Part shown: positions 1 through 64,000 of the stretch, piece by piece | Position numbering within the stretch: the stretch's first letter is position 1 | Layout: each line of letters opens with the position of its first letter | Origin: Myxococcus dinghuensis | GTDB taxonomy: Bacteria; Myxococcota; Myxococcia; Myxococcales; Myxococcaceae | Assembly (NCBI RefSeq): GCF_024198235.1 | Contig: NZ_JAKCFB010000003.1 | Location: 372,001 to 436,000, forward strand | DNA length: 64,000 nt | Direction of reading: 5' to 3' | Notes under the pieces: model-generated | Database searches by the model: none | What the model was told of the DNA's origin: nothing | Seen by the model: the letters and a program-made list of their open reading frames with translations, nothing else | Made by a program: the position numbers and the translations under genes

Positions 1-683
1 ATGGGAAGGAACGTAGCGGGAGGGGCGGAGATGGTGACTGGACGGGAGGGATGCGCGGGATGGTCCTCCGCGGACTCGACGGTCAGCACGAGTCTGGGAC
101 GCAAGGTGGGGTCGGGGTGCTCGCTCGACGCCAACGTCACGCCATCCGTGCTGTCCGCGAGCAGATGCAGGTCGGTGAATGCCCCTTGGGACACGTGGAT
201 GTCCGTGACGTCCAGGTCGATCCACGTCCCACTGGCCACCGGGCCCGCACTGGAGAGGAGGGTGTTGGACCGCTCGGGCCGCGTCTCCCAGGTCGTCCGC
301 TCGTTCCAGTTGCGACCGGCCAGGCGCGGGTCGTGCGCGGAGGGCCCGTCCGAGGAACCGTCGATCGCGTAGACGCGCAGACGCGCCGTCGTCACCGTCC
401 CCTCGAAGGGGCCGATGAAGAAGCGCAGGTACGCCTCCGACTCGGGCGAGCGGTCCACTTCCAGCGTCGGCGACGAACCGAAGCTCGTGGTGGGGGACGT
501 CGCCACGACGTGCGTGTCCGCCGCCGCTTCGAAGGTCACCGTCCGCGTGACGAGCGCGGCCTTGCGCGCGCCCGCGGGCGGTTGGGAACTCGACACGTCC
601 GCGTGGGAACTTCCACACCCACCCAGGACCATCATCGCCACACCCAGACCCCACCTCATGACACTGCTCGCTGCTTGGCTCAC
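1..683 (-). CDS. DNRLRE-domain (CBM96-like) lipoprotein, 3' end outside window
   Basis: This reading frame is open to the left edge, so only the first ~227 residues are visible. I chose the GTG at 683 because GAGGGAGAG lies about six bases upstream; an in-frame ATG at 659 has no such site. A short hydrophobic segment ends in VLGGCG, a lipobox, so the product should be a lipoprotein. From about residue 40 to 195 the sequence has the alternating beta pattern of DNRLRE domains (AAADTHV near the start, YLRF, ARLRVYAIDG, NWNERTTWETRP, RLVLTVE at the end). These domains occur on secreted myxobacterial proteins and are thought to be structural or carbohydrate-binding. What follows the domain is not visible. 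Confidence 0.75.
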   Translation of the reverse strand, partial: MSQAASSVMRWGLGVAMMVLGGCGSSHADVSSSQPPAGARKAALVTRTVTFEAAADTHVVATSPTTSFGSSPTLEVDRSPESEAYLRFFIGPFEGTVTTARLRVYAIDGSSDGPSAHDPRLAGRNWNERTTWETRPERSNTLLSSAGPVASGTWIDLDVTDIHVSQGAFTDLHLLADSTDGVTLASSEHPDPTLRPRLVLTVESAEDHPAHPSRPVTISAPPATFLP

Positions 684-1049
684 GGCATCTCTCCCTCAGG
701 TCCAGCCGGGACGATGCGTGAGCAACAGGTGGGCCAATGCAACCGGGAGCCCGGCGACGACGGGTCGAGGCGTGTCCTCCCGCACAAGCCAGCCGCGACA
801 ATGATTTCCACAGCGCCTCGTTGTCGCCCGCCGCCGCACCATGGATTTGCGAGTGAATCACCCCGCTGAATCCTGGCATTCCGACCGGACCGGACACTTC
901 CAGGGACACCGCCAACACTGCTCACAATTGCCTGTTCAGGAGTACACGCTGCGTGCAATGTACGGGGTGGCGTCTTCGTCGAACGGGTCCCGAGGGAGAC
1001 GCTGTTCAGACATCCAGCATGGGACTCACCATCAAGGGAGGGCTTGGAG
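684..1049. other. Divergent intergenic region, 366 bases
   Basis: This lies between two divergently transcribed lipoprotein genes and must hold both promoters. I see no convincing -35/-10 pair and no RNA gene. The open frames crossing it lack a coding-like start and are explained as GC-rich shadows. Confidence 0.5.
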
Positions 1050-1364
1050 ATGAAGCTGTGGCTTGTGATTGGAGGATTCTTCCTGGGCGCGGTGACTGCG
1101 TGTGGCGTGGCGCCAGAGGGCGAAGAGTCAGGGGTCTCGGGCCCCACTGAGACCTTGGAGCTGGAGACTCAATCGCAGGCGCAGCGCACGTACATCTGCT
1201 TGGATTGGACGTTCGACAACTCGTGCTGCAGCCAGTCACAGCACAGACAGTATCGGAGTTGCGGCGTCTTCGACTGCAATGCCGATCAGTCGTCCTGCAC
1301 CTACCTCGGACAGGAAAAGGAGTGGAGGTGCGTCGTCGTCAATGGCTATATCCCCTGCGGATAG
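1050..1364 (+). CDS. Small Cys-rich lipoprotein
   Basis: A 104-residue protein. The ATG at 1050 is preceded by AGGGAGGG seven bases upstream; a TTG two codons earlier overlaps that site and is less likely. A hydrophobic signal segment ends in AVTAC, a lipobox with the cysteine near residue 19. After an acidic linker the mature part has eight cysteines in about 60 residues, including a CC pair, suggesting a small disulfide-stabilised exported domain. I do not recognise the family. It resembles, in style only, the Cys-rich lipoprotein at 6159-6713. Confidence 0.7.
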   Translation: MKLWLVIGGFFLGAVTACGVAPEGEESGVSGPTETLELETQSQAQRTYICLDWTFDNSCCSQSQHRQYRSCGVFDCNADQSSCTYLGQEKEWRCVVVNGYIPCG

Positions 1365-1467
1365 CGTGCGGCCGAAGGGATCGCTGCGCTCGAACGGGTG
1401 GACCAGGTCGAGGTGATTGACGAGAGAGAAGGACGATCCCGGGTCCACGAACAAAAGGGCCCGGCGG

Positions 1468-2331
1468 TCATCGCGCTCGCCGCGCCGCGTCCTCTCCAGG
1501 CTCCAGCGCACCGAGGAACGCGAGCACCCGACGCACCGTCGCGTCCGGGTGCTCCAGCGGGAACAGGTGTCCTCCCGGCAGTTCGTCCACCTGGACGCCA
1601 GGGAGCGCCCGCCGGACGCGGGCCAGCGCCGCCGAGGTGAGCGTCACCGATTCCTGGCCGCGCACGACCAACGTGGGCACGCTCACGGAGCGCAGCGCGC
1701 GCCAGACGTCCTTCGGGCTCGTCTCGAACACCCGCGCCTCCCAGTCGCGGGGGATGGTCAACCGGAGGCCACCGTCAGGTGTCTCCGTGAGGCCATGGGC
1801 GACGTAGTCCTGGAAGCAGTCCGCGTCGAAGGCGCGGAACAGCGGCTTCTTGCGGTAGCTCGCCGCCGCCTCCTCCCGGGACGTCCAGCGCTCCCGGCGC
1901 CGGCGCGCGAGGCTCGCGGGCGGCACGCGGTGGCGCTGGCCCACCCAGGAGAGCAACCGCAGCAACACCGCCCGCCGCCCGGTGATGAGCACCGGGTCCA
2001 GCGCCACGATTCCGCGGAACAGCGTGGGCGCCTTCACCGAGGCCAGCAACGTCGCCACTCCGCCCATGCTGTGCCCCACCCCGATGACGCCCTCCAGGCG
2101 CGCGGCCCGCAGGGCCCCGATGAGGTCCTCCGCCATGTCATCCCACGTCTCCATGTCCGTGGGGACGGTGCCTGGAACCATGCAACGCGTGCGCACGGTG
2201 ACGACCCGGTAGCGAGACTTCAGGGACTCGATGAGCTTGCGGTACGTCCCGGGCGGGAAGCCGTTCGCGTGCGCCAGGTGCAGCACCGGTCCCGTGCCGC
2301 CCCACTCGTCCAGTTCGAGGGCCTTCGTCAT
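1468..2331 (-). CDS. Alpha/beta-fold hydrolase
   Basis: A 287-residue protein with a full alpha/beta hydrolase layout. The oxyanion region is HANGFPPGTY (about residues 21-30), the nucleophile elbow is GHSMGG with Ser88, and the C-terminal His lies in GGHLFPLEH. The strand order and length fit the broad esterase / epoxide-hydrolase-like family, and the substrate cannot be read. There is no signal peptide, so it is probably cytoplasmic. It ends about 100 bases downstream of the first gene and starts 98 bases after the kelch gene stop, so it could be the third gene of that minus-strand operon. Confidence 0.85.
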   Translation of the reverse strand: MTKALELDEWGGTGPVLHLAHANGFPPGTYRKLIESLKSRYRVVTVRTRCMVPGTVPTDMETWDDMAEDLIGALRAARLEGVIGVGHSMGGVATLLASVKAPTLFRGIVALDPVLITGRRAVLLRLLSWVGQRHRVPPASLARRRRERWTSREEAAASYRKKPLFRAFDADCFQDYVAHGLTETPDGGLRLTIPRDWEARVFETSPKDVWRALRSVSVPTLVVRGQESVTLTSAALARVRRALPGVQVDELPGGHLFPLEHPDATVRRVLAFLGALEPGEDAARRAR

Positions 2332-2429
2332 GGCCCCCGTCGGATACCGCGAACCGCCGCGGCTGTCTCCCCCCGAGCCCGACTCGGGGGGAGCACCGGA
2401 GGCCCGCCTGCCTCCCGGGCCCCCTCACC

Positions 2430-4940
2430 TCACGGGAGGTAGAGCTCCGAATCGCCCTGGACCCCGTCATAGCCGCGCCCGCCGACCACCAGCACCTTTC
2501 CGGAAGTCAGGAGCGTCACGGCCGGGTCCTCGCGGGGGGTCAGCATGTTGCTGGTGAGGTCCCACTGATTCGAACCCGGGTCATAGAGCTCGCAGTGGCC
2601 GAGATAGAAGCGATCCTCGAAGCCTCCGAAGCCCCCCACGACGAGCACCTTCCCCGAAGGGAGGAGCGTGGCGGAATGCCCCCCACGGCTCTCCTCGAGC
2701 TCGCCAGCGGGAGCCCACCCATTGCCCACCGGATCGTAGAGCTCCGCGAAAGGGACCGTGGTCCCATCCATGACCGAGTGCGCCGAGCTGAATCCCCCGA
2801 CGATCAACACCTTCCCCGAGGGCAGCAGGGTCGCCGTGTGGCTCCCGCGGTTGTACGTCATGCTCGGGAGCGTCGACCACGTCCCATTCTCTCCCTTGTC
2901 CGGGGTGTAGAGTTCGGCGGTCCGGCAAGGCGCGTCCTGGACCCATTCTCCCTGGCGGAGGGTGGCGGTCGTATACCCGCCCGTCACCAGCACCTGCCCC
3001 GATGGCAACAGGGTCGCGGTGTGGTCCAGACGGGCCACCGCGAGGTTGCCCGCGGACGACCACGCTCCCGAGCTCGGGTCGTAGAGCTCGGCCTTGGCGA
3101 GCGCGCCGTCCTTGCCCAGCCCCCCCACCACGAGGACCTTGCCCGAGGCAAGCCGCGTGGCCGTGTGGAACGCCCGTCCATCCGCGAGCACTTTCTTCTC
3201 GGCCCAGAGATTCGCTACCGGGTCGAAGACCTCCGTGCCCGACACGAACGAGCCGTTGTATCCCCCCGCCACCAACACCTCCCCCGAGAGCAACAGCGTC
3301 GCCGTATGGTCGCCCCGTGCCGACTTCATCGGCGCACGCCCCTTCCACTGCCCGGTCGAGGGGTCGTACCACTCGACGTCCGACAGGTAGGTCCGCGGCG
3401 AGGGGTTGTCGCTGCGGCCTCCCATCACCAGGACCAGGCCGGATTCGAGGCGCGTGGAGACGAGGCGCTCACGGGAAGTGAGCAAGCGCGGCATGGGCGT
3501 CCAGGTCCGCGTCCCCGGCTCGAAGACCTCGGAGGAGGCGAGCGTGCCGCTGGCGCCATCACCACCGACCAGCAACACCTTGCCGGAGGTCATCAGCACG
3601 GCGGCGTGATGATGCCGCGCCACCCGCAGGGCCGGACCGGGGGCCCACGTCCCCCGCTCCGGATCGAAGAGCTCCGTCGAAGCGAGCGCCGTCCCCTGGG
3701 CGTCTCGCCCACCCGCGACCAACACCCGCCCATCCGGCAAGAGCGTCGCCGTGTGGTGCTCCCGCGGAGTCGTGAGCGCCACGGCCGCCTCCACCCGATG
3801 GTTCTCCTCGTCCACCAGCACCGACGAGCCCAGGACCCCGCTGCCGTTGGAGCCCCCGGTCACGAGCACCTCACCCGAGGGCAGCAACGTGGCCGTGTGG
3901 TGGATCCTCCCCGCGCCCAGGACATCCAGTTGGGACCAGGTCCCCGTCTCCGGGTCATAGATGTCGGCGCTGCCGGGATACGCCGCGCCGTCCGTGATTC
4001 CCCCCGTCACCAGCACCCGTCCGGAGTCCAGGAGGGTGGCGACGCAATGGTTGCGAGCCACGGGGGCATTGCGCGTGGTGGCCCAGACCGCGGGCTGGTC
4101 ATCATGCGCCGGGGTGTAGAGCTCCGACGTCGTCACCAGGGCCTTGCCATCGAAGCCGCCCGTGACGAACACCCGCCCATCGTCCAGGAGCACCGCCGCG
4201 TGGCCGTAGCGGCCGACGGAGGCGCTCGCCGTGGACGACCACCGGTCCGGGTCCGGGGAGAACAGATCGGCGGTCTTGATGGCGCCACCCGCATTGCGTC
4301 CCCCCGTCATCAGGACCTGCCCCGAATCGAGCCGGACCGGGACGTGTTCCACCCGGGCCACGGGCATCTTGACGATGGTGGACCAGGTCAGCTCCCTGGG
4401 GGAATACACCTCGGCGGTGTCGACCGCCGAGCCCGAGACCTCGCCGCCCGTCACCAGCACCCAGCCCGAATACAGGGCAGTCGCCGCGGGCCCCGACCGC
4501 GCCAACGAGACGTCCCCCCGTCGTTCGACGGTCGGACACTCCGGGATGCCGATGGCGGCGAACGTCACGACGGCGGAGGCCTCCCGGGTGCTGCTCGCGG
4601 TGAGCGAGAAGGACACCCCCGCGGGAGGCACGCAGTCGGGGGCGCTCCACGTGATCTCGGTCGACGTGGCGGTATCGCGCGGCGCCCCGAAGGTCCCCAG
4701 GTTCGAGGTCCACGAGAACCGCAGCGCGTCACCCGCCGGGTCCTTCGCCACGGCATGGAGGCTCAGCGAGCCCTCCTTCTCGACATAGAACACGGAGGCC
4801 GGCGTCTCCTCGAAGGCAGGCGCGCAGACCTCGGGGTGGGTCTTGCAGAACGTCTTCTGGTCCTCGTCGAAGTCGACGCAGGCGCCCAGCACCACTCCAT
4901 TCGCCCCGAGCAGAAGGAGCGTCCTCATCCAGGCCTTCAT
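2430..4940 (-). CDS. Kelch-repeat lipoprotein with 14 repeats
   Basis: An 836-residue protein. The ATG at 4940 has GGGAGGTGG just upstream, which rules out the longer open frame. Signal peptide and lipobox (VLGAC, Cys21) are followed by an Ig/PKD-like domain (about residues 40-120) and then fourteen kelch units, each with a SG-x-VLVTGG-like strand and a downstream (A/S)ELYDP strand. Fourteen blades would fit two seven-bladed beta-propellers. Such propellers bind ligands or form scaffolds; no catalytic residues are apparent. The start overlaps the stop of the upstream gene (ATGA), so the two are translationally coupled and likely work together at the cell surface or in the periplasm. Confidence 0.88.
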   Translation of the reverse strand: MKAWMRTLLLLGANGVVLGACVDFDEDQKTFCKTHPEVCAPAFEETPASVFYVEKEGSLSLHAVAKDPAGDALRFSWTSNLGTFGAPRDTATSTEITWSAPDCVPPAGVSFSLTASSTREASAVVTFAAIGIPECPTVERRGDVSLARSGPAATALYSGWVLVTGGEVSGSAVDTAEVYSPRELTWSTIVKMPVARVEHVPVRLDSGQVLMTGGRNAGGAIKTADLFSPDPDRWSSTASASVGRYGHAAVLLDDGRVFVTGGFDGKALVTTSELYTPAHDDQPAVWATTRNAPVARNHCVATLLDSGRVLVTGGITDGAAYPGSADIYDPETGTWSQLDVLGAGRIHHTATLLPSGEVLVTGGSNGSGVLGSSVLVDEENHRVEAAVALTTPREHHTATLLPDGRVLVAGGRDAQGTALASTELFDPERGTWAPGPALRVARHHHAAVLMTSGKVLLVGGDGASGTLASSEVFEPGTRTWTPMPRLLTSRERLVSTRLESGLVLVMGGRSDNPSPRTYLSDVEWYDPSTGQWKGRAPMKSARGDHTATLLLSGEVLVAGGYNGSFVSGTEVFDPVANLWAEKKVLADGRAFHTATRLASGKVLVVGGLGKDGALAKAELYDPSSGAWSSAGNLAVARLDHTATLLPSGQVLVTGGYTTATLRQGEWVQDAPCRTAELYTPDKGENGTWSTLPSMTYNRGSHTATLLPSGKVLIVGGFSSAHSVMDGTTVPFAELYDPVGNGWAPAGELEESRGGHSATLLPSGKVLVVGGFGGFEDRFYLGHCELYDPGSNQWDLTSNMLTPREDPAVTLLTSGKVLVVGGRGYDGVQGDSELYLP

Positions 4941-5758
4941 GGCCACCTCCCGGAGACGAAGGCGGAGGTCCCATCGGTGCTCAGCGACAGCTCCGTTCGC
5001 TGGACACCCGAGCCGCCACCCCGCAGATACAATCCCGCAGCCACGCCCAGCCCCACCACGCCCGCACCGGCGAGCACCGCGCTCACCGTCTGATATGTCT
5101 TTCCACGGGAGGCGCTGTCCTTCAGGTCGCCCGTCGTCTGGATGGCCTTGCCCTCTCCCGTCAGCCGGGAGTGTTCGCCTCGCGACAGCAACAACGTCAC
5201 CCCCGCGCCCGCGAGCAGCCCACCGCCGATCGCCGCCGGCACCCACGCGCGCCGCCAGCGGGAGACGTCCTCCCGGAGGACGGGCGCGGGCGTCGAATCG
5301 GGGGGCGCCGCCGCGACGACGGGGGGACGGGGGGTTTCCGGCCGTCGCGTCGCCGCGGCGGCGTCCAGCTCGCGCTTCACCTGGGCCCGCACCGTCTCGA
5401 AGCGCTCGGAGACCTTGGGGGAGACGGCCAGGGGGAGCTTCGCGTCGGGCTGGAGGAACAGGGCCGCCTTGAAGGCCGCGTCGGACGAGGGGGTCCTCCC
5501 GAGGTCCGCCAGGATGACGCCCTCATAGAGAGACAGCAGGACGTCGTCCGCCTCGCTCTTGGAGTGGCGCTTGCCCCGGGTGATCTGCTCCAACGCCTGT
5601 TCGTATTCGAGGTCGTTGTAGAGCCGGGCCGCGGACAACACATAGGGCTGCACCGCGCTGGGCGCCTCCGCCCCGGCGACTCGCGGCGCGAGCGCGCCAC
5701 ACCACAACGACAAGACGACCACCGCAAGCAACGGGCGTTTCCAGTCGGGTATCTTCAT
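4937..5758 (-). CDS. TPR-like protein with signal peptide and C-terminal membrane segments
   Basis: About 273 residues from the ATG at 5758; a GTG three codons upstream is possible. It has an N-terminal signal peptide (about residues 1-30) and a helical region resembling one or two TPR units (RLYNDLEYEQALEQI, FKAALFLQPDAKLP; about 35-110). A basic, Pro-rich linker and two hydrophobic segments follow (WVPAAIGGGLLAGAGVTLLL, and VSAVLAGAGVVGLGVAAGLY near 220-240). Myxobacteria have many proteins of this architecture with unassigned function. It overlaps the kelch lipoprotein gene by four bases, suggesting a shared complex in the envelope. Confidence 0.75.
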   Translation of the reverse strand: MKIPDWKRPLLAVVVLSLWCGALAPRVAGAEAPSAVQPYVLSAARLYNDLEYEQALEQITRGKRHSKSEADDVLLSLYEGVILADLGRTPSSDAAFKAALFLQPDAKLPLAVSPKVSERFETVRAQVKRELDAAAATRRPETPRPPVVAAAPPDSTPAPVLREDVSRWRRAWVPAAIGGGLLAGAGVTLLLSRGEHSRLTGEGKAIQTTGDLKDSASRGKTYQTVSAVLAGAGVVGLGVAAGLYLRGGGSGVQRTELSLSTDGTSAFVSGRWP

Positions 5759-6158
5759 GGGCTCCACGATTTTTCAGCCAGTCGTGCGTCCACAGATGAA
5801 GACAAACACAGGCGCCTGGCGAGCGGGCACCCCTGGACTGTCGGGCAACGAACACCCCCAATGTCTACCTTCTCATGTCAAGGGAATGATCGGTTCAGGA
5901 GGAACACAACGATGACAACCCCTACACTGGAGCCAATTCCAGCGCGAGCTCCGCGCATTTCTTGCGCGTCCTGATGTAGCGGGAGACAGCACCTTACCCC
6001 ACTGGATCTCTTCCTCTCGCTTTCCGGCCGGCCCAGAACTTTGAATCGACGCAGCCACGATCCCCCTTCATTCCAGGACAACCCAACAAACCATTTGATG
6101 CACGACAGGAGCCCTGATATCGACTGGTCAACACTTCACCTCTTCCGGAGAGTATCCC
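5759..6158. other. Divergent intergenic region, ~400 bases, lower GC
   Basis: This separates the kelch operon from the Cys-rich lipoprotein gene and is noticeably richer in A+T than the neighbouring genes, as expected for promoters. Its one feature I can point to is the small reading frame with a strong ribosome site at 5912-5974. I see no RNA gene. Confidence 0.5.
5912..5974 (+). CDS. Candidate 20-residue peptide gene
   Basis: A short frame starts at the ATG at 5912, with a perfect AGGAGG ending about nine bases upstream, better than most starts in this window. It encodes 20 residues with Pro at 4, 8, 10 and 14 and a single Cys at 18. It sits in a divergent intergenic region. No modification enzyme or transporter is adjacent, so calling it a RiPP precursor would be speculation; a leader peptide or chance frame is equally possible. 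Confidence 0.25.
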   Translation: MTTPTLEPIPARAPRISCAS

Positions 6159-6713
6159 ATGAGAGTCATTCAGCCTGTCATCGCAGGCACTCTTCTTTGT
6201 TTGGCGCTGGTTGCTTCTGGCTGCGGAACTTCGACCGAAACGAAAACCGAGCTGACGGATAGCCAGTCAAGTCTCGACTCCTGCACCTGCTTCAACGGCT
6301 ACACGGCTGGTGCCCCCTGCACGTCCAACTCAGACTGTGCTTCGGGCTACTGCGCGGACCACGGCACCACCCGGGTCTGTGGCATCCCGATCGAACCAGC
6401 AAATACCTACTGTGGATTCAGCGCCACGGGGACCGACGGCAACTCCTACGTCTGCTGTGGGAACAGCTGGATTGCGGGCACGAGCTGTCCGCCGCCTCCC
6501 TGCACCTGCTACACGGGATGGAGGCCTGGCAGCGCGTGCACGCATAACGAGGATTGCGCCTCTGGCTATTGCGCCAGCGACGGTACCACGAGCGTCTGCG
6601 GCATCCCGATCCCTCCGTCGGAGACCTACTGCGGGTTCACCGCGACGGGAACCAACGGGCATACGTTTGCCTGCTGCGCCAGCGGCTGGGTCGAGGGCTC
6701 TGGCTGCCCGTGA
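6159..6713 (+). CDS. Cys-rich lipoprotein with two tandem repeats
   Basis: A 184-residue protein with GGAGAG upstream of the ATG. The signal peptide ends in a VASGC lipobox. The mature chain consists of two homologous units of about 68 residues joined by a short Pro linker. Each unit has ten cysteines in the same spacing (C-x-C, SDCASGYC / EDCASGYC, VCGIPI, TYCGF, CC, final C). The fixed pattern shows internal duplication of a disulfide-rich module, similar in look to EB/Dickkopf-type cysteine modules, though I cannot assign a family. Probably surface-exposed. A hairpin follows at 6726-6757. Confidence 0.8.
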   Translation: MRVIQPVIAGTLLCLALVASGCGTSTETKTELTDSQSSLDSCTCFNGYTAGAPCTSNSDCASGYCADHGTTRVCGIPIEPANTYCGFSATGTDGNSYVCCGNSWIAGTSCPPPPCTCYTGWRPGSACTHNEDCASGYCASDGTTSVCGIPIPPSETYCGFTATGTNGHTFACCASGWVEGSGCP

Positions 6714-6725
6714 TTCAATCCAGGT

Positions 6726-6757
6726 GGCAGGGTCCTCGGATTTCGCTGGGCCCTGCC
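6726..6757 (+). terminator. Hairpin after the Cys-rich lipoprotein gene
   Basis: GGCAGGGTCC and GGGCCCTGCC form a ten-base-pair stem (one G-U) around a 12-base loop, thirteen bases after the stop codon. No U-run follows, which is common in high-GC genomes. Confidence 0.45.
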
Positions 6758-6897
6758 CCACTGTGGATTGACGTCGATGGGGTATCGAACCCCGATGAGG
6801 AGGGCGCCCCGACGGCGGGAATCCGTACGCGGGCGTCCTTTCCTTTTGTGACGCCTCGTCCATGCATGGCCGAGGGAAGACTCTGCGCGAATCTCCC

Positions 6898-10726
<3,829 letters not shown>

Positions 10727-10748
10727 TCACCGCGTCCGCCAGGGCGTC

Positions 10749-10766
10749 GACTCCCTCCGGGGAGTC
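10749..10766. terminator. Hairpin between convergent genes
   Basis: GACTCCC-TCCG-GGGAGTC is a perfect seven-base-pair stem with a four-base loop, placed in the 73-base gap between the ABC-F gene and the Rrf2 gene, which converge. It could terminate both transcripts. No U-run. Confidence 0.4.
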
Positions 10767-10799
10767 CGCCGTGGCGGGCGATGGCGCCGCGGGAGTCGC

Positions 10800-11258
10800 T
10801 CAGTTCGCCTGGCCCGCGCCCGCCGCGTCGCGGAAGCGGGCCAGCAGCGCGGCGGACATCTGCGCGACGGTGGTCTCCTCCAGGCTCTTCTTCAGCGCCG
10901 CCTCCGCGCGGCCGAAGACGCCCTCGAGGTAATCCGCCACGCAGGCCCCCACGACACACTCCGCCGAGGGCTCCGTGGGGTGGCGGCCGAACAGCTCCAC
11001 GCCCTCCTCCACGGCCTCGTAGACGTCGCGGAGCGTCATCGTCTCCGGGCGACGGGCCAGCTTCACCCCGCCCCGGGCGCCCCGCTTCGTCTCCACCAGG
11101 CCCGCACGTCCCAGGTCGCCCAACAGCCGCCGCACCACGACGGGGTTCGTCTGGATGCTGCGCGCCATCGTCTCGGAGGTGATGGGCTCACGGGCCTCGT
11201 CACACTCCTTCGCGAGCATCGCCACGATGTGCGCCGCCATGGTGAATCGGCTGTTCAC
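10800..11258 (-). CDS. Rrf2-family transcriptional regulator
   Basis: A 152-residue protein starting at GTG with GGAGGGTGA just upstream. It has a winged helix-turn-helix at about residues 8-70 (TSETMARSIQTNPVVVRRLLGDLGRAGLVE, then KRGARGGVKLAR for the wing), typical of Rrf2. The usual Fe-S ligand region has only two cysteines (Cys101 and Cys106 in ECVVGAC) and lacks the third of IscR/NsrR, so it is more likely a redox or non-cluster member such as YwnA. The target gene is not evident; it stands alone between a convergent ABC-F gene and the upstream membrane protein. Confidence 0.88.
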   Translation of the reverse strand: MNSRFTMAAHIVAMLAKECDEAREPITSETMARSIQTNPVVVRRLLGDLGRAGLVETKRGARGGVKLARRPETMTLRDVYEAVEEGVELFGRHPTEPSAECVVGACVADYLEGVFGRAEAALKKSLEETTVAQMSAALLARFRDAAGAGQAN

Positions 11259-11384
11259 TCACCCTCCGGGGAGGCGATTGGAACGTCAAGGGTTACCTAT
11301 CGTCCACTGCCCCCGGGTGCAACCCGGGATGGGCCGACTTCCCGGCCGCGCCGGGGCCGCTCGACGAACGGACGGACCGACGCG

Positions 11385-12461
11385 TCAGCGCTGGGACGTG
11401 CTCCGCCGGAGGAAGAAGACCCCCAGGCCCAGGCCCGCGGCCCACTTCGCGGCGGCCACCAGGGGGGTCTGCCCCAGCCTCGGCGGGGCGTTCCCGGCCA
11501 TGGGGCCCCCTGTCCGAGGGTCCACCACGGGCTGGAACTCCCGCGAGCCGGGGAGTTGCGCGCCCGCCGACTCCAGCTCCGTCTTGGTGGCCACCACCGC
11601 CTTGCCCTCGTCCGGTGAGTGCTGCCCCGGCGCCTTCCCCTCCGGAGAGCGCTGCTCGAGGAGGGCGTTGATCTCCGCGCCCAGCAGCACCACCTGCGAC
11701 GACAGCCACATCCACAAGAGCAGCACGATGACGCCGCCGATGGCGCCGTAGTTCACGTCGTACTTGCCGAAGTTGGCCACGTACTTGGAGAAGGCCCACG
11801 ACGCCACGACCCAGATGATGACGCCCACCACGGAGCCCGGGGTGATGAAGCGGAACCGCTGCTTCACGTTGGGCAGCACGTAATAGAGCATCGCCCAGAG
11901 GAACATCATCAGCAGCCCCGCCACCGGGAGCCTCAGCCACTGCGCGATGGAGGACGCCGGCTCCGGCAGCTTCCGCGCCAGCGCGGGGGTGACCACGGCG
12001 GCCAGCGCCGCGACGATGGCCACCACCGCGGCCATCAACGTCGTCGCCACCGCGACGAGCCGCAGCTTCCACACCGGCCGCGTCTCCTCGACGCCATAGG
12101 CCGTGTTCAGCGCGACCATCAACGCGACGATGCCCCCCGACGCGGCCCACACCGCGCCCACGCCGCCCACCGTCAGGAGCCCCACCGGGTTGCTGTCCGC
12201 CAGCGACTGGATGCGTTGCCCCAGGATGGTCGTGACCTCCTTGGGCGCCACCTTCCCCAGCTCGTGGATGAGCACCTGGGCCTGGTTGGGGTCGATGAGC
12301 ACTCCCGCCAACGACACCAGGAACAGGAGGAAGGGGAACAGGGCGAGGATCGCCCGGAACGTCAAGGCCCCCGCCACGTCCCCGACGTCGTCGCGCGTCC
12401 ACTCCTCCTTGAGGAGCTTGAAGAACTCCAGCCACCCCATCCCCTTGCCAGGGAGCACCAT
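11385..12461 (-). CDS. YihY/BrkB-family inner-membrane protein
   Basis: A 358-residue protein; the ATG at 12461 follows GGAGGCGAG, so the longer frame is rejected. Six hydrophobic segments span about residues 25-285. Family features include ALTFRAILALFPFLLFLVSL near the N terminus, YGVEETRPVWKLR, and YGAIGGVIVLLLWMWLSSQVVLLGAEINA near the end of the membrane domain. The cytoplasmic tail (about 290-345) is Pro/Glu rich, with a last short hydrophobic stretch. The family was once mis-annotated as ribonuclease BN; its function is unsettled. Confidence 0.88.
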   Translation of the reverse strand: MVLPGKGMGWLEFFKLLKEEWTRDDVGDVAGALTFRAILALFPFLLFLVSLAGVLIDPNQAQVLIHELGKVAPKEVTTILGQRIQSLADSNPVGLLTVGGVGAVWAASGGIVALMVALNTAYGVEETRPVWKLRLVAVATTLMAAVVAIVAALAAVVTPALARKLPEPASSIAQWLRLPVAGLLMMFLWAMLYYVLPNVKQRFRFITPGSVVGVIIWVVASWAFSKYVANFGKYDVNYGAIGGVIVLLLWMWLSSQVVLLGAEINALLEQRSPEGKAPGQHSPDEGKAVVATKTELESAGAQLPGSREFQPVVDPRTGGPMAGNAPPRLGQTPLVAAAKWAAGLGLGVFFLRRSTSQR

Positions 12462-12681
12462 CTCGCCTCCACACACACGGTGAGACCAGGGGAAGGATGG
12501 GCACGTACCCCGCCTGCCGGAGCCGCCCCCGGGTCGCACCCGCTCCGGGACGGCCCTCCCCCAGGCGAGCGTCTTCCTGAAAAACATTCCATCCAGTAAG
12601 AAACAGGGGACGTCGAGCCCCTGACCTACCCGGGCAACCGAGCGTTCACCGACACACGCCCAAGTCCACCCCGAGGACGCA

Positions 12682-14241
12682 ATGTTCGTTGCCTCTCTCC
12701 TGAGTGTCAGCCTGGCCCTGGTGGCCAGCGCCACGCCAGGCACCACGGCCTCCCCTCGCGCGGAGGCTCCCGCGCAGACGCTGTGGCTCGTTCAGCCGAT
12801 GTACCCAGGCCAGGACTCGCTGGTGAAGCGCACGGAGGAAGGCATCGCCGGGTTGTTGCCGGAGGACGTGAAGCCCCGGCAGCTCATCGGGTCGGCGGCG
12901 CTGGCGACCCACCTGAAGGGCCGCGCGGGGGACCTGTCGTGTCTGGCGGGGGGCGCGCGCTGTCGGGAGCCGCTGGAGGCCTACCTGACGTCGCTCGGGT
13001 TGGAGCGCGTGGTGCTCCTGCAGGTGGGCCAGGACGACGCGGGCTATCGCTTCCGGGCCAGCAGCGTGCGACCGGAGACGGGCGCGCGCGCCCAGGCGGA
13101 GACGAGCAACCCGTCGTTCGACAAGGCGCTGGCGGGCGCGCTGGTGAAGTTCCTGTCCCTCAACGCCACGGTGGAGGCCCACACGGAGCCCTCGGGCGCC
13201 ACGGTGTTCATCGACGGCGTGAAGGTGGGCGTGACGCCGTACTCCACGGAGGTGCTGCCGGGCGAGCACACCTTCCGCTTCGAGCTGGCGTCGCACCTGC
13301 CCCGCGAGGAGACGCGCGTCGTCGCCTCGCGCGAGCACGTCGCCCTGAAGCCGTCGCTGGAGAAGGTGCCCGCGCGGCTGGTGGTGAAGGCGCTCCCGGA
13401 GGGCACCGAAATCTACGTGGACGGAGAGCGCGTGGGCGCGGACGCGGTGGACCGGGGCGTGCAGCCCGGGACGCGCACGCTGCGGCTCGCGCTGGAGGGC
13501 TACGAGCCGCAGGAGGTCCAGGCGGAGATCGCCCCGGGCGCCACGTACACGCTCGAGCGCGCGCTCAAGCCCACCTCCATGCAGGCCTTCAAGCTGGCCA
13601 TGCGTCGGCGCCAGGAGGCGACCCTGGCGCGCCGCAGCTACCTGGAGGCCTCCTACGAGTTCACGACGCTGACGTCCGACACGCTGGAGACCCGGCCCAT
13701 GGGCTCCAACGGCGGCCTGGACGCGGTGCGCACCCAGAACGTGCGCTCGCCCGGCAAGCGGAAGATGCGCGGGCTGGGGCTCGAGTACGGCCACTACGGC
13801 CAGTACTTCGGCGTCATGTTCGTGGGCACCACCTGGTACTCCACGGCGGACGTGTGGACGGTGGGGGTCAACGTCCCGGCGGGCGTGCAGGGCCCCGGCG
13901 TGGACGGGCTGACGCAGTTCGACACCAAGGTGCAGATGTTGTCGCTGCGCGCGTTGCAGCCGCAGCTGCGCTACGTGCTGGGGCCCGTGTCGTTCGCCAT
14001 CCAGGCGGGCGTCGAGGTGCGCGGCGCGCTGATGGAGGAGGAGGACGACGGCTCCGGCCTCTCGCCGCGCTTCAAGGACGGGCTGTACGCCATCGACGTG
14101 CACGCGGGCGGACAGGCCACCGCGCGCGTCTTCATCTACGAGGGGCTGTACGCGTCGGTCGCGTACCAGCGGGGCTTCTCCCTGCTGTCGAAGATCGCCG
14201 GGACGAGCAACTTCCGGGGAGGGGTGGGCTATGCGTTCTGA
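12682..14241 (+). CDS. PEGA-domain outer-membrane-type protein
   Basis: A 519-residue protein with a short signal peptide (about 1-18). Residues 20-165 form an unrecognised periplasmic region. Two PEGA domains follow: EPSGATVFIDGVKVGVTP (about 170-235) and LPEGTEIYVDGERVG (about 240-300). The last ~190 residues are rich in alternating aromatic strands (YEFTTL, GLEYGHYGQYFGVMF, ASVAYQRGF) and end in Phe, as for outer-membrane beta-barrels. PEGA domains are beta modules of surface and sensory proteins. Its stop overlaps the start of the TPR gene by 11 bases, and a kinase gene follows, so an operon is likely. Confidence 0.78.
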   Translation: MFVASLLSVSLALVASATPGTTASPRAEAPAQTLWLVQPMYPGQDSLVKRTEEGIAGLLPEDVKPRQLIGSAALATHLKGRAGDLSCLAGGARCREPLEAYLTSLGLERVVLLQVGQDDAGYRFRASSVRPETGARAQAETSNPSFDKALAGALVKFLSLNATVEAHTEPSGATVFIDGVKVGVTPYSTEVLPGEHTFRFELASHLPREETRVVASREHVALKPSLEKVPARLVVKALPEGTEIYVDGERVGADAVDRGVQPGTRTLRLALEGYEPQEVQAEIAPGATYTLERALKPTSMQAFKLAMRRRQEATLARRSYLEASYEFTTLTSDTLETRPMGSNGGLDAVRTQNVRSPGKRKMRGLGLEYGHYGQYFGVMFVGTTWYSTADVWTVGVNVPAGVQGPGVDGLTQFDTKVQMLSLRALQPQLRYVLGPVSFAIQAGVEVRGALMEEEDDGSGLSPRFKDGLYAIDVHAGGQATARVFIYEGLYASVAYQRGFSLLSKIAGTSNFRGGVGYAF

Positions 14242-15226
14242 GACGCGCCGACTGCTGATGACGTGGGTGGTGCTGGTGTGTGGCGCGGCCTGGGCCCAGC
14301 CGCTGGTGGGCCCCTCGGTGGGCAACGCGGACGCGCTCGTGGCCGAGGGCACGAAGCTCTACAACAAGCGCAAGTACGCGGACGCGTCGCGGCTCCTGCT
14401 CCAGGCCACCCGGGCCAACCCCACCCTCCTGCCCGCCTACCTGGGGCTGGCGCGCGCGCGCATGGGCGCCAAGGAGACCGCGGGGGCATGCGCGGCGTAC
14501 AAGGCGTGGCTGCGCAGCGCGCCGGACGTCCAGGAGCGGCGCAAGGCCCAGGGCGAGCTGGAGCTGTGCGAGCGTCAACTGAAGGCCGCGCGCAAGAAGA
14601 AGAAGAACAAGGTGCCGCCGGACCTGACCGCGCGCCACGTCGAGCTGAAGGCCGGCTTCTTCGAGGCGCTGGAGGCCCGGAAGCTGCGGGGCGCGGACTC
14701 CGCGGGGGAGGCGCTGCGCACGCTCGTGGCGGAGGGCTACCTGGGCGCGGACCTGGGCGAGATGGGCCAGCGGCTGAGCGCGCAGTGCCGCGCGACGGCC
14801 GGCGAGCTGCACCAGCGGGCGCTGGCGGGCGAGGCCGTCCCGGTGACCCAGCTTCGCGAGGCGCGGGAGCTGTTGGACCTGGCGAAGGACACGGGCGAGC
14901 CCGTCGCCCAGGCGGACGCCCAGGCGCCCTTCCTCGACGGGATGGTGCTGCTCCAGACGGGTGACGCCAACCGGGCGCAGGAGCAGTTCGCCCGGGCGAC
15001 CACGGCGGCCCCCGAGCGCAGCGAGTACAAGGTCTGGCGGGCCACGGCGCTGCAGCGCGCCGGAGACCTCGGGGGCGCGCTGGCGATGATGGAGCAGGAG
15101 CTGCCCAACGACCCGCGCACGGACCTCCTGCGGGTCGCGGTGGCGCAGGGGACGTCCCCCGAGGCGGGCGCGAAGGAGCTCGAGCGGCTGCTCTTCCAGC
15201 GCTACCCCCCCACCGCGTCGCGCTGA
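14231..15226 (+). CDS. Exported TPR-repeat protein
   Basis: A 331-residue protein with a cleavable signal peptide ending AAWAQ near residue 24. Clear TPR units are visible: ALVAEGTKLYNKRKYADASRLL, YLGLARARMGAKETAGACAAY, and GMVLLQTGDANRAQEQFARA to ALQRAGDLGGALAMMEQ. A basic stretch (KAARKKKKNK) sits near residue 118. It probably acts as a protein-protein scaffold in the periplasm. It overlaps the PEGA gene and lies 33 bases before the Ser/Thr kinase gene, suggesting joint expression; partners are inferred only from that. Confidence 0.78.
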   Translation: MRSETRRLLMTWVVLVCGAAWAQPLVGPSVGNADALVAEGTKLYNKRKYADASRLLLQATRANPTLLPAYLGLARARMGAKETAGACAAYKAWLRSAPDVQERRKAQGELELCERQLKAARKKKKNKVPPDLTARHVELKAGFFEALEARKLRGADSAGEALRTLVAEGYLGADLGEMGQRLSAQCRATAGELHQRALAGEAVPVTQLREARELLDLAKDTGEPVAQADAQAPFLDGMVLLQTGDANRAQEQFARATTAAPERSEYKVWRATALQRAGDLGGALAMMEQELPNDPRTDLLRVAVAQGTSPEAGAKELERLLFQRYPPTASR

Positions 15227-15259
15227 CGCGGGCCGACCTCTTTGCCTGGAAGGACCTGG

Positions 15260-17140
15260 ATGGCGCTCTTCATCTGCCAGCGATGCGAGACGCAGCACGA
15301 AGCGTTGAACGGGGTGTGCCCGTCCTGTGGGGGCACGGAGCTCCTGAAGGTCGCGGAGCCCGCCGTGGACCGCATGCTCGGGAAGGTCGTCGCGGGCCGC
15401 TACCGCGTGCTGAAGCGGCTGGGCCAGGGCGGCATGGGCTCCGTGTACCTCGCGGAGCAGGTGGGCATCGGCCAGCAGGTGGCGATGAAGTTCCTCAACA
15501 GCGGCCTGTCCATGGACCCGGACGTGGCCCGCCGCTTCCTCAACGAGGCGAAGAGCTACGCGCGCGTCGCGCACCCCAACGCGGTGACGCTGCACGACTT
15601 CGGGCAGGACGACGAGGGCAGCCTCTACCTCTCCATGGAGTACGTGGAGGGCGATGACCTCAAGCACCTGCTGGCGTCCGTGGGCCGGCTGAACGTGCAC
15701 GAGGCCGGGGACATCATCCTCCAGGTGGCGGACGTGCTGGCCTTCGCCCACGCGCGCGGGGTGGTCCACCGGGACCTGAAGCCGGAGAACGTCATGGTCC
15801 GGCAGGGCCTGCGCGGCTGGCACGCGAAGGTGCTCGACTTCGGCATCGCCCGCATCATCGACGGCGCCACGCGGCTGACGGCGCAGGGCGCGGTGGCGGG
15901 CACGCCCCGGTACATGTCGCCCGAGCAGGCCATGGGCCTGGACGTGGATGCCCGCGCGGACGTGTACGCGGTGGGCGTCGTGCTCTTCGAGCTGCTCACC
16001 GGCGTGCAGCCCTTCGACGGCGCGAGCGTCGCCGAAATCATGCAGAAGCAGGTCCACCAGCCCATTCCCCGCCTGGTGGACGTGGTGCCGGAGCTGGACC
16101 TGCCCGCCATCGACGCCGTCATCCAGAAGGCCACCGCGAAGAAGCGCGTGGAGCGCTACACCACGATGGAGGCCTTCGCCGTCGACCTGAGCAACGCCCT
16201 CCCCACCATGACGGGACGGCCGCCCATCAGCGGCGTCAGCCCCGCCGTGCGCGCGGGCACCGCCGAACAGTCGCGCCCCGGAACGATGCTGTACGGCGAC
16301 GGCACCGAGGACACGATGCTCCGCGGCGCGGCGACGCCCGCTCCGTCCACCGTGGACCCGGGGAAATACGACACGGGCCGGGTCGCGCCCCTTCCGCTGA
16401 CGCAGCCCTCGCCGGGCGCGCCGGACACCGGGCTCCGCGTGGGGCCGGGCGGCTTCAACAAGACGGCGCATGCCATGTCCCCCTACGCGGCGCCCCCCTC
16501 CTCGCGTGGCGGGTGGATGCTGGGACTGGGCATCGCGGGCGCGCTGCTGCTGGGCGGTATCGCGGTCGTCGTGATGCGAAGCACGGGCCCGACGCAGGAG
16601 CCCCCTCGCCTCACATCCCTGCTGGGAACGGGCGCCCAACCGGCCCCGCCACCCGACCGTGGACCTCCACCGCCGGGGCATGGGCACCCTCCGCCGCCCC
16701 TGGACGACCGCCCGCCAGTCCCCCACCCCATGGGCGCGCCCAGGCCCCCTCCCCCCGTGCAGCCCGTGGACCCGAGGCCTTCCGACGTGGCCGAGGCCGC
16801 CGACCCGGCCATGGACCGCCGCCTGGAGAAGGCCCAGGACCGCCTCATCGAGATCAGCGACGACTTCAACGACGGCGAGCTGGCGAAGGCCTCGGAGAAG
16901 CTCGCGCTGGCGCGCAGCCTGGGCCTGGATGCCGTCGAGCCGAAGCTCGCGGAGCTGGGCACGAAGATCGAGGACGCGTCGAAGCGGCTGGCGCGGGCCC
17001 GCGCGCAGGAGAACGACGGGAATTGCGAGCAGGCCATCGGCGTCTACAAGGCGCTGAGGAAGGACTACCCTCAGCTCGCGGATGCCCAGCGTGGCCTCCA
17101 GCGATGCAAGCGGATGCTGCCGCCCGACGTGTCCGACTGA
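15260..17140 (+). CDS. Membrane Ser/Thr protein kinase with zinc-ribbon N terminus
   Basis: A 626-residue protein; ATG 15260 follows GGAAGGACC. Residues 6-23 form a zinc ribbon (Cys6, Cys9, Cys20, Cys23). The Hanks kinase domain spans about 45-315: glycine loop GQGGMGSVY (55-63), Lys77, catalytic HRDLKPEN with Asp172, DFG 193-195, and activation segment GTPRYMSPEQ. A Pro/Thr-rich juxtamembrane region, one transmembrane helix (about 418-440), a Pro-rich stretch and a helical C-terminal region follow (DPAMDRRLEKAQDRLI, then a TPR-like CEQAIGVYKAL). All catalytic residues are present. The last 190 residues should be periplasmic and could sense an envelope signal with the two upstream proteins. 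Confidence 0.9.
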   Translation: MALFICQRCETQHEALNGVCPSCGGTELLKVAEPAVDRMLGKVVAGRYRVLKRLGQGGMGSVYLAEQVGIGQQVAMKFLNSGLSMDPDVARRFLNEAKSYARVAHPNAVTLHDFGQDDEGSLYLSMEYVEGDDLKHLLASVGRLNVHEAGDIILQVADVLAFAHARGVVHRDLKPENVMVRQGLRGWHAKVLDFGIARIIDGATRLTAQGAVAGTPRYMSPEQAMGLDVDARADVYAVGVVLFELLTGVQPFDGASVAEIMQKQVHQPIPRLVDVVPELDLPAIDAVIQKATAKKRVERYTTMEAFAVDLSNALPTMTGRPPISGVSPAVRAGTAEQSRPGTMLYGDGTEDTMLRGAATPAPSTVDPGKYDTGRVAPLPLTQPSPGAPDTGLRVGPGGFNKTAHAMSPYAAPPSSRGGWMLGLGIAGALLLGGIAVVVMRSTGPTQEPPRLTSLLGTGAQPAPPPDRGPPPPGHGHPPPPLDDRPPVPHPMGAPRPPPPVQPVDPRPSDVAEAADPAMDRRLEKAQDRLIEISDDFNDGELAKASEKLALARSLGLDAVEPKLAELGTKIEDASKRLARARAQENDGNCEQAIGVYKALRKDYPQLADAQRGLQRCKRMLPPDVSD

Positions 17141-17180
17141 AGGACGCGGCCCCCAGGCGGCCTCCCTTCCGGAGACGAGG

Positions 17181-17996
17181 ATGAACGAGGTCGGCGGACA
17201 CGAGGTGGTGGCGCAGCTCCGGGCGCTCGGAGTCCGCGAGGGCGGCGTGCTCCTGGTCCACACCGCGTTCAGGGCCGTGCGCCCCGTCGAGGGAGGACCG
17301 CTCGGGTTGATTCGAGCCCTCCGCGCGGCGCTGGGCGACATGGGCACCCTGGTGATGCCCACGATGACGGACGGTGAGAGCGTGTTCGACCCGCGCACGA
17401 CGCCCACCTCGGACATGGGAATCACCGCGGAGCTCTTCTGGCGACAGCCGGGCGTCGTGCGCAGCACGCACCCGGGAGGCTCGTTCGCCGCCGAGGGGCC
17501 TCACGCCGAGGCCATCTGCCGCCCCCAACCCCTCTCCCCTCCGCACGGCCCCGACAGCCCCGTGGGCCACGTGCATGACCTCGGGGGCCAGGTGCTCCTG
17601 CTCGGAGTGAGCCACGGCGAGGACACGACGCTCCACCTCGCGGAGGCCCTGGCCGGCGTGCCGTACTCGGTCTCCCATCCATGTGTCGTCGAGGTCGACG
17701 GCGTCGCTTGCTCGGTGCCCATCGCCGAGACCGACCACTGCTGCCAGGGCTTCCGTCTGGCGGATGACTGGCTCCGCGCGCGAGGCCTCCAGCGGGAGGG
17801 TAAGGTGGGCCACGCGGACGCGCGCCTGTGCGACGCGCGGGACCTCGTGGCCGTCGCCGTGGAGCAGCTCTCCCGCGAGCCCCTCGCCTTCCTCTGCGCG
17901 CCCGCGACCGGCTGCGAGGAGTGCGACGCCGCGCACGCCAGCATCCCCGCCCACGCGCGCCTCACGTCCCTTCGAGGTCCCGCTTCAGCCGGGTGA
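17181..17996 (+). CDS. AAC(3)-family aminoglycoside N-acetyltransferase-like protein
   Basis: A 271-residue protein; ATG 17181 follows GGAGACGAGG. The antibiotic N-acetyltransferase fold is indicated by LLVHTAFRAVRPVEGG (about 27-42), LGDMGTLVMPTMT, GITAELFWRQPGVVRSTHPGGSFAAEG, VLLLGVSHGEDTTLHLAE and ETDHCCQGF. The family transfers acetyl from acetyl-CoA to the 3-amino group of 2-deoxystreptamine aminoglycosides, but many chromosomal members act on other amines. Resistance activity is not established by sequence. Its last 35 bases overlap the 3' end of the convergent ArsR gene. Confidence 0.82.
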   Translation: MNEVGGHEVVAQLRALGVREGGVLLVHTAFRAVRPVEGGPLGLIRALRAALGDMGTLVMPTMTDGESVFDPRTTPTSDMGITAELFWRQPGVVRSTHPGGSFAAEGPHAEAICRPQPLSPPHGPDSPVGHVHDLGGQVLLLGVSHGEDTTLHLAEALAGVPYSVSHPCVVEVDGVACSVPIAETDHCCQGFRLADDWLRARGLQREGKVGHADARLCDARDLVAVAVEQLSREPLAFLCAPATGCEECDAAHASIPAHARLTSLRGPASAG

Positions 17997-18291
17997 GGAC
18001 CCCCACCGCCTCCACCGAATACGGCGAGAGCCACCGGTCCCGAATCTCCTGGATGGGCGCGGCGTTGAGATAGTTCCACCGCGTGCGCCCCTCGCGCACG
18101 GCGATGACGAGCTCCGCCTTCTGGAGCACGCCGATGTGCTGCATCACCGTGCAACGGTCCAGTGACGCCGCGAAGTGCTCGCACAGCGCCCCCGTCGTCC
18201 GGGGCGCGTCGCGGAGCAGGTCGAGGATCTCCCGCCGCCGCGAATCCGCCAGCGCCTTGAAGATCAAGTCGTCCCGAGCGACCTTCGACAT
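17962..18291 (-). CDS. ArsR-family regulator
   Basis: A 109-residue winged-helix protein: FKALADSRRREILDLLRD (about 11-28), TTGALCEHFAASLDRCTVMQHIGVLQKAELV (33-63) and REGRTRWNYLN for the wing. The type is the ArsR group paired with SRPBCC proteins, not the metal-sensing group: no CxC metal site. It is divergent from such an SRPBCC gene, and an inverted repeat covering its own start codon (18290-18309) suggests autorepression. Because the start lies at the repeat edge, the real start may be a few codons downstream, e.g. the TTG at residue 9. Confidence 0.88.
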   Translation of the reverse strand: MSKVARDDLIFKALADSRRREILDLLRDAPRTTGALCEHFAASLDRCTVMQHIGVLQKAELVIAVREGRTRWNYLNAAPIQEIRDRWLSPYSVEAVGVLTRLKRDLEGT

Positions 18292-18309
18292 GTTATAAAA
18301 CTACAACAT
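18290..18309. promoter_or_regulatory. Probable ArsR operator
   Basis: ATGTTATA, four bases, TACAACAT: two eight-base arms matching at seven positions. It lies between the divergent ArsR and SRPBCC genes in a short A+T-rich patch and includes the ArsR start codon, so binding there could control both genes. Confidence 0.65.
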
Positions 18310-18340
18310 ATCGACGCAGGACCCAAGCCCGGAGGCCCCC

Positions 18341-18781
18341 ATGGAGTTGAAGTTCCAGGTGCAGTTGAAGGTCCAGAAGCCGGTGTCCGAGGTCTTCGAC
18401 GCCGTGGTGAATCCCAGGAAGCTCAGCGGCTACTTCGTCCAGGCGGCCAGCGCGCCGCTCATCGAGGGGACGACGGTGAAGTGGCGCTTCGCGGAGGTCC
18501 CTGGCGAGCACGACGTCGTCGTCCGGGAGGTGCGCCAGGACGAGCGCATCGTCTTCGAGTGGGAGGCCGCGGGCGGGGGCTACGACACGCGCGTGGAGAT
18601 GAAGTTCAAGGTCATCGACGCGAAGAACACGCTGGTGCAGGTGAGCGAGTCCGGTTGGCGGGAAGACCCTGTCGGGCAGGCGGCGTCCTACGACAACTGC
18701 GGGGGCTGGATGCACATGATGCTGTGCCTCAAGGCGTACCTCGAGCACGGCATCAACCTGCGAGCGGGAGGAGCCTTCTGA
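18341..18781 (+). CDS. SRPBCC (AHSA1/START-like) protein
   Basis: A 146-residue protein of the activator-of-Hsp90 / SRPBCC fold: KVQKPVSEVFDAVVNPRKLSGYF near the start, the central KWRFAEVPGEHDVVVREV and RIVFEWEA strands, and a long C-terminal helix containing GGWMHMMLCLKAYLEHG. Such proteins hold hydrophobic ligands and are often encoded beside an ArsR repressor, as here. The ligand is unknown. The operator at 18290-18309 lies 31 bases upstream of the start. Confidence 0.88.
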   Translation: MELKFQVQLKVQKPVSEVFDAVVNPRKLSGYFVQAASAPLIEGTTVKWRFAEVPGEHDVVVREVRQDERIVFEWEAAGGGYDTRVEMKFKVIDAKNTLVQVSESGWREDPVGQAASYDNCGGWMHMMLCLKAYLEHGINLRAGGAF

Positions 18782-18856
18782 GCGGCCGCTCGGGCGCCCT
18801 CCCCGCGTCGCGGTTCGTCCTGGGGTCCCGTCCCCGGACGTGACAAGGTGCGCGCG

Positions 18857-19726
18857 ATGTCGTCGCAAGACCCGAAGCGACCCAGCCCGATCGCCGTCGC
18901 CATCCCCCTGCTGCTCGCCGCGATGGGCTCCATCCAGGTGGGGGCCTCCATCGCGAAGGGGCTGTTTCCCATGGTGGGCGCCCAGGGGACGACGGCGCTG
19001 CGGCTCGTCTTCTCCTCGCTCATCCTGCTCGCCTTCTGGCGCCCGTGGCGGCACCGCCTCACGCGCCAGGAGCTGCGCGCCATCGTCGTGTATGGCGCGT
19101 CGCTCGGGGTGATGAACCTGACGTTCTACCTGGCGCTGGCCCGCATCCCGCTGGGCATCGCCGTCGCCATCGAGTTCACCGGGCCGCTCGCGGTGGCCAT
19201 CCTCTCCAGCCGCCGCCCCATCGACTTCGTGTGGGCCCTGCTCGCCATCGCCGGCGTGCTGCTCATCCTCCCACTCTCCGGCGCGTCGGGGACCCTCGAC
19301 TGGGTGGGCGTGGCCTGGGCGCTCGTCGCGGGGACGTGCTGGGCGCTCTACATCCTCTTCGGACAGAAGGCCGGCGCCTCCGTCCACGGCGGCACCGCGG
19401 CCTCGCTGGGCATGCTCGTCGCGGCCCTGGTCGCCGTGCCGGTGGGGGTCGCCAGCGCGGGCACCGCGCTGCTCAATCCGTCGTTGATGCTCCCCGCGCT
19501 GGGCATCGCCATCCTCTCGAGCGCCCTGCCCTACTCACTGGAGATGTTCGCCCTCAAGAAGCTGCCCACGCGCACCTTCGGCATCCTGATGAGCCTGGAA
19601 CCGGCGCTCGGGGCGCTCGCGGGCCGGGTGTTCCTCGCGGAGCAGCTCTCCGTCACCCAATGGGTGGCCGTCGGCCTCATCATCTCGGCGTCCGTCGGTA
19701 GCGCGGCCTCGGCGCGCCAGCGCTAG
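18857..19726 (+). CDS. EamA-family transporter, RhtA-like
   Basis: A 289-residue protein with ten predicted membrane helices in two EamA halves. AIPLLLAAMGSIQVGASIAKGLF begins helix 1; SLGVMNLTFYLALARIPLGIAVAIEFTGPL and the later FALKKLPTRTFGILMSLEPALGALAG are typical of the threonine/homoserine exporter RhtA group, where the paired IPLG-x-AVA and MSLEPA motifs recur. It likely exports amino acids or related metabolites across the inner membrane. I took ATG 18857; a GTG three codons earlier overlaps the AAGG ribosome site. Confidence 0.85.
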   Translation: MSSQDPKRPSPIAVAIPLLLAAMGSIQVGASIAKGLFPMVGAQGTTALRLVFSSLILLAFWRPWRHRLTRQELRAIVVYGASLGVMNLTFYLALARIPLGIAVAIEFTGPLAVAILSSRRPIDFVWALLAIAGVLLILPLSGASGTLDWVGVAWALVAGTCWALYILFGQKAGASVHGGTAASLGMLVAALVAVPVGVASAGTALLNPSLMLPALGIAILSSALPYSLEMFALKKLPTRTFGILMSLEPALGALAGRVFLAEQLSVTQWVAVGLIISASVGSAASARQR

Positions 19727-19748
19727 ATTCCCCCCAAAGGGAGCGCTC

Positions 19749-20129
19749 ATGCACAAGGGGTCTTGTCTCTGCGGGGCCGTCCGGTTCGAAGTCACCCAGG
19801 CGCTGAAGCCGCCGGACGCCTGCCATTGCACGCTGTGCCGCAAGTCGTCCGGCCACTATTGGGTTTCCACCGACCTTCCCCGCTCGGCGGTGACGATCCA
19901 CGGTGAGGACAAGGTCACCTGGTATCACTCGTCCGAGAAGGTCCGGCGGGGCTTCTGCTCCGTCTGCGGCGCCAGCCTCTTCTGGGACCCGGTGCACCGG
20001 GACTTCATCGCCATCGCGATGGGCGCGTTCGACACGCCCACGGGCACCCACGTGGAGAAGCACATCTTCGTGGCGGACAAGGGCGACTACTACGAGCTCG
20101 TCGACGGACTGCCGCAGAACCCGCGGTAG
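19749..20129 (+). CDS. GFA-family zinc protein
   Basis: A 126-residue protein. The GFA/CENP-V-like zinc fold is marked by CLCG (Cys6, Cys8), CHCTLC (Cys25, Cys27, Cys30) and FCSVCG (Cys70, Cys73), which build the structural and catalytic zinc sites. The founding member was reported to add glutathione to formaldehyde; most homologues have unknown substrates. It begins 22 bases after the exporter gene and could share its transcript. It converges with rfbC with only 12 bases between. Confidence 0.88.
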   Translation: MHKGSCLCGAVRFEVTQALKPPDACHCTLCRKSSGHYWVSTDLPRSAVTIHGEDKVTWYHSSEKVRRGFCSVCGASLFWDPVHRDFIAIAMGAFDTPTGTHVEKHIFVADKGDYYELVDGLPQNPR

Positions 20130-20141
20130 GCCGACGCCGGC

Positions 20142-20687
20142 TCAGTAGGACGGGAGCACCGTCGCGTCCCTCAGTCGGGGGGCGCGCGCGTCCTTGGGGG
20201 AGATGAGCGGCTCGCTCACCGGCCACGGAATCGCCAGGTCCGGGTCGTCCCACACGACGGCGCGCTCCATCTCCGGCGCGTAGAGCGTGGTGCACTTGTA
20301 ATGGAAGTCCGCCGACTCGCTCACGACGCAGAAGCCGTGCGCGAAGCCGGGTGGAATCCAGAGCTGCCGCCGGTTGTCCGAGGACAGCTCCACCGCCGCC
20401 CAGCGACCGAACGTGGGCGAGCCCCGGCGGACGTCCACCGCGACGTCGTACACCGCGCCCGCGAGCACCTGGACGAGCTTCCCCTGTCCCTGAGGCTCCT
20501 GGAAGTGCAGCCCGCGCACGGTGCCCTTCGTGGAGCGGGAGTAGTTGTCCTGCACGAAGGGCCCGGCGATGCCGGCGTCCGCGTACCGCTTCGCGTGGAA
20601 CAGCTCCATGAAGAAACCCCGGTCGTCCCCGAACACCTTGGGTTCGATGAGCAGCAGCTCCGGAATCTCCAGCGGAATGACCTTCAT
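20142..20687 (-). CDS. rfbC: dTDP-4-dehydrorhamnose 3,5-epimerase
   Basis: A 181-residue cupin of the usual RmlC length. It epimerises dTDP-4-keto-6-deoxyglucose at C3 and C5. Motifs: [28 protein letters not shown] with the catalytic His, [17 protein letters not shown], and [13 protein letters not shown]; a Tyr in [11 protein letters not shown] serves as general acid in the family. Its start overlaps the rfbA stop (ATGA). It is the last gene of the rfbB-D-A-C operon. Confidence 0.95.
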
Positions 20688-21565
20688 GACACCGCGCCCC
20701 GATTCTCCGCCAGGGCCAGCAGGTACTGGCCGTACTCGTTCTTGCGCATGGGCTCCGCCAGCGCCCGCAACTGGGCCGCGTCGATGTAGCCCATCCGGAA
20801 GGCGATCTCCTCCGGGCACGACACCTTGAGCCCCTGCCGCCGCTCGATGATCTCGATGAAGTTGGACGCCTCCATCAGCGACTCGTGCGTGCCCGTGTCC
20901 AGCCACGCGTAGCCGCGACCCATCAGCTCCACGTCGAGCTGGCCGCGCCGCAGGTACTCCGCGTTGACGTCCGTGATCTCCAACTCGCCGCGCTTGCTGG
21001 GCTTGAGCCCCGCCGCGATGTCGAGCACCTGGTTGTCGTAGAAGTACAACCCGGTGACGGCGTAGTTCGACTTCGGCGCGACGGGCTTCTCCTCGATGCT
21101 CAGCGCGCGGTTGCCCGGCCCCAGCTCCACCACGCCGTACCGCTCCGGGTCCTTGACGTAGTAGCCGAACACGGTGGCGCCCGAGGTGCGCCGGGCCGCC
21201 TCGCGCACCAGCGCGCTCAGGCCGTGGCCGTAGAAGATGTTGTCGCCCAGGATGAGCGACACCGTGTCCGAGCCCACGAAGTCCCGACCGATGACGAACG
21301 CCTGCGCGAGCCCCTCCGGCCGGGGCTGCTCCGCGTACTGGAAGCGCATGCCCCACTGCGCGCCGTCCCCCAGCAGCTCGCGGAAGCGAGGCAGGTCCTG
21401 GGGCGTGGAGATGACGAGCACGTCGCGGATGTCCGCCAGCATCAACGTGCTGAGCGGGTAGTAGATCATCGGCTTGTCGTGCACGGGGAGCAGTTGCTTG
21501 CTGACCACGCGCGTCAGCGGGTACAGCCGCGTGCCCGAACCGCCAGCGAGGATGATGCCCTTCAT
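20684..21565 (-). CDS. rfbA: Glucose-1-phosphate thymidylyltransferase
   Basis: A 293-residue protein; the ATG at 21565 follows AGAGGTGA, better than a GTG two codons upstream. It makes dTDP-glucose from dTTP and glucose-1-phosphate. The nucleotidyltransferase signature [13 protein letters not shown] opens the protein, with [45 protein letters not shown] and the TGLYFYD strand following. Length and order are those of RmlA. It is coupled to rfbC and lies 15 bases after rfbD. Confidence 0.95.
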
Positions 21566-21580
21566 TGTCACCTCTGCGAG

Positions 21581-22483
21581 TCAGTGTCCGCGCGCGGCCT
21601 TCCACGTCGCGTGGAAGCGCGCCAGCGACTCGGCCAGCTCCAGCGGCTTCGCCTCGAGCTGGGTCCGCGCCTTGTCCGTCTTCAGCCCGCCCTTGAGTGG
21701 CCGGGGGCTGGGCAGCTTCAGCTCCGCCATGCGCGTGGGGACGATGAGCCCCGCGTCGAACCCGAACACGTCACACAGCGCCCGGCCGTAGCCCACCCGG
21801 TCGATGACCGTGCCGCCGCACGTGTTCCAGGTGCCGCCCAGCCTCCGCTCGCCCAGCTCCACCAGCATGGCGGCCACGTTGTCCGCCAGGCTCGGCGACA
21901 CCACCTGGTCCTCGAAGAGCTTCACCTGCTGGCCCTTCTCCAGGTTCGTCACCAGCCACGCGCCGAAGTTGAGCCGGCCCTCCACGGGCGGCCAGCCATA
22001 GACCACCGCCGTGCGCGCGATGGCGCAGCCGGGCGCGAGCACCCGCGCGGCCTGCTCCCCCATGTGCTTGGTCACCGCGTAGACGCCGCGGGGGTTGGGC
22101 ACCGCGGCCTCGTCGTACGGTCCCGCCTCGCCGTCGAAGACGTAGTCGGTGGAGACGTGGACCAGGTGCGCCCCGGCCGCCTGCGCGCTCCGGGCCACGG
22201 CGGCCGTCGCATTCACGTTGCCTGCGTACGCCGCCTGCGGGTCCTTCTCGCAGGCATCCACCTCCGTCATGGAGGCGCAGTGGATGACGACGTCGGGGGC
22301 GGCGGCCTTCAGCGCGCTGGCGACGTCCGCCTCGCGCGTCAGGTCGACGGACGCGTAGCCGTACTCGCCCCCCGTCCGCCGCGGGCCGCGCCCCAGCCCC
22401 ACCACCGTGTGGCCGCCCTTCTCGAAGAGGGAGCAGACGCGGCTGCCCACCAACCCGTTGGAGCCCGTGACGAGCACTCGCAT
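21581..22483 (-). CDS. rfbD: dTDP-4-dehydrorhamnose reductase
   Basis: A 300-residue short-chain reductase. Rossmann motif GSNGLVGS (7-14), VIHCASMTEVDACEKDP, LVHVSTDYVFDGEAGPY and the catalytic YAVTK identify RmlD, which makes dTDP-L-rhamnose using NAD(P)H. It begins four bases after the rfbB stop, so the two are tightly linked. Together with rfbB, rfbA and rfbC the full dTDP-rhamnose pathway is encoded here. Confidence 0.93.
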   Translation of the reverse strand: MRVLVTGSNGLVGSRVCSLFEKGGHTVVGLGRGPRRTGGEYGYASVDLTREADVASALKAAAPDVVIHCASMTEVDACEKDPQAAYAGNVNATAAVARSAQAAGAHLVHVSTDYVFDGEAGPYDEAAVPNPRGVYAVTKHMGEQAARVLAPGCAIARTAVVYGWPPVEGRLNFGAWLVTNLEKGQQVKLFEDQVVSPSLADNVAAMLVELGERRLGGTWNTCGGTVIDRVGYGRALCDVFGFDAGLIVPTRMAELKLPSPRPLKGGLKTDKARTQLEAKPLELAESLARFHATWKAARGH

Positions 22484-22487
22484 GGCG

Positions 22488-23513
22488 TCACGCCCTCCCC
22501 TGCAGGCGGTGCACGTACTGCGTCTCGTAGTACCGCTGGTACGCGCCGCTCGTCACCCGCTCCCACCACGCGCGGTGCTCCAGGTACCAGTGGACCGTGT
22601 CCGCCAGTCCCTGCTCGAAGGTGTGCACGGGCGTCCAACCCAGCTCCGCGCGGCTCTTCGACGGGTCGATGGCATAGCGCCGGTCGTGCCCGGGCCGGTC
22701 CTTCACGTACTGGATGAGGCTCTCCGGCTTGCCCACCAGGCCGAGGATGGCCTTCACGATGTCGATGTTGCGCCGCTCCGCCCCACCGCCGATGTTGTAG
22801 ACCTCGCCGGCCCGGCCCTTCTCCAGCGCGAGCAGCAGCGCGCGGCAGTGGTCCTCGACGTGCAGCCAGTCGCGCACGTTGGCGCCGTCGCCGTAGACGG
22901 GCAGCGGCTTGTCGTGCAGCGCGTTGACCACCATGAGCGGGATGAGCTTCTCCGGGAACTGGTAGCGCCCGTAGTTGTTCGAGCAGCGCGTCACCACCAC
23001 GTCCATGTGGAACGTGTGGTGGTACGCCAGCGCCACCAGGTCGGAGCTCGTCTTGCTGGCGGAGTACGGGCTGGAGGGCTTGAGGGGCGAGGACTCGGTG
23101 AAGGCCCCCGTGGGGCCGAGCGAGCCGTAGACCTCGTCGGTGGACACCATGACGAAGCGCTTCACGCCTCGCGCGCGGCTCGCCTCCAGCAGTTGCTGGG
23201 TGCCGAGCACGTTGGTGGTGATGAACACCTCCGGCCCGAGGATGGAGCGGTCCACGTGGCTCTCTGCCGCCAGGTGAAGGACGGCGTCGACGGCGTGCTT
23301 CGCCATCAGGTGTTCGACCAGCTCCCGGTTGCCGACGTCGCCCCGGACGAAGACATGGCGGGGGTCGCCCTCGAGGTCGGACAGATTCTCCAGGTTGCCC
23401 GCATACGTGAGCTTGTCGAGGTTGACGACCGTCCAGTCGGGTCGCTCGCGCCGCAGGTACCTCACGAGGTTGGAGCCGATGAAGCCGCAGCCTCCTGTCA
23501 CCAATACGTTCAT
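22488..23513 (-). CDS. rfbB: dTDP-glucose 4,6-dehydratase
   Basis: A 341-residue extended SDR enzyme and first gene of the rhamnose operon. GGCGFIGSN (7-15) binds NAD; LDKLTYAGNLENL, HLAAESHVDRSI, VSTDEVYGSLG and the catalytic YSASK follow, and RCSNNYGRYQFPEKLIPL is typical of RmlB. It converts dTDP-glucose to dTDP-4-keto-6-deoxyglucose. Transcribed divergently from the glycosyltransferase at 23622, with 108 bases holding both promoters. Confidence 0.95.
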   Translation of the reverse strand: MNVLVTGGCGFIGSNLVRYLRRERPDWTVVNLDKLTYAGNLENLSDLEGDPRHVFVRGDVGNRELVEHLMAKHAVDAVLHLAAESHVDRSILGPEVFITTNVLGTQQLLEASRARGVKRFVMVSTDEVYGSLGPTGAFTESSPLKPSSPYSASKTSSDLVALAYHHTFHMDVVVTRCSNNYGRYQFPEKLIPLMVVNALHDKPLPVYGDGANVRDWLHVEDHCRALLLALEKGRAGEVYNIGGGAERRNIDIVKAILGLVGKPESLIQYVKDRPGHDRRYAIDPSKSRAELGWTPVHTFEQGLADTVHWYLEHRAWWERVTSGAYQRYYETQYVHRLQGRA

Positions 23514-23621
23514 GTGCCGCGAGCCTCGAATCGTCGGGAAGGGGCCTCCCGTCGCCGAGGGGTTCTACACCAGGGAGGCCGGGCTTGTGTGCACCCTCTC
23601 GCGGGGCTAAGGGACCCAGGC

Positions 23622-25259
23622 GTGAGGACACAGCGACGCAGCCCCCCGACGTCGGGGCCTCGGGCCATCCACCAGCTCCTGCCACGTCTCGCCTGGGGCG
23701 ACGCGGTGGGCAACCAGGTGCGCTACCTCCAGGGGTTGCTGCGCCAGTGGGGTCATCCCTCGGAGATCTACGCCGAGGACTGGGACGACGCGTGCAAGGA
23801 CCAGGTCCGGCACGTGCGCGACTGCGCCCGCGATGCGACGGATGACACGGTCTGGGTGATCCACCACAGCTTCGAGTCGCGCCTGGTGCCACTCATCGCT
23901 CGCACGCCCGGTCGCAAGCTGCTCGTGTACCACAACGTAACGCCTGCTCGGCTGTTCGAGGGGTTCGAGCGCAAGGTCGCCGCCGCCTGCGACGCGGCCC
24001 GCGATGAGCTGCTCGCCCTGCGTCCGCTCGTGGACCATGGCTTCGCGTATTCGCGCTTCAGCGCGGAGGAGTTGACGGCGGCGGGCTTCATGTCCGTCTC
24101 CCTGCTCCCGTTCGCCATCGACTGGACGGCCTTCGACGCCCCCGCGGACCCCGCGCTCCAGGCGGAGCTGTCCGATGGCTGCGCCAACATCCTCTTCGTG
24201 GGCCGCGCGGTGCCGAGCAAGAAGGTGGATGACGTGCTGCGCGTCTTCACGGCGTATCAGCGGCTCTACCAACCGCGCAGCCGGCTCGTCGTCGCGGGAT
24301 ACCTGCACCGTGACGGCGCCTATGGCGCCTCTCTGCACGGACTCAAGGACGTGCTCGGCGCGGAGCGCGTCCACTTCCTGGGACGCGTGAGCGCGGCGCA
24401 GTTGTCCGCGTGCTTCGCCACGGCGTCGGCCTACCTGTCCATGAGCCGGCACGAGGGATTCGGCGTGCCCCTCCTGGAGGCCATGTACCGGGGCGTGCCC
24501 GTGGTCGCCTACGGCGCGGCGGCCGTTCCCGAGACGATGGGCGGAGCCGGGCTCGCCACGCTGACCGACGCACCGGAGGATGTCGCGGAGCTGCTCGCCG
24601 TCCTGGACAGGCGACCCTCGCTGCGCGCGCAGGTCCTCGAGGCGCAGCGTCGACACCTGACCACGCTCTCCCAGGACCTCGTGGCCCGGCGGGTGCGAGA
24701 GGCCTTCGACGAGGTGCTCGCGGCGCGGCGTGCGCCAGAGCCTGCGCCTACGGTCCAGGCAAGCGTGGAGCTGGTGTGCCCAGGCTTCACGGTGCGCCCT
24801 CGGGATGCAGCCACCCAGCTCACCCGGAGACTGGCGGAGCGCCTGCCCGGCGCGCGGGTGCTCGCGTTGAGCCCGAGGGGCACGCCGTCCTCCGGAGCAC
24901 CGCGCACCACGACGGAGGTGGGAGGAGTCCCGGTGTGGCACTTCACGCCGGACCAGCCCGTGGGACGGGGCGTGGGCGCCCTGCCCGGCGCGTCCTCGCT
25001 CGAGAGCGCCGTCCGCGTCTCGTCCGGGAAGGTGGTCCTGCTGGGCGCGGAGACGCTGACGGCCCAGGCGCTCGCGCCGCGCGTCGGCCCACGGGCCTGG
25101 GGCGTCTTCGAGCCGTCGGACGCTCCTTCTGCGTTGGAGGCCGCGCGGCAACACCTGGGCGCGCGGCTCGTGCCCATGGACTCGTCACGGCTGGACTCCG
25201 CCGTGGAAACCCTGTTGAACGCCCTTTCCTCTTCACGAGGTGCGGCCCTTGCGCGCTGA
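23622..25259 (+). CDS. GT4-type glycosyltransferase with unidentified C-terminal domain
   Basis: A 545-residue protein read from GTG 23622. Residues 20-370 look like a GT-B glycosyltransferase: AIHQLLPRLAWGDAVGNQVRYLQGLL at the N terminus, LFVGRAVPSKKVDDVLRVF, and SMSRHEGFGVPLLEAMYRGVPVVAY for the nucleotide-sugar site. The remaining ~170 residues (VELVCPGFTVRPRDAATQLT onward) form a separate region I do not recognise. It is divergent from rfbB and overlaps the next gene by 20 bases, so it likely adds a sugar, possibly rhamnose, to the cell-surface polysaccharide; donor and acceptor are inferred from context. Confidence 0.85.
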   Translation: MRTQRRSPPTSGPRAIHQLLPRLAWGDAVGNQVRYLQGLLRQWGHPSEIYAEDWDDACKDQVRHVRDCARDATDDTVWVIHHSFESRLVPLIARTPGRKLLVYHNVTPARLFEGFERKVAAACDAARDELLALRPLVDHGFAYSRFSAEELTAAGFMSVSLLPFAIDWTAFDAPADPALQAELSDGCANILFVGRAVPSKKVDDVLRVFTAYQRLYQPRSRLVVAGYLHRDGAYGASLHGLKDVLGAERVHFLGRVSAAQLSACFATASAYLSMSRHEGFGVPLLEAMYRGVPVVAYGAAAVPETMGGAGLATLTDAPEDVAELLAVLDRRPSLRAQVLEAQRRHLTTLSQDLVARRVREAFDEVLAARRAPEPAPTVQASVELVCPGFTVRPRDAATQLTRRLAERLPGARVLALSPRGTPSSGAPRTTTEVGGVPVWHFTPDQPVGRGVGALPGASSLESAVRVSSGKVVLLGAETLTAQALAPRVGPRAWGVFEPSDAPSALEAARQHLGARLVPMDSSRLDSAVETLLNALSSSRGAALAR

Positions 25260-25884
25260 AGACCTGCTGACCACCAGCCCCACGGCCGAGGCCGTGGCGG
25301 AGGAGACCCGGAGACTCCCCGCGCCTTCACCGGAAGCAGCCGAGGCGCTGCGACACACCCTGGAGCGGTCCGCGAACGCCAGCCCACCCGCGCCGTGGCC
25401 CGCGCTTCTCCAGGAGGCACGGGGGAAGATGGACAGCCGCTACGCGGGGCCGGTGACTTCGCATCGCGGGGGGCTCAGTGGCCCCGCGCTCGTCCTGGCC
25501 AAGCGCGCCTTCCGCCTCCTCTTCCAGCCCTTCATCAACGAAGCCCTGCGCAAGCAGGTCGAGTTCAACGAGTCCATCCTCGACGCGCTCGCCACCATCC
25601 ACGACGTGCAGCGCGAGCACGCACGAGCCCAGGCCAGTTGGCGGCAGGAGATGGATCGCCGCCTCGCGAACATCGAAGCCGCGGCGCTCGGGCGTGTGGC
25701 CACGCGAGAGGCATCACCGGACACGAGTCCCGCCGGGGCCTCCGACCACGGCAGCGCGCCCACGGCCACACAGCCTCCCGATGGTGCCTCGACACGCGCC
25801 CCACCGCCCGAGCCCGGAGGGCCGGTGAACCGTCAGGGCCGTGGCGCACGTGCTGGAGGACGGGGGCGCGGCGGTCGTCGATGA
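25240..25884 (+). CDS. Small protein with SHR-KR-QxxFN motif, glycosyltransferase partner
   Basis: A 214-residue protein starting at GTG within the previous gene. No enzyme fold is visible. Residues 74-117 carry SHRGG, AKRAFRLLF, PFINEALRKQVEFNESIL, a basic amphipathic helix that also occurs twice, plus a degenerate third copy, in the N terminus of WbgA. A charged helix of coiled-coil type follows (about 120-150), then a disordered Thr/Pro/Gly/Arg-rich tail. The overlap with the glycosyltransferase gene and the shared motif suggest a role in assembling the polysaccharide machinery, perhaps docking enzymes at the membrane. That role is inference. Confidence 0.7.
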   Translation: MRPLRAEDLLTTSPTAEAVAEETRRLPAPSPEAAEALRHTLERSANASPPAPWPALLQEARGKMDSRYAGPVTSHRGGLSGPALVLAKRAFRLLFQPFINEALRKQVEFNESILDALATIHDVQREHARAQASWRQEMDRRLANIEAAALGRVATREASPDTSPAGASDHGSAPTATQPPDGASTRAPPPEPGGPVNRQGRGARAGGRGRGGRR

Positions 25885-25904
25885 ACCGCTGAGCAGAGCA
25901 CTCC

Positions 25905-26107
25905 GTCGGCACGCCAGACGGCGAGCGAAGTCGGGGGCCCGACAACACTGCGGGCGCCCCACTCGCGCACACAGCCCTCCGCCGTCACGCGCCAAGCAGA
26001 GGACCACGTCGGCACGCCGGACAACGGGAGTGAAGGCGGGGCCCGAACACACAGCGGGCGCACGACCCGGGCACACAGCCCTCCGCATTCACGCACCAAG
26101 AGGAGGG
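25905..26107. repeat. Two degenerate ~100-base tandem units
   Basis: Unit one (25905-26007) and unit two (26008-26107) both begin GTCGGCACGCC and both hold CACACAGCCCTCCGC and CACGC(G/A)CCAAG in the same order, with many substitutions and small indels between. They fill most of the 351-base gap (25885-26235) between two convergent operons. No gene or clear terminator is visible in that gap besides this. Confidence 0.65.
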
Positions 26108-26235
26108 GTCCAGCAGCTCGGAGGGAACGAGGGGACTCGCCCCCCAAGCCCCGCACTGCTGTGGACCCGCCACGAGCTGGGAGCATCCCGCATCGACTCC
26201 GGGCATCCCCGCCCCCGAGCCGACGCGGGCCCGCC

Positions 26236-28461
26236 CTACCGGATGGACGAGGCGATCGTCCGGACGCGCTTGTTCAGGGCATCCGCCAGCACATAGCGCG
26301 TGGGCCGGCTTCCATCCGTTCCCGCCGTCAACCCCGACGCGGCGTACTTGAGCGCCTTGTGGAGCAACGGCAGCCGCTTGAGCGAGACGTTCACCCGGTC
26401 CATGACGCCATGGAGCCGATGCACCACCTCCACCTTCACCTCGGGCGCCGGCGGCGGGGCCTCGGGTGCGACGGCGAGGAGCAGGAACGGATCCAACTGG
26501 ATGCCCGCCGGCAGCGGGTGCTTGAGGTTCCGGTGGAGCTGATTGAGCAGCTCCAGGTGCCGGCGCGGGTTGACGCCCGAAATCATCGAACCGCCTCGGC
26601 GGCGGTAGTGGAAGTGGATGGCGTTGGTGACCAGGAAGCGGTGCCCGGCATGCGTGAGGCGCAGGTAGAGGTCCCAGTCCTCGTAGCTGCGCAGCCGCTC
26701 GTCGTAGCGCGTGTGCTCGAACAGCGAACGGCGCATCAGCGAGGTGGCGGAGGAGAGACGGTTGGCCACCATCCCGAGGGAGGGGCAATCCCCCAGGAAC
26801 ATGGCGTAGTCGCAGAAGCGCCGCTCCGCCAACGCCTCGTCGGAGTCGAAGTAACCCGTGGCGGGCACCACCACGTCGTACTCCCGGTGGCGCTCCAGCG
26901 CCTCCACCGCGAGCTGGATGAAGCGCGGACCGATGCAGTCGTCCGCGTCCAGCGGAAGGACGTACTCGCCGCGAGCCGCGTCGAGGGCGATGTTGCGCGA
27001 CGCGGGCAAGCCACGGTTGACCGGGTTGCGGATCAGCCGGAGGTTCGACCCACCGTCCTCGGAGGCGACCGCGATGCGCTCCATCATCGCGTGGTCGAAC
27101 GGGTCCGTGGAGGCGTCATCCACGAGGATGATCTCCACCTCGGGATAGGTGCTCTCCGCGATGCTCTCCAGCGCCTCGGGGAGGTAGCGCGCCAGGTTGA
27201 AGTTGGTGATGAGCACGCTGACGAGCGGCGTCCGCGCGGTCGTCGCGCGCGCGCGCCGGGCACGCGGGTCCGGCGTCTCCCAGTACGGGACATCCGCCGT
27301 CCACTCCACGGGGCGGAGGTCCGGGGACTTCCAGGCGCGCGCGATGGCCTCCGCCAGGCCGTTCACCGAGCCATCGAAGGTGTAGCAGTTCACGCCGTCC
27401 ACGAACGGGCTGCCCGGCGCGAAGGCCACGCACTCGCCGTTGAGCACCAGGGGCGCGCCCACCGACGACGCCTCGTAGGCCGCCAGGTTGACGGATTCGT
27501 AGTCCGACGGGATGACCACGATGCCCCGGCGCATCAGGGCCTCGCGGTCCTTGCTGGGGCCGGTGAAGACGAAGCGCGGACGCAGGTCCGCCGGAACGAG
27601 CGACTTCACCCAGTCCAGGTGCTCACCGGGCACCATGACGCAATCGAGCACCGCCCGCCCGGTGTACTCCGGGTGGTTGCGCATGAACGTCGCGGCGCCT
27701 CGGACGAACAGGTCGGCGCGCTTGAAGCGCTGCACCTTGGAGACGAAGAGCAGGTCCGGCACTTCCCACTCGCGAGACCGGAGGCTCGCGTCGGTCCGCA
27801 GCGCGACCGGCGGGAACTGGCAGGTCACCTTCTGCTTCCACTGCTCCGGGAAGCGATAGAAGGCGTGGTTGAAGTCCGCCACCCGCGGCAGGTGCGCGAT
27901 GACGCGGTCCGCGTCGAGGAGCGCCTTGCGCTCGAGCTCCGACTGACCGTGATTGTCCTTGGTGAGGAGCTGACGCTCCATCTGGGCGATGATGCCGAAG
28001 GTCGAGTGCAGCCGGACCACGACCTCCGTGTTCGCGAACGCCCCCCCGAGCAGCTTCTCCTGCAGCGTGCAGAAGGCCCACCCCAGGTAGTCGGGAAACT
28101 CGATGACGTCGAAATGGAGGCCCGAGGCCTCGAGCCGCCGGAGCTGGAGCATCAGCTCCAGCGACGTCGCGTGCTGGAACGTGTCCGTGAAGGCCCCTGG
28201 GGGCGGGTAGACGCCGCCCTCGTCGAAGCGCAGGTCCCAGGTGCCTCGGGACTGGGCGACATGGGCGCGCACCCCACCGCCGAAGTGCGCCTCGATCGCG
28301 GAGGGCACCACCGCCACGGTGGAGGGGAAGAGCAGGTGCAGCTCGACGGAGCTCTCCCGCCGCAACGAGTCCATGACGAAGTTGTGGACGAGCCGACCGA
28401 TTCCCCCCTGGGTGAACGGATAGAGCTCGTCCGTGACGAGACACACACGACGAGGACTCAT
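26236..28461 (-). CDS. Fused GT4-GT2 glycosyltransferase
   Basis: A 741-residue protein starting at ATG 28461, overlapping the stop of the upstream gene (ATGA). Residues 1-400 are a GT-B enzyme: CLVTDELYPFTQGGIGRLVHNF at the start, LLFVSKVQRFKRADLFV near 240, GIVVIPSDYESVNLAAYEA near 313-331. Residues 412-690 are a GT-A family 2 enzyme: LVSVLITNFNLARYLPEALE, ILVDDAST and PLDADD as the metal-binding motif, with EDWDLYLRLTHAGH. The last 60 residues are helical. It thus should add two sugars in turn to the O-antigen chain. Last gene of the wzm-wzt-wbgA operon. Confidence 0.87.
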   Translation of the reverse strand: MSPRRVCLVTDELYPFTQGGIGRLVHNFVMDSLRRESSVELHLLFPSTVAVVPSAIEAHFGGGVRAHVAQSRGTWDLRFDEGGVYPPPGAFTDTFQHATSLELMLQLRRLEASGLHFDVIEFPDYLGWAFCTLQEKLLGGAFANTEVVVRLHSTFGIIAQMERQLLTKDNHGQSELERKALLDADRVIAHLPRVADFNHAFYRFPEQWKQKVTCQFPPVALRTDASLRSREWEVPDLLFVSKVQRFKRADLFVRGAATFMRNHPEYTGRAVLDCVMVPGEHLDWVKSLVPADLRPRFVFTGPSKDREALMRRGIVVIPSDYESVNLAAYEASSVGAPLVLNGECVAFAPGSPFVDGVNCYTFDGSVNGLAEAIARAWKSPDLRPVEWTADVPYWETPDPRARRARATTARTPLVSVLITNFNLARYLPEALESIAESTYPEVEIILVDDASTDPFDHAMMERIAVASEDGGSNLRLIRNPVNRGLPASRNIALDAARGEYVLPLDADDCIGPRFIQLAVEALERHREYDVVVPATGYFDSDEALAERRFCDYAMFLGDCPSLGMVANRLSSATSLMRRSLFEHTRYDERLRSYEDWDLYLRLTHAGHRFLVTNAIHFHYRRRGGSMISGVNPRRHLELLNQLHRNLKHPLPAGIQLDPFLLLAVAPEAPPPAPEVKVEVVHRLHGVMDRVNVSLKRLPLLHKALKYAASGLTAGTDGSRPTRYVLADALNKRVRTIASSIR

Positions 28462-30440
28462 GACTGGACGAACTCCTCGAGCACCCGGAACGCCTCCTGA
28501 GTCAACACACGCTCGTAGTCCATCATCATCCCGGTCAGCTCGGCCGGAGACCGCTCCCGCAGCTCCAACACCTGGTCGATGGCATCCCTCACGCGCTCCA
28601 CCGAATCCACGTGAACCATCTGGGTGAGCTTCTGGTACGGATGCGCATCCAACGCCCCCAACGCGAGCGGACCGTGCAGACACGGCACGCGGAGCACGAG
28701 CCCCTCCAGCGCCGTCATGGGCTGGCACTCGGACAACGAGGCGTTGAGCACGATGTCGCAACGGCGGACCAGATCGAACATCGTCGCGCGGTCGGGGCGC
28801 GGCACGCTGACGACGCGCTTGGGTCCGCGCAGGGCCTCCGGCATCAGATACGTCGCCGTGACATGGAGGGTGTCGAGGCGCGACGAGGCATGCCCGGCGA
28901 ATAGGTTCGTGTAGAAGTTCTTCCGCCAGTCGTTGGGGATGGGGATGAAGGCCTCGCGCGTGGGCCGCGACGGCGGCCGGCCGCGCTCGGCCTCGGACAT
29001 CCGCGGGGGTACGTTGAGCACCGTCTTCGGGAAGACCTCCTCCGCGAGCAGGTGCATCCCGGGCTTCACGGTCGCCACGGCGTTGAGGATGCCTCGCCGT
29101 TGCAACTCCACGAGCTGGCCGAAGTAGTCGATCTCGATGGGGTTCGGGAACTGCGCCGTCGAGCCGTGCCAGAGCGCGAGCAGCCGAATCGAGGAGCCGA
29201 GCGCCTTGCGCAGGGCCTCCACGACCTGGTGCGCCGTGGGCGAGAAGGCATGGACGATGACGGTGTGACACAGGCTCTTCTCGACGTAGGCCAGCGCGGC
29301 GAGGAGGTCGTGTCGCTCCAGCGTCCGCTCCGAGGGGATGGCCATCTTCCGCCCCGGGAAGTAGCCCGCCGCCGCGCGGATGCCGTGCCAGTCCTGGTGG
29401 AACAGGTGGAGCACGCCGTTGAACCGCGCGGACTCGTGCGCCCAGCGCGTGTCGAGCGCCGCGTCGGTCACCACGGCGGGCAGGGCCTTCGACGGCGTGG
29501 ACAGAGGCTTCACCTCGGGCGGCGACATGCGCGGCGCCCGGAAGCGCGCGAGGTCATCCGACAAGGAGCGCAGCCGCTGACGCCGGGCGAGACGCTCCGC
29601 CTCCGTGCTCAGTTGCTGGGACAGCTCTGCGATGCGCGCATCCTCCGGGCGGGAGAGCTGCTCGCTGGCCTTCTCCGACCAGTCCAGGAGCCGGAGGAAC
29701 GCGCTCTCGTGGAGCGTCTGGAGCCCGAGCGGCTGGGACTCGCTCCGCGCGTCCTCCAGGTTCCCGACCTGGAAGTAGCGGCGCCCTCCCTCCGCGTTTC
29801 GCTTGAGGAGGTACAGGTCCTGTCCACTCACGGGCTCCGAGGCGTGATGCAGGTCCCAGCCTTCCGGCAGCAGGCTCGCGAAGGGATGCAGCCACCGCCC
29901 CGGGCGCGACGAGAAGTCCCAGAGGCTCACGGGAACGAGCGGGTTCTCCAGGAGGATGAGCGACCCACCGGGACGCACCAGGTCCCCGAGCTCCTCCATC
30001 AAGCCGGTGATACGCCCGCTCGGGGTGTAGCCGAGCGCGGAGACGGAGAAGACGCAGTCGAAGGAGCGTCCCGCCAGGACCTTGCGAGGCGAGTCTCCGT
30101 GGAAGATTCGCTCGGCGACGGGGGACACGGAGGGCGGCGGCTCCTGCCGCAGCGGCTCCGTCATCGACACCGAGACGTCGTACCCGTGGTAGCGGACGCC
30201 CGGCAGCGCGGCGACCGGGCCGGCGAGCCGACCGAAACCACAACCGAACTCCAGGACGTCGAGCGTCGCATCACCGCGACGCTGTTCAGCCTTCAGCAGA
30301 GTGGCGAGCACGCGCGTCTGGCGACCATGCAGCGCCGTCCCTGGACCTTCTGATGCGAGCGTCACCTCGCGATAGTCAGAACCGCGGGTCGACTTCCAGA
30401 ACTGAAGACTGTCCTCTGTGCTGTCGAGTTCCTTGTACAT
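28458..30440 (-). CDS. Fused SAM methyltransferase and GT-B-like protein
   Basis: A 660-residue protein. Residues 40-235 form a class I methyltransferase: VLEFGCGFGRLAGPVAAL (63-80) binds SAM, YHGYDVSVSM follows, then CVFSVSALGYTPSGRI. A coiled-coil stretch (about 262-300, IAELSQQLSTEAERLARRQR) links to a C-terminal GT-B-like half (about 330-655) with a CDIVLNASLSECQPMTALEGLVLRVP element typical of GT4 donor sites. Methylation at a chain end is a known way to stop ABC-exported O-antigens, so a terminator or decorating role is plausible. It overlaps the GT4-GT2 gene and lies 15 bases after wbgA. Confidence 0.82.
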   Translation of the reverse strand: MYKELDSTEDSLQFWKSTRGSDYREVTLASEGPGTALHGRQTRVLATLLKAEQRRGDATLDVLEFGCGFGRLAGPVAALPGVRYHGYDVSVSMTEPLRQEPPPSVSPVAERIFHGDSPRKVLAGRSFDCVFSVSALGYTPSGRITGLMEELGDLVRPGGSLILLENPLVPVSLWDFSSRPGRWLHPFASLLPEGWDLHHASEPVSGQDLYLLKRNAEGGRRYFQVGNLEDARSESQPLGLQTLHESAFLRLLDWSEKASEQLSRPEDARIAELSQQLSTEAERLARRQRLRSLSDDLARFRAPRMSPPEVKPLSTPSKALPAVVTDAALDTRWAHESARFNGVLHLFHQDWHGIRAAAGYFPGRKMAIPSERTLERHDLLAALAYVEKSLCHTVIVHAFSPTAHQVVEALRKALGSSIRLLALWHGSTAQFPNPIEIDYFGQLVELQRRGILNAVATVKPGMHLLAEEVFPKTVLNVPPRMSEAERGRPPSRPTREAFIPIPNDWRKNFYTNLFAGHASSRLDTLHVTATYLMPEALRGPKRVVSVPRPDRATMFDLVRRCDIVLNASLSECQPMTALEGLVLRVPCLHGPLALGALDAHPYQKLTQMVHVDSVERVRDAIDQVLELRERSPAELTGMMMDYERVLTQEAFRVLEEFVQS

Positions 30441-30455
30441 ACGCCCGTCAGAACC

Positions 30456-33400
30456 TCACTCCAGGATGGACCGCAGCCTTCCAGCGTCCGCCGCGAGCAG
30501 GTGGTCCATCATCCGGTCCACCTGCTGTTCCCAGCTCGTACGGCGCACCCGCTCGGCGGCGCGAGCCCCCAAGCTAGCACAAAGCCCTACGTCCAACACC
30601 GCCCTGCGCAAGGAGGCCAACACGGAGGATGGAGAAGGTGCTGTCAGCAGACAATTCGCGCCGTCTTCGAGCAGCCAGTGGTTCGCTGGATTGTCATTGG
30701 TCACCACCGTCACCCCACACGCCATCATCTCCAGCGGCAGATACGACGGATGCTTCGTGAACATGAAGCACAGACCGACGTCGCATTCACGATACAGCGC
30801 GGCGGTGCGCTCGGCGGGCAACACTCCCAGGTTCGTCACCAGCCCGCGCACACCATAGGACTCCGGATTCCACTCCGCGCCCGCGGTGACGATCTCGACC
30901 GCGGGCCCCAGCTCGCGCTTCAGTCGCGTCAGCGCGGCGAGCCCCAGCTCGAAGCCGTTGCGCTCGTTGCCCGGGCGTCCGTAGAAGAAGACGCGCACGG
31001 GGCCCTTGCGCGCGGGGCGCCGGTCATGGAAGAGCGCGCCGTCCACTGCGGGCTCGAAGGCGAAGCCATCCATGCCGTGCAGGGCCTTCACCGTGTCGCG
31101 CAGGCCCGGCGTGTTGAAGATGCCCTGGAAGCCCAGGTGATACGTCTGCTCCGCGAGCGCGGACTGCGTGCCGGCCGCGAAGAACATCGGCTCGTAGTCC
31201 TGGACGAAGTAGGCGCGAACCCCCGCGCGGGGATGGCGCAGCACCTGGTACGCGGAGGTCCAGTAGGTGGCGATGGCCAGGTCGCAGGCCGGCAGCTCCG
31301 CCAGCGACGCGGCGCCGGACAGGACGCGGAAGGCCCCCACCGCGCCGGGGAACACCGGCGCCACGCGCGCCTCGAAGTCCCCGGGGCTGGCGCCGGGCTT
31401 GTCGTAGACGACGAAGTCGCTGCGCACGCCGTGACGCCGCTGCATCAGGTCCGCGAAGCGGAACAGCGTGTGGATGCCCGCGTAGACGTGGCCGAAGGCG
31501 GGGATGAACCACGTCGCCGTCTCCACCTTCCCCCGACTGCGCAGCGAGGCCAGCGCCGCCGGCGCGCCCTCGCGCGAGGCCTTCGCCTCCTCCGGCGTGG
31601 AGTCCAGGGCGTCCAGGTGGTCGATCAGGTGGCGCTGGGTGCGCGCCCGGTCCTCCAGCGACGCGTCGCGCGCGCTGGGCACGTCGTGCGTCAGCGTGCG
31701 CAGGGCCAGCGTCTCCCCCGTCTCCTCGTGTCGCCGCAGCGAGCAGTCCGTGCCCAGCAGCGAGAGGTTGGGGTTGAAGAAGGGGTCGCCCCGGGGCCCC
31801 AGCCAGGGCCGGTACGCGACGTAGGACCACCAGTAGTCGGACTCCGGGACGGCGTCCGCGCGCCGGCTGGCCGACTCGTGGTGGATGAGGCGCGCGTGCG
31901 GCGTGTACACCACCCGCAGGCCCTGCTGGTTCAGCCGCAGGCCGATGTCCACGTCGCTGCCGCACACCTGGAAGCGCTCGTCGAAGCCCTTCGCCGCCTC
32001 GAACACCGAGCGGCGGAAGATGACGCACGCGCTGGTGACGGACAGCCAGTTGCGCGTCCACCCCGTGTGTCCGAAGGGCGTGGAGATGGGACCATCCGGC
32101 AGGCGCCAGAACGGGTGGCCCGCCATGCCGGTGATGCCCACGACCGCGCCCGCGTGCTGCACCGTCCCCTCGGGGAAGAGCAGCTTGCACCCCACCGCGC
32201 CCACCTCCGGGCGCTGCGCCTGGGAGACCAGCTCCTCCAGCCACCCTGGGTCCACGACCTCCATGTCGTTGTTGAGGAAGAGCAGCAGCTCCCCGGTGGC
32301 CTGCCGCGCCGCCCAGTTGTTGATGGCCGGGTAGTTGAACGGGAAGTCCCACGTCAGCTTCACCAGCCGGGGGTCCGTCAACCGCTCCAGCAGCGCGAAG
32401 GTCTCCGGCTTCGTGCTGTTGTTGGAGACGAGCAGCACCTCGAAGTTCGGATACGTGGTGCGCGACAGCAGGCCCGGGATGAGCAGCTCCAGCAGATCCG
32501 GCCGGTCCTTGAACGGGACGATGATGGACACCTTGGGTGTCCCTCGCACCGGGTAGCGCACGCGGTACTGCGTGGGCGCGGGGCTCGTCACCTCCGCCGT
32601 CTCGCCCAGGCGGGCCAGGTGCTCACGCAGCGCGCGCACGCCCGCGTCCGTCGCCTTCGCGAGCCCCGCCGCCTGGCTGGAGAACGACGCCGGGTTGGCG
32701 CGCCAGTGGTACAGCAGCTTCGGCACGTGGCCGATGCCGCGCGTGGCCTCGCTCAGCCGCAGCATCAGGTCGTAGTCCTGGGAGCCGTCGAAGCCCTCGC
32801 GCACGCCGCCCACTTCCGTCAGCAGCGCCCTGCGCGCGACGAGGAAGTGACAGACGTAGTTCACCGAGCGCAGCAGGTCCGGCGACCAGTCCGGCTTGAA
32901 GAAGGGCGCGGCGCGGCGCCCCTCCGCGTCCAGCCGGTCCTCGTCGCTGTAGACGACGTCGAGCGAGGGCTCCGCCGCCACCGCGAGCGCCCACTCCGCC
33001 AGCGCGTGCGGCGCCAGCGTGTCGTCATGGTCCAGGAAGCCCACCCATTCCCCGCGGGCCACGGCGAGGCCGGCGTTGGTCGCCTTCGCGATGCCCCCGT
33101 TGCGCTCGAGCGTCACCACCCGGATGCGGGAGTCCCGCGAGGCCGCCTCACGCAGCATCCCCGCCACGTGCGGCGCCGTGCTGGCGTCGTCCACCAGCAC
33201 CCATTCCCAGTCGGAGTAGAGCTGGGCCGCCACCGACTCGGCGCAGGCGCGGAAGAAGGGCTCGGGCGTGTCGTAGACGGGCGTGACGAGCGACACGAGC
33301 GGACGCGATGCCAGCGCCGCCACCGCCTCGCGCGCGGCCTGGATGTCCCCCGCCTCGCGCGCGGCGCACCAGCCCTCGTAGTCCCCCAGCTCCGGCGGCC

Positions 33401-34277
33401 GGGGCGGCGGCGTGCGCGTCCCCAGCACGCCCGCGAGCGCCAGCACGGCCTGCTCGTTGAAGCGCGTCTGACGGCGCAGCAGCTCCGTCCACAAGGGGCC
33501 TCCAGCACGCAGCGCCCGCGGCAGCACCTCCGGCCGCAGCGGGTCGTTGCGCTCGCACAGCTCCGCCACCCACTTCGCGCCCGTCGCCTCGTCGGGGGGG
33601 CGTGGGGCGGCCGCGGCGACGAGGGCCTCCACCAGGGTCCGGTTCCATGCCGCCTGGCCTCGCAAGAGGCCCTCCAGCACGGGCCCCACCGCGGACAGGT
33701 AGGAGCGCTTGGCCGCCTCCACCACGGAGCCCAGGGCCCCACCCCGGTGCGAACGGGCGACCCGCCACCGCGTGGGGTCCGCCTTCGGCTCCAACTGCGC
33801 GCGAACCCAGGCGGACACGTCCTCGCGCAGGCCCAGGGCGCGGTGCACGCCCAGGTACTCCAGCACGCGCACCACGGCCTTGTTGAAGTCCGCCTGCGGG
33901 CGCAGGGACTCGACGTGGAACGGGTGCAGCCCGTCGATGAAGGCGCGCTTGGTGGCCGTCACCACCTTGCCCACGTGGTCGCGCCGGTGGGACTCCGGCA
34001 CCGCGAACTCGTGCGGCACCGCCAGCCGCGCGGCCTCCTGCAGCGGCGACAGCGCATGCGCGCCGTCCGGGGCCGCCTGATGGAGCCGCGTGGTGAGCAG
34101 CCGCAGCGCGGCCTCCAGGGCCGTCACCTCCGCGCACCTCTCCGGGAGGCAGGGGCGCCGCTCGTCCAACAAGGCGCGCACCACGGCCACCATCGCCGCC
34201 AGCTCCCCGGCCCCTGGCGCGGCATCCGGCGCCCCCACGTCGGACGCGAGCTTCTCCAGCATTGTCTTCACCGCCAT
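30456..34277 (-). CDS. wbgA: Three-module glycosyltransferase, WbgA-like
   Basis: A 1273-residue protein; ATG 34277 follows GAGAGGGGG. Residues 1-300 are helical, with SHR...KRAF...QADFN (96-142), SHRGG...KRSY...QAAWN (176-222) and a degenerate copy (252-286). Then come GT2 module one (327-560, VDDAS, DHDD 417-420), GT2 module two (581-800, VSNNS, NNDME 669-673, HAGAVVGI) and a WsaF-like GT-B module (917-1265, YFVQDYEPMFFAAG, FYGRPGNERNGFEL, HPSYLPLEMMACG). WsaF-type enzymes are rhamnosyltransferases, matching the dTDP-rhamnose operon nearby. Position after wzm-wzt matches wbgA of M. xanthus O-antigen synthesis; the symbol rests on that order. Confidence 0.85.
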   Translation of the reverse strand: MAVKTMLEKLASDVGAPDAAPGAGELAAMVAVVRALLDERRPCLPERCAEVTALEAALRLLTTRLHQAAPDGAHALSPLQEAARLAVPHEFAVPESHRRDHVGKVVTATKRAFIDGLHPFHVESLRPQADFNKAVVRVLEYLGVHRALGLREDVSAWVRAQLEPKADPTRWRVARSHRGGALGSVVEAAKRSYLSAVGPVLEGLLRGQAAWNRTLVEALVAAAAPRPPDEATGAKWVAELCERNDPLRPEVLPRALRAGGPLWTELLRRQTRFNEQAVLALAGVLGTRTPPPRPPELGDYEGWCAAREAGDIQAAREAVAALASRPLVSLVTPVYDTPEPFFRACAESVAAQLYSDWEWVLVDDASTAPHVAGMLREAASRDSRIRVVTLERNGGIAKATNAGLAVARGEWVGFLDHDDTLAPHALAEWALAVAAEPSLDVVYSDEDRLDAEGRRAAPFFKPDWSPDLLRSVNYVCHFLVARRALLTEVGGVREGFDGSQDYDLMLRLSEATRGIGHVPKLLYHWRANPASFSSQAAGLAKATDAGVRALREHLARLGETAEVTSPAPTQYRVRYPVRGTPKVSIIVPFKDRPDLLELLIPGLLSRTTYPNFEVLLVSNNSTKPETFALLERLTDPRLVKLTWDFPFNYPAINNWAARQATGELLLFLNNDMEVVDPGWLEELVSQAQRPEVGAVGCKLLFPEGTVQHAGAVVGITGMAGHPFWRLPDGPISTPFGHTGWTRNWLSVTSACVIFRRSVFEAAKGFDERFQVCGSDVDIGLRLNQQGLRVVYTPHARLIHHESASRRADAVPESDYWWSYVAYRPWLGPRGDPFFNPNLSLLGTDCSLRRHEETGETLALRTLTHDVPSARDASLEDRARTQRHLIDHLDALDSTPEEAKASREGAPAALASLRSRGKVETATWFIPAFGHVYAGIHTLFRFADLMQRRHGVRSDFVVYDKPGASPGDFEARVAPVFPGAVGAFRVLSGAASLAELPACDLAIATYWTSAYQVLRHPRAGVRAYFVQDYEPMFFAAGTQSALAEQTYHLGFQGIFNTPGLRDTVKALHGMDGFAFEPAVDGALFHDRRPARKGPVRVFFYGRPGNERNGFELGLAALTRLKRELGPAVEIVTAGAEWNPESYGVRGLVTNLGVLPAERTAALYRECDVGLCFMFTKHPSYLPLEMMACGVTVVTNDNPANHWLLEDGANCLLTAPSPSSVLASLRRAVLDVGLCASLGARAAERVRRTSWEQQVDRMMDHLLAADAGRLRSILE

Positions 34278-34354
34278 GACCCCCTCTCTCGTTCGCGCCC
34301 GGGCCCCGGGGAGCACACGCCCCCCGGCCCATGACGACGCGCCCGCCCGGAAAT

Positions 34355-35647
34355 TCAGGGATGCGAGTTGCCCACCAGCGCTGGCGCCACCGGCACCGGC
34401 ACCGACTCCACCACCCAGTGGTGGACGGGGCGGAACACCCCGCGCTCCGCCACCGAGGAGTTCACCACGAAGGGACACCGCTCCGTGGACTCGCCGCCGC
34501 GCGTGCGCGCCGTCACCTGGAGCACGTAGCTGCCCGCCAACAACCCCAGGCGCTCCAACACGAGCCGCATCCGGCCGGACGCGGGGAGCTCGTCCGGAAG
34601 GGCCACCGACTCCACGCGGGTGCTCGTCTCGTAGAGCGTCTTGCCGTCCGCCGCCTGGAGGGCGACCTCGAACTCCACGTCCTCGCAGCGCCCCTGGGCG
34701 GAGAAGTCCGCGCGAACCTCCACCGCCGTCTCCGGCGACAGGTGCGGGCACTCCCCTCCCGCGGTGTCCGTCAGGCGAAGGCCGCTGATGCGCACCGGCG
34801 CCTCCCCACCCACGCCGAACACCTCCGGCAGCGCGCCGCCCCCTTCCGTCAGCGCCGGGGGCGTGAAGGCCACGTCCTGCGCCTCCGCCAACGCGATGGC
34901 CTGCTTGTACTCGGTGACCACGTCCGACGGACGGCCCACCCGGCGGATGTAGCCTCCGTCGATCCACGCGGCCAGGTCACACCACTGCTCCACGGTGTTC
35001 AGGTCGTGCGTCACCAGGACGATGGTCTTCCCCTGGCGCTTGAACTCCTTCATCTTCGCCAGGCTCTTCTTGCTGAAGTGCTCGTCGCCCACGGCGAGGA
35101 TTTCGTCGACGATGAGGATGTCCGGGTCCACGTGCGTGGCCACCGCGAACGCCAGGCGCATGTACATGCCGCTGGAGTAGGTGCGCACCGGCTCGTCGAT
35201 GAACTCCCCCAGCTCGCTGAAGGCGATGATCTCATCCATCCGCGCGCGGACCTCCGCGCGGGACATGCCCAGGATGATGCCGTTGATGAGGATGTTCTCG
35301 CGGCCGGAGAAGTCCGGGTGGAAGCCCGCGCCCAGGTCCAGCAGCGCGGAGATGCGCCCGTTGATCTCCATCACCCCGGAGGTGGGCGCGTAGATGCCGG
35401 TGATGAGCTTGAGCAGGGTGCTCTTGCCCGAACCGTTGCGGCCGATGATGGCGACCGTCTTGCCCCGGGGGATGTTGAGGTTGATGCCGCGCAGGGCGGT
35501 GATGAGCCCCGCCTCCCGGGGCTTGCGCTCGCCCCGCAGCCAGCGGAGCAGCTCGGACTTGAAGGTCGTGTACTCGCCTCGGATGGTGCGCTTCCGAAAG
35601 CTCTTCACGACGTCGCGCAAGACAATGGCGTCGATGGATTCCTGCAT
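34355..35647 (-). CDS. wzt: O-antigen ABC exporter ATPase
   Basis: A 430-residue protein. The ATPase domain spans about 1-250: Walker A GRNGSGKST, the loop LGAGFHPDFSGRENI typical of polysaccharide exporters, the YSSGMYMRLAFAVATHVDP signature with ILIVDE Walker B, and a switch His in LVTHD. Residues 290-425 form a beta-rich C-terminal domain like the Wzt domain that recognises the modified end of the O-polysaccharide. It pairs with the permease encoded nine bases upstream and moves finished chains to the periplasm. Presence of the extra domain suggests a chain with a capping group, fitting the methyltransferase downstream. Confidence 0.93.
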   Translation of the reverse strand: MQESIDAIVLRDVVKSFRKRTIRGEYTTFKSELLRWLRGERKPREAGLITALRGINLNIPRGKTVAIIGRNGSGKSTLLKLITGIYAPTSGVMEINGRISALLDLGAGFHPDFSGRENILINGIILGMSRAEVRARMDEIIAFSELGEFIDEPVRTYSSGMYMRLAFAVATHVDPDILIVDEILAVGDEHFSKKSLAKMKEFKRQGKTIVLVTHDLNTVEQWCDLAAWIDGGYIRRVGRPSDVVTEYKQAIALAEAQDVAFTPPALTEGGGALPEVFGVGGEAPVRISGLRLTDTAGGECPHLSPETAVEVRADFSAQGRCEDVEFEVALQAADGKTLYETSTRVESVALPDELPASGRMRLVLERLGLLAGSYVLQVTARTRGGESTERCPFVVNSSVAERGVFRPVHHWVVESVPVPVAPALVGNSHP

Positions 35648-35656
35648 GGCGACCGC

Positions 35657-36439
35657 TCAGATGGACTCCGCGAACTCCTCGCGGCGGGATTCGAAGATCG
35701 TCGAGGCGCCCCACAGGAGCACCAGGGAGAACACGGCCAGCCCCGCCAGCGGTCCGGCGTCCGGCAACCGGTGCTCGTAGAAGATGGCCTGGTAGGAGAC
35801 GAGCAGGCTCGACATGGGGTTGAGCGTCAGCACCGCCAGGCGCATGCGCTCATCCTGGATGGTGGACGTCTGGTAGAGCACCGGCGTGGTGAAGAACCAC
35901 AGCGTCAGCACGTTGTTGACGATGTGCTGCAGGTCCCGGAACGCCACGTTGATGGCGGCCAGGATGTAGACGATGGCCAGCGTGAAGACGAGCTGGATGG
36001 CCACCACCAACGGGAAGGCGATGACGTGCCAGGTGGGGAGCTGCCCGTAGAAGGCCCCCAGCACCAGCATCAGCGGCAGCGACAGCATGTAGTTGCAGAG
36101 GTTCGTCACCACCACCGTGGTGGGCAGCACCTGCGCGGGGAAGCGCACCTTGGTCATCAGGTCGCGGCGGTCGCTGATGGCGCTGGCGCCCGCGCTCAGC
36201 GACGAGGAGAACCAGATCCACGGCAGCAGGCCCACGAACATGAAGTAGGCGTAGTTGGGGGTGTTCTGCCGCATCACCACGGTGAACAACAGCGCGTACA
36301 CCAGCATGTGCAGCGTGGGGTTCAGGAACGTCCAGAGGAACCCGAGGAACGAGCCGCGATAGCGCGCCTTCAGCTCCCGCTGGACGAGGCTGAGGAGCAA
36401 GCCCCGGTACTGGTACAGTTCACGGACGAGGCGGATCAT
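35657..36439 (-). CDS. wzm: O-antigen ABC exporter permease
   Basis: A 260-residue protein with six membrane helices. ELYQYRGLLLSLVQRELKARYRGSFLGFLWTFLNP is condensed here to its key parts: RELKARYRGS followed by LGFLWTFLNP, the ABC-2 polysaccharide permease signature. I chose ATG 36439 because GAAGGG lies seven bases upstream; an ATG five codons earlier has no such site. First gene of the wzm-wzt-wbgA operon; its promoter should lie in the following 500-base region. Confidence 0.92.
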   Translation of the reverse strand: MIRLVRELYQYRGLLLSLVQRELKARYRGSFLGFLWTFLNPTLHMLVYALLFTVVMRQNTPNYAYFMFVGLLPWIWFSSSLSAGASAISDRRDLMTKVRFPAQVLPTTVVVTNLCNYMLSLPLMLVLGAFYGQLPTWHVIAFPLVVAIQLVFTLAIVYILAAINVAFRDLQHIVNNVLTLWFFTTPVLYQTSTIQDERMRLAVLTLNPMSSLLVSYQAIFYEHRLPDAGPLAGLAVFSLVLLWGASTIFESRREEFAESI

Positions 36440-36955
36440 GAGGGGGCCCTTCATATAGCAGGGCCAAGGAAGGATGCGAGGTAGACGGGGAACACGAGGC
36501 GTCTCGTCACTGCATCCGCCGGGCCGTCCGTCTCCAGGGCAGGCCCCCGCCTCCACGTCGCGCGTCGTTCGCCAGCCGCGCCGTGTCGCCGTCGAGTGGA
36601 CACGTCGGCGGCGAGGGCATCCGAGTGTCCGCGCCCCACGTCTCCTCCCTCCCCACCGGGCAGGCCCGCGACGCGCGGCCCCCCACGCGCATGCCGGACG
36701 CGTGTGTCCGCGACGCCTCAGATTTCCACCAGCGCGGCGGTGACCCACCACGACGGAAGGCGTCATCCGACCCAATCGGACGGTGACGCGCCGAGCAGAC
36801 CATGCGCGTCGACGTCGCGTGAGGTGGAACACGCGCCCGCGCTTCTTGAACCCGGGAGGTCGTGTCGAAGGGACCCGACCTGGACGTCGGGAACACGTCC
36901 CCGCAGCGGCTCGCGAGCGACATGCGGGCCAGCGCGCGAGGCCCCTGAAACGCCA
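36440..36955. other. Intergenic region upstream of wzm, ~515 bases
   Basis: No gene is apparent. Open frames on both strands here are not coding-like and run into tRNA sequence. It must contain the wzm promoter, but I cannot point to a convincing -35/-10 pair. The tRNA-Gly terminator forms its right border. Confidence 0.5.
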
Positions 36956-36988
36956 ACGGCCGGAATCCCACGAGGAGATTCCGGCCGT
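36956..36988 (-). terminator. Strong hairpin after the tRNA-Gly pair
   Basis: ACGGCCGGAATC and GATTCCGGCCGT form a perfect twelve-base-pair stem with a nine-base loop, thirteen bases beyond the CCA end of the second-transcribed tRNA. Confidence 0.8.
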
Positions 36989-37000
36989 CGAACGTCTTGA

Positions 37001-37075
37001 TGGAGCGGGAAAAGGGATTTGAACCCTCGACCCTCGCCTTGGCAAGGCGATGCTCTACCGCTGAGCTATTCCCGC
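37001..37075 (-). tRNA. tRNA-Gly (GCC), copy 2 of the transcript
   Basis: A 75-base tRNA with encoded CCA. Acceptor GCGGGAA pairs with TTCCCGC; D arm AGCTCAGCGGTAGAGC; anticodon loop TTGCCAA (GCC) on a CTTGCCAAGG context; T loop TTCAAAT. It is identical base for base to the copy at 37104-37178. Confidence 0.95.
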
Positions 37076-37103
37076 ATGTGCACCAGCGACTGCTGACTTT
37101 TCT

Positions 37104-37178
37104 TGGAGCGGGAAAAGGGATTTGAACCCTCGACCCTCGCCTTGGCAAGGCGATGCTCTACCGCTGAGCTATTCCCGC
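37104..37178 (-). tRNA. tRNA-Gly (GCC), copy 1 of the transcript
   Basis: Identical to the copy at 37001-37075, from which it is separated by 28 bases. Both read from one promoter at 37244-37272 and share a terminator at 36956-36988. Confidence 0.95.
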
Positions 37179-37243
37179 AGAATCCGGCAGTCGCTAGACT
37201 CCGTCGGCTCCGCTGTGTGGGCGGCGCGTCCGAAGTGAGGTGC

Positions 37244-37272
37244 GGTATATAGAGCCGTGCCGGACACGTCAA
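37244..37272 (-). promoter_or_regulatory. Sigma-70-type promoter of the tRNA-Gly operon
   Basis: On the minus strand TTGACG (37272-37267), a 17-base spacer and TATACC (37249-37244) form a near-consensus promoter about 65 bases before the first tRNA. The -35 box contains the TGA stop codon of pgsA. Confidence 0.75.
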
Positions 37273-37958
37273 ACACTTTTCGCGACCGGTGCCTCGTCTC
37301 CTCGCTTCGCGAGCATGGCGAGAAACGCCCGGAAATAGACGACGGCGCTCCAGACGGAGAAGCCGCCGGACAGGTACACGAGCACCTTGCCCACCAGGTT
37401 GTAGTCGACCGGCGTGCTGAACGAGCCGAGCTCCAGTGGGTGCACGTAGTGAACACAGAGTGAAATGATGCCGACGAGTTGGAGGGAGGTCTTCCACTTC
37501 CCCTCCTGCCCCGCGGCGATGACCATGCCCTCGCTGGCGGCGATGGTGCGCAGGCCGCTGACGATGAACTCGCGCGCGAGCAGGACGATGACCACCCACG
37601 CCGCGATACGTCCCAGCCGCACCATCATCACCAGCGCCGCCATGGCGATGAGCTTGTCGGCCAGCGGGTCCATGAACTTGCCGACCACGGTGATGAGGTT
37701 CCACTTGCGCGCCAGGTAGCCGTCCACCACGTCGGTGATGGAGGCGAGCGCGAAGACGAGCCCGGCGAACAGGGAGCTGCGCGGGTCGGCGTCGTACATC
37801 AGCCAGACGAAGGGGGGGATGAGGAGGATGCGCCCCAACGTGAGCATGTTGGGCAGGTTCCAGAACTCCTGCACCAGCACGCTCGGCTTGCGCTCCGCGC
37901 GGCGGCGCGCACGCTCCTCCCGCTTGCGCTGCTTCCGGGTCGCTCGGTCCGTGGCCAT
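37269..37958 (-). CDS. pgsA: CDP-diacylglycerol-glycerol-3-phosphate phosphatidyltransferase
   Basis: A 229-residue membrane enzyme making phosphatidylglycerol phosphate from CDP-diacylglycerol and glycerol-3-phosphate. The CDP-alcohol phosphotransferase motif is complete: Asp79, Gly80, Ala83, Arg84, Gly93, Asp97, Asp101. LPNMLTLGRILLIPPFVW precedes it, as in PgsA. The N terminus carries an extra very basic stretch of about 24 residues (RKQRKREERARRRAERK) beyond usual PgsA; the role of that is unknown. It starts 12 bases after the TPR-AIM24 gene. Confidence 0.9.
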   Translation of the reverse strand: MATDRATRKQRKREERARRRAERKPSVLVQEFWNLPNMLTLGRILLIPPFVWLMYDADPRSSLFAGLVFALASITDVVDGYLARKWNLITVVGKFMDPLADKLIAMAALVMMVRLGRIAAWVVIVLLAREFIVSGLRTIAASEGMVIAAGQEGKWKTSLQLVGIISLCVHYVHPLELGSFSTPVDYNLVGKVLVYLSGGFSVWSAVVYFRAFLAMLAKRGDEAPVAKSV

Positions 37959-37970
37959 GGCGCGCTCCTT

Positions 37971-39467
37971 CTAGCGGAGGCCGAGGGCGATGAGGGCAAA
38001 ACCTTCGCCGCCCAGCTCCACGGCCGCCCGGAGCGCCTCCCCGCTGGGTGACTTGAGCAGGGGCACCACCCGGGGCGTGAGGTTGCCCTGCCAGCCCACC
38101 AGGTGCGTCAAGGGCACCGTCACCGCCTCCTCCGGGCGCACCGCCACGGAGCGCAGCGGCCCCGGCAGGCTGAGCAACACCCGCCCCTGGCCGCGCAGGT
38201 GGACCAGGTCCAGGTCCGGCGCGATGTCCGACGGCACCCGGCCATTCTCGAACATCACCGGCTCCTCGAAGGCGAAGAGGTACTCGTCGCGGAAGTACGC
38301 CGAGTCCTCACCGAGGTCGACCGCGAGCAGCGTGCGCCGCTCGGCGGGCTCCAGGTGCAGCACGCCCTTGCCGCGCGCGCGGACCATGCGCGAGCCCCCG
38401 TCCCCGAACGGCTTGTCCGTGGCCCGGCCGCGAAAGCGCTTCATCTCCGGTTGGAAGGCGAGCTGGCCCTGGATGGCCACCAGCCCGTCGAGCCGCGTGA
38501 GCACCTCTCCCTCCACCGCGATGGAGAACGAGCCGCGCCCCAGCACGAAGGGGCCTCCGGCGCCCGCCCCCTCCAGCGCCAGCGACGGCGCCAGCTCCCC
38601 CAACACCGGCGTGGTGGACTCCGTCCCCGCGGCGCGGCGCGGCGCGGGCTCGCTGTCCGCGGGGGCCACCGCGGGCGCGGCGACCCGGGTCAACTGCAGC
38701 TTCGTCAGGGGGACCGCGGACTTCTCGACGACCGCCGGCACCGGGGCCGGAGGTGGTGGCGAGGCGGGCTCTTCCGGCGGGGCGGCGGGGACCGGCGTCA
38801 CCTCGCCGTCGGTGAGGGCGCTGGGGCCCTCGTCCTCGGCGAACCGGATGTCCTCCTCCTCCGGCTCCGGAGGCGGCGCGGGCGGAGGGACCACGGAGGC
38901 CTCCTCGCGCGTGGCCGGCGCGGGGCGGGCGGCGGCGGCGGCCGGTGGTGGCACCGGAGCGGGCGTGCCGCGGGCGTAGTTCTCCCCCGCGATGGCTCGC
39001 GACATCTTGTCCGCCATGGCGTCGCTGCCGGCGAGCAGGAAGTGCTCGCGCGCGCGCCCGTACTCGCCCATCTGCGCCAGCGCGAGGCCCAGGTAGTTCT
39101 GGGCCTTCTGGTGCTCGGGCGCCAGGTCGGTGGCGGTCTCGAACTCGCGCACGGCGCGCTGCAGGGCGTTCGTCTTCAGGTAGACGAGCCCCAGGTTGAC
39201 CCGGAGCGTCGGGTCCACCGGGTTGTCGCGCACGAGCATCTCGTAGAGCTCGGCGGCGCGGTCGAAGCTGCCGAGCTTGAAGTAGCACAGGCCCAACAGG
39301 TTCTGGGCCTTCTCGTTCCGGGGCTGGAGCTGATGGGCGCGCTCCAGGAACTCCTTCGCTTCGAGGGTCTTGTTGGCGGCCAGCAGCTCCCCGCCCCGGT
39401 GGATCTGCTGGAGGAACTCGTCGTCAGCGGGGCTCGTCTCCGCCCGCCCCTTCGCGCGCGTCGTCAT
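37971..39467 (-). CDS. TPR protein with C-terminal AIM24 domain
   Basis: A 498-residue protein. Four TPR units occupy about 20-160 (AQNLLGLCYFKLGSFDRAAELYEML, LRVNLGLVYLKTNALQRAVREFE, AQNYLGLALAQMGEYGRAREHF). A disordered Pro/Glu/Ala-rich linker follows (about 170-280). The last ~210 residues are beta-rich and match the AIM24/TIGR00266 type (FVLGRGSFSIAVEGEVLTRL, RARGKGVLHLEPAERRTLLAVDLG, VHLRGQGRVLLSLPG). AIM24 proteins have been linked to mitochondrial membrane organisation in yeast; the bacterial role is open. No signal peptide. It overlaps the transglycosylase gene end by 44 bases. Confidence 0.83.
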   Translation of the reverse strand: MTTRAKGRAETSPADDEFLQQIHRGGELLAANKTLEAKEFLERAHQLQPRNEKAQNLLGLCYFKLGSFDRAAELYEMLVRDNPVDPTLRVNLGLVYLKTNALQRAVREFETATDLAPEHQKAQNYLGLALAQMGEYGRAREHFLLAGSDAMADKMSRAIAGENYARGTPAPVPPPAAAAARPAPATREEASVVPPPAPPPEPEEEDIRFAEDEGPSALTDGEVTPVPAAPPEEPASPPPPAPVPAVVEKSAVPLTKLQLTRVAAPAVAPADSEPAPRRAAGTESTTPVLGELAPSLALEGAGAGGPFVLGRGSFSIAVEGEVLTRLDGLVAIQGQLAFQPEMKRFRGRATDKPFGDGGSRMVRARGKGVLHLEPAERRTLLAVDLGEDSAYFRDEYLFAFEEPVMFENGRVPSDIAPDLDLVHLRGQGRVLLSLPGPLRSVAVRPEEAVTVPLTHLVGWQGNLTPRVVPLLKSPSGEALRAAVELGGEGFALIALGLR

Positions 39468-47790: not shown

Positions 47791-49665
47791 TTAGCGGCCC
47801 GGCGCACCCGTGGATAGCGCCTTGAGCTTGCGCTCCAGGACCTCGCGCTGCCCGGGAGGCGCGGCGGCCTCCGGCTCCAGCGTCAGCACTTCCAGCGCCC
47901 GCCGCCACACGCCCACCGCCTCCGCGCCCCGGGCGGACTTCTGGTACGCGTCCCCCAGGTGCTCGAGGATGACCGGCTCGTCCGGCGCCAGCGCGGAGGC
48001 CCGCTCCAGGGCCTCCACCGCACGCGGCAGGTCCCCCCGCCGGAAGTACACCCACCCCAGCGAGTCCAGATAGGCCCCGGTGTCGGGGCGCAGCTCCAGC
48101 GCGCGCAGCACCAGCCGCTCCGCCTCCTCCAGGTCCTTTCCCGCCAGGGCCATCAGGTAGCCCAGGAAGTTGAGCGCGGGCGCGTTGTCCGGGTCCATCT
48201 CCAGGACCGCCCGCATCCGCGACTGGGCGTTGGACAGGTCGCCCTGGCGCTCGAAGGCGGAGCCCAGGACGTACTGGAGGACCTCGTCCCGGGGGTTGCG
48301 AGCGACCGCGTCGCGCAGCAGCGACAGGGCCTCCGTGCCCCGCCCCTGCCGGTGGAGCGTGGCGGCCAGCGCGTCGTACAGCACCGGCGAGCCGGTGCGA
48401 CCGAGCGCCTCCTTCAGCGCCTCCACCGCGCGGGCCGGCGCCCCACCCCGCTCGAGGGCCCGCGCGTACTGCGCGCGCACCTCCGGGTCCTGCGGCGAGG
48501 CCTGGAGCGCGTCGCGCAGGAGCGCGAGCGAGGGTGCGTGCTGCCCCACCAGCGACAGGCACCGGGCGCGCCGGAGCCGGGCATCCTGGAAGACGTCCGA
48601 GTCCTCCGGCACGCTGGCGAAGGCGTCCGCCGCCTCGGAGAAGCGGCGCATCCGCTCGTGGACCAGCCCGGCGTAGTAGTCCAGGCGGGGCTCCTTGGCG
48701 CCGGTGCGGCGCGCGGACTCGAGCACCTCCGCGGCCGCGGTGGGCTCGCGTGCGGACAGGTAGCTGAAGGCCACCCGCACCGCCGTCTCGGGCTCGCCGG
48801 AGAGCGACAGCAGCCGGTCGAAGTACGCGCGCGCCCGCACCATGGAGCCGGCCTTCAGCGCGGAGCGACCGGCCGCCATCAGCACCTCGTGGCTGTCCGG
48901 CTCCCGCTCCAGGGCCCGCGCCAGCGTCTCCTCGGACAGGGAGGGCCGGTCCGTCTCCTCGTAGAGCCGGGCCAACGTCCCCAGCACCTCCACGTCGCCG
49001 GGGTCCCTCGCGGCGGCCTCGACCAGGAGCCGCTCCGCGCGACGGGTATCTCCCCGCTCCGCCAGCGCCAGGCCCAGGCGCCGGTAGCCGGACGCCTCTC
49101 CCGGGAGGGCCCGGGCCAGCGAATCCACCACCTTCACGGCCTCGTCGGCGGCGCCGGACTCCAGGAAGAGCTGGGCGAGCACGAGGTACGCCTCCGGCTC
49201 GCGCGGCTTGAGGGCGATGGCGCGACGCAGGTGCAGGCGGGCGCGGGTCAGCCGCCCGGACTCCAGCAGCACCCGGCCCAGCAGCACGTGGGCCGGGTAG
49301 TACGCCGGGGCGCGCTCCACCGCGCGGCGCAGCTCCCGCTCCGCCTTCTCCAGGTCGCCCAGCCGGGCATACTCCTCCGCCAGCCGGGTGAGCAGCAGGG
49401 GGTGGCCCTCATCCGTGGCCAGCGCCAGACGCAGCGCGTCCACCGCGGCGCGGTGGTCCCCCGCGTGGTGGGCCAGCCTCGCCCGCAGGTAGTGGCCGTA
49501 GCTGGCCGACGAGGAGAACGCCCCCTCGTCCGTGGCGGCCGCGTCCATGGCCTCGCGCATCGCCTCCCGGTCGACGTGCGGGCGGTGGGGCGGTGGGGCC
49601 GCGAGCGCGGCCGACCCCAGCAGGGCGACGAGCAGGACGGAGGCGGGGCGGCGGAAGGGGCTCAC
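47791..49665 (-). CDS. Large exported TPR protein
   Basis: A 624-residue protein with a signal peptide (about 1-22) and TPR units almost throughout, roughly fourteen to sixteen (for example LLTRLAEEYARLGDLEKAERELRRA, AHVLLGRVLLESGRLTRARLHLRRA, YLDSLGWVYFRRGDLPRAVEALERA). The whole chain is an alpha solenoid, likely a periplasmic or outer-membrane-attached scaffold. Start is GTG 49665 with no strong ribosome site. It follows sgmT by 43 bases and leads the lipase-bactofilin stretch; a function cannot be read. Confidence 0.85.
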   Translation of the reverse strand: MSPFRRPASVLLVALLGSAALAAPPPHRPHVDREAMREAMDAAATDEGAFSSSASYGHYLRARLAHHAGDHRAAVDALRLALATDEGHPLLLTRLAEEYARLGDLEKAERELRRAVERAPAYYPAHVLLGRVLLESGRLTRARLHLRRAIALKPREPEAYLVLAQLFLESGAADEAVKVVDSLARALPGEASGYRRLGLALAERGDTRRAERLLVEAAARDPGDVEVLGTLARLYEETDRPSLSEETLARALEREPDSHEVLMAAGRSALKAGSMVRARAYFDRLLSLSGEPETAVRVAFSYLSAREPTAAAEVLESARRTGAKEPRLDYYAGLVHERMRRFSEAADAFASVPEDSDVFQDARLRRARCLSLVGQHAPSLALLRDALQASPQDPEVRAQYARALERGGAPARAVEALKEALGRTGSPVLYDALAATLHRQGRGTEALSLLRDAVARNPRDEVLQYVLGSAFERQGDLSNAQSRMRAVLEMDPDNAPALNFLGYLMALAGKDLEEAERLVLRALELRPDTGAYLDSLGWVYFRRGDLPRAVEALERASALAPDEPVILEHLGDAYQKSARGAEAVGVWRRALEVLTLEPEAAAPPGQREVLERKLKALSTGAPGR

Positions 49666-49708
49666 GCGAGGGGAAGTCTAGCGCGGCCCCCGGCGCCGTG
49701 CAGGCGCC

Positions 49709-52216
49709 TCAGCTCGCCTCCGGGGGTGGTGCCCCCAACTTCTCCAGCAGCTTCTCCACCGGGTCGCTGTCCTGGCTCACGTCCGCCACCGACGACCGGT
49801 ACTCGATGTCCGTCGCCCGCTCCACGTCCGGGAGCAGACGGCTGATGACGTTGCGCGCGGCCTCCGCGTTGCACTCCGGCAGGACGACCACGAACACACC
49901 GGCGCCCAGGTGGGAGATGGCATCCGGATGGCGCACCCGCTTGCGCATGATGTCCGCGATGTTGCCGGGCACCGGCTCCACCGGGCGGTCCGGGCGCAGC
50001 ACCGCCAGGCTCAGGGCCCGGTGGTAGCGCCGGCTGCGCGCCAGCTCCTGCTCCAGGCGCAGCAGGAGCCCGCGCCGGTCGTGGAGCCCGGTGGCGGGGT
50101 CGCTGCCGGTGCGGCGCTGCAGGGGCGGGTTCGTCTTCTCCCGCTCCATCTGCTCACGCTCACCCTGGCGCAGCTTGAGGGCGCGCTCGGTGCGGTTGAG
50201 CAGCTCCACCGCGTTGAACGGCTTGCTCATGTAGTCCACCGCCCCGAGGTTGAGCGAGCGGACCTTCTCCGCGACGCCCTGGTGGGCGGACAGCAGGATG
50301 ACGGGGATGTTCGCCGTGTCCGACGAGGACTTCAGCGCCATGGCCGCGTCCAGGCCATCCAGCTTGGGCAGGAACACGTCCATCACCACCAGGTCCGGCC
50401 GCTGCGCGCGTGCCCGCGCCAGGCCCTCCGCGCCGTCGCGCGCCACCTCCACGCGATACTTCGAGCGCAGCACCTCCGACAGCACGGCGGCGATCTCCGG
50501 CTCGTCCTCCACCACCAGCACGCGCGGCTGCTCCGACACCGACGTCGCGGCGATGACCGGGCGCGGGTTGCGCGGCGCCTCCTGCGCCAGCGGCAGCGTG
50601 AAGACGAAGAGGCAGCCGTGCTCCGGCGGGCTCTCCGCCCAGATCTCCCCGCCGTGGAGTTCGACGAACTCCTTGCAGATGGCCAGCCCCAGCCCCGTGC
50701 CCTTGCCACCGTGGCGGTAGCGGTCGAACACCAGGTGCAGCTCGTCCTGGGGGATGCCCACGCCGTCGTCCTGCACGCACACCTTCGCGGCGTCCCCGTC
50801 CGGACGGGACAGCCGGCGGGTGGAGACGACCACCTCTCCGGCGTCGCGCGCGTGGTGGATGGCGTTGGTGATGAGGTTCTGGAGCACCTCGTGCAGCTTC
50901 ACCTCGTCGCCGATGAGCATCAGGCTGTCGGGGCAGTCCGCCCGCAGCGCCACGCCACGCTCGGCGGCGAGGATCTCCAGCTCGTTGACCGCGTCGCGGC
51001 ACAACTGGGCCACGTCCAGCACGCGCGGCTCGATGGACAGCCGCGCCGCCTCGCCCTTGCCCTTCTCCAGCAGCGACTCGACCAGGCCGAGGATCTTCTT
51101 GCCCTGGCGGATCATCGCCTCCGCGGACTGCTTCTGCTGCGACTCCAGCGGACCTTCCAGGAGGAGCCGGCCGTGGCCCAGCAGCACCTGGAGGGGCGCG
51201 CGCAGGTCGTGGCTCACCACCGCGATGATTTCGTCCTTGAGCCGGTTGAGCTCCTTCAGGCGGCGGTTGGCCTCGAGCAGCTCGTGGTAGCGCTCCACGT
51301 ACGCCAGCTCCAGGTCCTCGCGCTTCTTCTTCACCGCCGTGTGCAGGCGCGCGTTGCGGATGGAGTTGGCCAGCACGCCCGCCACGGCCTGGGTGAACTC
51401 CTGCTCGTCGCGGCCGAAGGACACGTCCATGCGGGACATGCGCAGGAACAGCGCGCCCAGCAGGTCGTCCTGGCAGATGAGCGGCTGCACCAGGATGGAC
51501 TTCACGCCCAGGGGCACGAGCGACGTGCGCACCTCCGCCATGAGGGGGTCTCGCTGGGCCTCCTCGATGAGCACCGGCTCGCGCGTCTCCAGGGCGCGGC
51601 GCAGCTCGGGGTAGCGCGCCACCTCGATGTCCAACTGGACGAGGCTGGGGTCCTCCTGCGTGGCCACCACCCGGCCCGTGCGCGCGTGGCTGCCCTCCAC
51701 CAGCACCACGGAGCACCGGTCCGTCCCGGTGACGCGCCCCACCTTGTCCACGGCGATGCGGAGGATCTCCTCCAGCTCCAGCGAGCTGGTGGCCGCCTGG
51801 GTGATTTCCAGGAGCATCCCCATGCGCAGGCGCACCCGCTCCTCGCGGTCGCGCATCCGTCCGGCGCGCAGCGCGGCCTCCAGCCGGGGCACGACCTCGT
51901 CCGCGCCGCGAATCCAGTCATCCACGGCCAGCCGCTTGAAGGCCTCCGCGGACCGGGCCTTGCCCAGGTCCACCAGCACCGGCACCCGCTGGAGCCGCTC
52001 GACGCGGCGCAGCGTCTCGAGCAGCTCCGCCGCGCGCTTCGCGCTGGCCGACAGCAGCACGACCTCCGGTTGCAGCGAGTCCGCCGCCTCCACCAACCCG
52101 CTCTCTCGCTCCGCCGCCGCGCAGTGGTAGCCGCTCGCGGTCAGCCGCTCCATGAGTGCGTCGCCGGCCTCCTTGCCCGCGACCACCAGCACGCGTCCCC
52201 GCTGCTCCGGCTGCAT
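49709..52216 (-). CDS. sgmT: Hybrid histidine kinase SgmT with degenerate GGDEF domain
   Basis: An 835-residue protein from ATG 52216 (GTG 52228 is also possible). Domains: receiver-like N terminus without a clear phospho-site (about 5-118), GAF (145-290), HisKA with His336 in SHDLRAP, HATPase (N451, DDGVGIP, GTGLGLAI), receiver with Asp613 and Lys665, and a GGDEF-type domain (700-830). The last has GAGVF instead of GGDEF but RHPD exactly five residues before it, an intact c-di-GMP inhibitory site. SgmT of M. xanthus has this layout, binds c-di-GMP, and with DigR controls matrix composition. Distance from bacN matches too. Confidence 0.88.
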   Translation of the reverse strand: MQPEQRGRVLVVAGKEAGDALMERLTASGYHCAAAERESGLVEAADSLQPEVVLLSASAKRAAELLETLRRVERLQRVPVLVDLGKARSAEAFKRLAVDDWIRGADEVVPRLEAALRAGRMRDREERVRLRMGMLLEITQAATSSLELEEILRIAVDKVGRVTGTDRCSVVLVEGSHARTGRVVATQEDPSLVQLDIEVARYPELRRALETREPVLIEEAQRDPLMAEVRTSLVPLGVKSILVQPLICQDDLLGALFLRMSRMDVSFGRDEQEFTQAVAGVLANSIRNARLHTAVKKKREDLELAYVERYHELLEANRRLKELNRLKDEIIAVVSHDLRAPLQVLLGHGRLLLEGPLESQQKQSAEAMIRQGKKILGLVESLLEKGKGEAARLSIEPRVLDVAQLCRDAVNELEILAAERGVALRADCPDSLMLIGDEVKLHEVLQNLITNAIHHARDAGEVVVSTRRLSRPDGDAAKVCVQDDGVGIPQDELHLVFDRYRHGGKGTGLGLAICKEFVELHGGEIWAESPPEHGCLFVFTLPLAQEAPRNPRPVIAATSVSEQPRVLVVEDEPEIAAVLSEVLRSKYRVEVARDGAEGLARARAQRPDLVVMDVFLPKLDGLDAAMALKSSSDTANIPVILLSAHQGVAEKVRSLNLGAVDYMSKPFNAVELLNRTERALKLRQGEREQMEREKTNPPLQRRTGSDPATGLHDRRGLLLRLEQELARSRRYHRALSLAVLRPDRPVEPVPGNIADIMRKRVRHPDAISHLGAGVFVVVLPECNAEAARNVISRLLPDVERATDIEYRSSVADVSQDSDPVEKLLEKLGAPPPEAS

Positions 52217-52790
52217 CTCGACTCTCACAGTGAACCTCGCGCCCCGGGGTCCCTCGGAGGGACCGGGTGGGGAGGCTGCAAAAACCCGCTGAGTGCGTAA
52301 GGGGTCATGGTTCGAATCCCGATCATGCCGCTGATCCGGTCCGTGGGCCAGAGCGGCGCACATCCAGACAAGCCAGGAAAAGTGTGTACGGTCGAAGCGG
52401 GGGTCCGCCCATCGTGGCTTTCCGCAGTGGGCCACCGCGCCCGCCCGCGTGGCCCCCGAGCGACTCCGGGCGTCCCATCCACCGGATATCGCGAGGCGCG
52501 CCCCGGAACGACGAGGCACGCGAAAGCTTCCCCACCTCCCGCGTCCTGGCGGCGGTCTGGTCGCCCTGCGTGCGTGCCGTCGAGCCGTCGTGCGGCGCTC
52601 ATCGTGGGGTCCTCACCTTCGTCGTCCCGACCTCGTGCCTCCCACCCGTCGCGCAGCCACCGCGCCAGGGGGGACCGCGCGGCTATCACGGACCCTGGCC
52701 TGGCGCGCAGGGAATCCGCCATCCCGCCGCGCGGCGGCCCGGAGGCCGGGAGGATGCCGGAAGGGAGGGAGCGAGGTAGAGTGCGGTGCC
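52217..52790. other. Divergent intergenic region, 574 bases
   Basis: The longest gap in the window, between sgmT and a lipoprotein gene. The only element I can pick out is a tRNA-3'-end-like stretch near 52300-52332. Open frames on both strands are not supported by start signals or family motifs. Confidence 0.5.
52300..52332 (+). other. tRNA 3'-end-like fragment
   Basis: GGTTCGAATCC, the T-loop signature, is flanked by sequence like a variable loop and an acceptor end, but the T stem pairs poorly and no matching 5' half is upstream. It may be a tRNA remnant or old attachment site, or chance. Confidence 0.3.
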
Positions 52791-54386
52791 ATGCTCCACT
52801 CTCCTGTGACTCGGCGTGCATGGCGCACGATCTTCGTACTCGCATCCGGCCTGGCCGTCGCGTGTGGCGGGGATCCGCCACCCCCGACGCCGGACCCTCC
52901 CCAGGTGACCCTGCTCGTCCCCGAGGGGAACGTCGCGGGCCTGTCGCTCAAGTTCATCGTCAACGTGACCGGCTGCGACGCGGTGACGACGCTGAACGTC
53001 TACGACCGCACCACCTTCCTCAAGACGTTCCCCTACGCCACCGGCTCCACCACCCTGGAGCTGCAGGCCAGTGACATCCGCTACAGCGACCCGCTGGTGG
53101 GCATCGCCGCGAGCCTGTCCCTGACGGCGGAGGCCATCTGCGACGACGGGCGGAAGAACACGTCCCTGCCGCAGCCGGCCATCTTCTTCCCCGTCAGCAA
53201 GGTGGTGGAGGACCCGCAGGGCGGCCAGGTCTACGCCCACCCGTTCGCCATCGACGGCACCGGCAGCACCATGTCCTTCCTGAGCTGCGGCAAGGCCACG
53301 GCGGGCGGACTGGAGACGATGTACCGGCACGGCGCCAACGGGGGCGTCGGCACGAGCATCACCGTGCCCTTCCCCTGCAACGGCTCCACGCAGATCACCG
53401 ACCGCAACAGCGTCACCGGCAAGCGATGGGTGTGGACGCCCGGGTCGGGTGCGTTCGCCATCGACGAGAGCTTCGCGCTGGCCTCGCAGACGGAGGCGAC
53501 GATGGAGGTCGAGTCCCTGTCGGTGCTGCGAGATGGCGACGCCCTCATCCGCATGATGTCCGGTGACGTCGTGCGCGTCTCCCACCAGTCCTCCGGCGGG
53601 CTCGGCGTGGGCCAGACGAAGTGGCGCTACACGCGCCAGCTCGAGGTGGGCAACGCACTGGCCGCGCCGCTGGTCACGGGCGACAACACCGTGCTCATCG
53701 CCTCGCAGCTCCCGTTCATCAACAACCGCGCGTCGATCATCGTCGAGGTCGTCGACACGACGACGGGGCAGCTCCGCGCCGAGTACAAGAAGACGGAGAA
53801 CGTGAGCTCCACGTCGACGCCGCCGCTGCCCATCGCGTCGTTCAGCGACGACGGCGCGCTGGTGTACCTGGGCTTCATCACCGGGACGGACCAGTCGCAG
53901 GTCACCGCCTGCGTCACGGTGGGAGACGGCTGCCAGGGCACGAACTCCAAGTGGGTCCGCTCCTTCGCGGGCAAGGTGGTGGGCGTGGTGCCGTACGCCA
54001 GTGGCAGCCGCGTCGCCGCCATCACCACGCAGCGCGTGTGGGTGCTGGACTCGACCACGGGCGCCATCCGCAACAAGGAGCAGCGCTCGGTGGACGCCAA
54101 CGGCGCGCTCCAGGTGCGCCACCTCCTCCTGCCGGCGTCCTCGACGGACCTCTTCTTCCTCAGCGCGCCCGCGCCCACGGGCTCGACGCCGACGCTGCCG
54201 GTGGAGATCGTCGGGATGGACCAGCAGGCGGGCAGCTCCGGCGAGTCGCGCGAGCTGTTCCGCTATCAGGTCCCCGTGTCCCTGGGCGCCGCGCTGGACA
54301 GCACGAACCGGGTCTGGCTGCGCACCGGGCTCAAGCTGCTGCAGACGCAGCCCTCGACGCAGTACCGCAGCGCGCGGCCCCAGTAG
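52791..54386 (+). CDS. Large lipoprotein of unknown function
   Basis: A 531-residue protein. ATG 52791 opens a signal peptide whose lipobox is LAVACG (Cys near 25), then a Pro/Asp-rich spacer. An Ig-like section (VTLLVPEGNVAGLSLKFIVN to SLTAEAICDDG, about 38-115) precedes a beta-rich region with recurrent repeat-like strands (DGDALIRMMSGDVVRV, DGALVYLGFIT, VWVLDSTTGAIRNKEQ) suggesting a WD/PQQ-like propeller. I do not recognise a named family. It stands alone, divergent from sgmT and convergent with tlyA. Confidence 0.78.
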   Translation: MLHSPVTRRAWRTIFVLASGLAVACGGDPPPPTPDPPQVTLLVPEGNVAGLSLKFIVNVTGCDAVTTLNVYDRTTFLKTFPYATGSTTLELQASDIRYSDPLVGIAASLSLTAEAICDDGRKNTSLPQPAIFFPVSKVVEDPQGGQVYAHPFAIDGTGSTMSFLSCGKATAGGLETMYRHGANGGVGTSITVPFPCNGSTQITDRNSVTGKRWVWTPGSGAFAIDESFALASQTEATMEVESLSVLRDGDALIRMMSGDVVRVSHQSSGGLGVGQTKWRYTRQLEVGNALAAPLVTGDNTVLIASQLPFINNRASIIVEVVDTTTGQLRAEYKKTENVSSTSTPPLPIASFSDDGALVYLGFITGTDQSQVTACVTVGDGCQGTNSKWVRSFAGKVVGVVPYASGSRVAAITTQRVWVLDSTTGAIRNKEQRSVDANGALQVRHLLLPASSTDLFFLSAPAPTGSTPTLPVEIVGMDQQAGSSGESRELFRYQVPVSLGAALDSTNRVWLRTGLKLLQTQPSTQYRSARPQ

Positions 54387-54443
54387 GCCGTCGACGCCAG
54401 CGAAGGGCACGGCGGCCCGTCCGCGCGCCGTGCCCGCGTCCCG

Positions 54444-55184
54444 TCAGGCCCGCTCGGCGACGAGGAGTGCCTCGACGTTGCCCGCCGGGCCCGGCACGGG
54501 CGAGTCCATCAGCCCGCGCACGGTGAGGCCCTGGGCGCGCACGAAGGCCGTCACCGTGTCGATGGCCTCCTGGCGGGCGGCGGCGTCCCGCACCACGCCT
54601 CCCTTGCCCACGCGGTCCGGCCCCACCTCGAACTGGGGCTTCACCAGCGCCGCGAGCAGGCCTCCGGGCTCCAGGAAGGGCAGCACCGCCGGAAGCACCT
54701 GGGTGAGCGAGATGAAGCTGACGTCGATGACGACGACACCCACCTTCTCCGGCAGGTCCTCCTCCGTCAGGTAGCGCGCGTTGACGCGCTCGCGCGAGCG
54801 CACGCGCGCGTCCGTCCGCAGCTTCTCGTGGAGCTGCCCATAGCCCACGTCGATGGCGTGCACCCGCACCGCGCCGTGTTGGAGCAGGCAGTCGGTGAAG
54901 CCACCCGTGCTGGCGCCGATGTCCGCGCCCACCTTGCCCCGCACGTCGAGCCCGAAGCGGTCGATGGCGGCCTTCAGCTTCAGCCCGCCCCGGGAGACGT
55001 AGGGAAGCACCTCGCCCTTGAGGCGCAGCTCCGCCTCCACCGGCACGAGCGAACCGGGCTTGTCCACCCGCTGGTCCGCCACCACCACCTGCCCGGCGAG
55101 GATGAGGGCCTGGGCCTTGGTGCGCGACTCGGCCAGCCCGCGCTCCACCACCAGGATGTCGAGGCGCTCCTTGCGAGGCTTCAC
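54444..55184 (-). CDS. tlyA: TlyA-family rRNA methyltransferase
   Basis: A 246-residue protein with an N-terminal S4 RNA-binding domain (about 6-66, ERLDILVVERGLAESRTKAQALILAG) and a FtsJ-like methyltransferase (GADIGASTGGFTDCLLQHG near 85-103; VVVIDVSFISL). TlyA 2'-O-methylates 16S and 23S rRNA in mycobacteria and sets capreomycin sensitivity; older names call it haemolysin A. It overlaps the dxs stop by four bases (GTG start), last gene of the isoprenoid operon. Confidence 0.92.
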   Translation of the reverse strand: MKPRKERLDILVVERGLAESRTKAQALILAGQVVVADQRVDKPGSLVPVEAELRLKGEVLPYVSRGGLKLKAAIDRFGLDVRGKVGADIGASTGGFTDCLLQHGAVRVHAIDVGYGQLHEKLRTDARVRSRERVNARYLTEEDLPEKVGVVVIDVSFISLTQVLPAVLPFLEPGGLLAALVKPQFEVGPDRVGKGGVVRDAAARQEAIDTVTAFVRAQGLTVRGLMDSPVPGPAGNVEALLVAERA

Positions 55185-56932
55185 CGCGCGCTCCCTTCCA
55201 GCAGCATCCGCCCCGCACGCCTCAGGCCCGAGGCATCCAGCCCCAGCTCCGCGCGCTGCGCCCGAGCGTCGCCGTGCGGCACGAAGTCATCCGGCATCCC
55301 CAGGAGGTGGACACGCGGGGAGGCGCCACGCTCGGCATAGAGCTCCAGCACCGCGCTCCCCAGGCCGCCACGCGTCGTCCCCTCCTCCGCCACCACGACA
55401 TGGCCACATGCGGAGGCCTCGAGGAGCGCGGTCGCATCGAGCGGCGAGGCGCCCCGCGCGTCGAGCACGCTCCACGTCGGTTCGTCCCGCACCGCCTCCA
55501 GGGCCGCGAGGCCCAGCGGCCCCAACGTCACCAGCGTGAGGCGCGGGTGCTCGGCGCGCCGCAGCCAGCGCGCCCCCGACAGTGGGGCAACGCCCACCTC
55601 GACCTCCGGCGGCGCGGGGGTCAGCGTCCCCCGGGGGAAGCGGATGACGGACGGCCCCGGCGACGCCAGCGCCGTGGCGAGCATGGGCACGAGGTCCTCG
55701 CCCACCACGGGCGCCCATTGGCTCAGTCCCGGGAGCGGCCGCAGCGAGGACACGTCGTACGTCCCCTGGTGCGTGGCACCATCCGCGCCCACCAGCCCCG
55801 CGCGATCCACCGCGAAGATGACGGGGAGGCCCGGCAGGCAGACGTCGTGGATGACCTGGTCGTATGCCCGCTGGAGGAAGGTCGAGTAGATGCAGCACAC
55901 CGGGCGCGCTCCCGCGGCGGCGAGCCCCGCGCAGAACGTGACGGCGTGCTGCTCGGCGATGCCCACGTCGTGGACCCGGTCCGGGAAGCGCGCCTTCAGC
56001 GCGTTGAGCGCCGAGCCCTCCAGCATCGCGGGCGTGACGGCGACGATGCGCGAGTCCGCCGCCATCGCCTCCTCCAGCACCGCGGCGAAGGCCTCGCTGA
56101 AGGTGCGATGCCCTCCGCGTGAGCGCACGAGCTTCCCGTCGCGCCACTCATAGGGCCCCATGGCGTGCCCGCGCGTCTGCGCGTCCGCCTCCGCGGGTGG
56201 AAAGCCCCGCCCCTTGAGCGTCAGCGCGTGCACCACCACGGGACGCGAGGACGCGCGCGCCTCGCGCAGCGCTCGCACGAGCGCGCCCAGGTCGTGACCG
56301 TCCACCGGGCCCAGGTAGGTGAAGCCCAGGCCCTCGAAGAAGTCCCGCGCGCCCCGCGTGCGCAACAGCGCGGGGATGGCCCCCACGTTGGCGCTGATGG
56401 ACATCTGGTTGTCGTTGAGCACGACCACCAACGGCAGGTCGCTGCCCCCCGCGTTGTTCAATCCCTCGAAGGTGAGGCCTCCCGTCAGCCCACCATCTCC
56501 CAGCACCGCCACCACGTGGCCTCGCTGGCCCATCACCCGCCGGCCCTCCAGCACGCCCAGGGCCGCGGAGACCGCCGTGCAGGAGTGCCCCGCGAGCAGC
56601 GCGTCGTGCGGGCTCTCCTTCGGGTCGAGGAACGGCGCCACGCCGCCCGCCTGCCGCAGCGTGTGCATCCGCTCACGGCGGCCGGTCAGCAGCTTGTGGG
56701 CGTAGGTCTGGTGGCCCACGTCGAACAGCAGCGCGTCCGTGGGCGAGTGGAACACCCGGTGCAGCGCGACGATGAGCTCCACCGCGCCCAGCGACGCGCC
56801 GAGGTGCCCGCCCACGCGCCCGCAGATGGCGATGATCTCCTCGCGCAGCTCCGCGCACAACTGGGGCAGCACGTCCTCCGGGAGAGACCGGACGTCCGAC
56901 GGCGAGGCGACGCGCGCCAGCAGCTCCGCCAT
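55181..56932 (-). CDS. dxs: 1-deoxy-D-xylulose-5-phosphate synthase
   Basis: A 583-residue thiamine-diphosphate enzyme, first step of the MEP isoprenoid pathway. GHQTYAHKLLTGR, HSCTAVSAALG, GDGGLTGGLTFEGLNNAG (diphosphate/Mg site), NDNQMSISANVG, HDVGIAEQHAVTFCAGLA with catalytic Glu, and DRAGLVGADGATHQG are all present. It is about 30-40 residues shorter than E. coli Dxs, with compact loops rather than a missing domain. The start overlaps the ispA stop (TGATG). Confidence 0.94.
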   Translation of the reverse strand: MAELLARVASPSDVRSLPEDVLPQLCAELREEIIAICGRVGGHLGASLGAVELIVALHRVFHSPTDALLFDVGHQTYAHKLLTGRRERMHTLRQAGGVAPFLDPKESPHDALLAGHSCTAVSAALGVLEGRRVMGQRGHVVAVLGDGGLTGGLTFEGLNNAGGSDLPLVVVLNDNQMSISANVGAIPALLRTRGARDFFEGLGFTYLGPVDGHDLGALVRALREARASSRPVVVHALTLKGRGFPPAEADAQTRGHAMGPYEWRDGKLVRSRGGHRTFSEAFAAVLEEAMAADSRIVAVTPAMLEGSALNALKARFPDRVHDVGIAEQHAVTFCAGLAAAGARPVCCIYSTFLQRAYDQVIHDVCLPGLPVIFAVDRAGLVGADGATHQGTYDVSSLRPLPGLSQWAPVVGEDLVPMLATALASPGPSVIRFPRGTLTPAPPEVEVGVAPLSGARWLRRAEHPRLTLVTLGPLGLAALEAVRDEPTWSVLDARGASPLDATALLEASACGHVVVAEEGTTRGGLGSAVLELYAERGASPRVHLLGMPDDFVPHGDARAQRAELGLDASGLRRAGRMLLEGSAR

Positions 56933-57825
56933 CAGGACTTCCGCTCCACCGCGTAGCACGCCAGGGCGGCCAGCGGCCCTCCCTCGCCCTCCAGCGGACG
57001 CACCGCCTCGATGGCCAGGGACACGTGCTCGTTCGCCATGCGCCGCGACGCCTCCAGGCCCACCACCGCCGGGAAGGTGAAGCGCCCCGCCTCCGCGTCC
57101 GCGCCCGCGGGCTTGCCGAGCTGCTCCCGCGTGGCCGTCACGTCGAGCACGTCGTCGGCGATCTGGAAGGCCAGTCCCACGGCGTCGCCGTAGATCTGCG
57201 CCCGCGCCAGCGCCTCGCCGTCGCCGCCGCCCGCCAGCGCCCCCATGCGGCACGCGGCGCGGATGAGCGCGCCCGTCTTCAGCCGGTGCATGCGCACCAG
57301 GTAGTCCAGGTCCGCGGGGCGGTCCTCCGCGGTGTCGAGCACCTGGCCGCCCACCATGCCTACGGCCCCCGAGGCCACCGCCAGTTCGCGGCACAGCGCG
57401 GCGCGCACCGGCTCCGGCCCGTCCGCCAGCAACGCGAAGGCCTCCGTCAGGAGCGCGTCGCCCGCGAGGATGGCCATGCCCTCGCCGTACACCTTGTGGT
57501 TGGTGGGTCGGCCCCGGCGGAAGTCGTCGTCGTCCATGGCCGGCAGGTCGTCATGGACGAGCGAATACGTGTGCACGTACTCGAGCGAGCTCGCCGCGTC
57601 CCCGGCCAACGCCGACACCAGCGACGCGCGCGCCACCGCGTCCGCGAACGTCAGGCAGAGGATGGGGCGCAGCCGCTTGCCCCCCGCCGTCAGCGAATAG
57701 CGCATGGCCTCCACGAGCCGGGGAGGTGCTCCCGCGGGCCCGAGCCGATCGAGGCGCTCTCGCAACATCGTCTCCACCCGTGACGACTGGGTGGTCAGGT
57801 AGCTTTCCAGGTCGAAGGGGGCCAA
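56932..57825 (-). CDS. ispA: Polyprenyl (farnesyl/geranyl-type) diphosphate synthase
   Basis: A 297-residue protein if read from TTG 57825, which has GAGGAG nine bases upstream and gives the usual APFDLESYL beginning; no ATG fits. Both Asp-rich motifs are present: DDLPAMDDDDFRRG (first) and DDVLDVT (second); GGKRLRPIL and GGQVLDTAEDR match the IspA group. It condenses IPP with allylic diphosphates. It begins 14 bases after the receiver gene and is coupled to dxs, the standard xseB-ispA-dxs order apart from that insertion. Confidence 0.92.
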   Translation of the reverse strand: MAPFDLESYLTTQSSRVETMLRERLDRLGPAGAPPRLVEAMRYSLTAGGKRLRPILCLTFADAVARASLVSALAGDAASSLEYVHTYSLVHDDLPAMDDDDFRRGRPTNHKVYGEGMAILAGDALLTEAFALLADGPEPVRAALCRELAVASGAVGMVGGQVLDTAEDRPADLDYLVRMHRLKTGALIRAACRMGALAGGGDGEALARAQIYGDAVGLAFQIADDVLDVTATREQLGKPAGADAEAGRFTFPAVVGLEASRRMANEHVSLAIEAVRPLEGEGGPLAALACYAVERKS

Positions 57826-57839
57826 CCGTCGGTACTCCT

Positions 57840-58220
57840 CTAGGTCGCCGCCGGGGCCACCAGCTCGCGGATGCGTCCGACGAGCTTCTCGATGTCCAGG
57901 GGCTTGACGAAGTAGTCCGCGGCGCCGACCTCCCGGCCGCGCCGCTTGTCCTCGGAATCTCCCCGTCCGCTGATGAAGATGATGGGGATGTCCCGGAAGT
58001 GCTCGTTCTTCTTCACCGCCTTGCACAACTCGAAGCCGTCGATCCAGGACATGTTCACGTCCAGGAGGATGGCTTGAGGGCGGTGCAACTGCAGGGAAGC
58101 GATCAACCGCAACCCGTTGGCCGCGAGGGTGACCTCGAAGCCCTCGTCCTCCAGGGCCGTCGCGAGCAGCTCCCGCGTGTCGCGGTCATCGTCGACGATG
58201 GTGATCTTCGGCTTCGACAT
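57840..58220 (-). CDS. Stand-alone response-regulator receiver
   Basis: A 126-residue protein with only a receiver domain. The acidic pocket DDD (10-12), phospho-acceptor Asp54 in ILLDVNM, Ser84 and Lys106 in YFVKPLD are all intact, so it should be phosphorylated. No output domain. It sits between xseB and ispA, 26 bases and 14 bases away, in an otherwise metabolic operon; its kinase is unknown. Such CheY-like proteins act by binding partners. Confidence 0.92.
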   Translation of the reverse strand: MSKPKITIVDDDRDTRELLATALEDEGFEVTLAANGLRLIASLQLHRPQAILLDVNMSWIDGFELCKAVKKNEHFRDIPIIFISGRGDSEDKRRGREVGAADYFVKPLDIEKLVGRIRELVAPAAT

Positions 58221-58246
58221 GCCGGCACGTGGGCGTCCCGCACCGC

Positions 58247-58597
58247 CTAGAACGGGACGTCATCCTCGGGAGGGGGACGGGGAGCGGGCGCCTTGGGCGC
58301 CGGCTGGGCCTGGGGCGCCGGACGGGCCGCCACCGACAGGGGGGCCACCACGTCGTTGCCATCCTCGTCCTGCAACAACTGCTCGATGCGCTGCTCCGCC
58401 TCCGTGAGGAGCTTCTCGCCCCGGCGGACCAGACGGATGCCTTCCTCGAACGCCTTGAGCGAGTCCTCCAGGGAGAGGTTGCCACTCTCCAACCGCCCCA
58501 CCGTCTCCTCGAGACGGGCCACGACGTCCCCGTACTGGCTGGGAACGTCGGCCTCCGCCGCCTTGTCCACCTTGGATGACTTGTCCGCCTTCGCCAC
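58247..58597 (-). CDS. xseB: Exodeoxyribonuclease VII small subunit
   Basis: A 116-residue protein. The conserved core is DVVARLEETVGRLESGNLSLEDSLKAFEEGIRLVRRGEKLL condensed to its hallmarks: RLEE-x-V-x-x-LE, GNLSLE and AFEEG-x-x-L, about residues 25-62. A Pro/Ala-rich tail of 35 residues and DDVPF end it, longer than in E. coli. It binds XseA to form exonuclease VII, which degrades single-stranded DNA. It lies 48 bases after xseA. Confidence 0.93.
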   Translation of the reverse strand: MAKADKSSKVDKAAEADVPSQYGDVVARLEETVGRLESGNLSLEDSLKAFEEGIRLVRRGEKLLTEAEQRIEQLLQDEDGNDVVAPLSVAARPAPQAQPAPKAPAPRPPPEDDVPF

Positions 58598-58645
58598 GGC
58601 CTTCCACCTCCCCGTTCGGGGCGCGGGACTCTAGAGGGAGCCCCG

Positions 58646-60382
58646 TCAGCAGTCCACCGGGCCTTTCAGCGCGGTGACGGTGGCTTCGACTTCTTCACAT
58701 CCGCCCAGCGTCTTCGCCCCGTTCACTGCCAGCTTGATGCCCAACCGCTCCCCGACCACCACGTCGGACGCGGCGCGAACCACCGCGCCGTCCCGCTGAC
58801 GGAACACCACCGAATATCCGCGCGACATCACCTTGAGCGGGCTCATCGCGTCCAGCCGCCCCTCCAGACGCTGGAACCGGCGCTGCGCATCCGCCAGCGC
58901 GCCTTGCTGGAGCGCCAGCAGCCGTGCCTGGTGTGCGGCCAGCCGGGCGTGTTCGCGGCCGACGAGCGCCGCGGGCGAAACCCGCTCCAACCCCAGTCGC
59001 GCCGTGGAGAGCGTCGCGTGTCGCGCCGCCACGTCCGCCCGCGCCGCCTCGGTCAGCCGCATCGCGAGCTTCAGCAGGTGGGCACGCTGCTCCCCCAGCC
59101 GAGCCTGCGGCCGGGCGCGCTGGAGACGCTCCGTCAGCGCCCGCAGCGACTCGCGGTGTTCACGCACGCGGGGGCGCAGCACGCGCATCATCGACTCCAC
59201 CTGCTCGGACAGGTGCAGCCGCTGGTGGTTGATGGCGCGCCGGGGGTCGTCCAGTCGGGAGGCGAGCTGCCCCTGCTCCTCACGCAGCTCGAGGATGCGG
59301 CGCTCCATGGCGCGCCGCAGTCGCCCGGCCTGCGTCGCCAGCGACAGCTCCAGGTCCGCGAGCACCGGCGCCAGCCGCTCCGCCGCCGCGCTCGGCGTGG
59401 GCGCGCGCCAGTCCGCCACGAAGTCGGAGATGGTGAAGTCGATCTCGTGGCCGATGGCCGACACCACCGGCACGGGCGAGGCGAAGATGGCGCGCGCCAC
59501 CTCCTCCTCGTTGAACGTCCACAGGTCCTCCACCGACCCACCACCGCGCGTCACGACGATGACATCCACGTCGCTGCGGCCCAGTCGTGAGATGGCCCGG
59601 GCCACCTCCGGCGCGGAGCCCTCGCCCTGCACGCGCGCGTCGGCGAGCAGCACGCTCAACCGGGGGTTGCGCGAGTGCAGCACGCGCAGGAAGTCCTGGA
59701 GCGCCGCGCCGGTGCGGCTCGTCACCACGCCGATGCGCTGAGGCAGGAACGGCAGCGGGCGCGGCGGACGCACGCGGCGCTCACCGATGAGCCCCTCGGC
59801 CGCCAGTCGCGCCTTGAGCTGCTCGAACGCGAGCGCCAGCGCGCCCTCGCCCACCGGCTCCAGCCGCGAGACGATGAGGCTGTAGCGGCCCTGCGGCTCG
59901 TAGAGGTCGACGCTGCCCTCGGCCAGCACCTCCATGCCGTCACGCAGCGCGAAGCGCATGCGCCCCGCCATCGACGCCCAGACCTTCGCGTCGATGGAGG
60001 CCGCCGCGTCCTTCAGCGAGAAGTACCAGTGCCCGCGCGCGTTCGCCCCACGGAAGCCCGTCACCTCGCCGCGCACGAGCACGCGCGCGAAGCGGGATTC
60101 GAGCGTCTGCTTGAGCTGGCGGGTCAGCTCCCCCACCGACAGCACCGAGCGCTCGGGCTTGGGCGGCGGTGGCGGAGCCCCCTCCATGGGCCCCAGGAGC
60201 CCCGTCCCGTCCGAGTCGACGGGAGGGGGCGGCGGCTTGCGCGGCGGGGCCGCCACCATGGGCGACACCGCCGCTCGCGCGGGCACGGAGGGCGCGGGCG
60301 TGGGGGCCAGCGCGCCGAACAAATCCCCCTGGCCGGAGACCACCGGGGGCACCTCGCCACCCACGCCCTTGCGCTTCTTCAT
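58646..60382 (-). CDS. xseA: Exodeoxyribonuclease VII large subunit, extended N terminus
   Basis: A 578-residue protein, about 120 longer than E. coli XseA. The first 77 residues are an added Pro-rich arm containing QGDLF (18-22), which fits the beta-clamp-binding pattern Q-x-x-L-F. The OB fold follows (VLSVGELTRQLKQTLES, VRGEVTGFR), then the catalytic region with RIGVVTSRTGAALQDF, VVTRGGGSVEDLWTFNEE, SAIGHEIDFTISDFVADWRAPTPSAAAE, and a long coiled coil for XseB binding. Start ATG 60382 overlaps the FHA gene stop (ATGA). Confidence 0.93.
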   Translation of the reverse strand: MKKRKGVGGEVPPVVSGQGDLFGALAPTPAPSVPARAAVSPMVAAPPRKPPPPPVDSDGTGLLGPMEGAPPPPPKPERSVLSVGELTRQLKQTLESRFARVLVRGEVTGFRGANARGHWYFSLKDAAASIDAKVWASMAGRMRFALRDGMEVLAEGSVDLYEPQGRYSLIVSRLEPVGEGALALAFEQLKARLAAEGLIGERRVRPPRPLPFLPQRIGVVTSRTGAALQDFLRVLHSRNPRLSVLLADARVQGEGSAPEVARAISRLGRSDVDVIVVTRGGGSVEDLWTFNEEEVARAIFASPVPVVSAIGHEIDFTISDFVADWRAPTPSAAAERLAPVLADLELSLATQAGRLRRAMERRILELREEQGQLASRLDDPRRAINHQRLHLSEQVESMMRVLRPRVREHRESLRALTERLQRARPQARLGEQRAHLLKLAMRLTEAARADVAARHATLSTARLGLERVSPAALVGREHARLAAHQARLLALQQGALADAQRRFQRLEGRLDAMSPLKVMSRGYSVVFRQRDGAVVRAASDVVVGERLGIKLAVNGAKTLGGCEEVEATVTALKGPVDC

Positions 60383-62124
60383 CGCGACAGCTTCTCGACC
60401 CAGGTCTTCGCCTTGTCGTGGTACTCGTCCTCGGGAGGCGTCATGGCCACGACGTCCTTGAACTTGGGCAGCGCCTCCTCGGGGCTGCCGTCCTTCAGGG
60501 AGTAGGCCAGGAGGTACAGGTCCCGCGCCTTCGTCTTCAGCTCGCTGATGATGTTCGTGGCGCCGGCGTGGCCCGGGTCCGCCTGGAGCGCGCGGCGCGA
60601 GTACTCCATCGCCCGGGCCCACTGCCCGGCGGCCTTCGCCGCGGTGGCGCCCTTGTAGAAGATGGTGGCCGCGCGCGTGCCCGCGTTGCGCGCCATCTTG
60701 CTGGTGCGCCCGTCGGTGATCTCCTTGTCGAGCTGCAGCAACTTCGACAGCCCCTTCGCGTCCAGGTCCTCGAGGCGCTTGTAGAGCGTGCCGAACTCCG
60801 TCATCTGCGCCAGCAGCTTCTTGCACTGCGGCGTGCGCGACATGCACGCGTTGAGGATGGCCACCGCGCCGGACATGTCGCCGTCACGGAAGCGGTCCAC
60901 CGCGGGCTCCCAGGGCTTGGGCGCCACGGTGGGCGCCACCGGCTTGGGCGCGTCACGCACGGCGATGGCCTGCACCGCCTGCTCGTTGATGAGCTTGGCG
61001 TCGCGGTGCTCCGGGAAGGCCTTGAGCACGTCGTCGGTGATGGCCTTCGACGCATCCAACTGGCCATTGTCCAACGCGGTGCGCGCCTCGCGCGTCCGCT
61101 TGTCCGCGACGTCGGACAGCTCGCGCTTCGCGGCGTTCACCTGCTCGTAGAGGAACTGGCTCTCACCAGCCTGGGCGAGCGCCGCCGCGGCGGCGCCGAC
61201 CTCCTTCTTCGCGAGCGCGGTCTTGGCCTCGACCAGCTTCTGCTGGATGGGGATCTCGCGCTTGGCGTGCTCCAGGTAGTCGCTCACGCCCGGGTAGTCC
61301 GGCGCCGCTTCCGACAGCTCCTCGAGCTTCGCCTTGGCCTCGACCCACTTGCCCTCGCGCACCAGGTTCTTCGCGTCCTGGAAGATGGAGCCCAGTTGCT
61401 GCTTGCGCTCCTGGACCTGGATGGAGGTCTTGAGGTCCTCGGCGTTGCGGTTGTCCTGCTTGACCTTCAGGACGACCAGCAGGGCGCAGAGCACGAAGAC
61501 GACACCGCCGCCCAGCAGCATCAGCCGCTTCTTGCGCAGCAACTGCTCGGGGGTCGGCTCGGGCTTGGCCGCGAAGCGGGAGCTGCGCACGCGCCCCCCT
61601 TCCGGACGCGCACCGGGGCGCGCGGGGATGGGGCCACGCGCTCCGGACGCCGGCGCGGCGGCGGCACCAGGGCGGCGCGGCGGCGGCGCGGCCACCATCA
61701 TCGTGGAGTTGGAGACATCCTCGAAGCGCAGCTCCGTGTCGCCCAACGTGATGACGTCGCCATTGGACAGCGGAACCTCATCCTCGATGGCGTCGCCGTT
61801 GACCAGGGTTCCGTTGCCAGACCCCAGGTCCTTGACGGCCCAGCCCGCCCCGCTGCGCAGCACCATCACGTGCTTGCGGGACACGGACGTGTCCGGGATG
61901 CAGATGGGGTTATCGGCCGCTCGACCGATGACGTACTCGCCGTCTTCCAGCGAGAATTCGTCACCGGCCTTGGGACCGGCGATGACGACGAGACGGGAAC
62001 CGGACGAGGCCGGCACGGCGGCGGCAACGGGAGCAGACCTGCGCGCCGCAGGGCGAGCTCCGGTCCCGCCCGTGGACGTCCCGGAAGGAGGCCTGCGACG
62101 AGCAGGAGGGGAACCGTTCGACAT
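60379..62124 (-). CDS. FHA-domain membrane protein with TPR-like C terminus
   Basis: A 581-residue protein. The FHA domain spans about 44-134 with the phosphothreonine-binding residues in VIGRAADN, SVSRKHV and GSGNGTLVNG. A Pro/Ala-rich linker and one membrane helix (about 203-222, LMLLGGGVVFVLCALLVVL) precede a helical TPR-like part (240-575). The FHA end should be cytoplasmic and read phosphorylation by a Ser/Thr kinase; the rest would be periplasmic. It is coupled to xseA, an unexpected pairing. Confidence 0.87.
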   Translation of the reverse strand: MSNGSPPARRRPPSGTSTGGTGARPAARRSAPVAAAVPASSGSRLVVIAGPKAGDEFSLEDGEYVIGRAADNPICIPDTSVSRKHVMVLRSGAGWAVKDLGSGNGTLVNGDAIEDEVPLSNGDVITLGDTELRFEDVSNSTMMVAAPPPRRPGAAAAPASGARGPIPARPGARPEGGRVRSSRFAAKPEPTPEQLLRKKRLMLLGGGVVFVLCALLVVLKVKQDNRNAEDLKTSIQVQERKQQLGSIFQDAKNLVREGKWVEAKAKLEELSEAAPDYPGVSDYLEHAKREIPIQQKLVEAKTALAKKEVGAAAAALAQAGESQFLYEQVNAAKRELSDVADKRTREARTALDNGQLDASKAITDDVLKAFPEHRDAKLINEQAVQAIAVRDAPKPVAPTVAPKPWEPAVDRFRDGDMSGAVAILNACMSRTPQCKKLLAQMTEFGTLYKRLEDLDAKGLSKLLQLDKEITDGRTSKMARNAGTRAATIFYKGATAAKAAGQWARAMEYSRRALQADPGHAGATNIISELKTKARDLYLLAYSLKDGSPEEALPKFKDVVAMTPPEDEYHDKAKTWVEKLSR

Positions 62125-62158
62125 GGGGAATCACCGACTTCCTGAAATGAGCACGCGC

Positions 62159-64000
62159 TTATAGCTCATGCTCGAACGCCTTTTCCTGGGCGAGATTGTG
62201 ACAGCGATGCTCGGTCGTAGGGAAGCGCCTGCTCACTTCTTGCAGCGCAGCCCGAGCCTGTCGCGCGCTTCGGAACTGCACGCCGCGCTGGAATTCCAGC
62301 ATCAACTGGGCACATTGATGGTCCAGCTCGGCTGAAACCTGGGCGAGACGGTATCGAACGTCCTGGTAGAGGTCCGGCTTGGGGTCGAGCGCCTCCAGCG
62401 TAATCCAGGCGAAGCGATACTGCTGCCAGGCCCGGAACAGGCTCTCCGCCCCTACCCCCCGAGTCTCATAGTAGCGCCCCGCCGTCGAGACGTACTCACG
62501 CGCCTTGCTCAGCAGCTCCTCTGGGGGAAGCTCCGGGACGGGGAAGACCTCCAGGCGGAGGTTCCAGACGCGCCACGCGTCCTGACCTGGAGGGTTGTGG
62601 ACGTTGTCGAAGACGAAGTGGTTCATCACCCCGCGCTTGAGCAGTCTCGCCGGGAGGATGACCTCCAGCTCGCGCTCGGCGGTGGAGAGCGTGTCCGGGG
62701 GGATCCACCCGATATTCGCCCCGTTGAGGACCATGCTCACCTCTTCCGAGGCGATGCCGCTGGCCTGGTAGTGCAGCAGCGCGACGGCCCGGGTCGGCGC
62801 CACGAACTGGAAGTCGAAGGACTTCTCGTCGGCGTGGACCCACTTCACACCTTCTCCCACACCGAAGGAGTCCACCACTGGCTCGACGCCCAGGGCCATG
62901 GGCTCCAGTGCCCCGGCGCCCGAGGCCACCACCTTGCGGAACGCGAGGATCAACGCGCCACTCGCGACGCCCAGCACGAAGAGCGACACGGTGATGGCCA
63001 GGAGCCGGCGCGCCAGGGGGAGCGCGCGCCAGCCCAGGAGGAGCTGTCCCCACCTCGTGCTGGCAAGCTCCCGGCGTCTCCTGGCGAGCTCCGCGGCCGT
63101 GGGCGCCGCAGGAGCCTTCGCCGCGACCAATGCCGACGAGGTCGCGAGGCGAGGGACGACCTGGTGCGCTGGCGTGGGCGCGTCATCCGGCGCGGGAAGG
63201 GCCAGCATGCGCGGGGCCTTCGCCCGGGCGGGGGCGGCGATGAAAGCAGGAGCCACCTGGGGCGTGATGGCGTAGTCGGGCACTTCGCTGGCGATGGGTG
63301 CGCCCACGGTCGGTGGAACGTGAGCGAGGGTCGGCCCCTCGTCCCCTTCGCTGACCGGCGGTCCGACGCGCGCCACGCTCGGGGCGGGAACGTCGTCGAA
63401 GTCGGAGGCTCGCAGCGCGGGCGCGGGCGGAGTGCCCCCTGCGGTGAGTCCTTCGGGCCTCGTGGTGGGCGGGGCCGCCCTGCCCGTCGCCTGCGCGGTC
63501 AGGGGCGGAACCTTGATGTGGGTCGGTTCGTCGCCGAAGTCCGGAGGTGACAGTCCCCTGGGAGGCCCTGGAGGGGCCGCGGATGGACGAGAACCTGAAG
63601 GCCCCTGCCCCACGTCGACGCCTGGAGGGAACGCCGGAGGTACGGTCGCGGCGCCGAACATCCGCGTCGGGGACACCTTCGGGGCAGCGCTGGGAAGCGA
63701 GGCAGCGGAAGGGACGTTCTCGAGGAGATCGAACGTCTTCTCGGAGTCCGCGTCCGGACCGGCTCCAGACGACGCGCCAGCGCCCGCCCGCGAGGACGCT
63801 GCGACGGGCGCATCGGGGACGAGTGAGTTCTCGTCGGCGTCGGCCTCGTCCAGCAACATCGGAGGCAACGTCTGGTCGTCCTCCTCGACCCTCGAGCGAG
63901 TGCCCATGCGCGAGGACGCACCAGAGACACCCAGGTCCTCGTCGGCGTCCGCCGCCTCCAACGACATCGGAGGCAACGTCTGGTCGTCCTCCTCGACCCT
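62159..64000 (-). CDS. Pro-rich single-span membrane protein, 5' end outside window
   Basis: More than 610 residues; the frame runs open through the right edge, so an ATG near 63976 is probably internal. The visible start holds acidic repeats (EEDDQTLPPM...EADADE) of 36 residues, followed by a long disordered Pro/Ala/Asp-rich region (to about 290), one membrane helix (about 325-350, LLAITVSLFVLGVASGALIL), and a beta-rich then helical C-terminal part with RLEVFPVPELPPEELLSKAR. I do not recognise it. Upstream of and 34 bases from the FHA gene, so probably in the same operon; an N-terminal domain such as FHA may lie outside. Confidence 0.72.
   Translation of the reverse strand, partial: RVEEDDQTLPPMSLEAADADEDLGVSGASSRMGTRSRVEEDDQTLPPMLLDEADADENSLVPDAPVAASSRAGAGASSGAGPDADSEKTFDLLENVPSAASLPSAAPKVSPTRMFGAATVPPAFPPGVDVGQGPSGSRPSAAPPGPPRGLSPPDFGDEPTHIKVPPLTAQATGRAAPPTTRPEGLTAGGTPPAPALRASDFDDVPAPSVARVGPPVSEGDEGPTLAHVPPTVGAPIASEVPDYAITPQVAPAFIAAPARAKAPRMLALPAPDDAPTPAHQVVPRLATSSALVAAKAPAAPTAAELARRRRELASTRWGQLLLGWRALPLARRLLAITVSLFVLGVASGALILAFRKVVASGAGALEPMALGVEPVVDSFGVGEGVKWVHADEKSFDFQFVAPTRAVALLHYQASGIASEEVSMVLNGANIGWIPPDTLSTAERELEVILPARLLKRGVMNHFVFDNVHNPPGQDAWRVWNLRLEVFPVPELPPEELLSKAREYVSTAGRYYETRGVGAESLFRAWQQYRFAWITLEALDPKPDLYQDVRYRLAQVSAELDHQCAQLMLEFQRGVQFRSARQARAALQEVSRRFPTTEHRCHNLAQEKAFEHEL
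63831..64000 (-). repeat. 108-base (36-residue) in-frame tandem repeat
   Basis: The 62 bases at 63831-63892 recur at 63939-64000 with only a few changes, a period of exactly 108 bases. It encodes EEDDQTLPPM plus (E/D)-x-ADADE. More copies may lie beyond the edge. Confidence 0.85.

Follow-up and report, generated by a model that had tools for sequence, protein, structure and literature searches.

A widespread, predicted helical SHR-QxxFN module found almost only in bacteria with Wzt_C-type exporters, with a plausible functional likeness to the C-terminal end of WbdD

We describe a short protein module, predicted to be helical, with the consensus SHR-x3-G-x6-KR-x16-Q-x2-FN, that recurs in a polysaccharide locus of Myxococcus dinghuensis and is found almost only in bacteria with a Wzt_C-type exporter. 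It appears to be a real, widespread and previously undescribed element, a broad new form of a known kind of part. The copies discussed first lie in a window of 64,000 nucleotides (contig NZ_JAKCFB010000003.1, positions 372,001 to 436,000), the whole stretch of DNA analyzed here. On balance, we lean toward the view that the module is a membrane-anchoring, oligomerizing unit in which the start of a basic amphipathic helix runs into a coiled coil.

The wbgA gene (30456..34277, minus strand) encodes a protein of 1,273 residues, of which residues 1-310 are helical and carry the module repeats, followed by glycosyltransferase domains. In Pfam searches, the catalytic part extends from residue 329 on and comprises two GT2 domains (Glycos_transf_2 in two stretches) and a WsaF-like GT4 domain; the latter is the C-terminal domain of the rhamnosyltransferase WsaF (WsaF_C, 6.4e-30), and the WsaF Pfam models do not reach the module region. 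Module copy 1 spans WbgA residues 96-142 (33852..33992, with SHR beginning at 33992) and copy 2 spans residues 176-222 (33612..33752, with SHR beginning at 33752), both on the minus strand and both identified by profile and shuffle tests. The first-pass annotation had placed these two copies correctly; they belong to the minus strand, and a plus-strand reading of 33612-33992 was rejected as a spurious frame. A third copy at residues 249-290 (33408..33533, minus strand) consists of the coiled-coil half only, with RRQTRFN from 33476.

Local alignments against 2,000 shuffles placed the clear copies far above the shuffled controls, as the first-pass annotation had required of them (z 11-18). Copies 1 and 2 matched each other at z=17.8, and each matched the copy at 25459, at z=11.4 and z=12.6, respectively, with 0/2000 shuffles as good in all three comparisons. 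The degenerate third copy gave z=4.6-6.8 against the clear copies (4, 0 and 0 of 2,000 shuffles as good) and 11.8 bits under their profile. Because its R-R-Q-x-x-F-N (R268, R269, Q270, F273 and N274) is invariant across 11 WbgA homologues, we regard this copy as real, as had been proposed, even though it lacks the SHR/KR half. When the window's six-frame open reading frames were searched with the profile of the three clear copies, which match it by construction, two proteins were retrieved (E 5e-57 and 2e-27); no further module was detected in the window beyond WbgA and the protein at 25249 (next best E 1.3).

This second protein is a standalone carrier (25249..25884, plus strand; 211 residues with a TTG start) composed of the module (25459..25599, plus strand; profile and shuffle alignment), a coiled coil of ~40 residues and a low-complexity tail. 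An alternative in-frame GTG lies at 25240, and the TTG start is preferred because relatives begin MRAEDLL. Its match to Unstab_antitox/TIGR02574 (E about 0.05) is far below the cut-off and was dismissed as a coiled-coil artefact. Directly upstream lies a GT4 glycosyltransferase gene (23571..25259, plus strand; Glycos_transf_1, 1.3e-21), whose open frame reaches back to 22407 and whose 3' end overlaps or abuts the standalone module gene. The exporter is encoded on the minus strand by wzt (34355..35647), an ABC ATPase with a C-terminal carbohydrate-binding domain (ABC_tran 2.3e-22; Wzt_C 3.7e-9), and wzm (35657..37045), an ABC-2 membrane protein (PF01061, 1.3e-13). With wzm and wzt beside glycosyltransferase genes, the locus has the arrangement of an ABC-transporter-dependent O-antigen cluster. 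Also on the minus strand are dTDP-rhamnose-type genes for a nucleotidyl transferase (20684-21571), RmlD (21581-22483) and an RmlB-like dehydratase (22488-23513), and a gene for a module-free SAM methyltransferase with a weak C-terminal GT-B match (28458..30440; Methyltransf_12, 3.6e-11), whose 660-residue product is a candidate O-antigen end-modifying enzyme of the locus. Near wzm, 37971-39467 (minus strand) encodes a TPR protein with an AIM24-like domain at its C-terminus. The counterpart of WbgA in M. xanthus is presumably RfbC. The O-antigen of that species depends on Wzm/Wzt from the rfbABC locus (PMC7484181).

Elsewhere in the genome (10.4 Mb, 124 contigs), a separate contig holds one extra, diverged copy (G000:C59:120728-120874, E 1.9e-6); the small protein that contains it is encoded after a double-GT4 gene and before a GT2 gene. 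Two other matches (L006 and L007, E 0.5-0.9) were discarded because they cover 18-19 residues and fall in long frames that are probably spurious. The module is present in 53/59 genomes of the same family, the common set being a WbgA of ~1300 residues with two copies, a nearby standalone protein and a standalone protein at a second locus. Of 28 Myxococcaceae genomes that have Wzt_C, 24 carry a module at most 12.5 kb from it, by distances read off tables, against a chance expectation of ~1%. Across the myxobacterial phylum, 5/33 module-bearing genomes gave no Wzt_C match.

A profile built from myxobacterial copies gave few matches outside Myxococcaceae, and we therefore turned the conserved spacing into a DNA pattern (H-R-x3-G-x6-K-R-x16-Q-x2-F-N) for a wider scan of one genome per GTDB species. 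This returned at least 117 stretches, among which at least 98 module copies sit in long frames and represent many phyla. In the resulting alignment (A3), H, R, G, K, R, Q, F and N are invariant, largely because the search pattern required them; S or T precedes H-R in the at least 98 long-frame copies, though the pattern left that position free. Carriers among the matches listed include Acidobacteriota (Thermoanaerobaculia, Holophagales, Aminicenantes), Bacillota (Paenibacillus, Desulfosporosinus, Clostridia), Sumerlaeota, Nitrospinae, delta-like and Oligoflexia MAGs, and myxobacteria. Applied to unselected Acidobacteriota, the A3 profile found additional, looser members. The same pattern scan of viral sequences gave chance frames only. 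In a plasmid collection, one diverged module-methyltransferase was found on CP026659 (Deltaproteobacteria bacterium Smac51; E 0.03), between two glycosyltransferase genes; the remaining plasmid matches (relaxases, E 0.8) were taken as chance. The plasmid-borne protein (L227:8752-9954) lacks SHR (YYRPLLYAYKSVAPFIIFVGKVLRRVMGYFLVPVFGDQNKFN) and lies inside a GDP-mannose gene cluster.

The module occurs in three architectures. Standalone proteins of ~130-210 residues have a variable N-terminus, the module, more helix and sometimes a low-complexity tail. SAM methyltransferases carry the module at the N-terminus, with the motif D-x-G-C-G-x-G-E 156-234 residues downstream and an intervening spacer whose sequence is in part that of a coiled coil; one of these enzymes matches the structural-genomics methyltransferase 3DLI in its catalytic domain (5.7e-55). 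The third architecture, glycosyltransferases, is represented by WbgA and by a GT2-like protein from G062, a distant genome within the phylum. The first-pass annotation had pointed to similar stretches in other polysaccharide methyltransferases and glycosyltransferases, and the N-termini of the SAM methyltransferases and WbgA-type enzymes bear this out. In Paenibacillus, we also noticed a second module adjoining Wzt (G215:C2:200395-200526, L214) within a 404-residue protein, whose C-terminal half is FkbM-like by eye and lacks D-x-G-C-G-x-G-E.

Wzt_C, the carbohydrate-binding domain found in a subset of polysaccharide ABC exporters, was present in 29/29 non-myxobacterial carrier genomes, chosen for having the module, versus 2/14 control genomes. 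Given this ascertainment, we used samples drawn regardless of the module. Wzt_C was present in 3/3 carriers versus 11/146 non-carriers among 149 Bacillota genomes (Fisher 7e-4; the sample is centered on Paenibacillus, and one of the three carriers is that center) and in 32/34 carriers versus 52/115 non-carriers among 149 Acidobacteriota genomes (Fisher 1e-7), whereas the control family Poly_export (OPX, Wza-type) was rarer with the module in Acidobacteriota (18/34 versus 89/115; Fisher 0.009); as the sampled species are related, all of these values overstate independence and are indicative only. The two Acidobacteriota carriers without Wzt_C have weak module matches. Judged by genome-level co-occurrence, the module appears to go with a Wzt that carries a carbohydrate-binding C-terminal domain.

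The expectation that the module would cluster with wzm/wzt proved right for Myxococcaceae and for Bacillota, in which it starts ~0.2 kb past the Wzt_C match in 3/3 carriers, but it does not hold generally. In Acidobacteriota, module and wzt are mostly unlinked (0.28 and 2.2 Mb apart in two single-chromosome cases). The module methyltransferases of Thermoanaerobaculia adjoin rplI, and ribosomal protein L9 accounts for 18/93 scanned neighbors, alongside GT4 (20/93) and GT2 (8/93); the rplI-adjoining loci, such as L087, L089, L118, L145, L161 and L163, are not within a glycan cluster. Several standalone proteins of delta-like MAGs are paired with a BtuF-like protein and have no evident glycan link. 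This conserved Peripla_BP_2 neighbor, seen in delta-like and Oligoflexia MAGs (L091, L130, L142, L177, L178 and L202), has ~311 residues and 31-58% mutual identity. The tested genomes of both the rplI- and the BtuF-linked groups encode a Wzt_C exporter elsewhere.

We then considered what kind of structure the module might form. AlphaFold modeled the 25249 protein (46-sequence alignment) with one unbroken helix at residues 77-153, starting just past SHR (pLDDT block means 91-98), and WbgA with helices at residues 104-147 (copy 1), 181-222 (copy 2) and 268-285 (half copy), although these are single-chain models and such sequences commonly default to a long single helix. In the WbgA model, the QxxFN parts are confident and the first SHR segment is poor (pLDDT about 46). 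Over 47 non-redundant members, helix A (positions -9 to +8 around K) has a hydrophobicity of 0.64, a moment of 0.43 (z 1.8 versus shuffles) and a mean net charge of +3.3 with almost no acidic residues; by sequence, this composition resembles that of in-plane helices that bind lipid. For copy 2 of WbgA, the lipid-binding score is 1.03, under the usual HeliQuest cut-off of 1.34. From position +14, the hydrophobic spacing 14-18-21-25-28-32 fits a 4-3 heptad, assigned by eye, with Q18 and F21 in the core. The basic amphipathic character suggested by the first-pass annotation thus holds on average for the first half, which runs from SHR to near the P of PF; the QxxFN half is instead the start of a coiled coil.

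Its statement that no described function was known likewise agrees with our searches. No Pfam or NCBIfam family covered SHR...QxxFN in WbgA 1-310, the 25249 protein or 46 standalone proteins, and those matches that module proteins did give were weak and mostly to coiled-coil models. Sequence searches of the PDB retrieved designed helical bundles only (E 0.2-0.8), Foldseek searches of PDB folds with the 25249 and WbgA models gave nothing below E 0.8, and no mention of an SHR motif with these enzymes was found in the open-access literature.

How could such a module serve glycan export? The near-exclusive occurrence with a Wzt_C exporter suggests that it holds the enzymes that build the sugar chain together at the membrane. 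In the mechanism we propose, the basic amphipathic helix would lie at the membrane and continue unbroken into a coiled coil, with the conserved Gln and Phe of QxxFN at successive core positions; an amphipathic start joined to a continuous coiled coil would both anchor the protein at the membrane and gather copies of it. The assemblies would most likely be trimers, since a single WbgA chain holds three QxxFN helices, which hints at a three-strand bundle formed within it. In the methyltransferases with an N-terminal module, the largely coiled-coil spacer would hold the catalytic domain away from the membrane end, as happens in WbdD, whose spacer is described as a ruler, such that only long chains are capped (PMC11231755, PMC3447403, PMC3482155). 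The standalone protein encoded beside the GT4 gene could be an adaptor that collects the GT4 enzyme along with others. In WbgA, the two full copies and the coiled-coil half may form the assembly inside a single chain, which would put three glycosyltransferase domains at the synthesis site beside Wzm/Wzt. What the analysis shows is the module itself, three architectures, a predicted helix and the co-occurrence with Wzt_C exporters; we infer membrane binding, trimerization, a ruler or docking role and contacts with partners. A bolder extension, which we regard as possible but doubtful, is that this unnamed domain is the common membrane-docking, trimerizing unit of a large class of ABC-transporter glycan machines in many phyla, with all carriers joining one mixed coiled-coil bundle and WbgA bearing a built-in three-strand version. 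If so, in bacteria without WbdD, interchangeable copies of this one module would bring polymerase and terminator together.

Other readings of the same observations were considered. The module could be a protein-protein docking tag only, with the KR/PF helix bound in a groove of a partner (Wzm, Wzt or GT4) and its basic residues touching protein instead of lipid. The conservation of S-H-R and G goes far beyond what a lipid-binding helix needs (in part forced by the search pattern), copy 2 of WbgA has the composition of a weak lipid binder, and GT4 genes adjoin module genes in many lineages. However, helix A is strongly basic and nearly acid-free across lineages, which is typical of anionic-membrane binding, and the module is present in different enzymes and where Wzt is no neighbor; we judge a role in docking alone to be rather unlikely. 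Alternatively, SHR might bind undecaprenyl pyrophosphate or its glycan end, so that the module would clamp lipid-linked chains as substrates. The enzymes of the pathway work on undecaprenyl-linked chains, SHR directly precedes a membrane-type helix, and S is nearly invariant without being forced by the pattern, which did force the constancy of H and R. Such a clamp nevertheless seems improbable, as the model is a lone helix with no apparent pocket and the module also occurs without any enzyme and, in WbgA, as a half copy that lacks SHR.

The neighborhoods with rplI and BtuF-like genes in some phyla raise the further question of whether the module is a generic membrane or coiled-coil element, unrelated to polysaccharides and merely frequent in these genomes. 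Against this stand the specific co-occurrence with Wzt_C, which is absent for OPX, the position next to Wzt in Bacillota and Myxococcaceae, and the fusion with glycosyltransferase domains (GT2 and GT4 in WbgA, GT2 in G062); an unrelated element is therefore very improbable. The membrane-anchoring, oligomerizing unit would matter because the joining of polymerase to terminator and the measuring of chain length are known for only a few enterobacterial systems. A signature independent of sugar chemistry would help to pick out candidates for terminators and scaffolds in many genomes, including those of Acidobacteriota, myxobacteria, Bacillota and other groups, and would permit the ruler idea to be tested beyond Escherichia and Klebsiella. 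Moreover, hypothetical proteins of 130-210 residues gain a first functional lead.

The closest known parallel is WbdD, the cap-adding enzyme of the O9a chain. WbdD is reported to be a coiled-coil trimer whose coiled coil sets chain length, its C-terminal amphipathic helix serves membrane placement and adjoins the site that recruits the polymerase, and the cap it makes is recognized by the carbohydrate-binding domain of Wzt (PMC3482155, PMC3447403, PMC11231755). Both WbdD (E. coli O9a/K. pneumoniae O3) and the module methyltransferases combine a basic amphipathic helix, judged by composition in the case of the module, with a coiled coil and a methyltransferase at the opposite end, and both WbdD and the module occur with the Wzt_C pathway. 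In E. coli HS, wbdD immediately follows wzt, as does the module methyltransferase gene in Bacillota. The order of parts is reversed, however, since the module is N-terminal; the module methyltransferases lack a kinase, and WbdD lacks SHR and QxxFN. A coiled coil that bears a methyltransferase on one end is seen in the module methyltransferases elsewhere, whereas WbgA and the 25249 protein have no methyltransferase match in Pfam. The methyltransferase domains of WbdD and of the module type are distantly related (blastp 1.5e-6 at best). No significant similarity was detected between the module and the C-terminal region of WbdD (hhalign probability 1.3%, E 0.039; hmmsearch -0.5 bits), and on E. 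coli HS WbdD the module profile fits best, though not significantly, at FIKRVLRFVFSFM (residues 623-635, just past the coiled coil). In Klebsiella O7 ORF6 and other coiled-coil terminators of the ABC pathway, the coiled coil links catalytic modules, with a methyltransferase at the end; the portion of the source available mentions no SHR module for the ORF6 type, which was compared by description (PMC11231755). Given the shared elements and exporter type without significant homology, we do not count the module as a member of the WbdD family; though not detectably homologous to it, the module plausibly acts in the manner of the C-terminal end of E. coli O9a WbdD.
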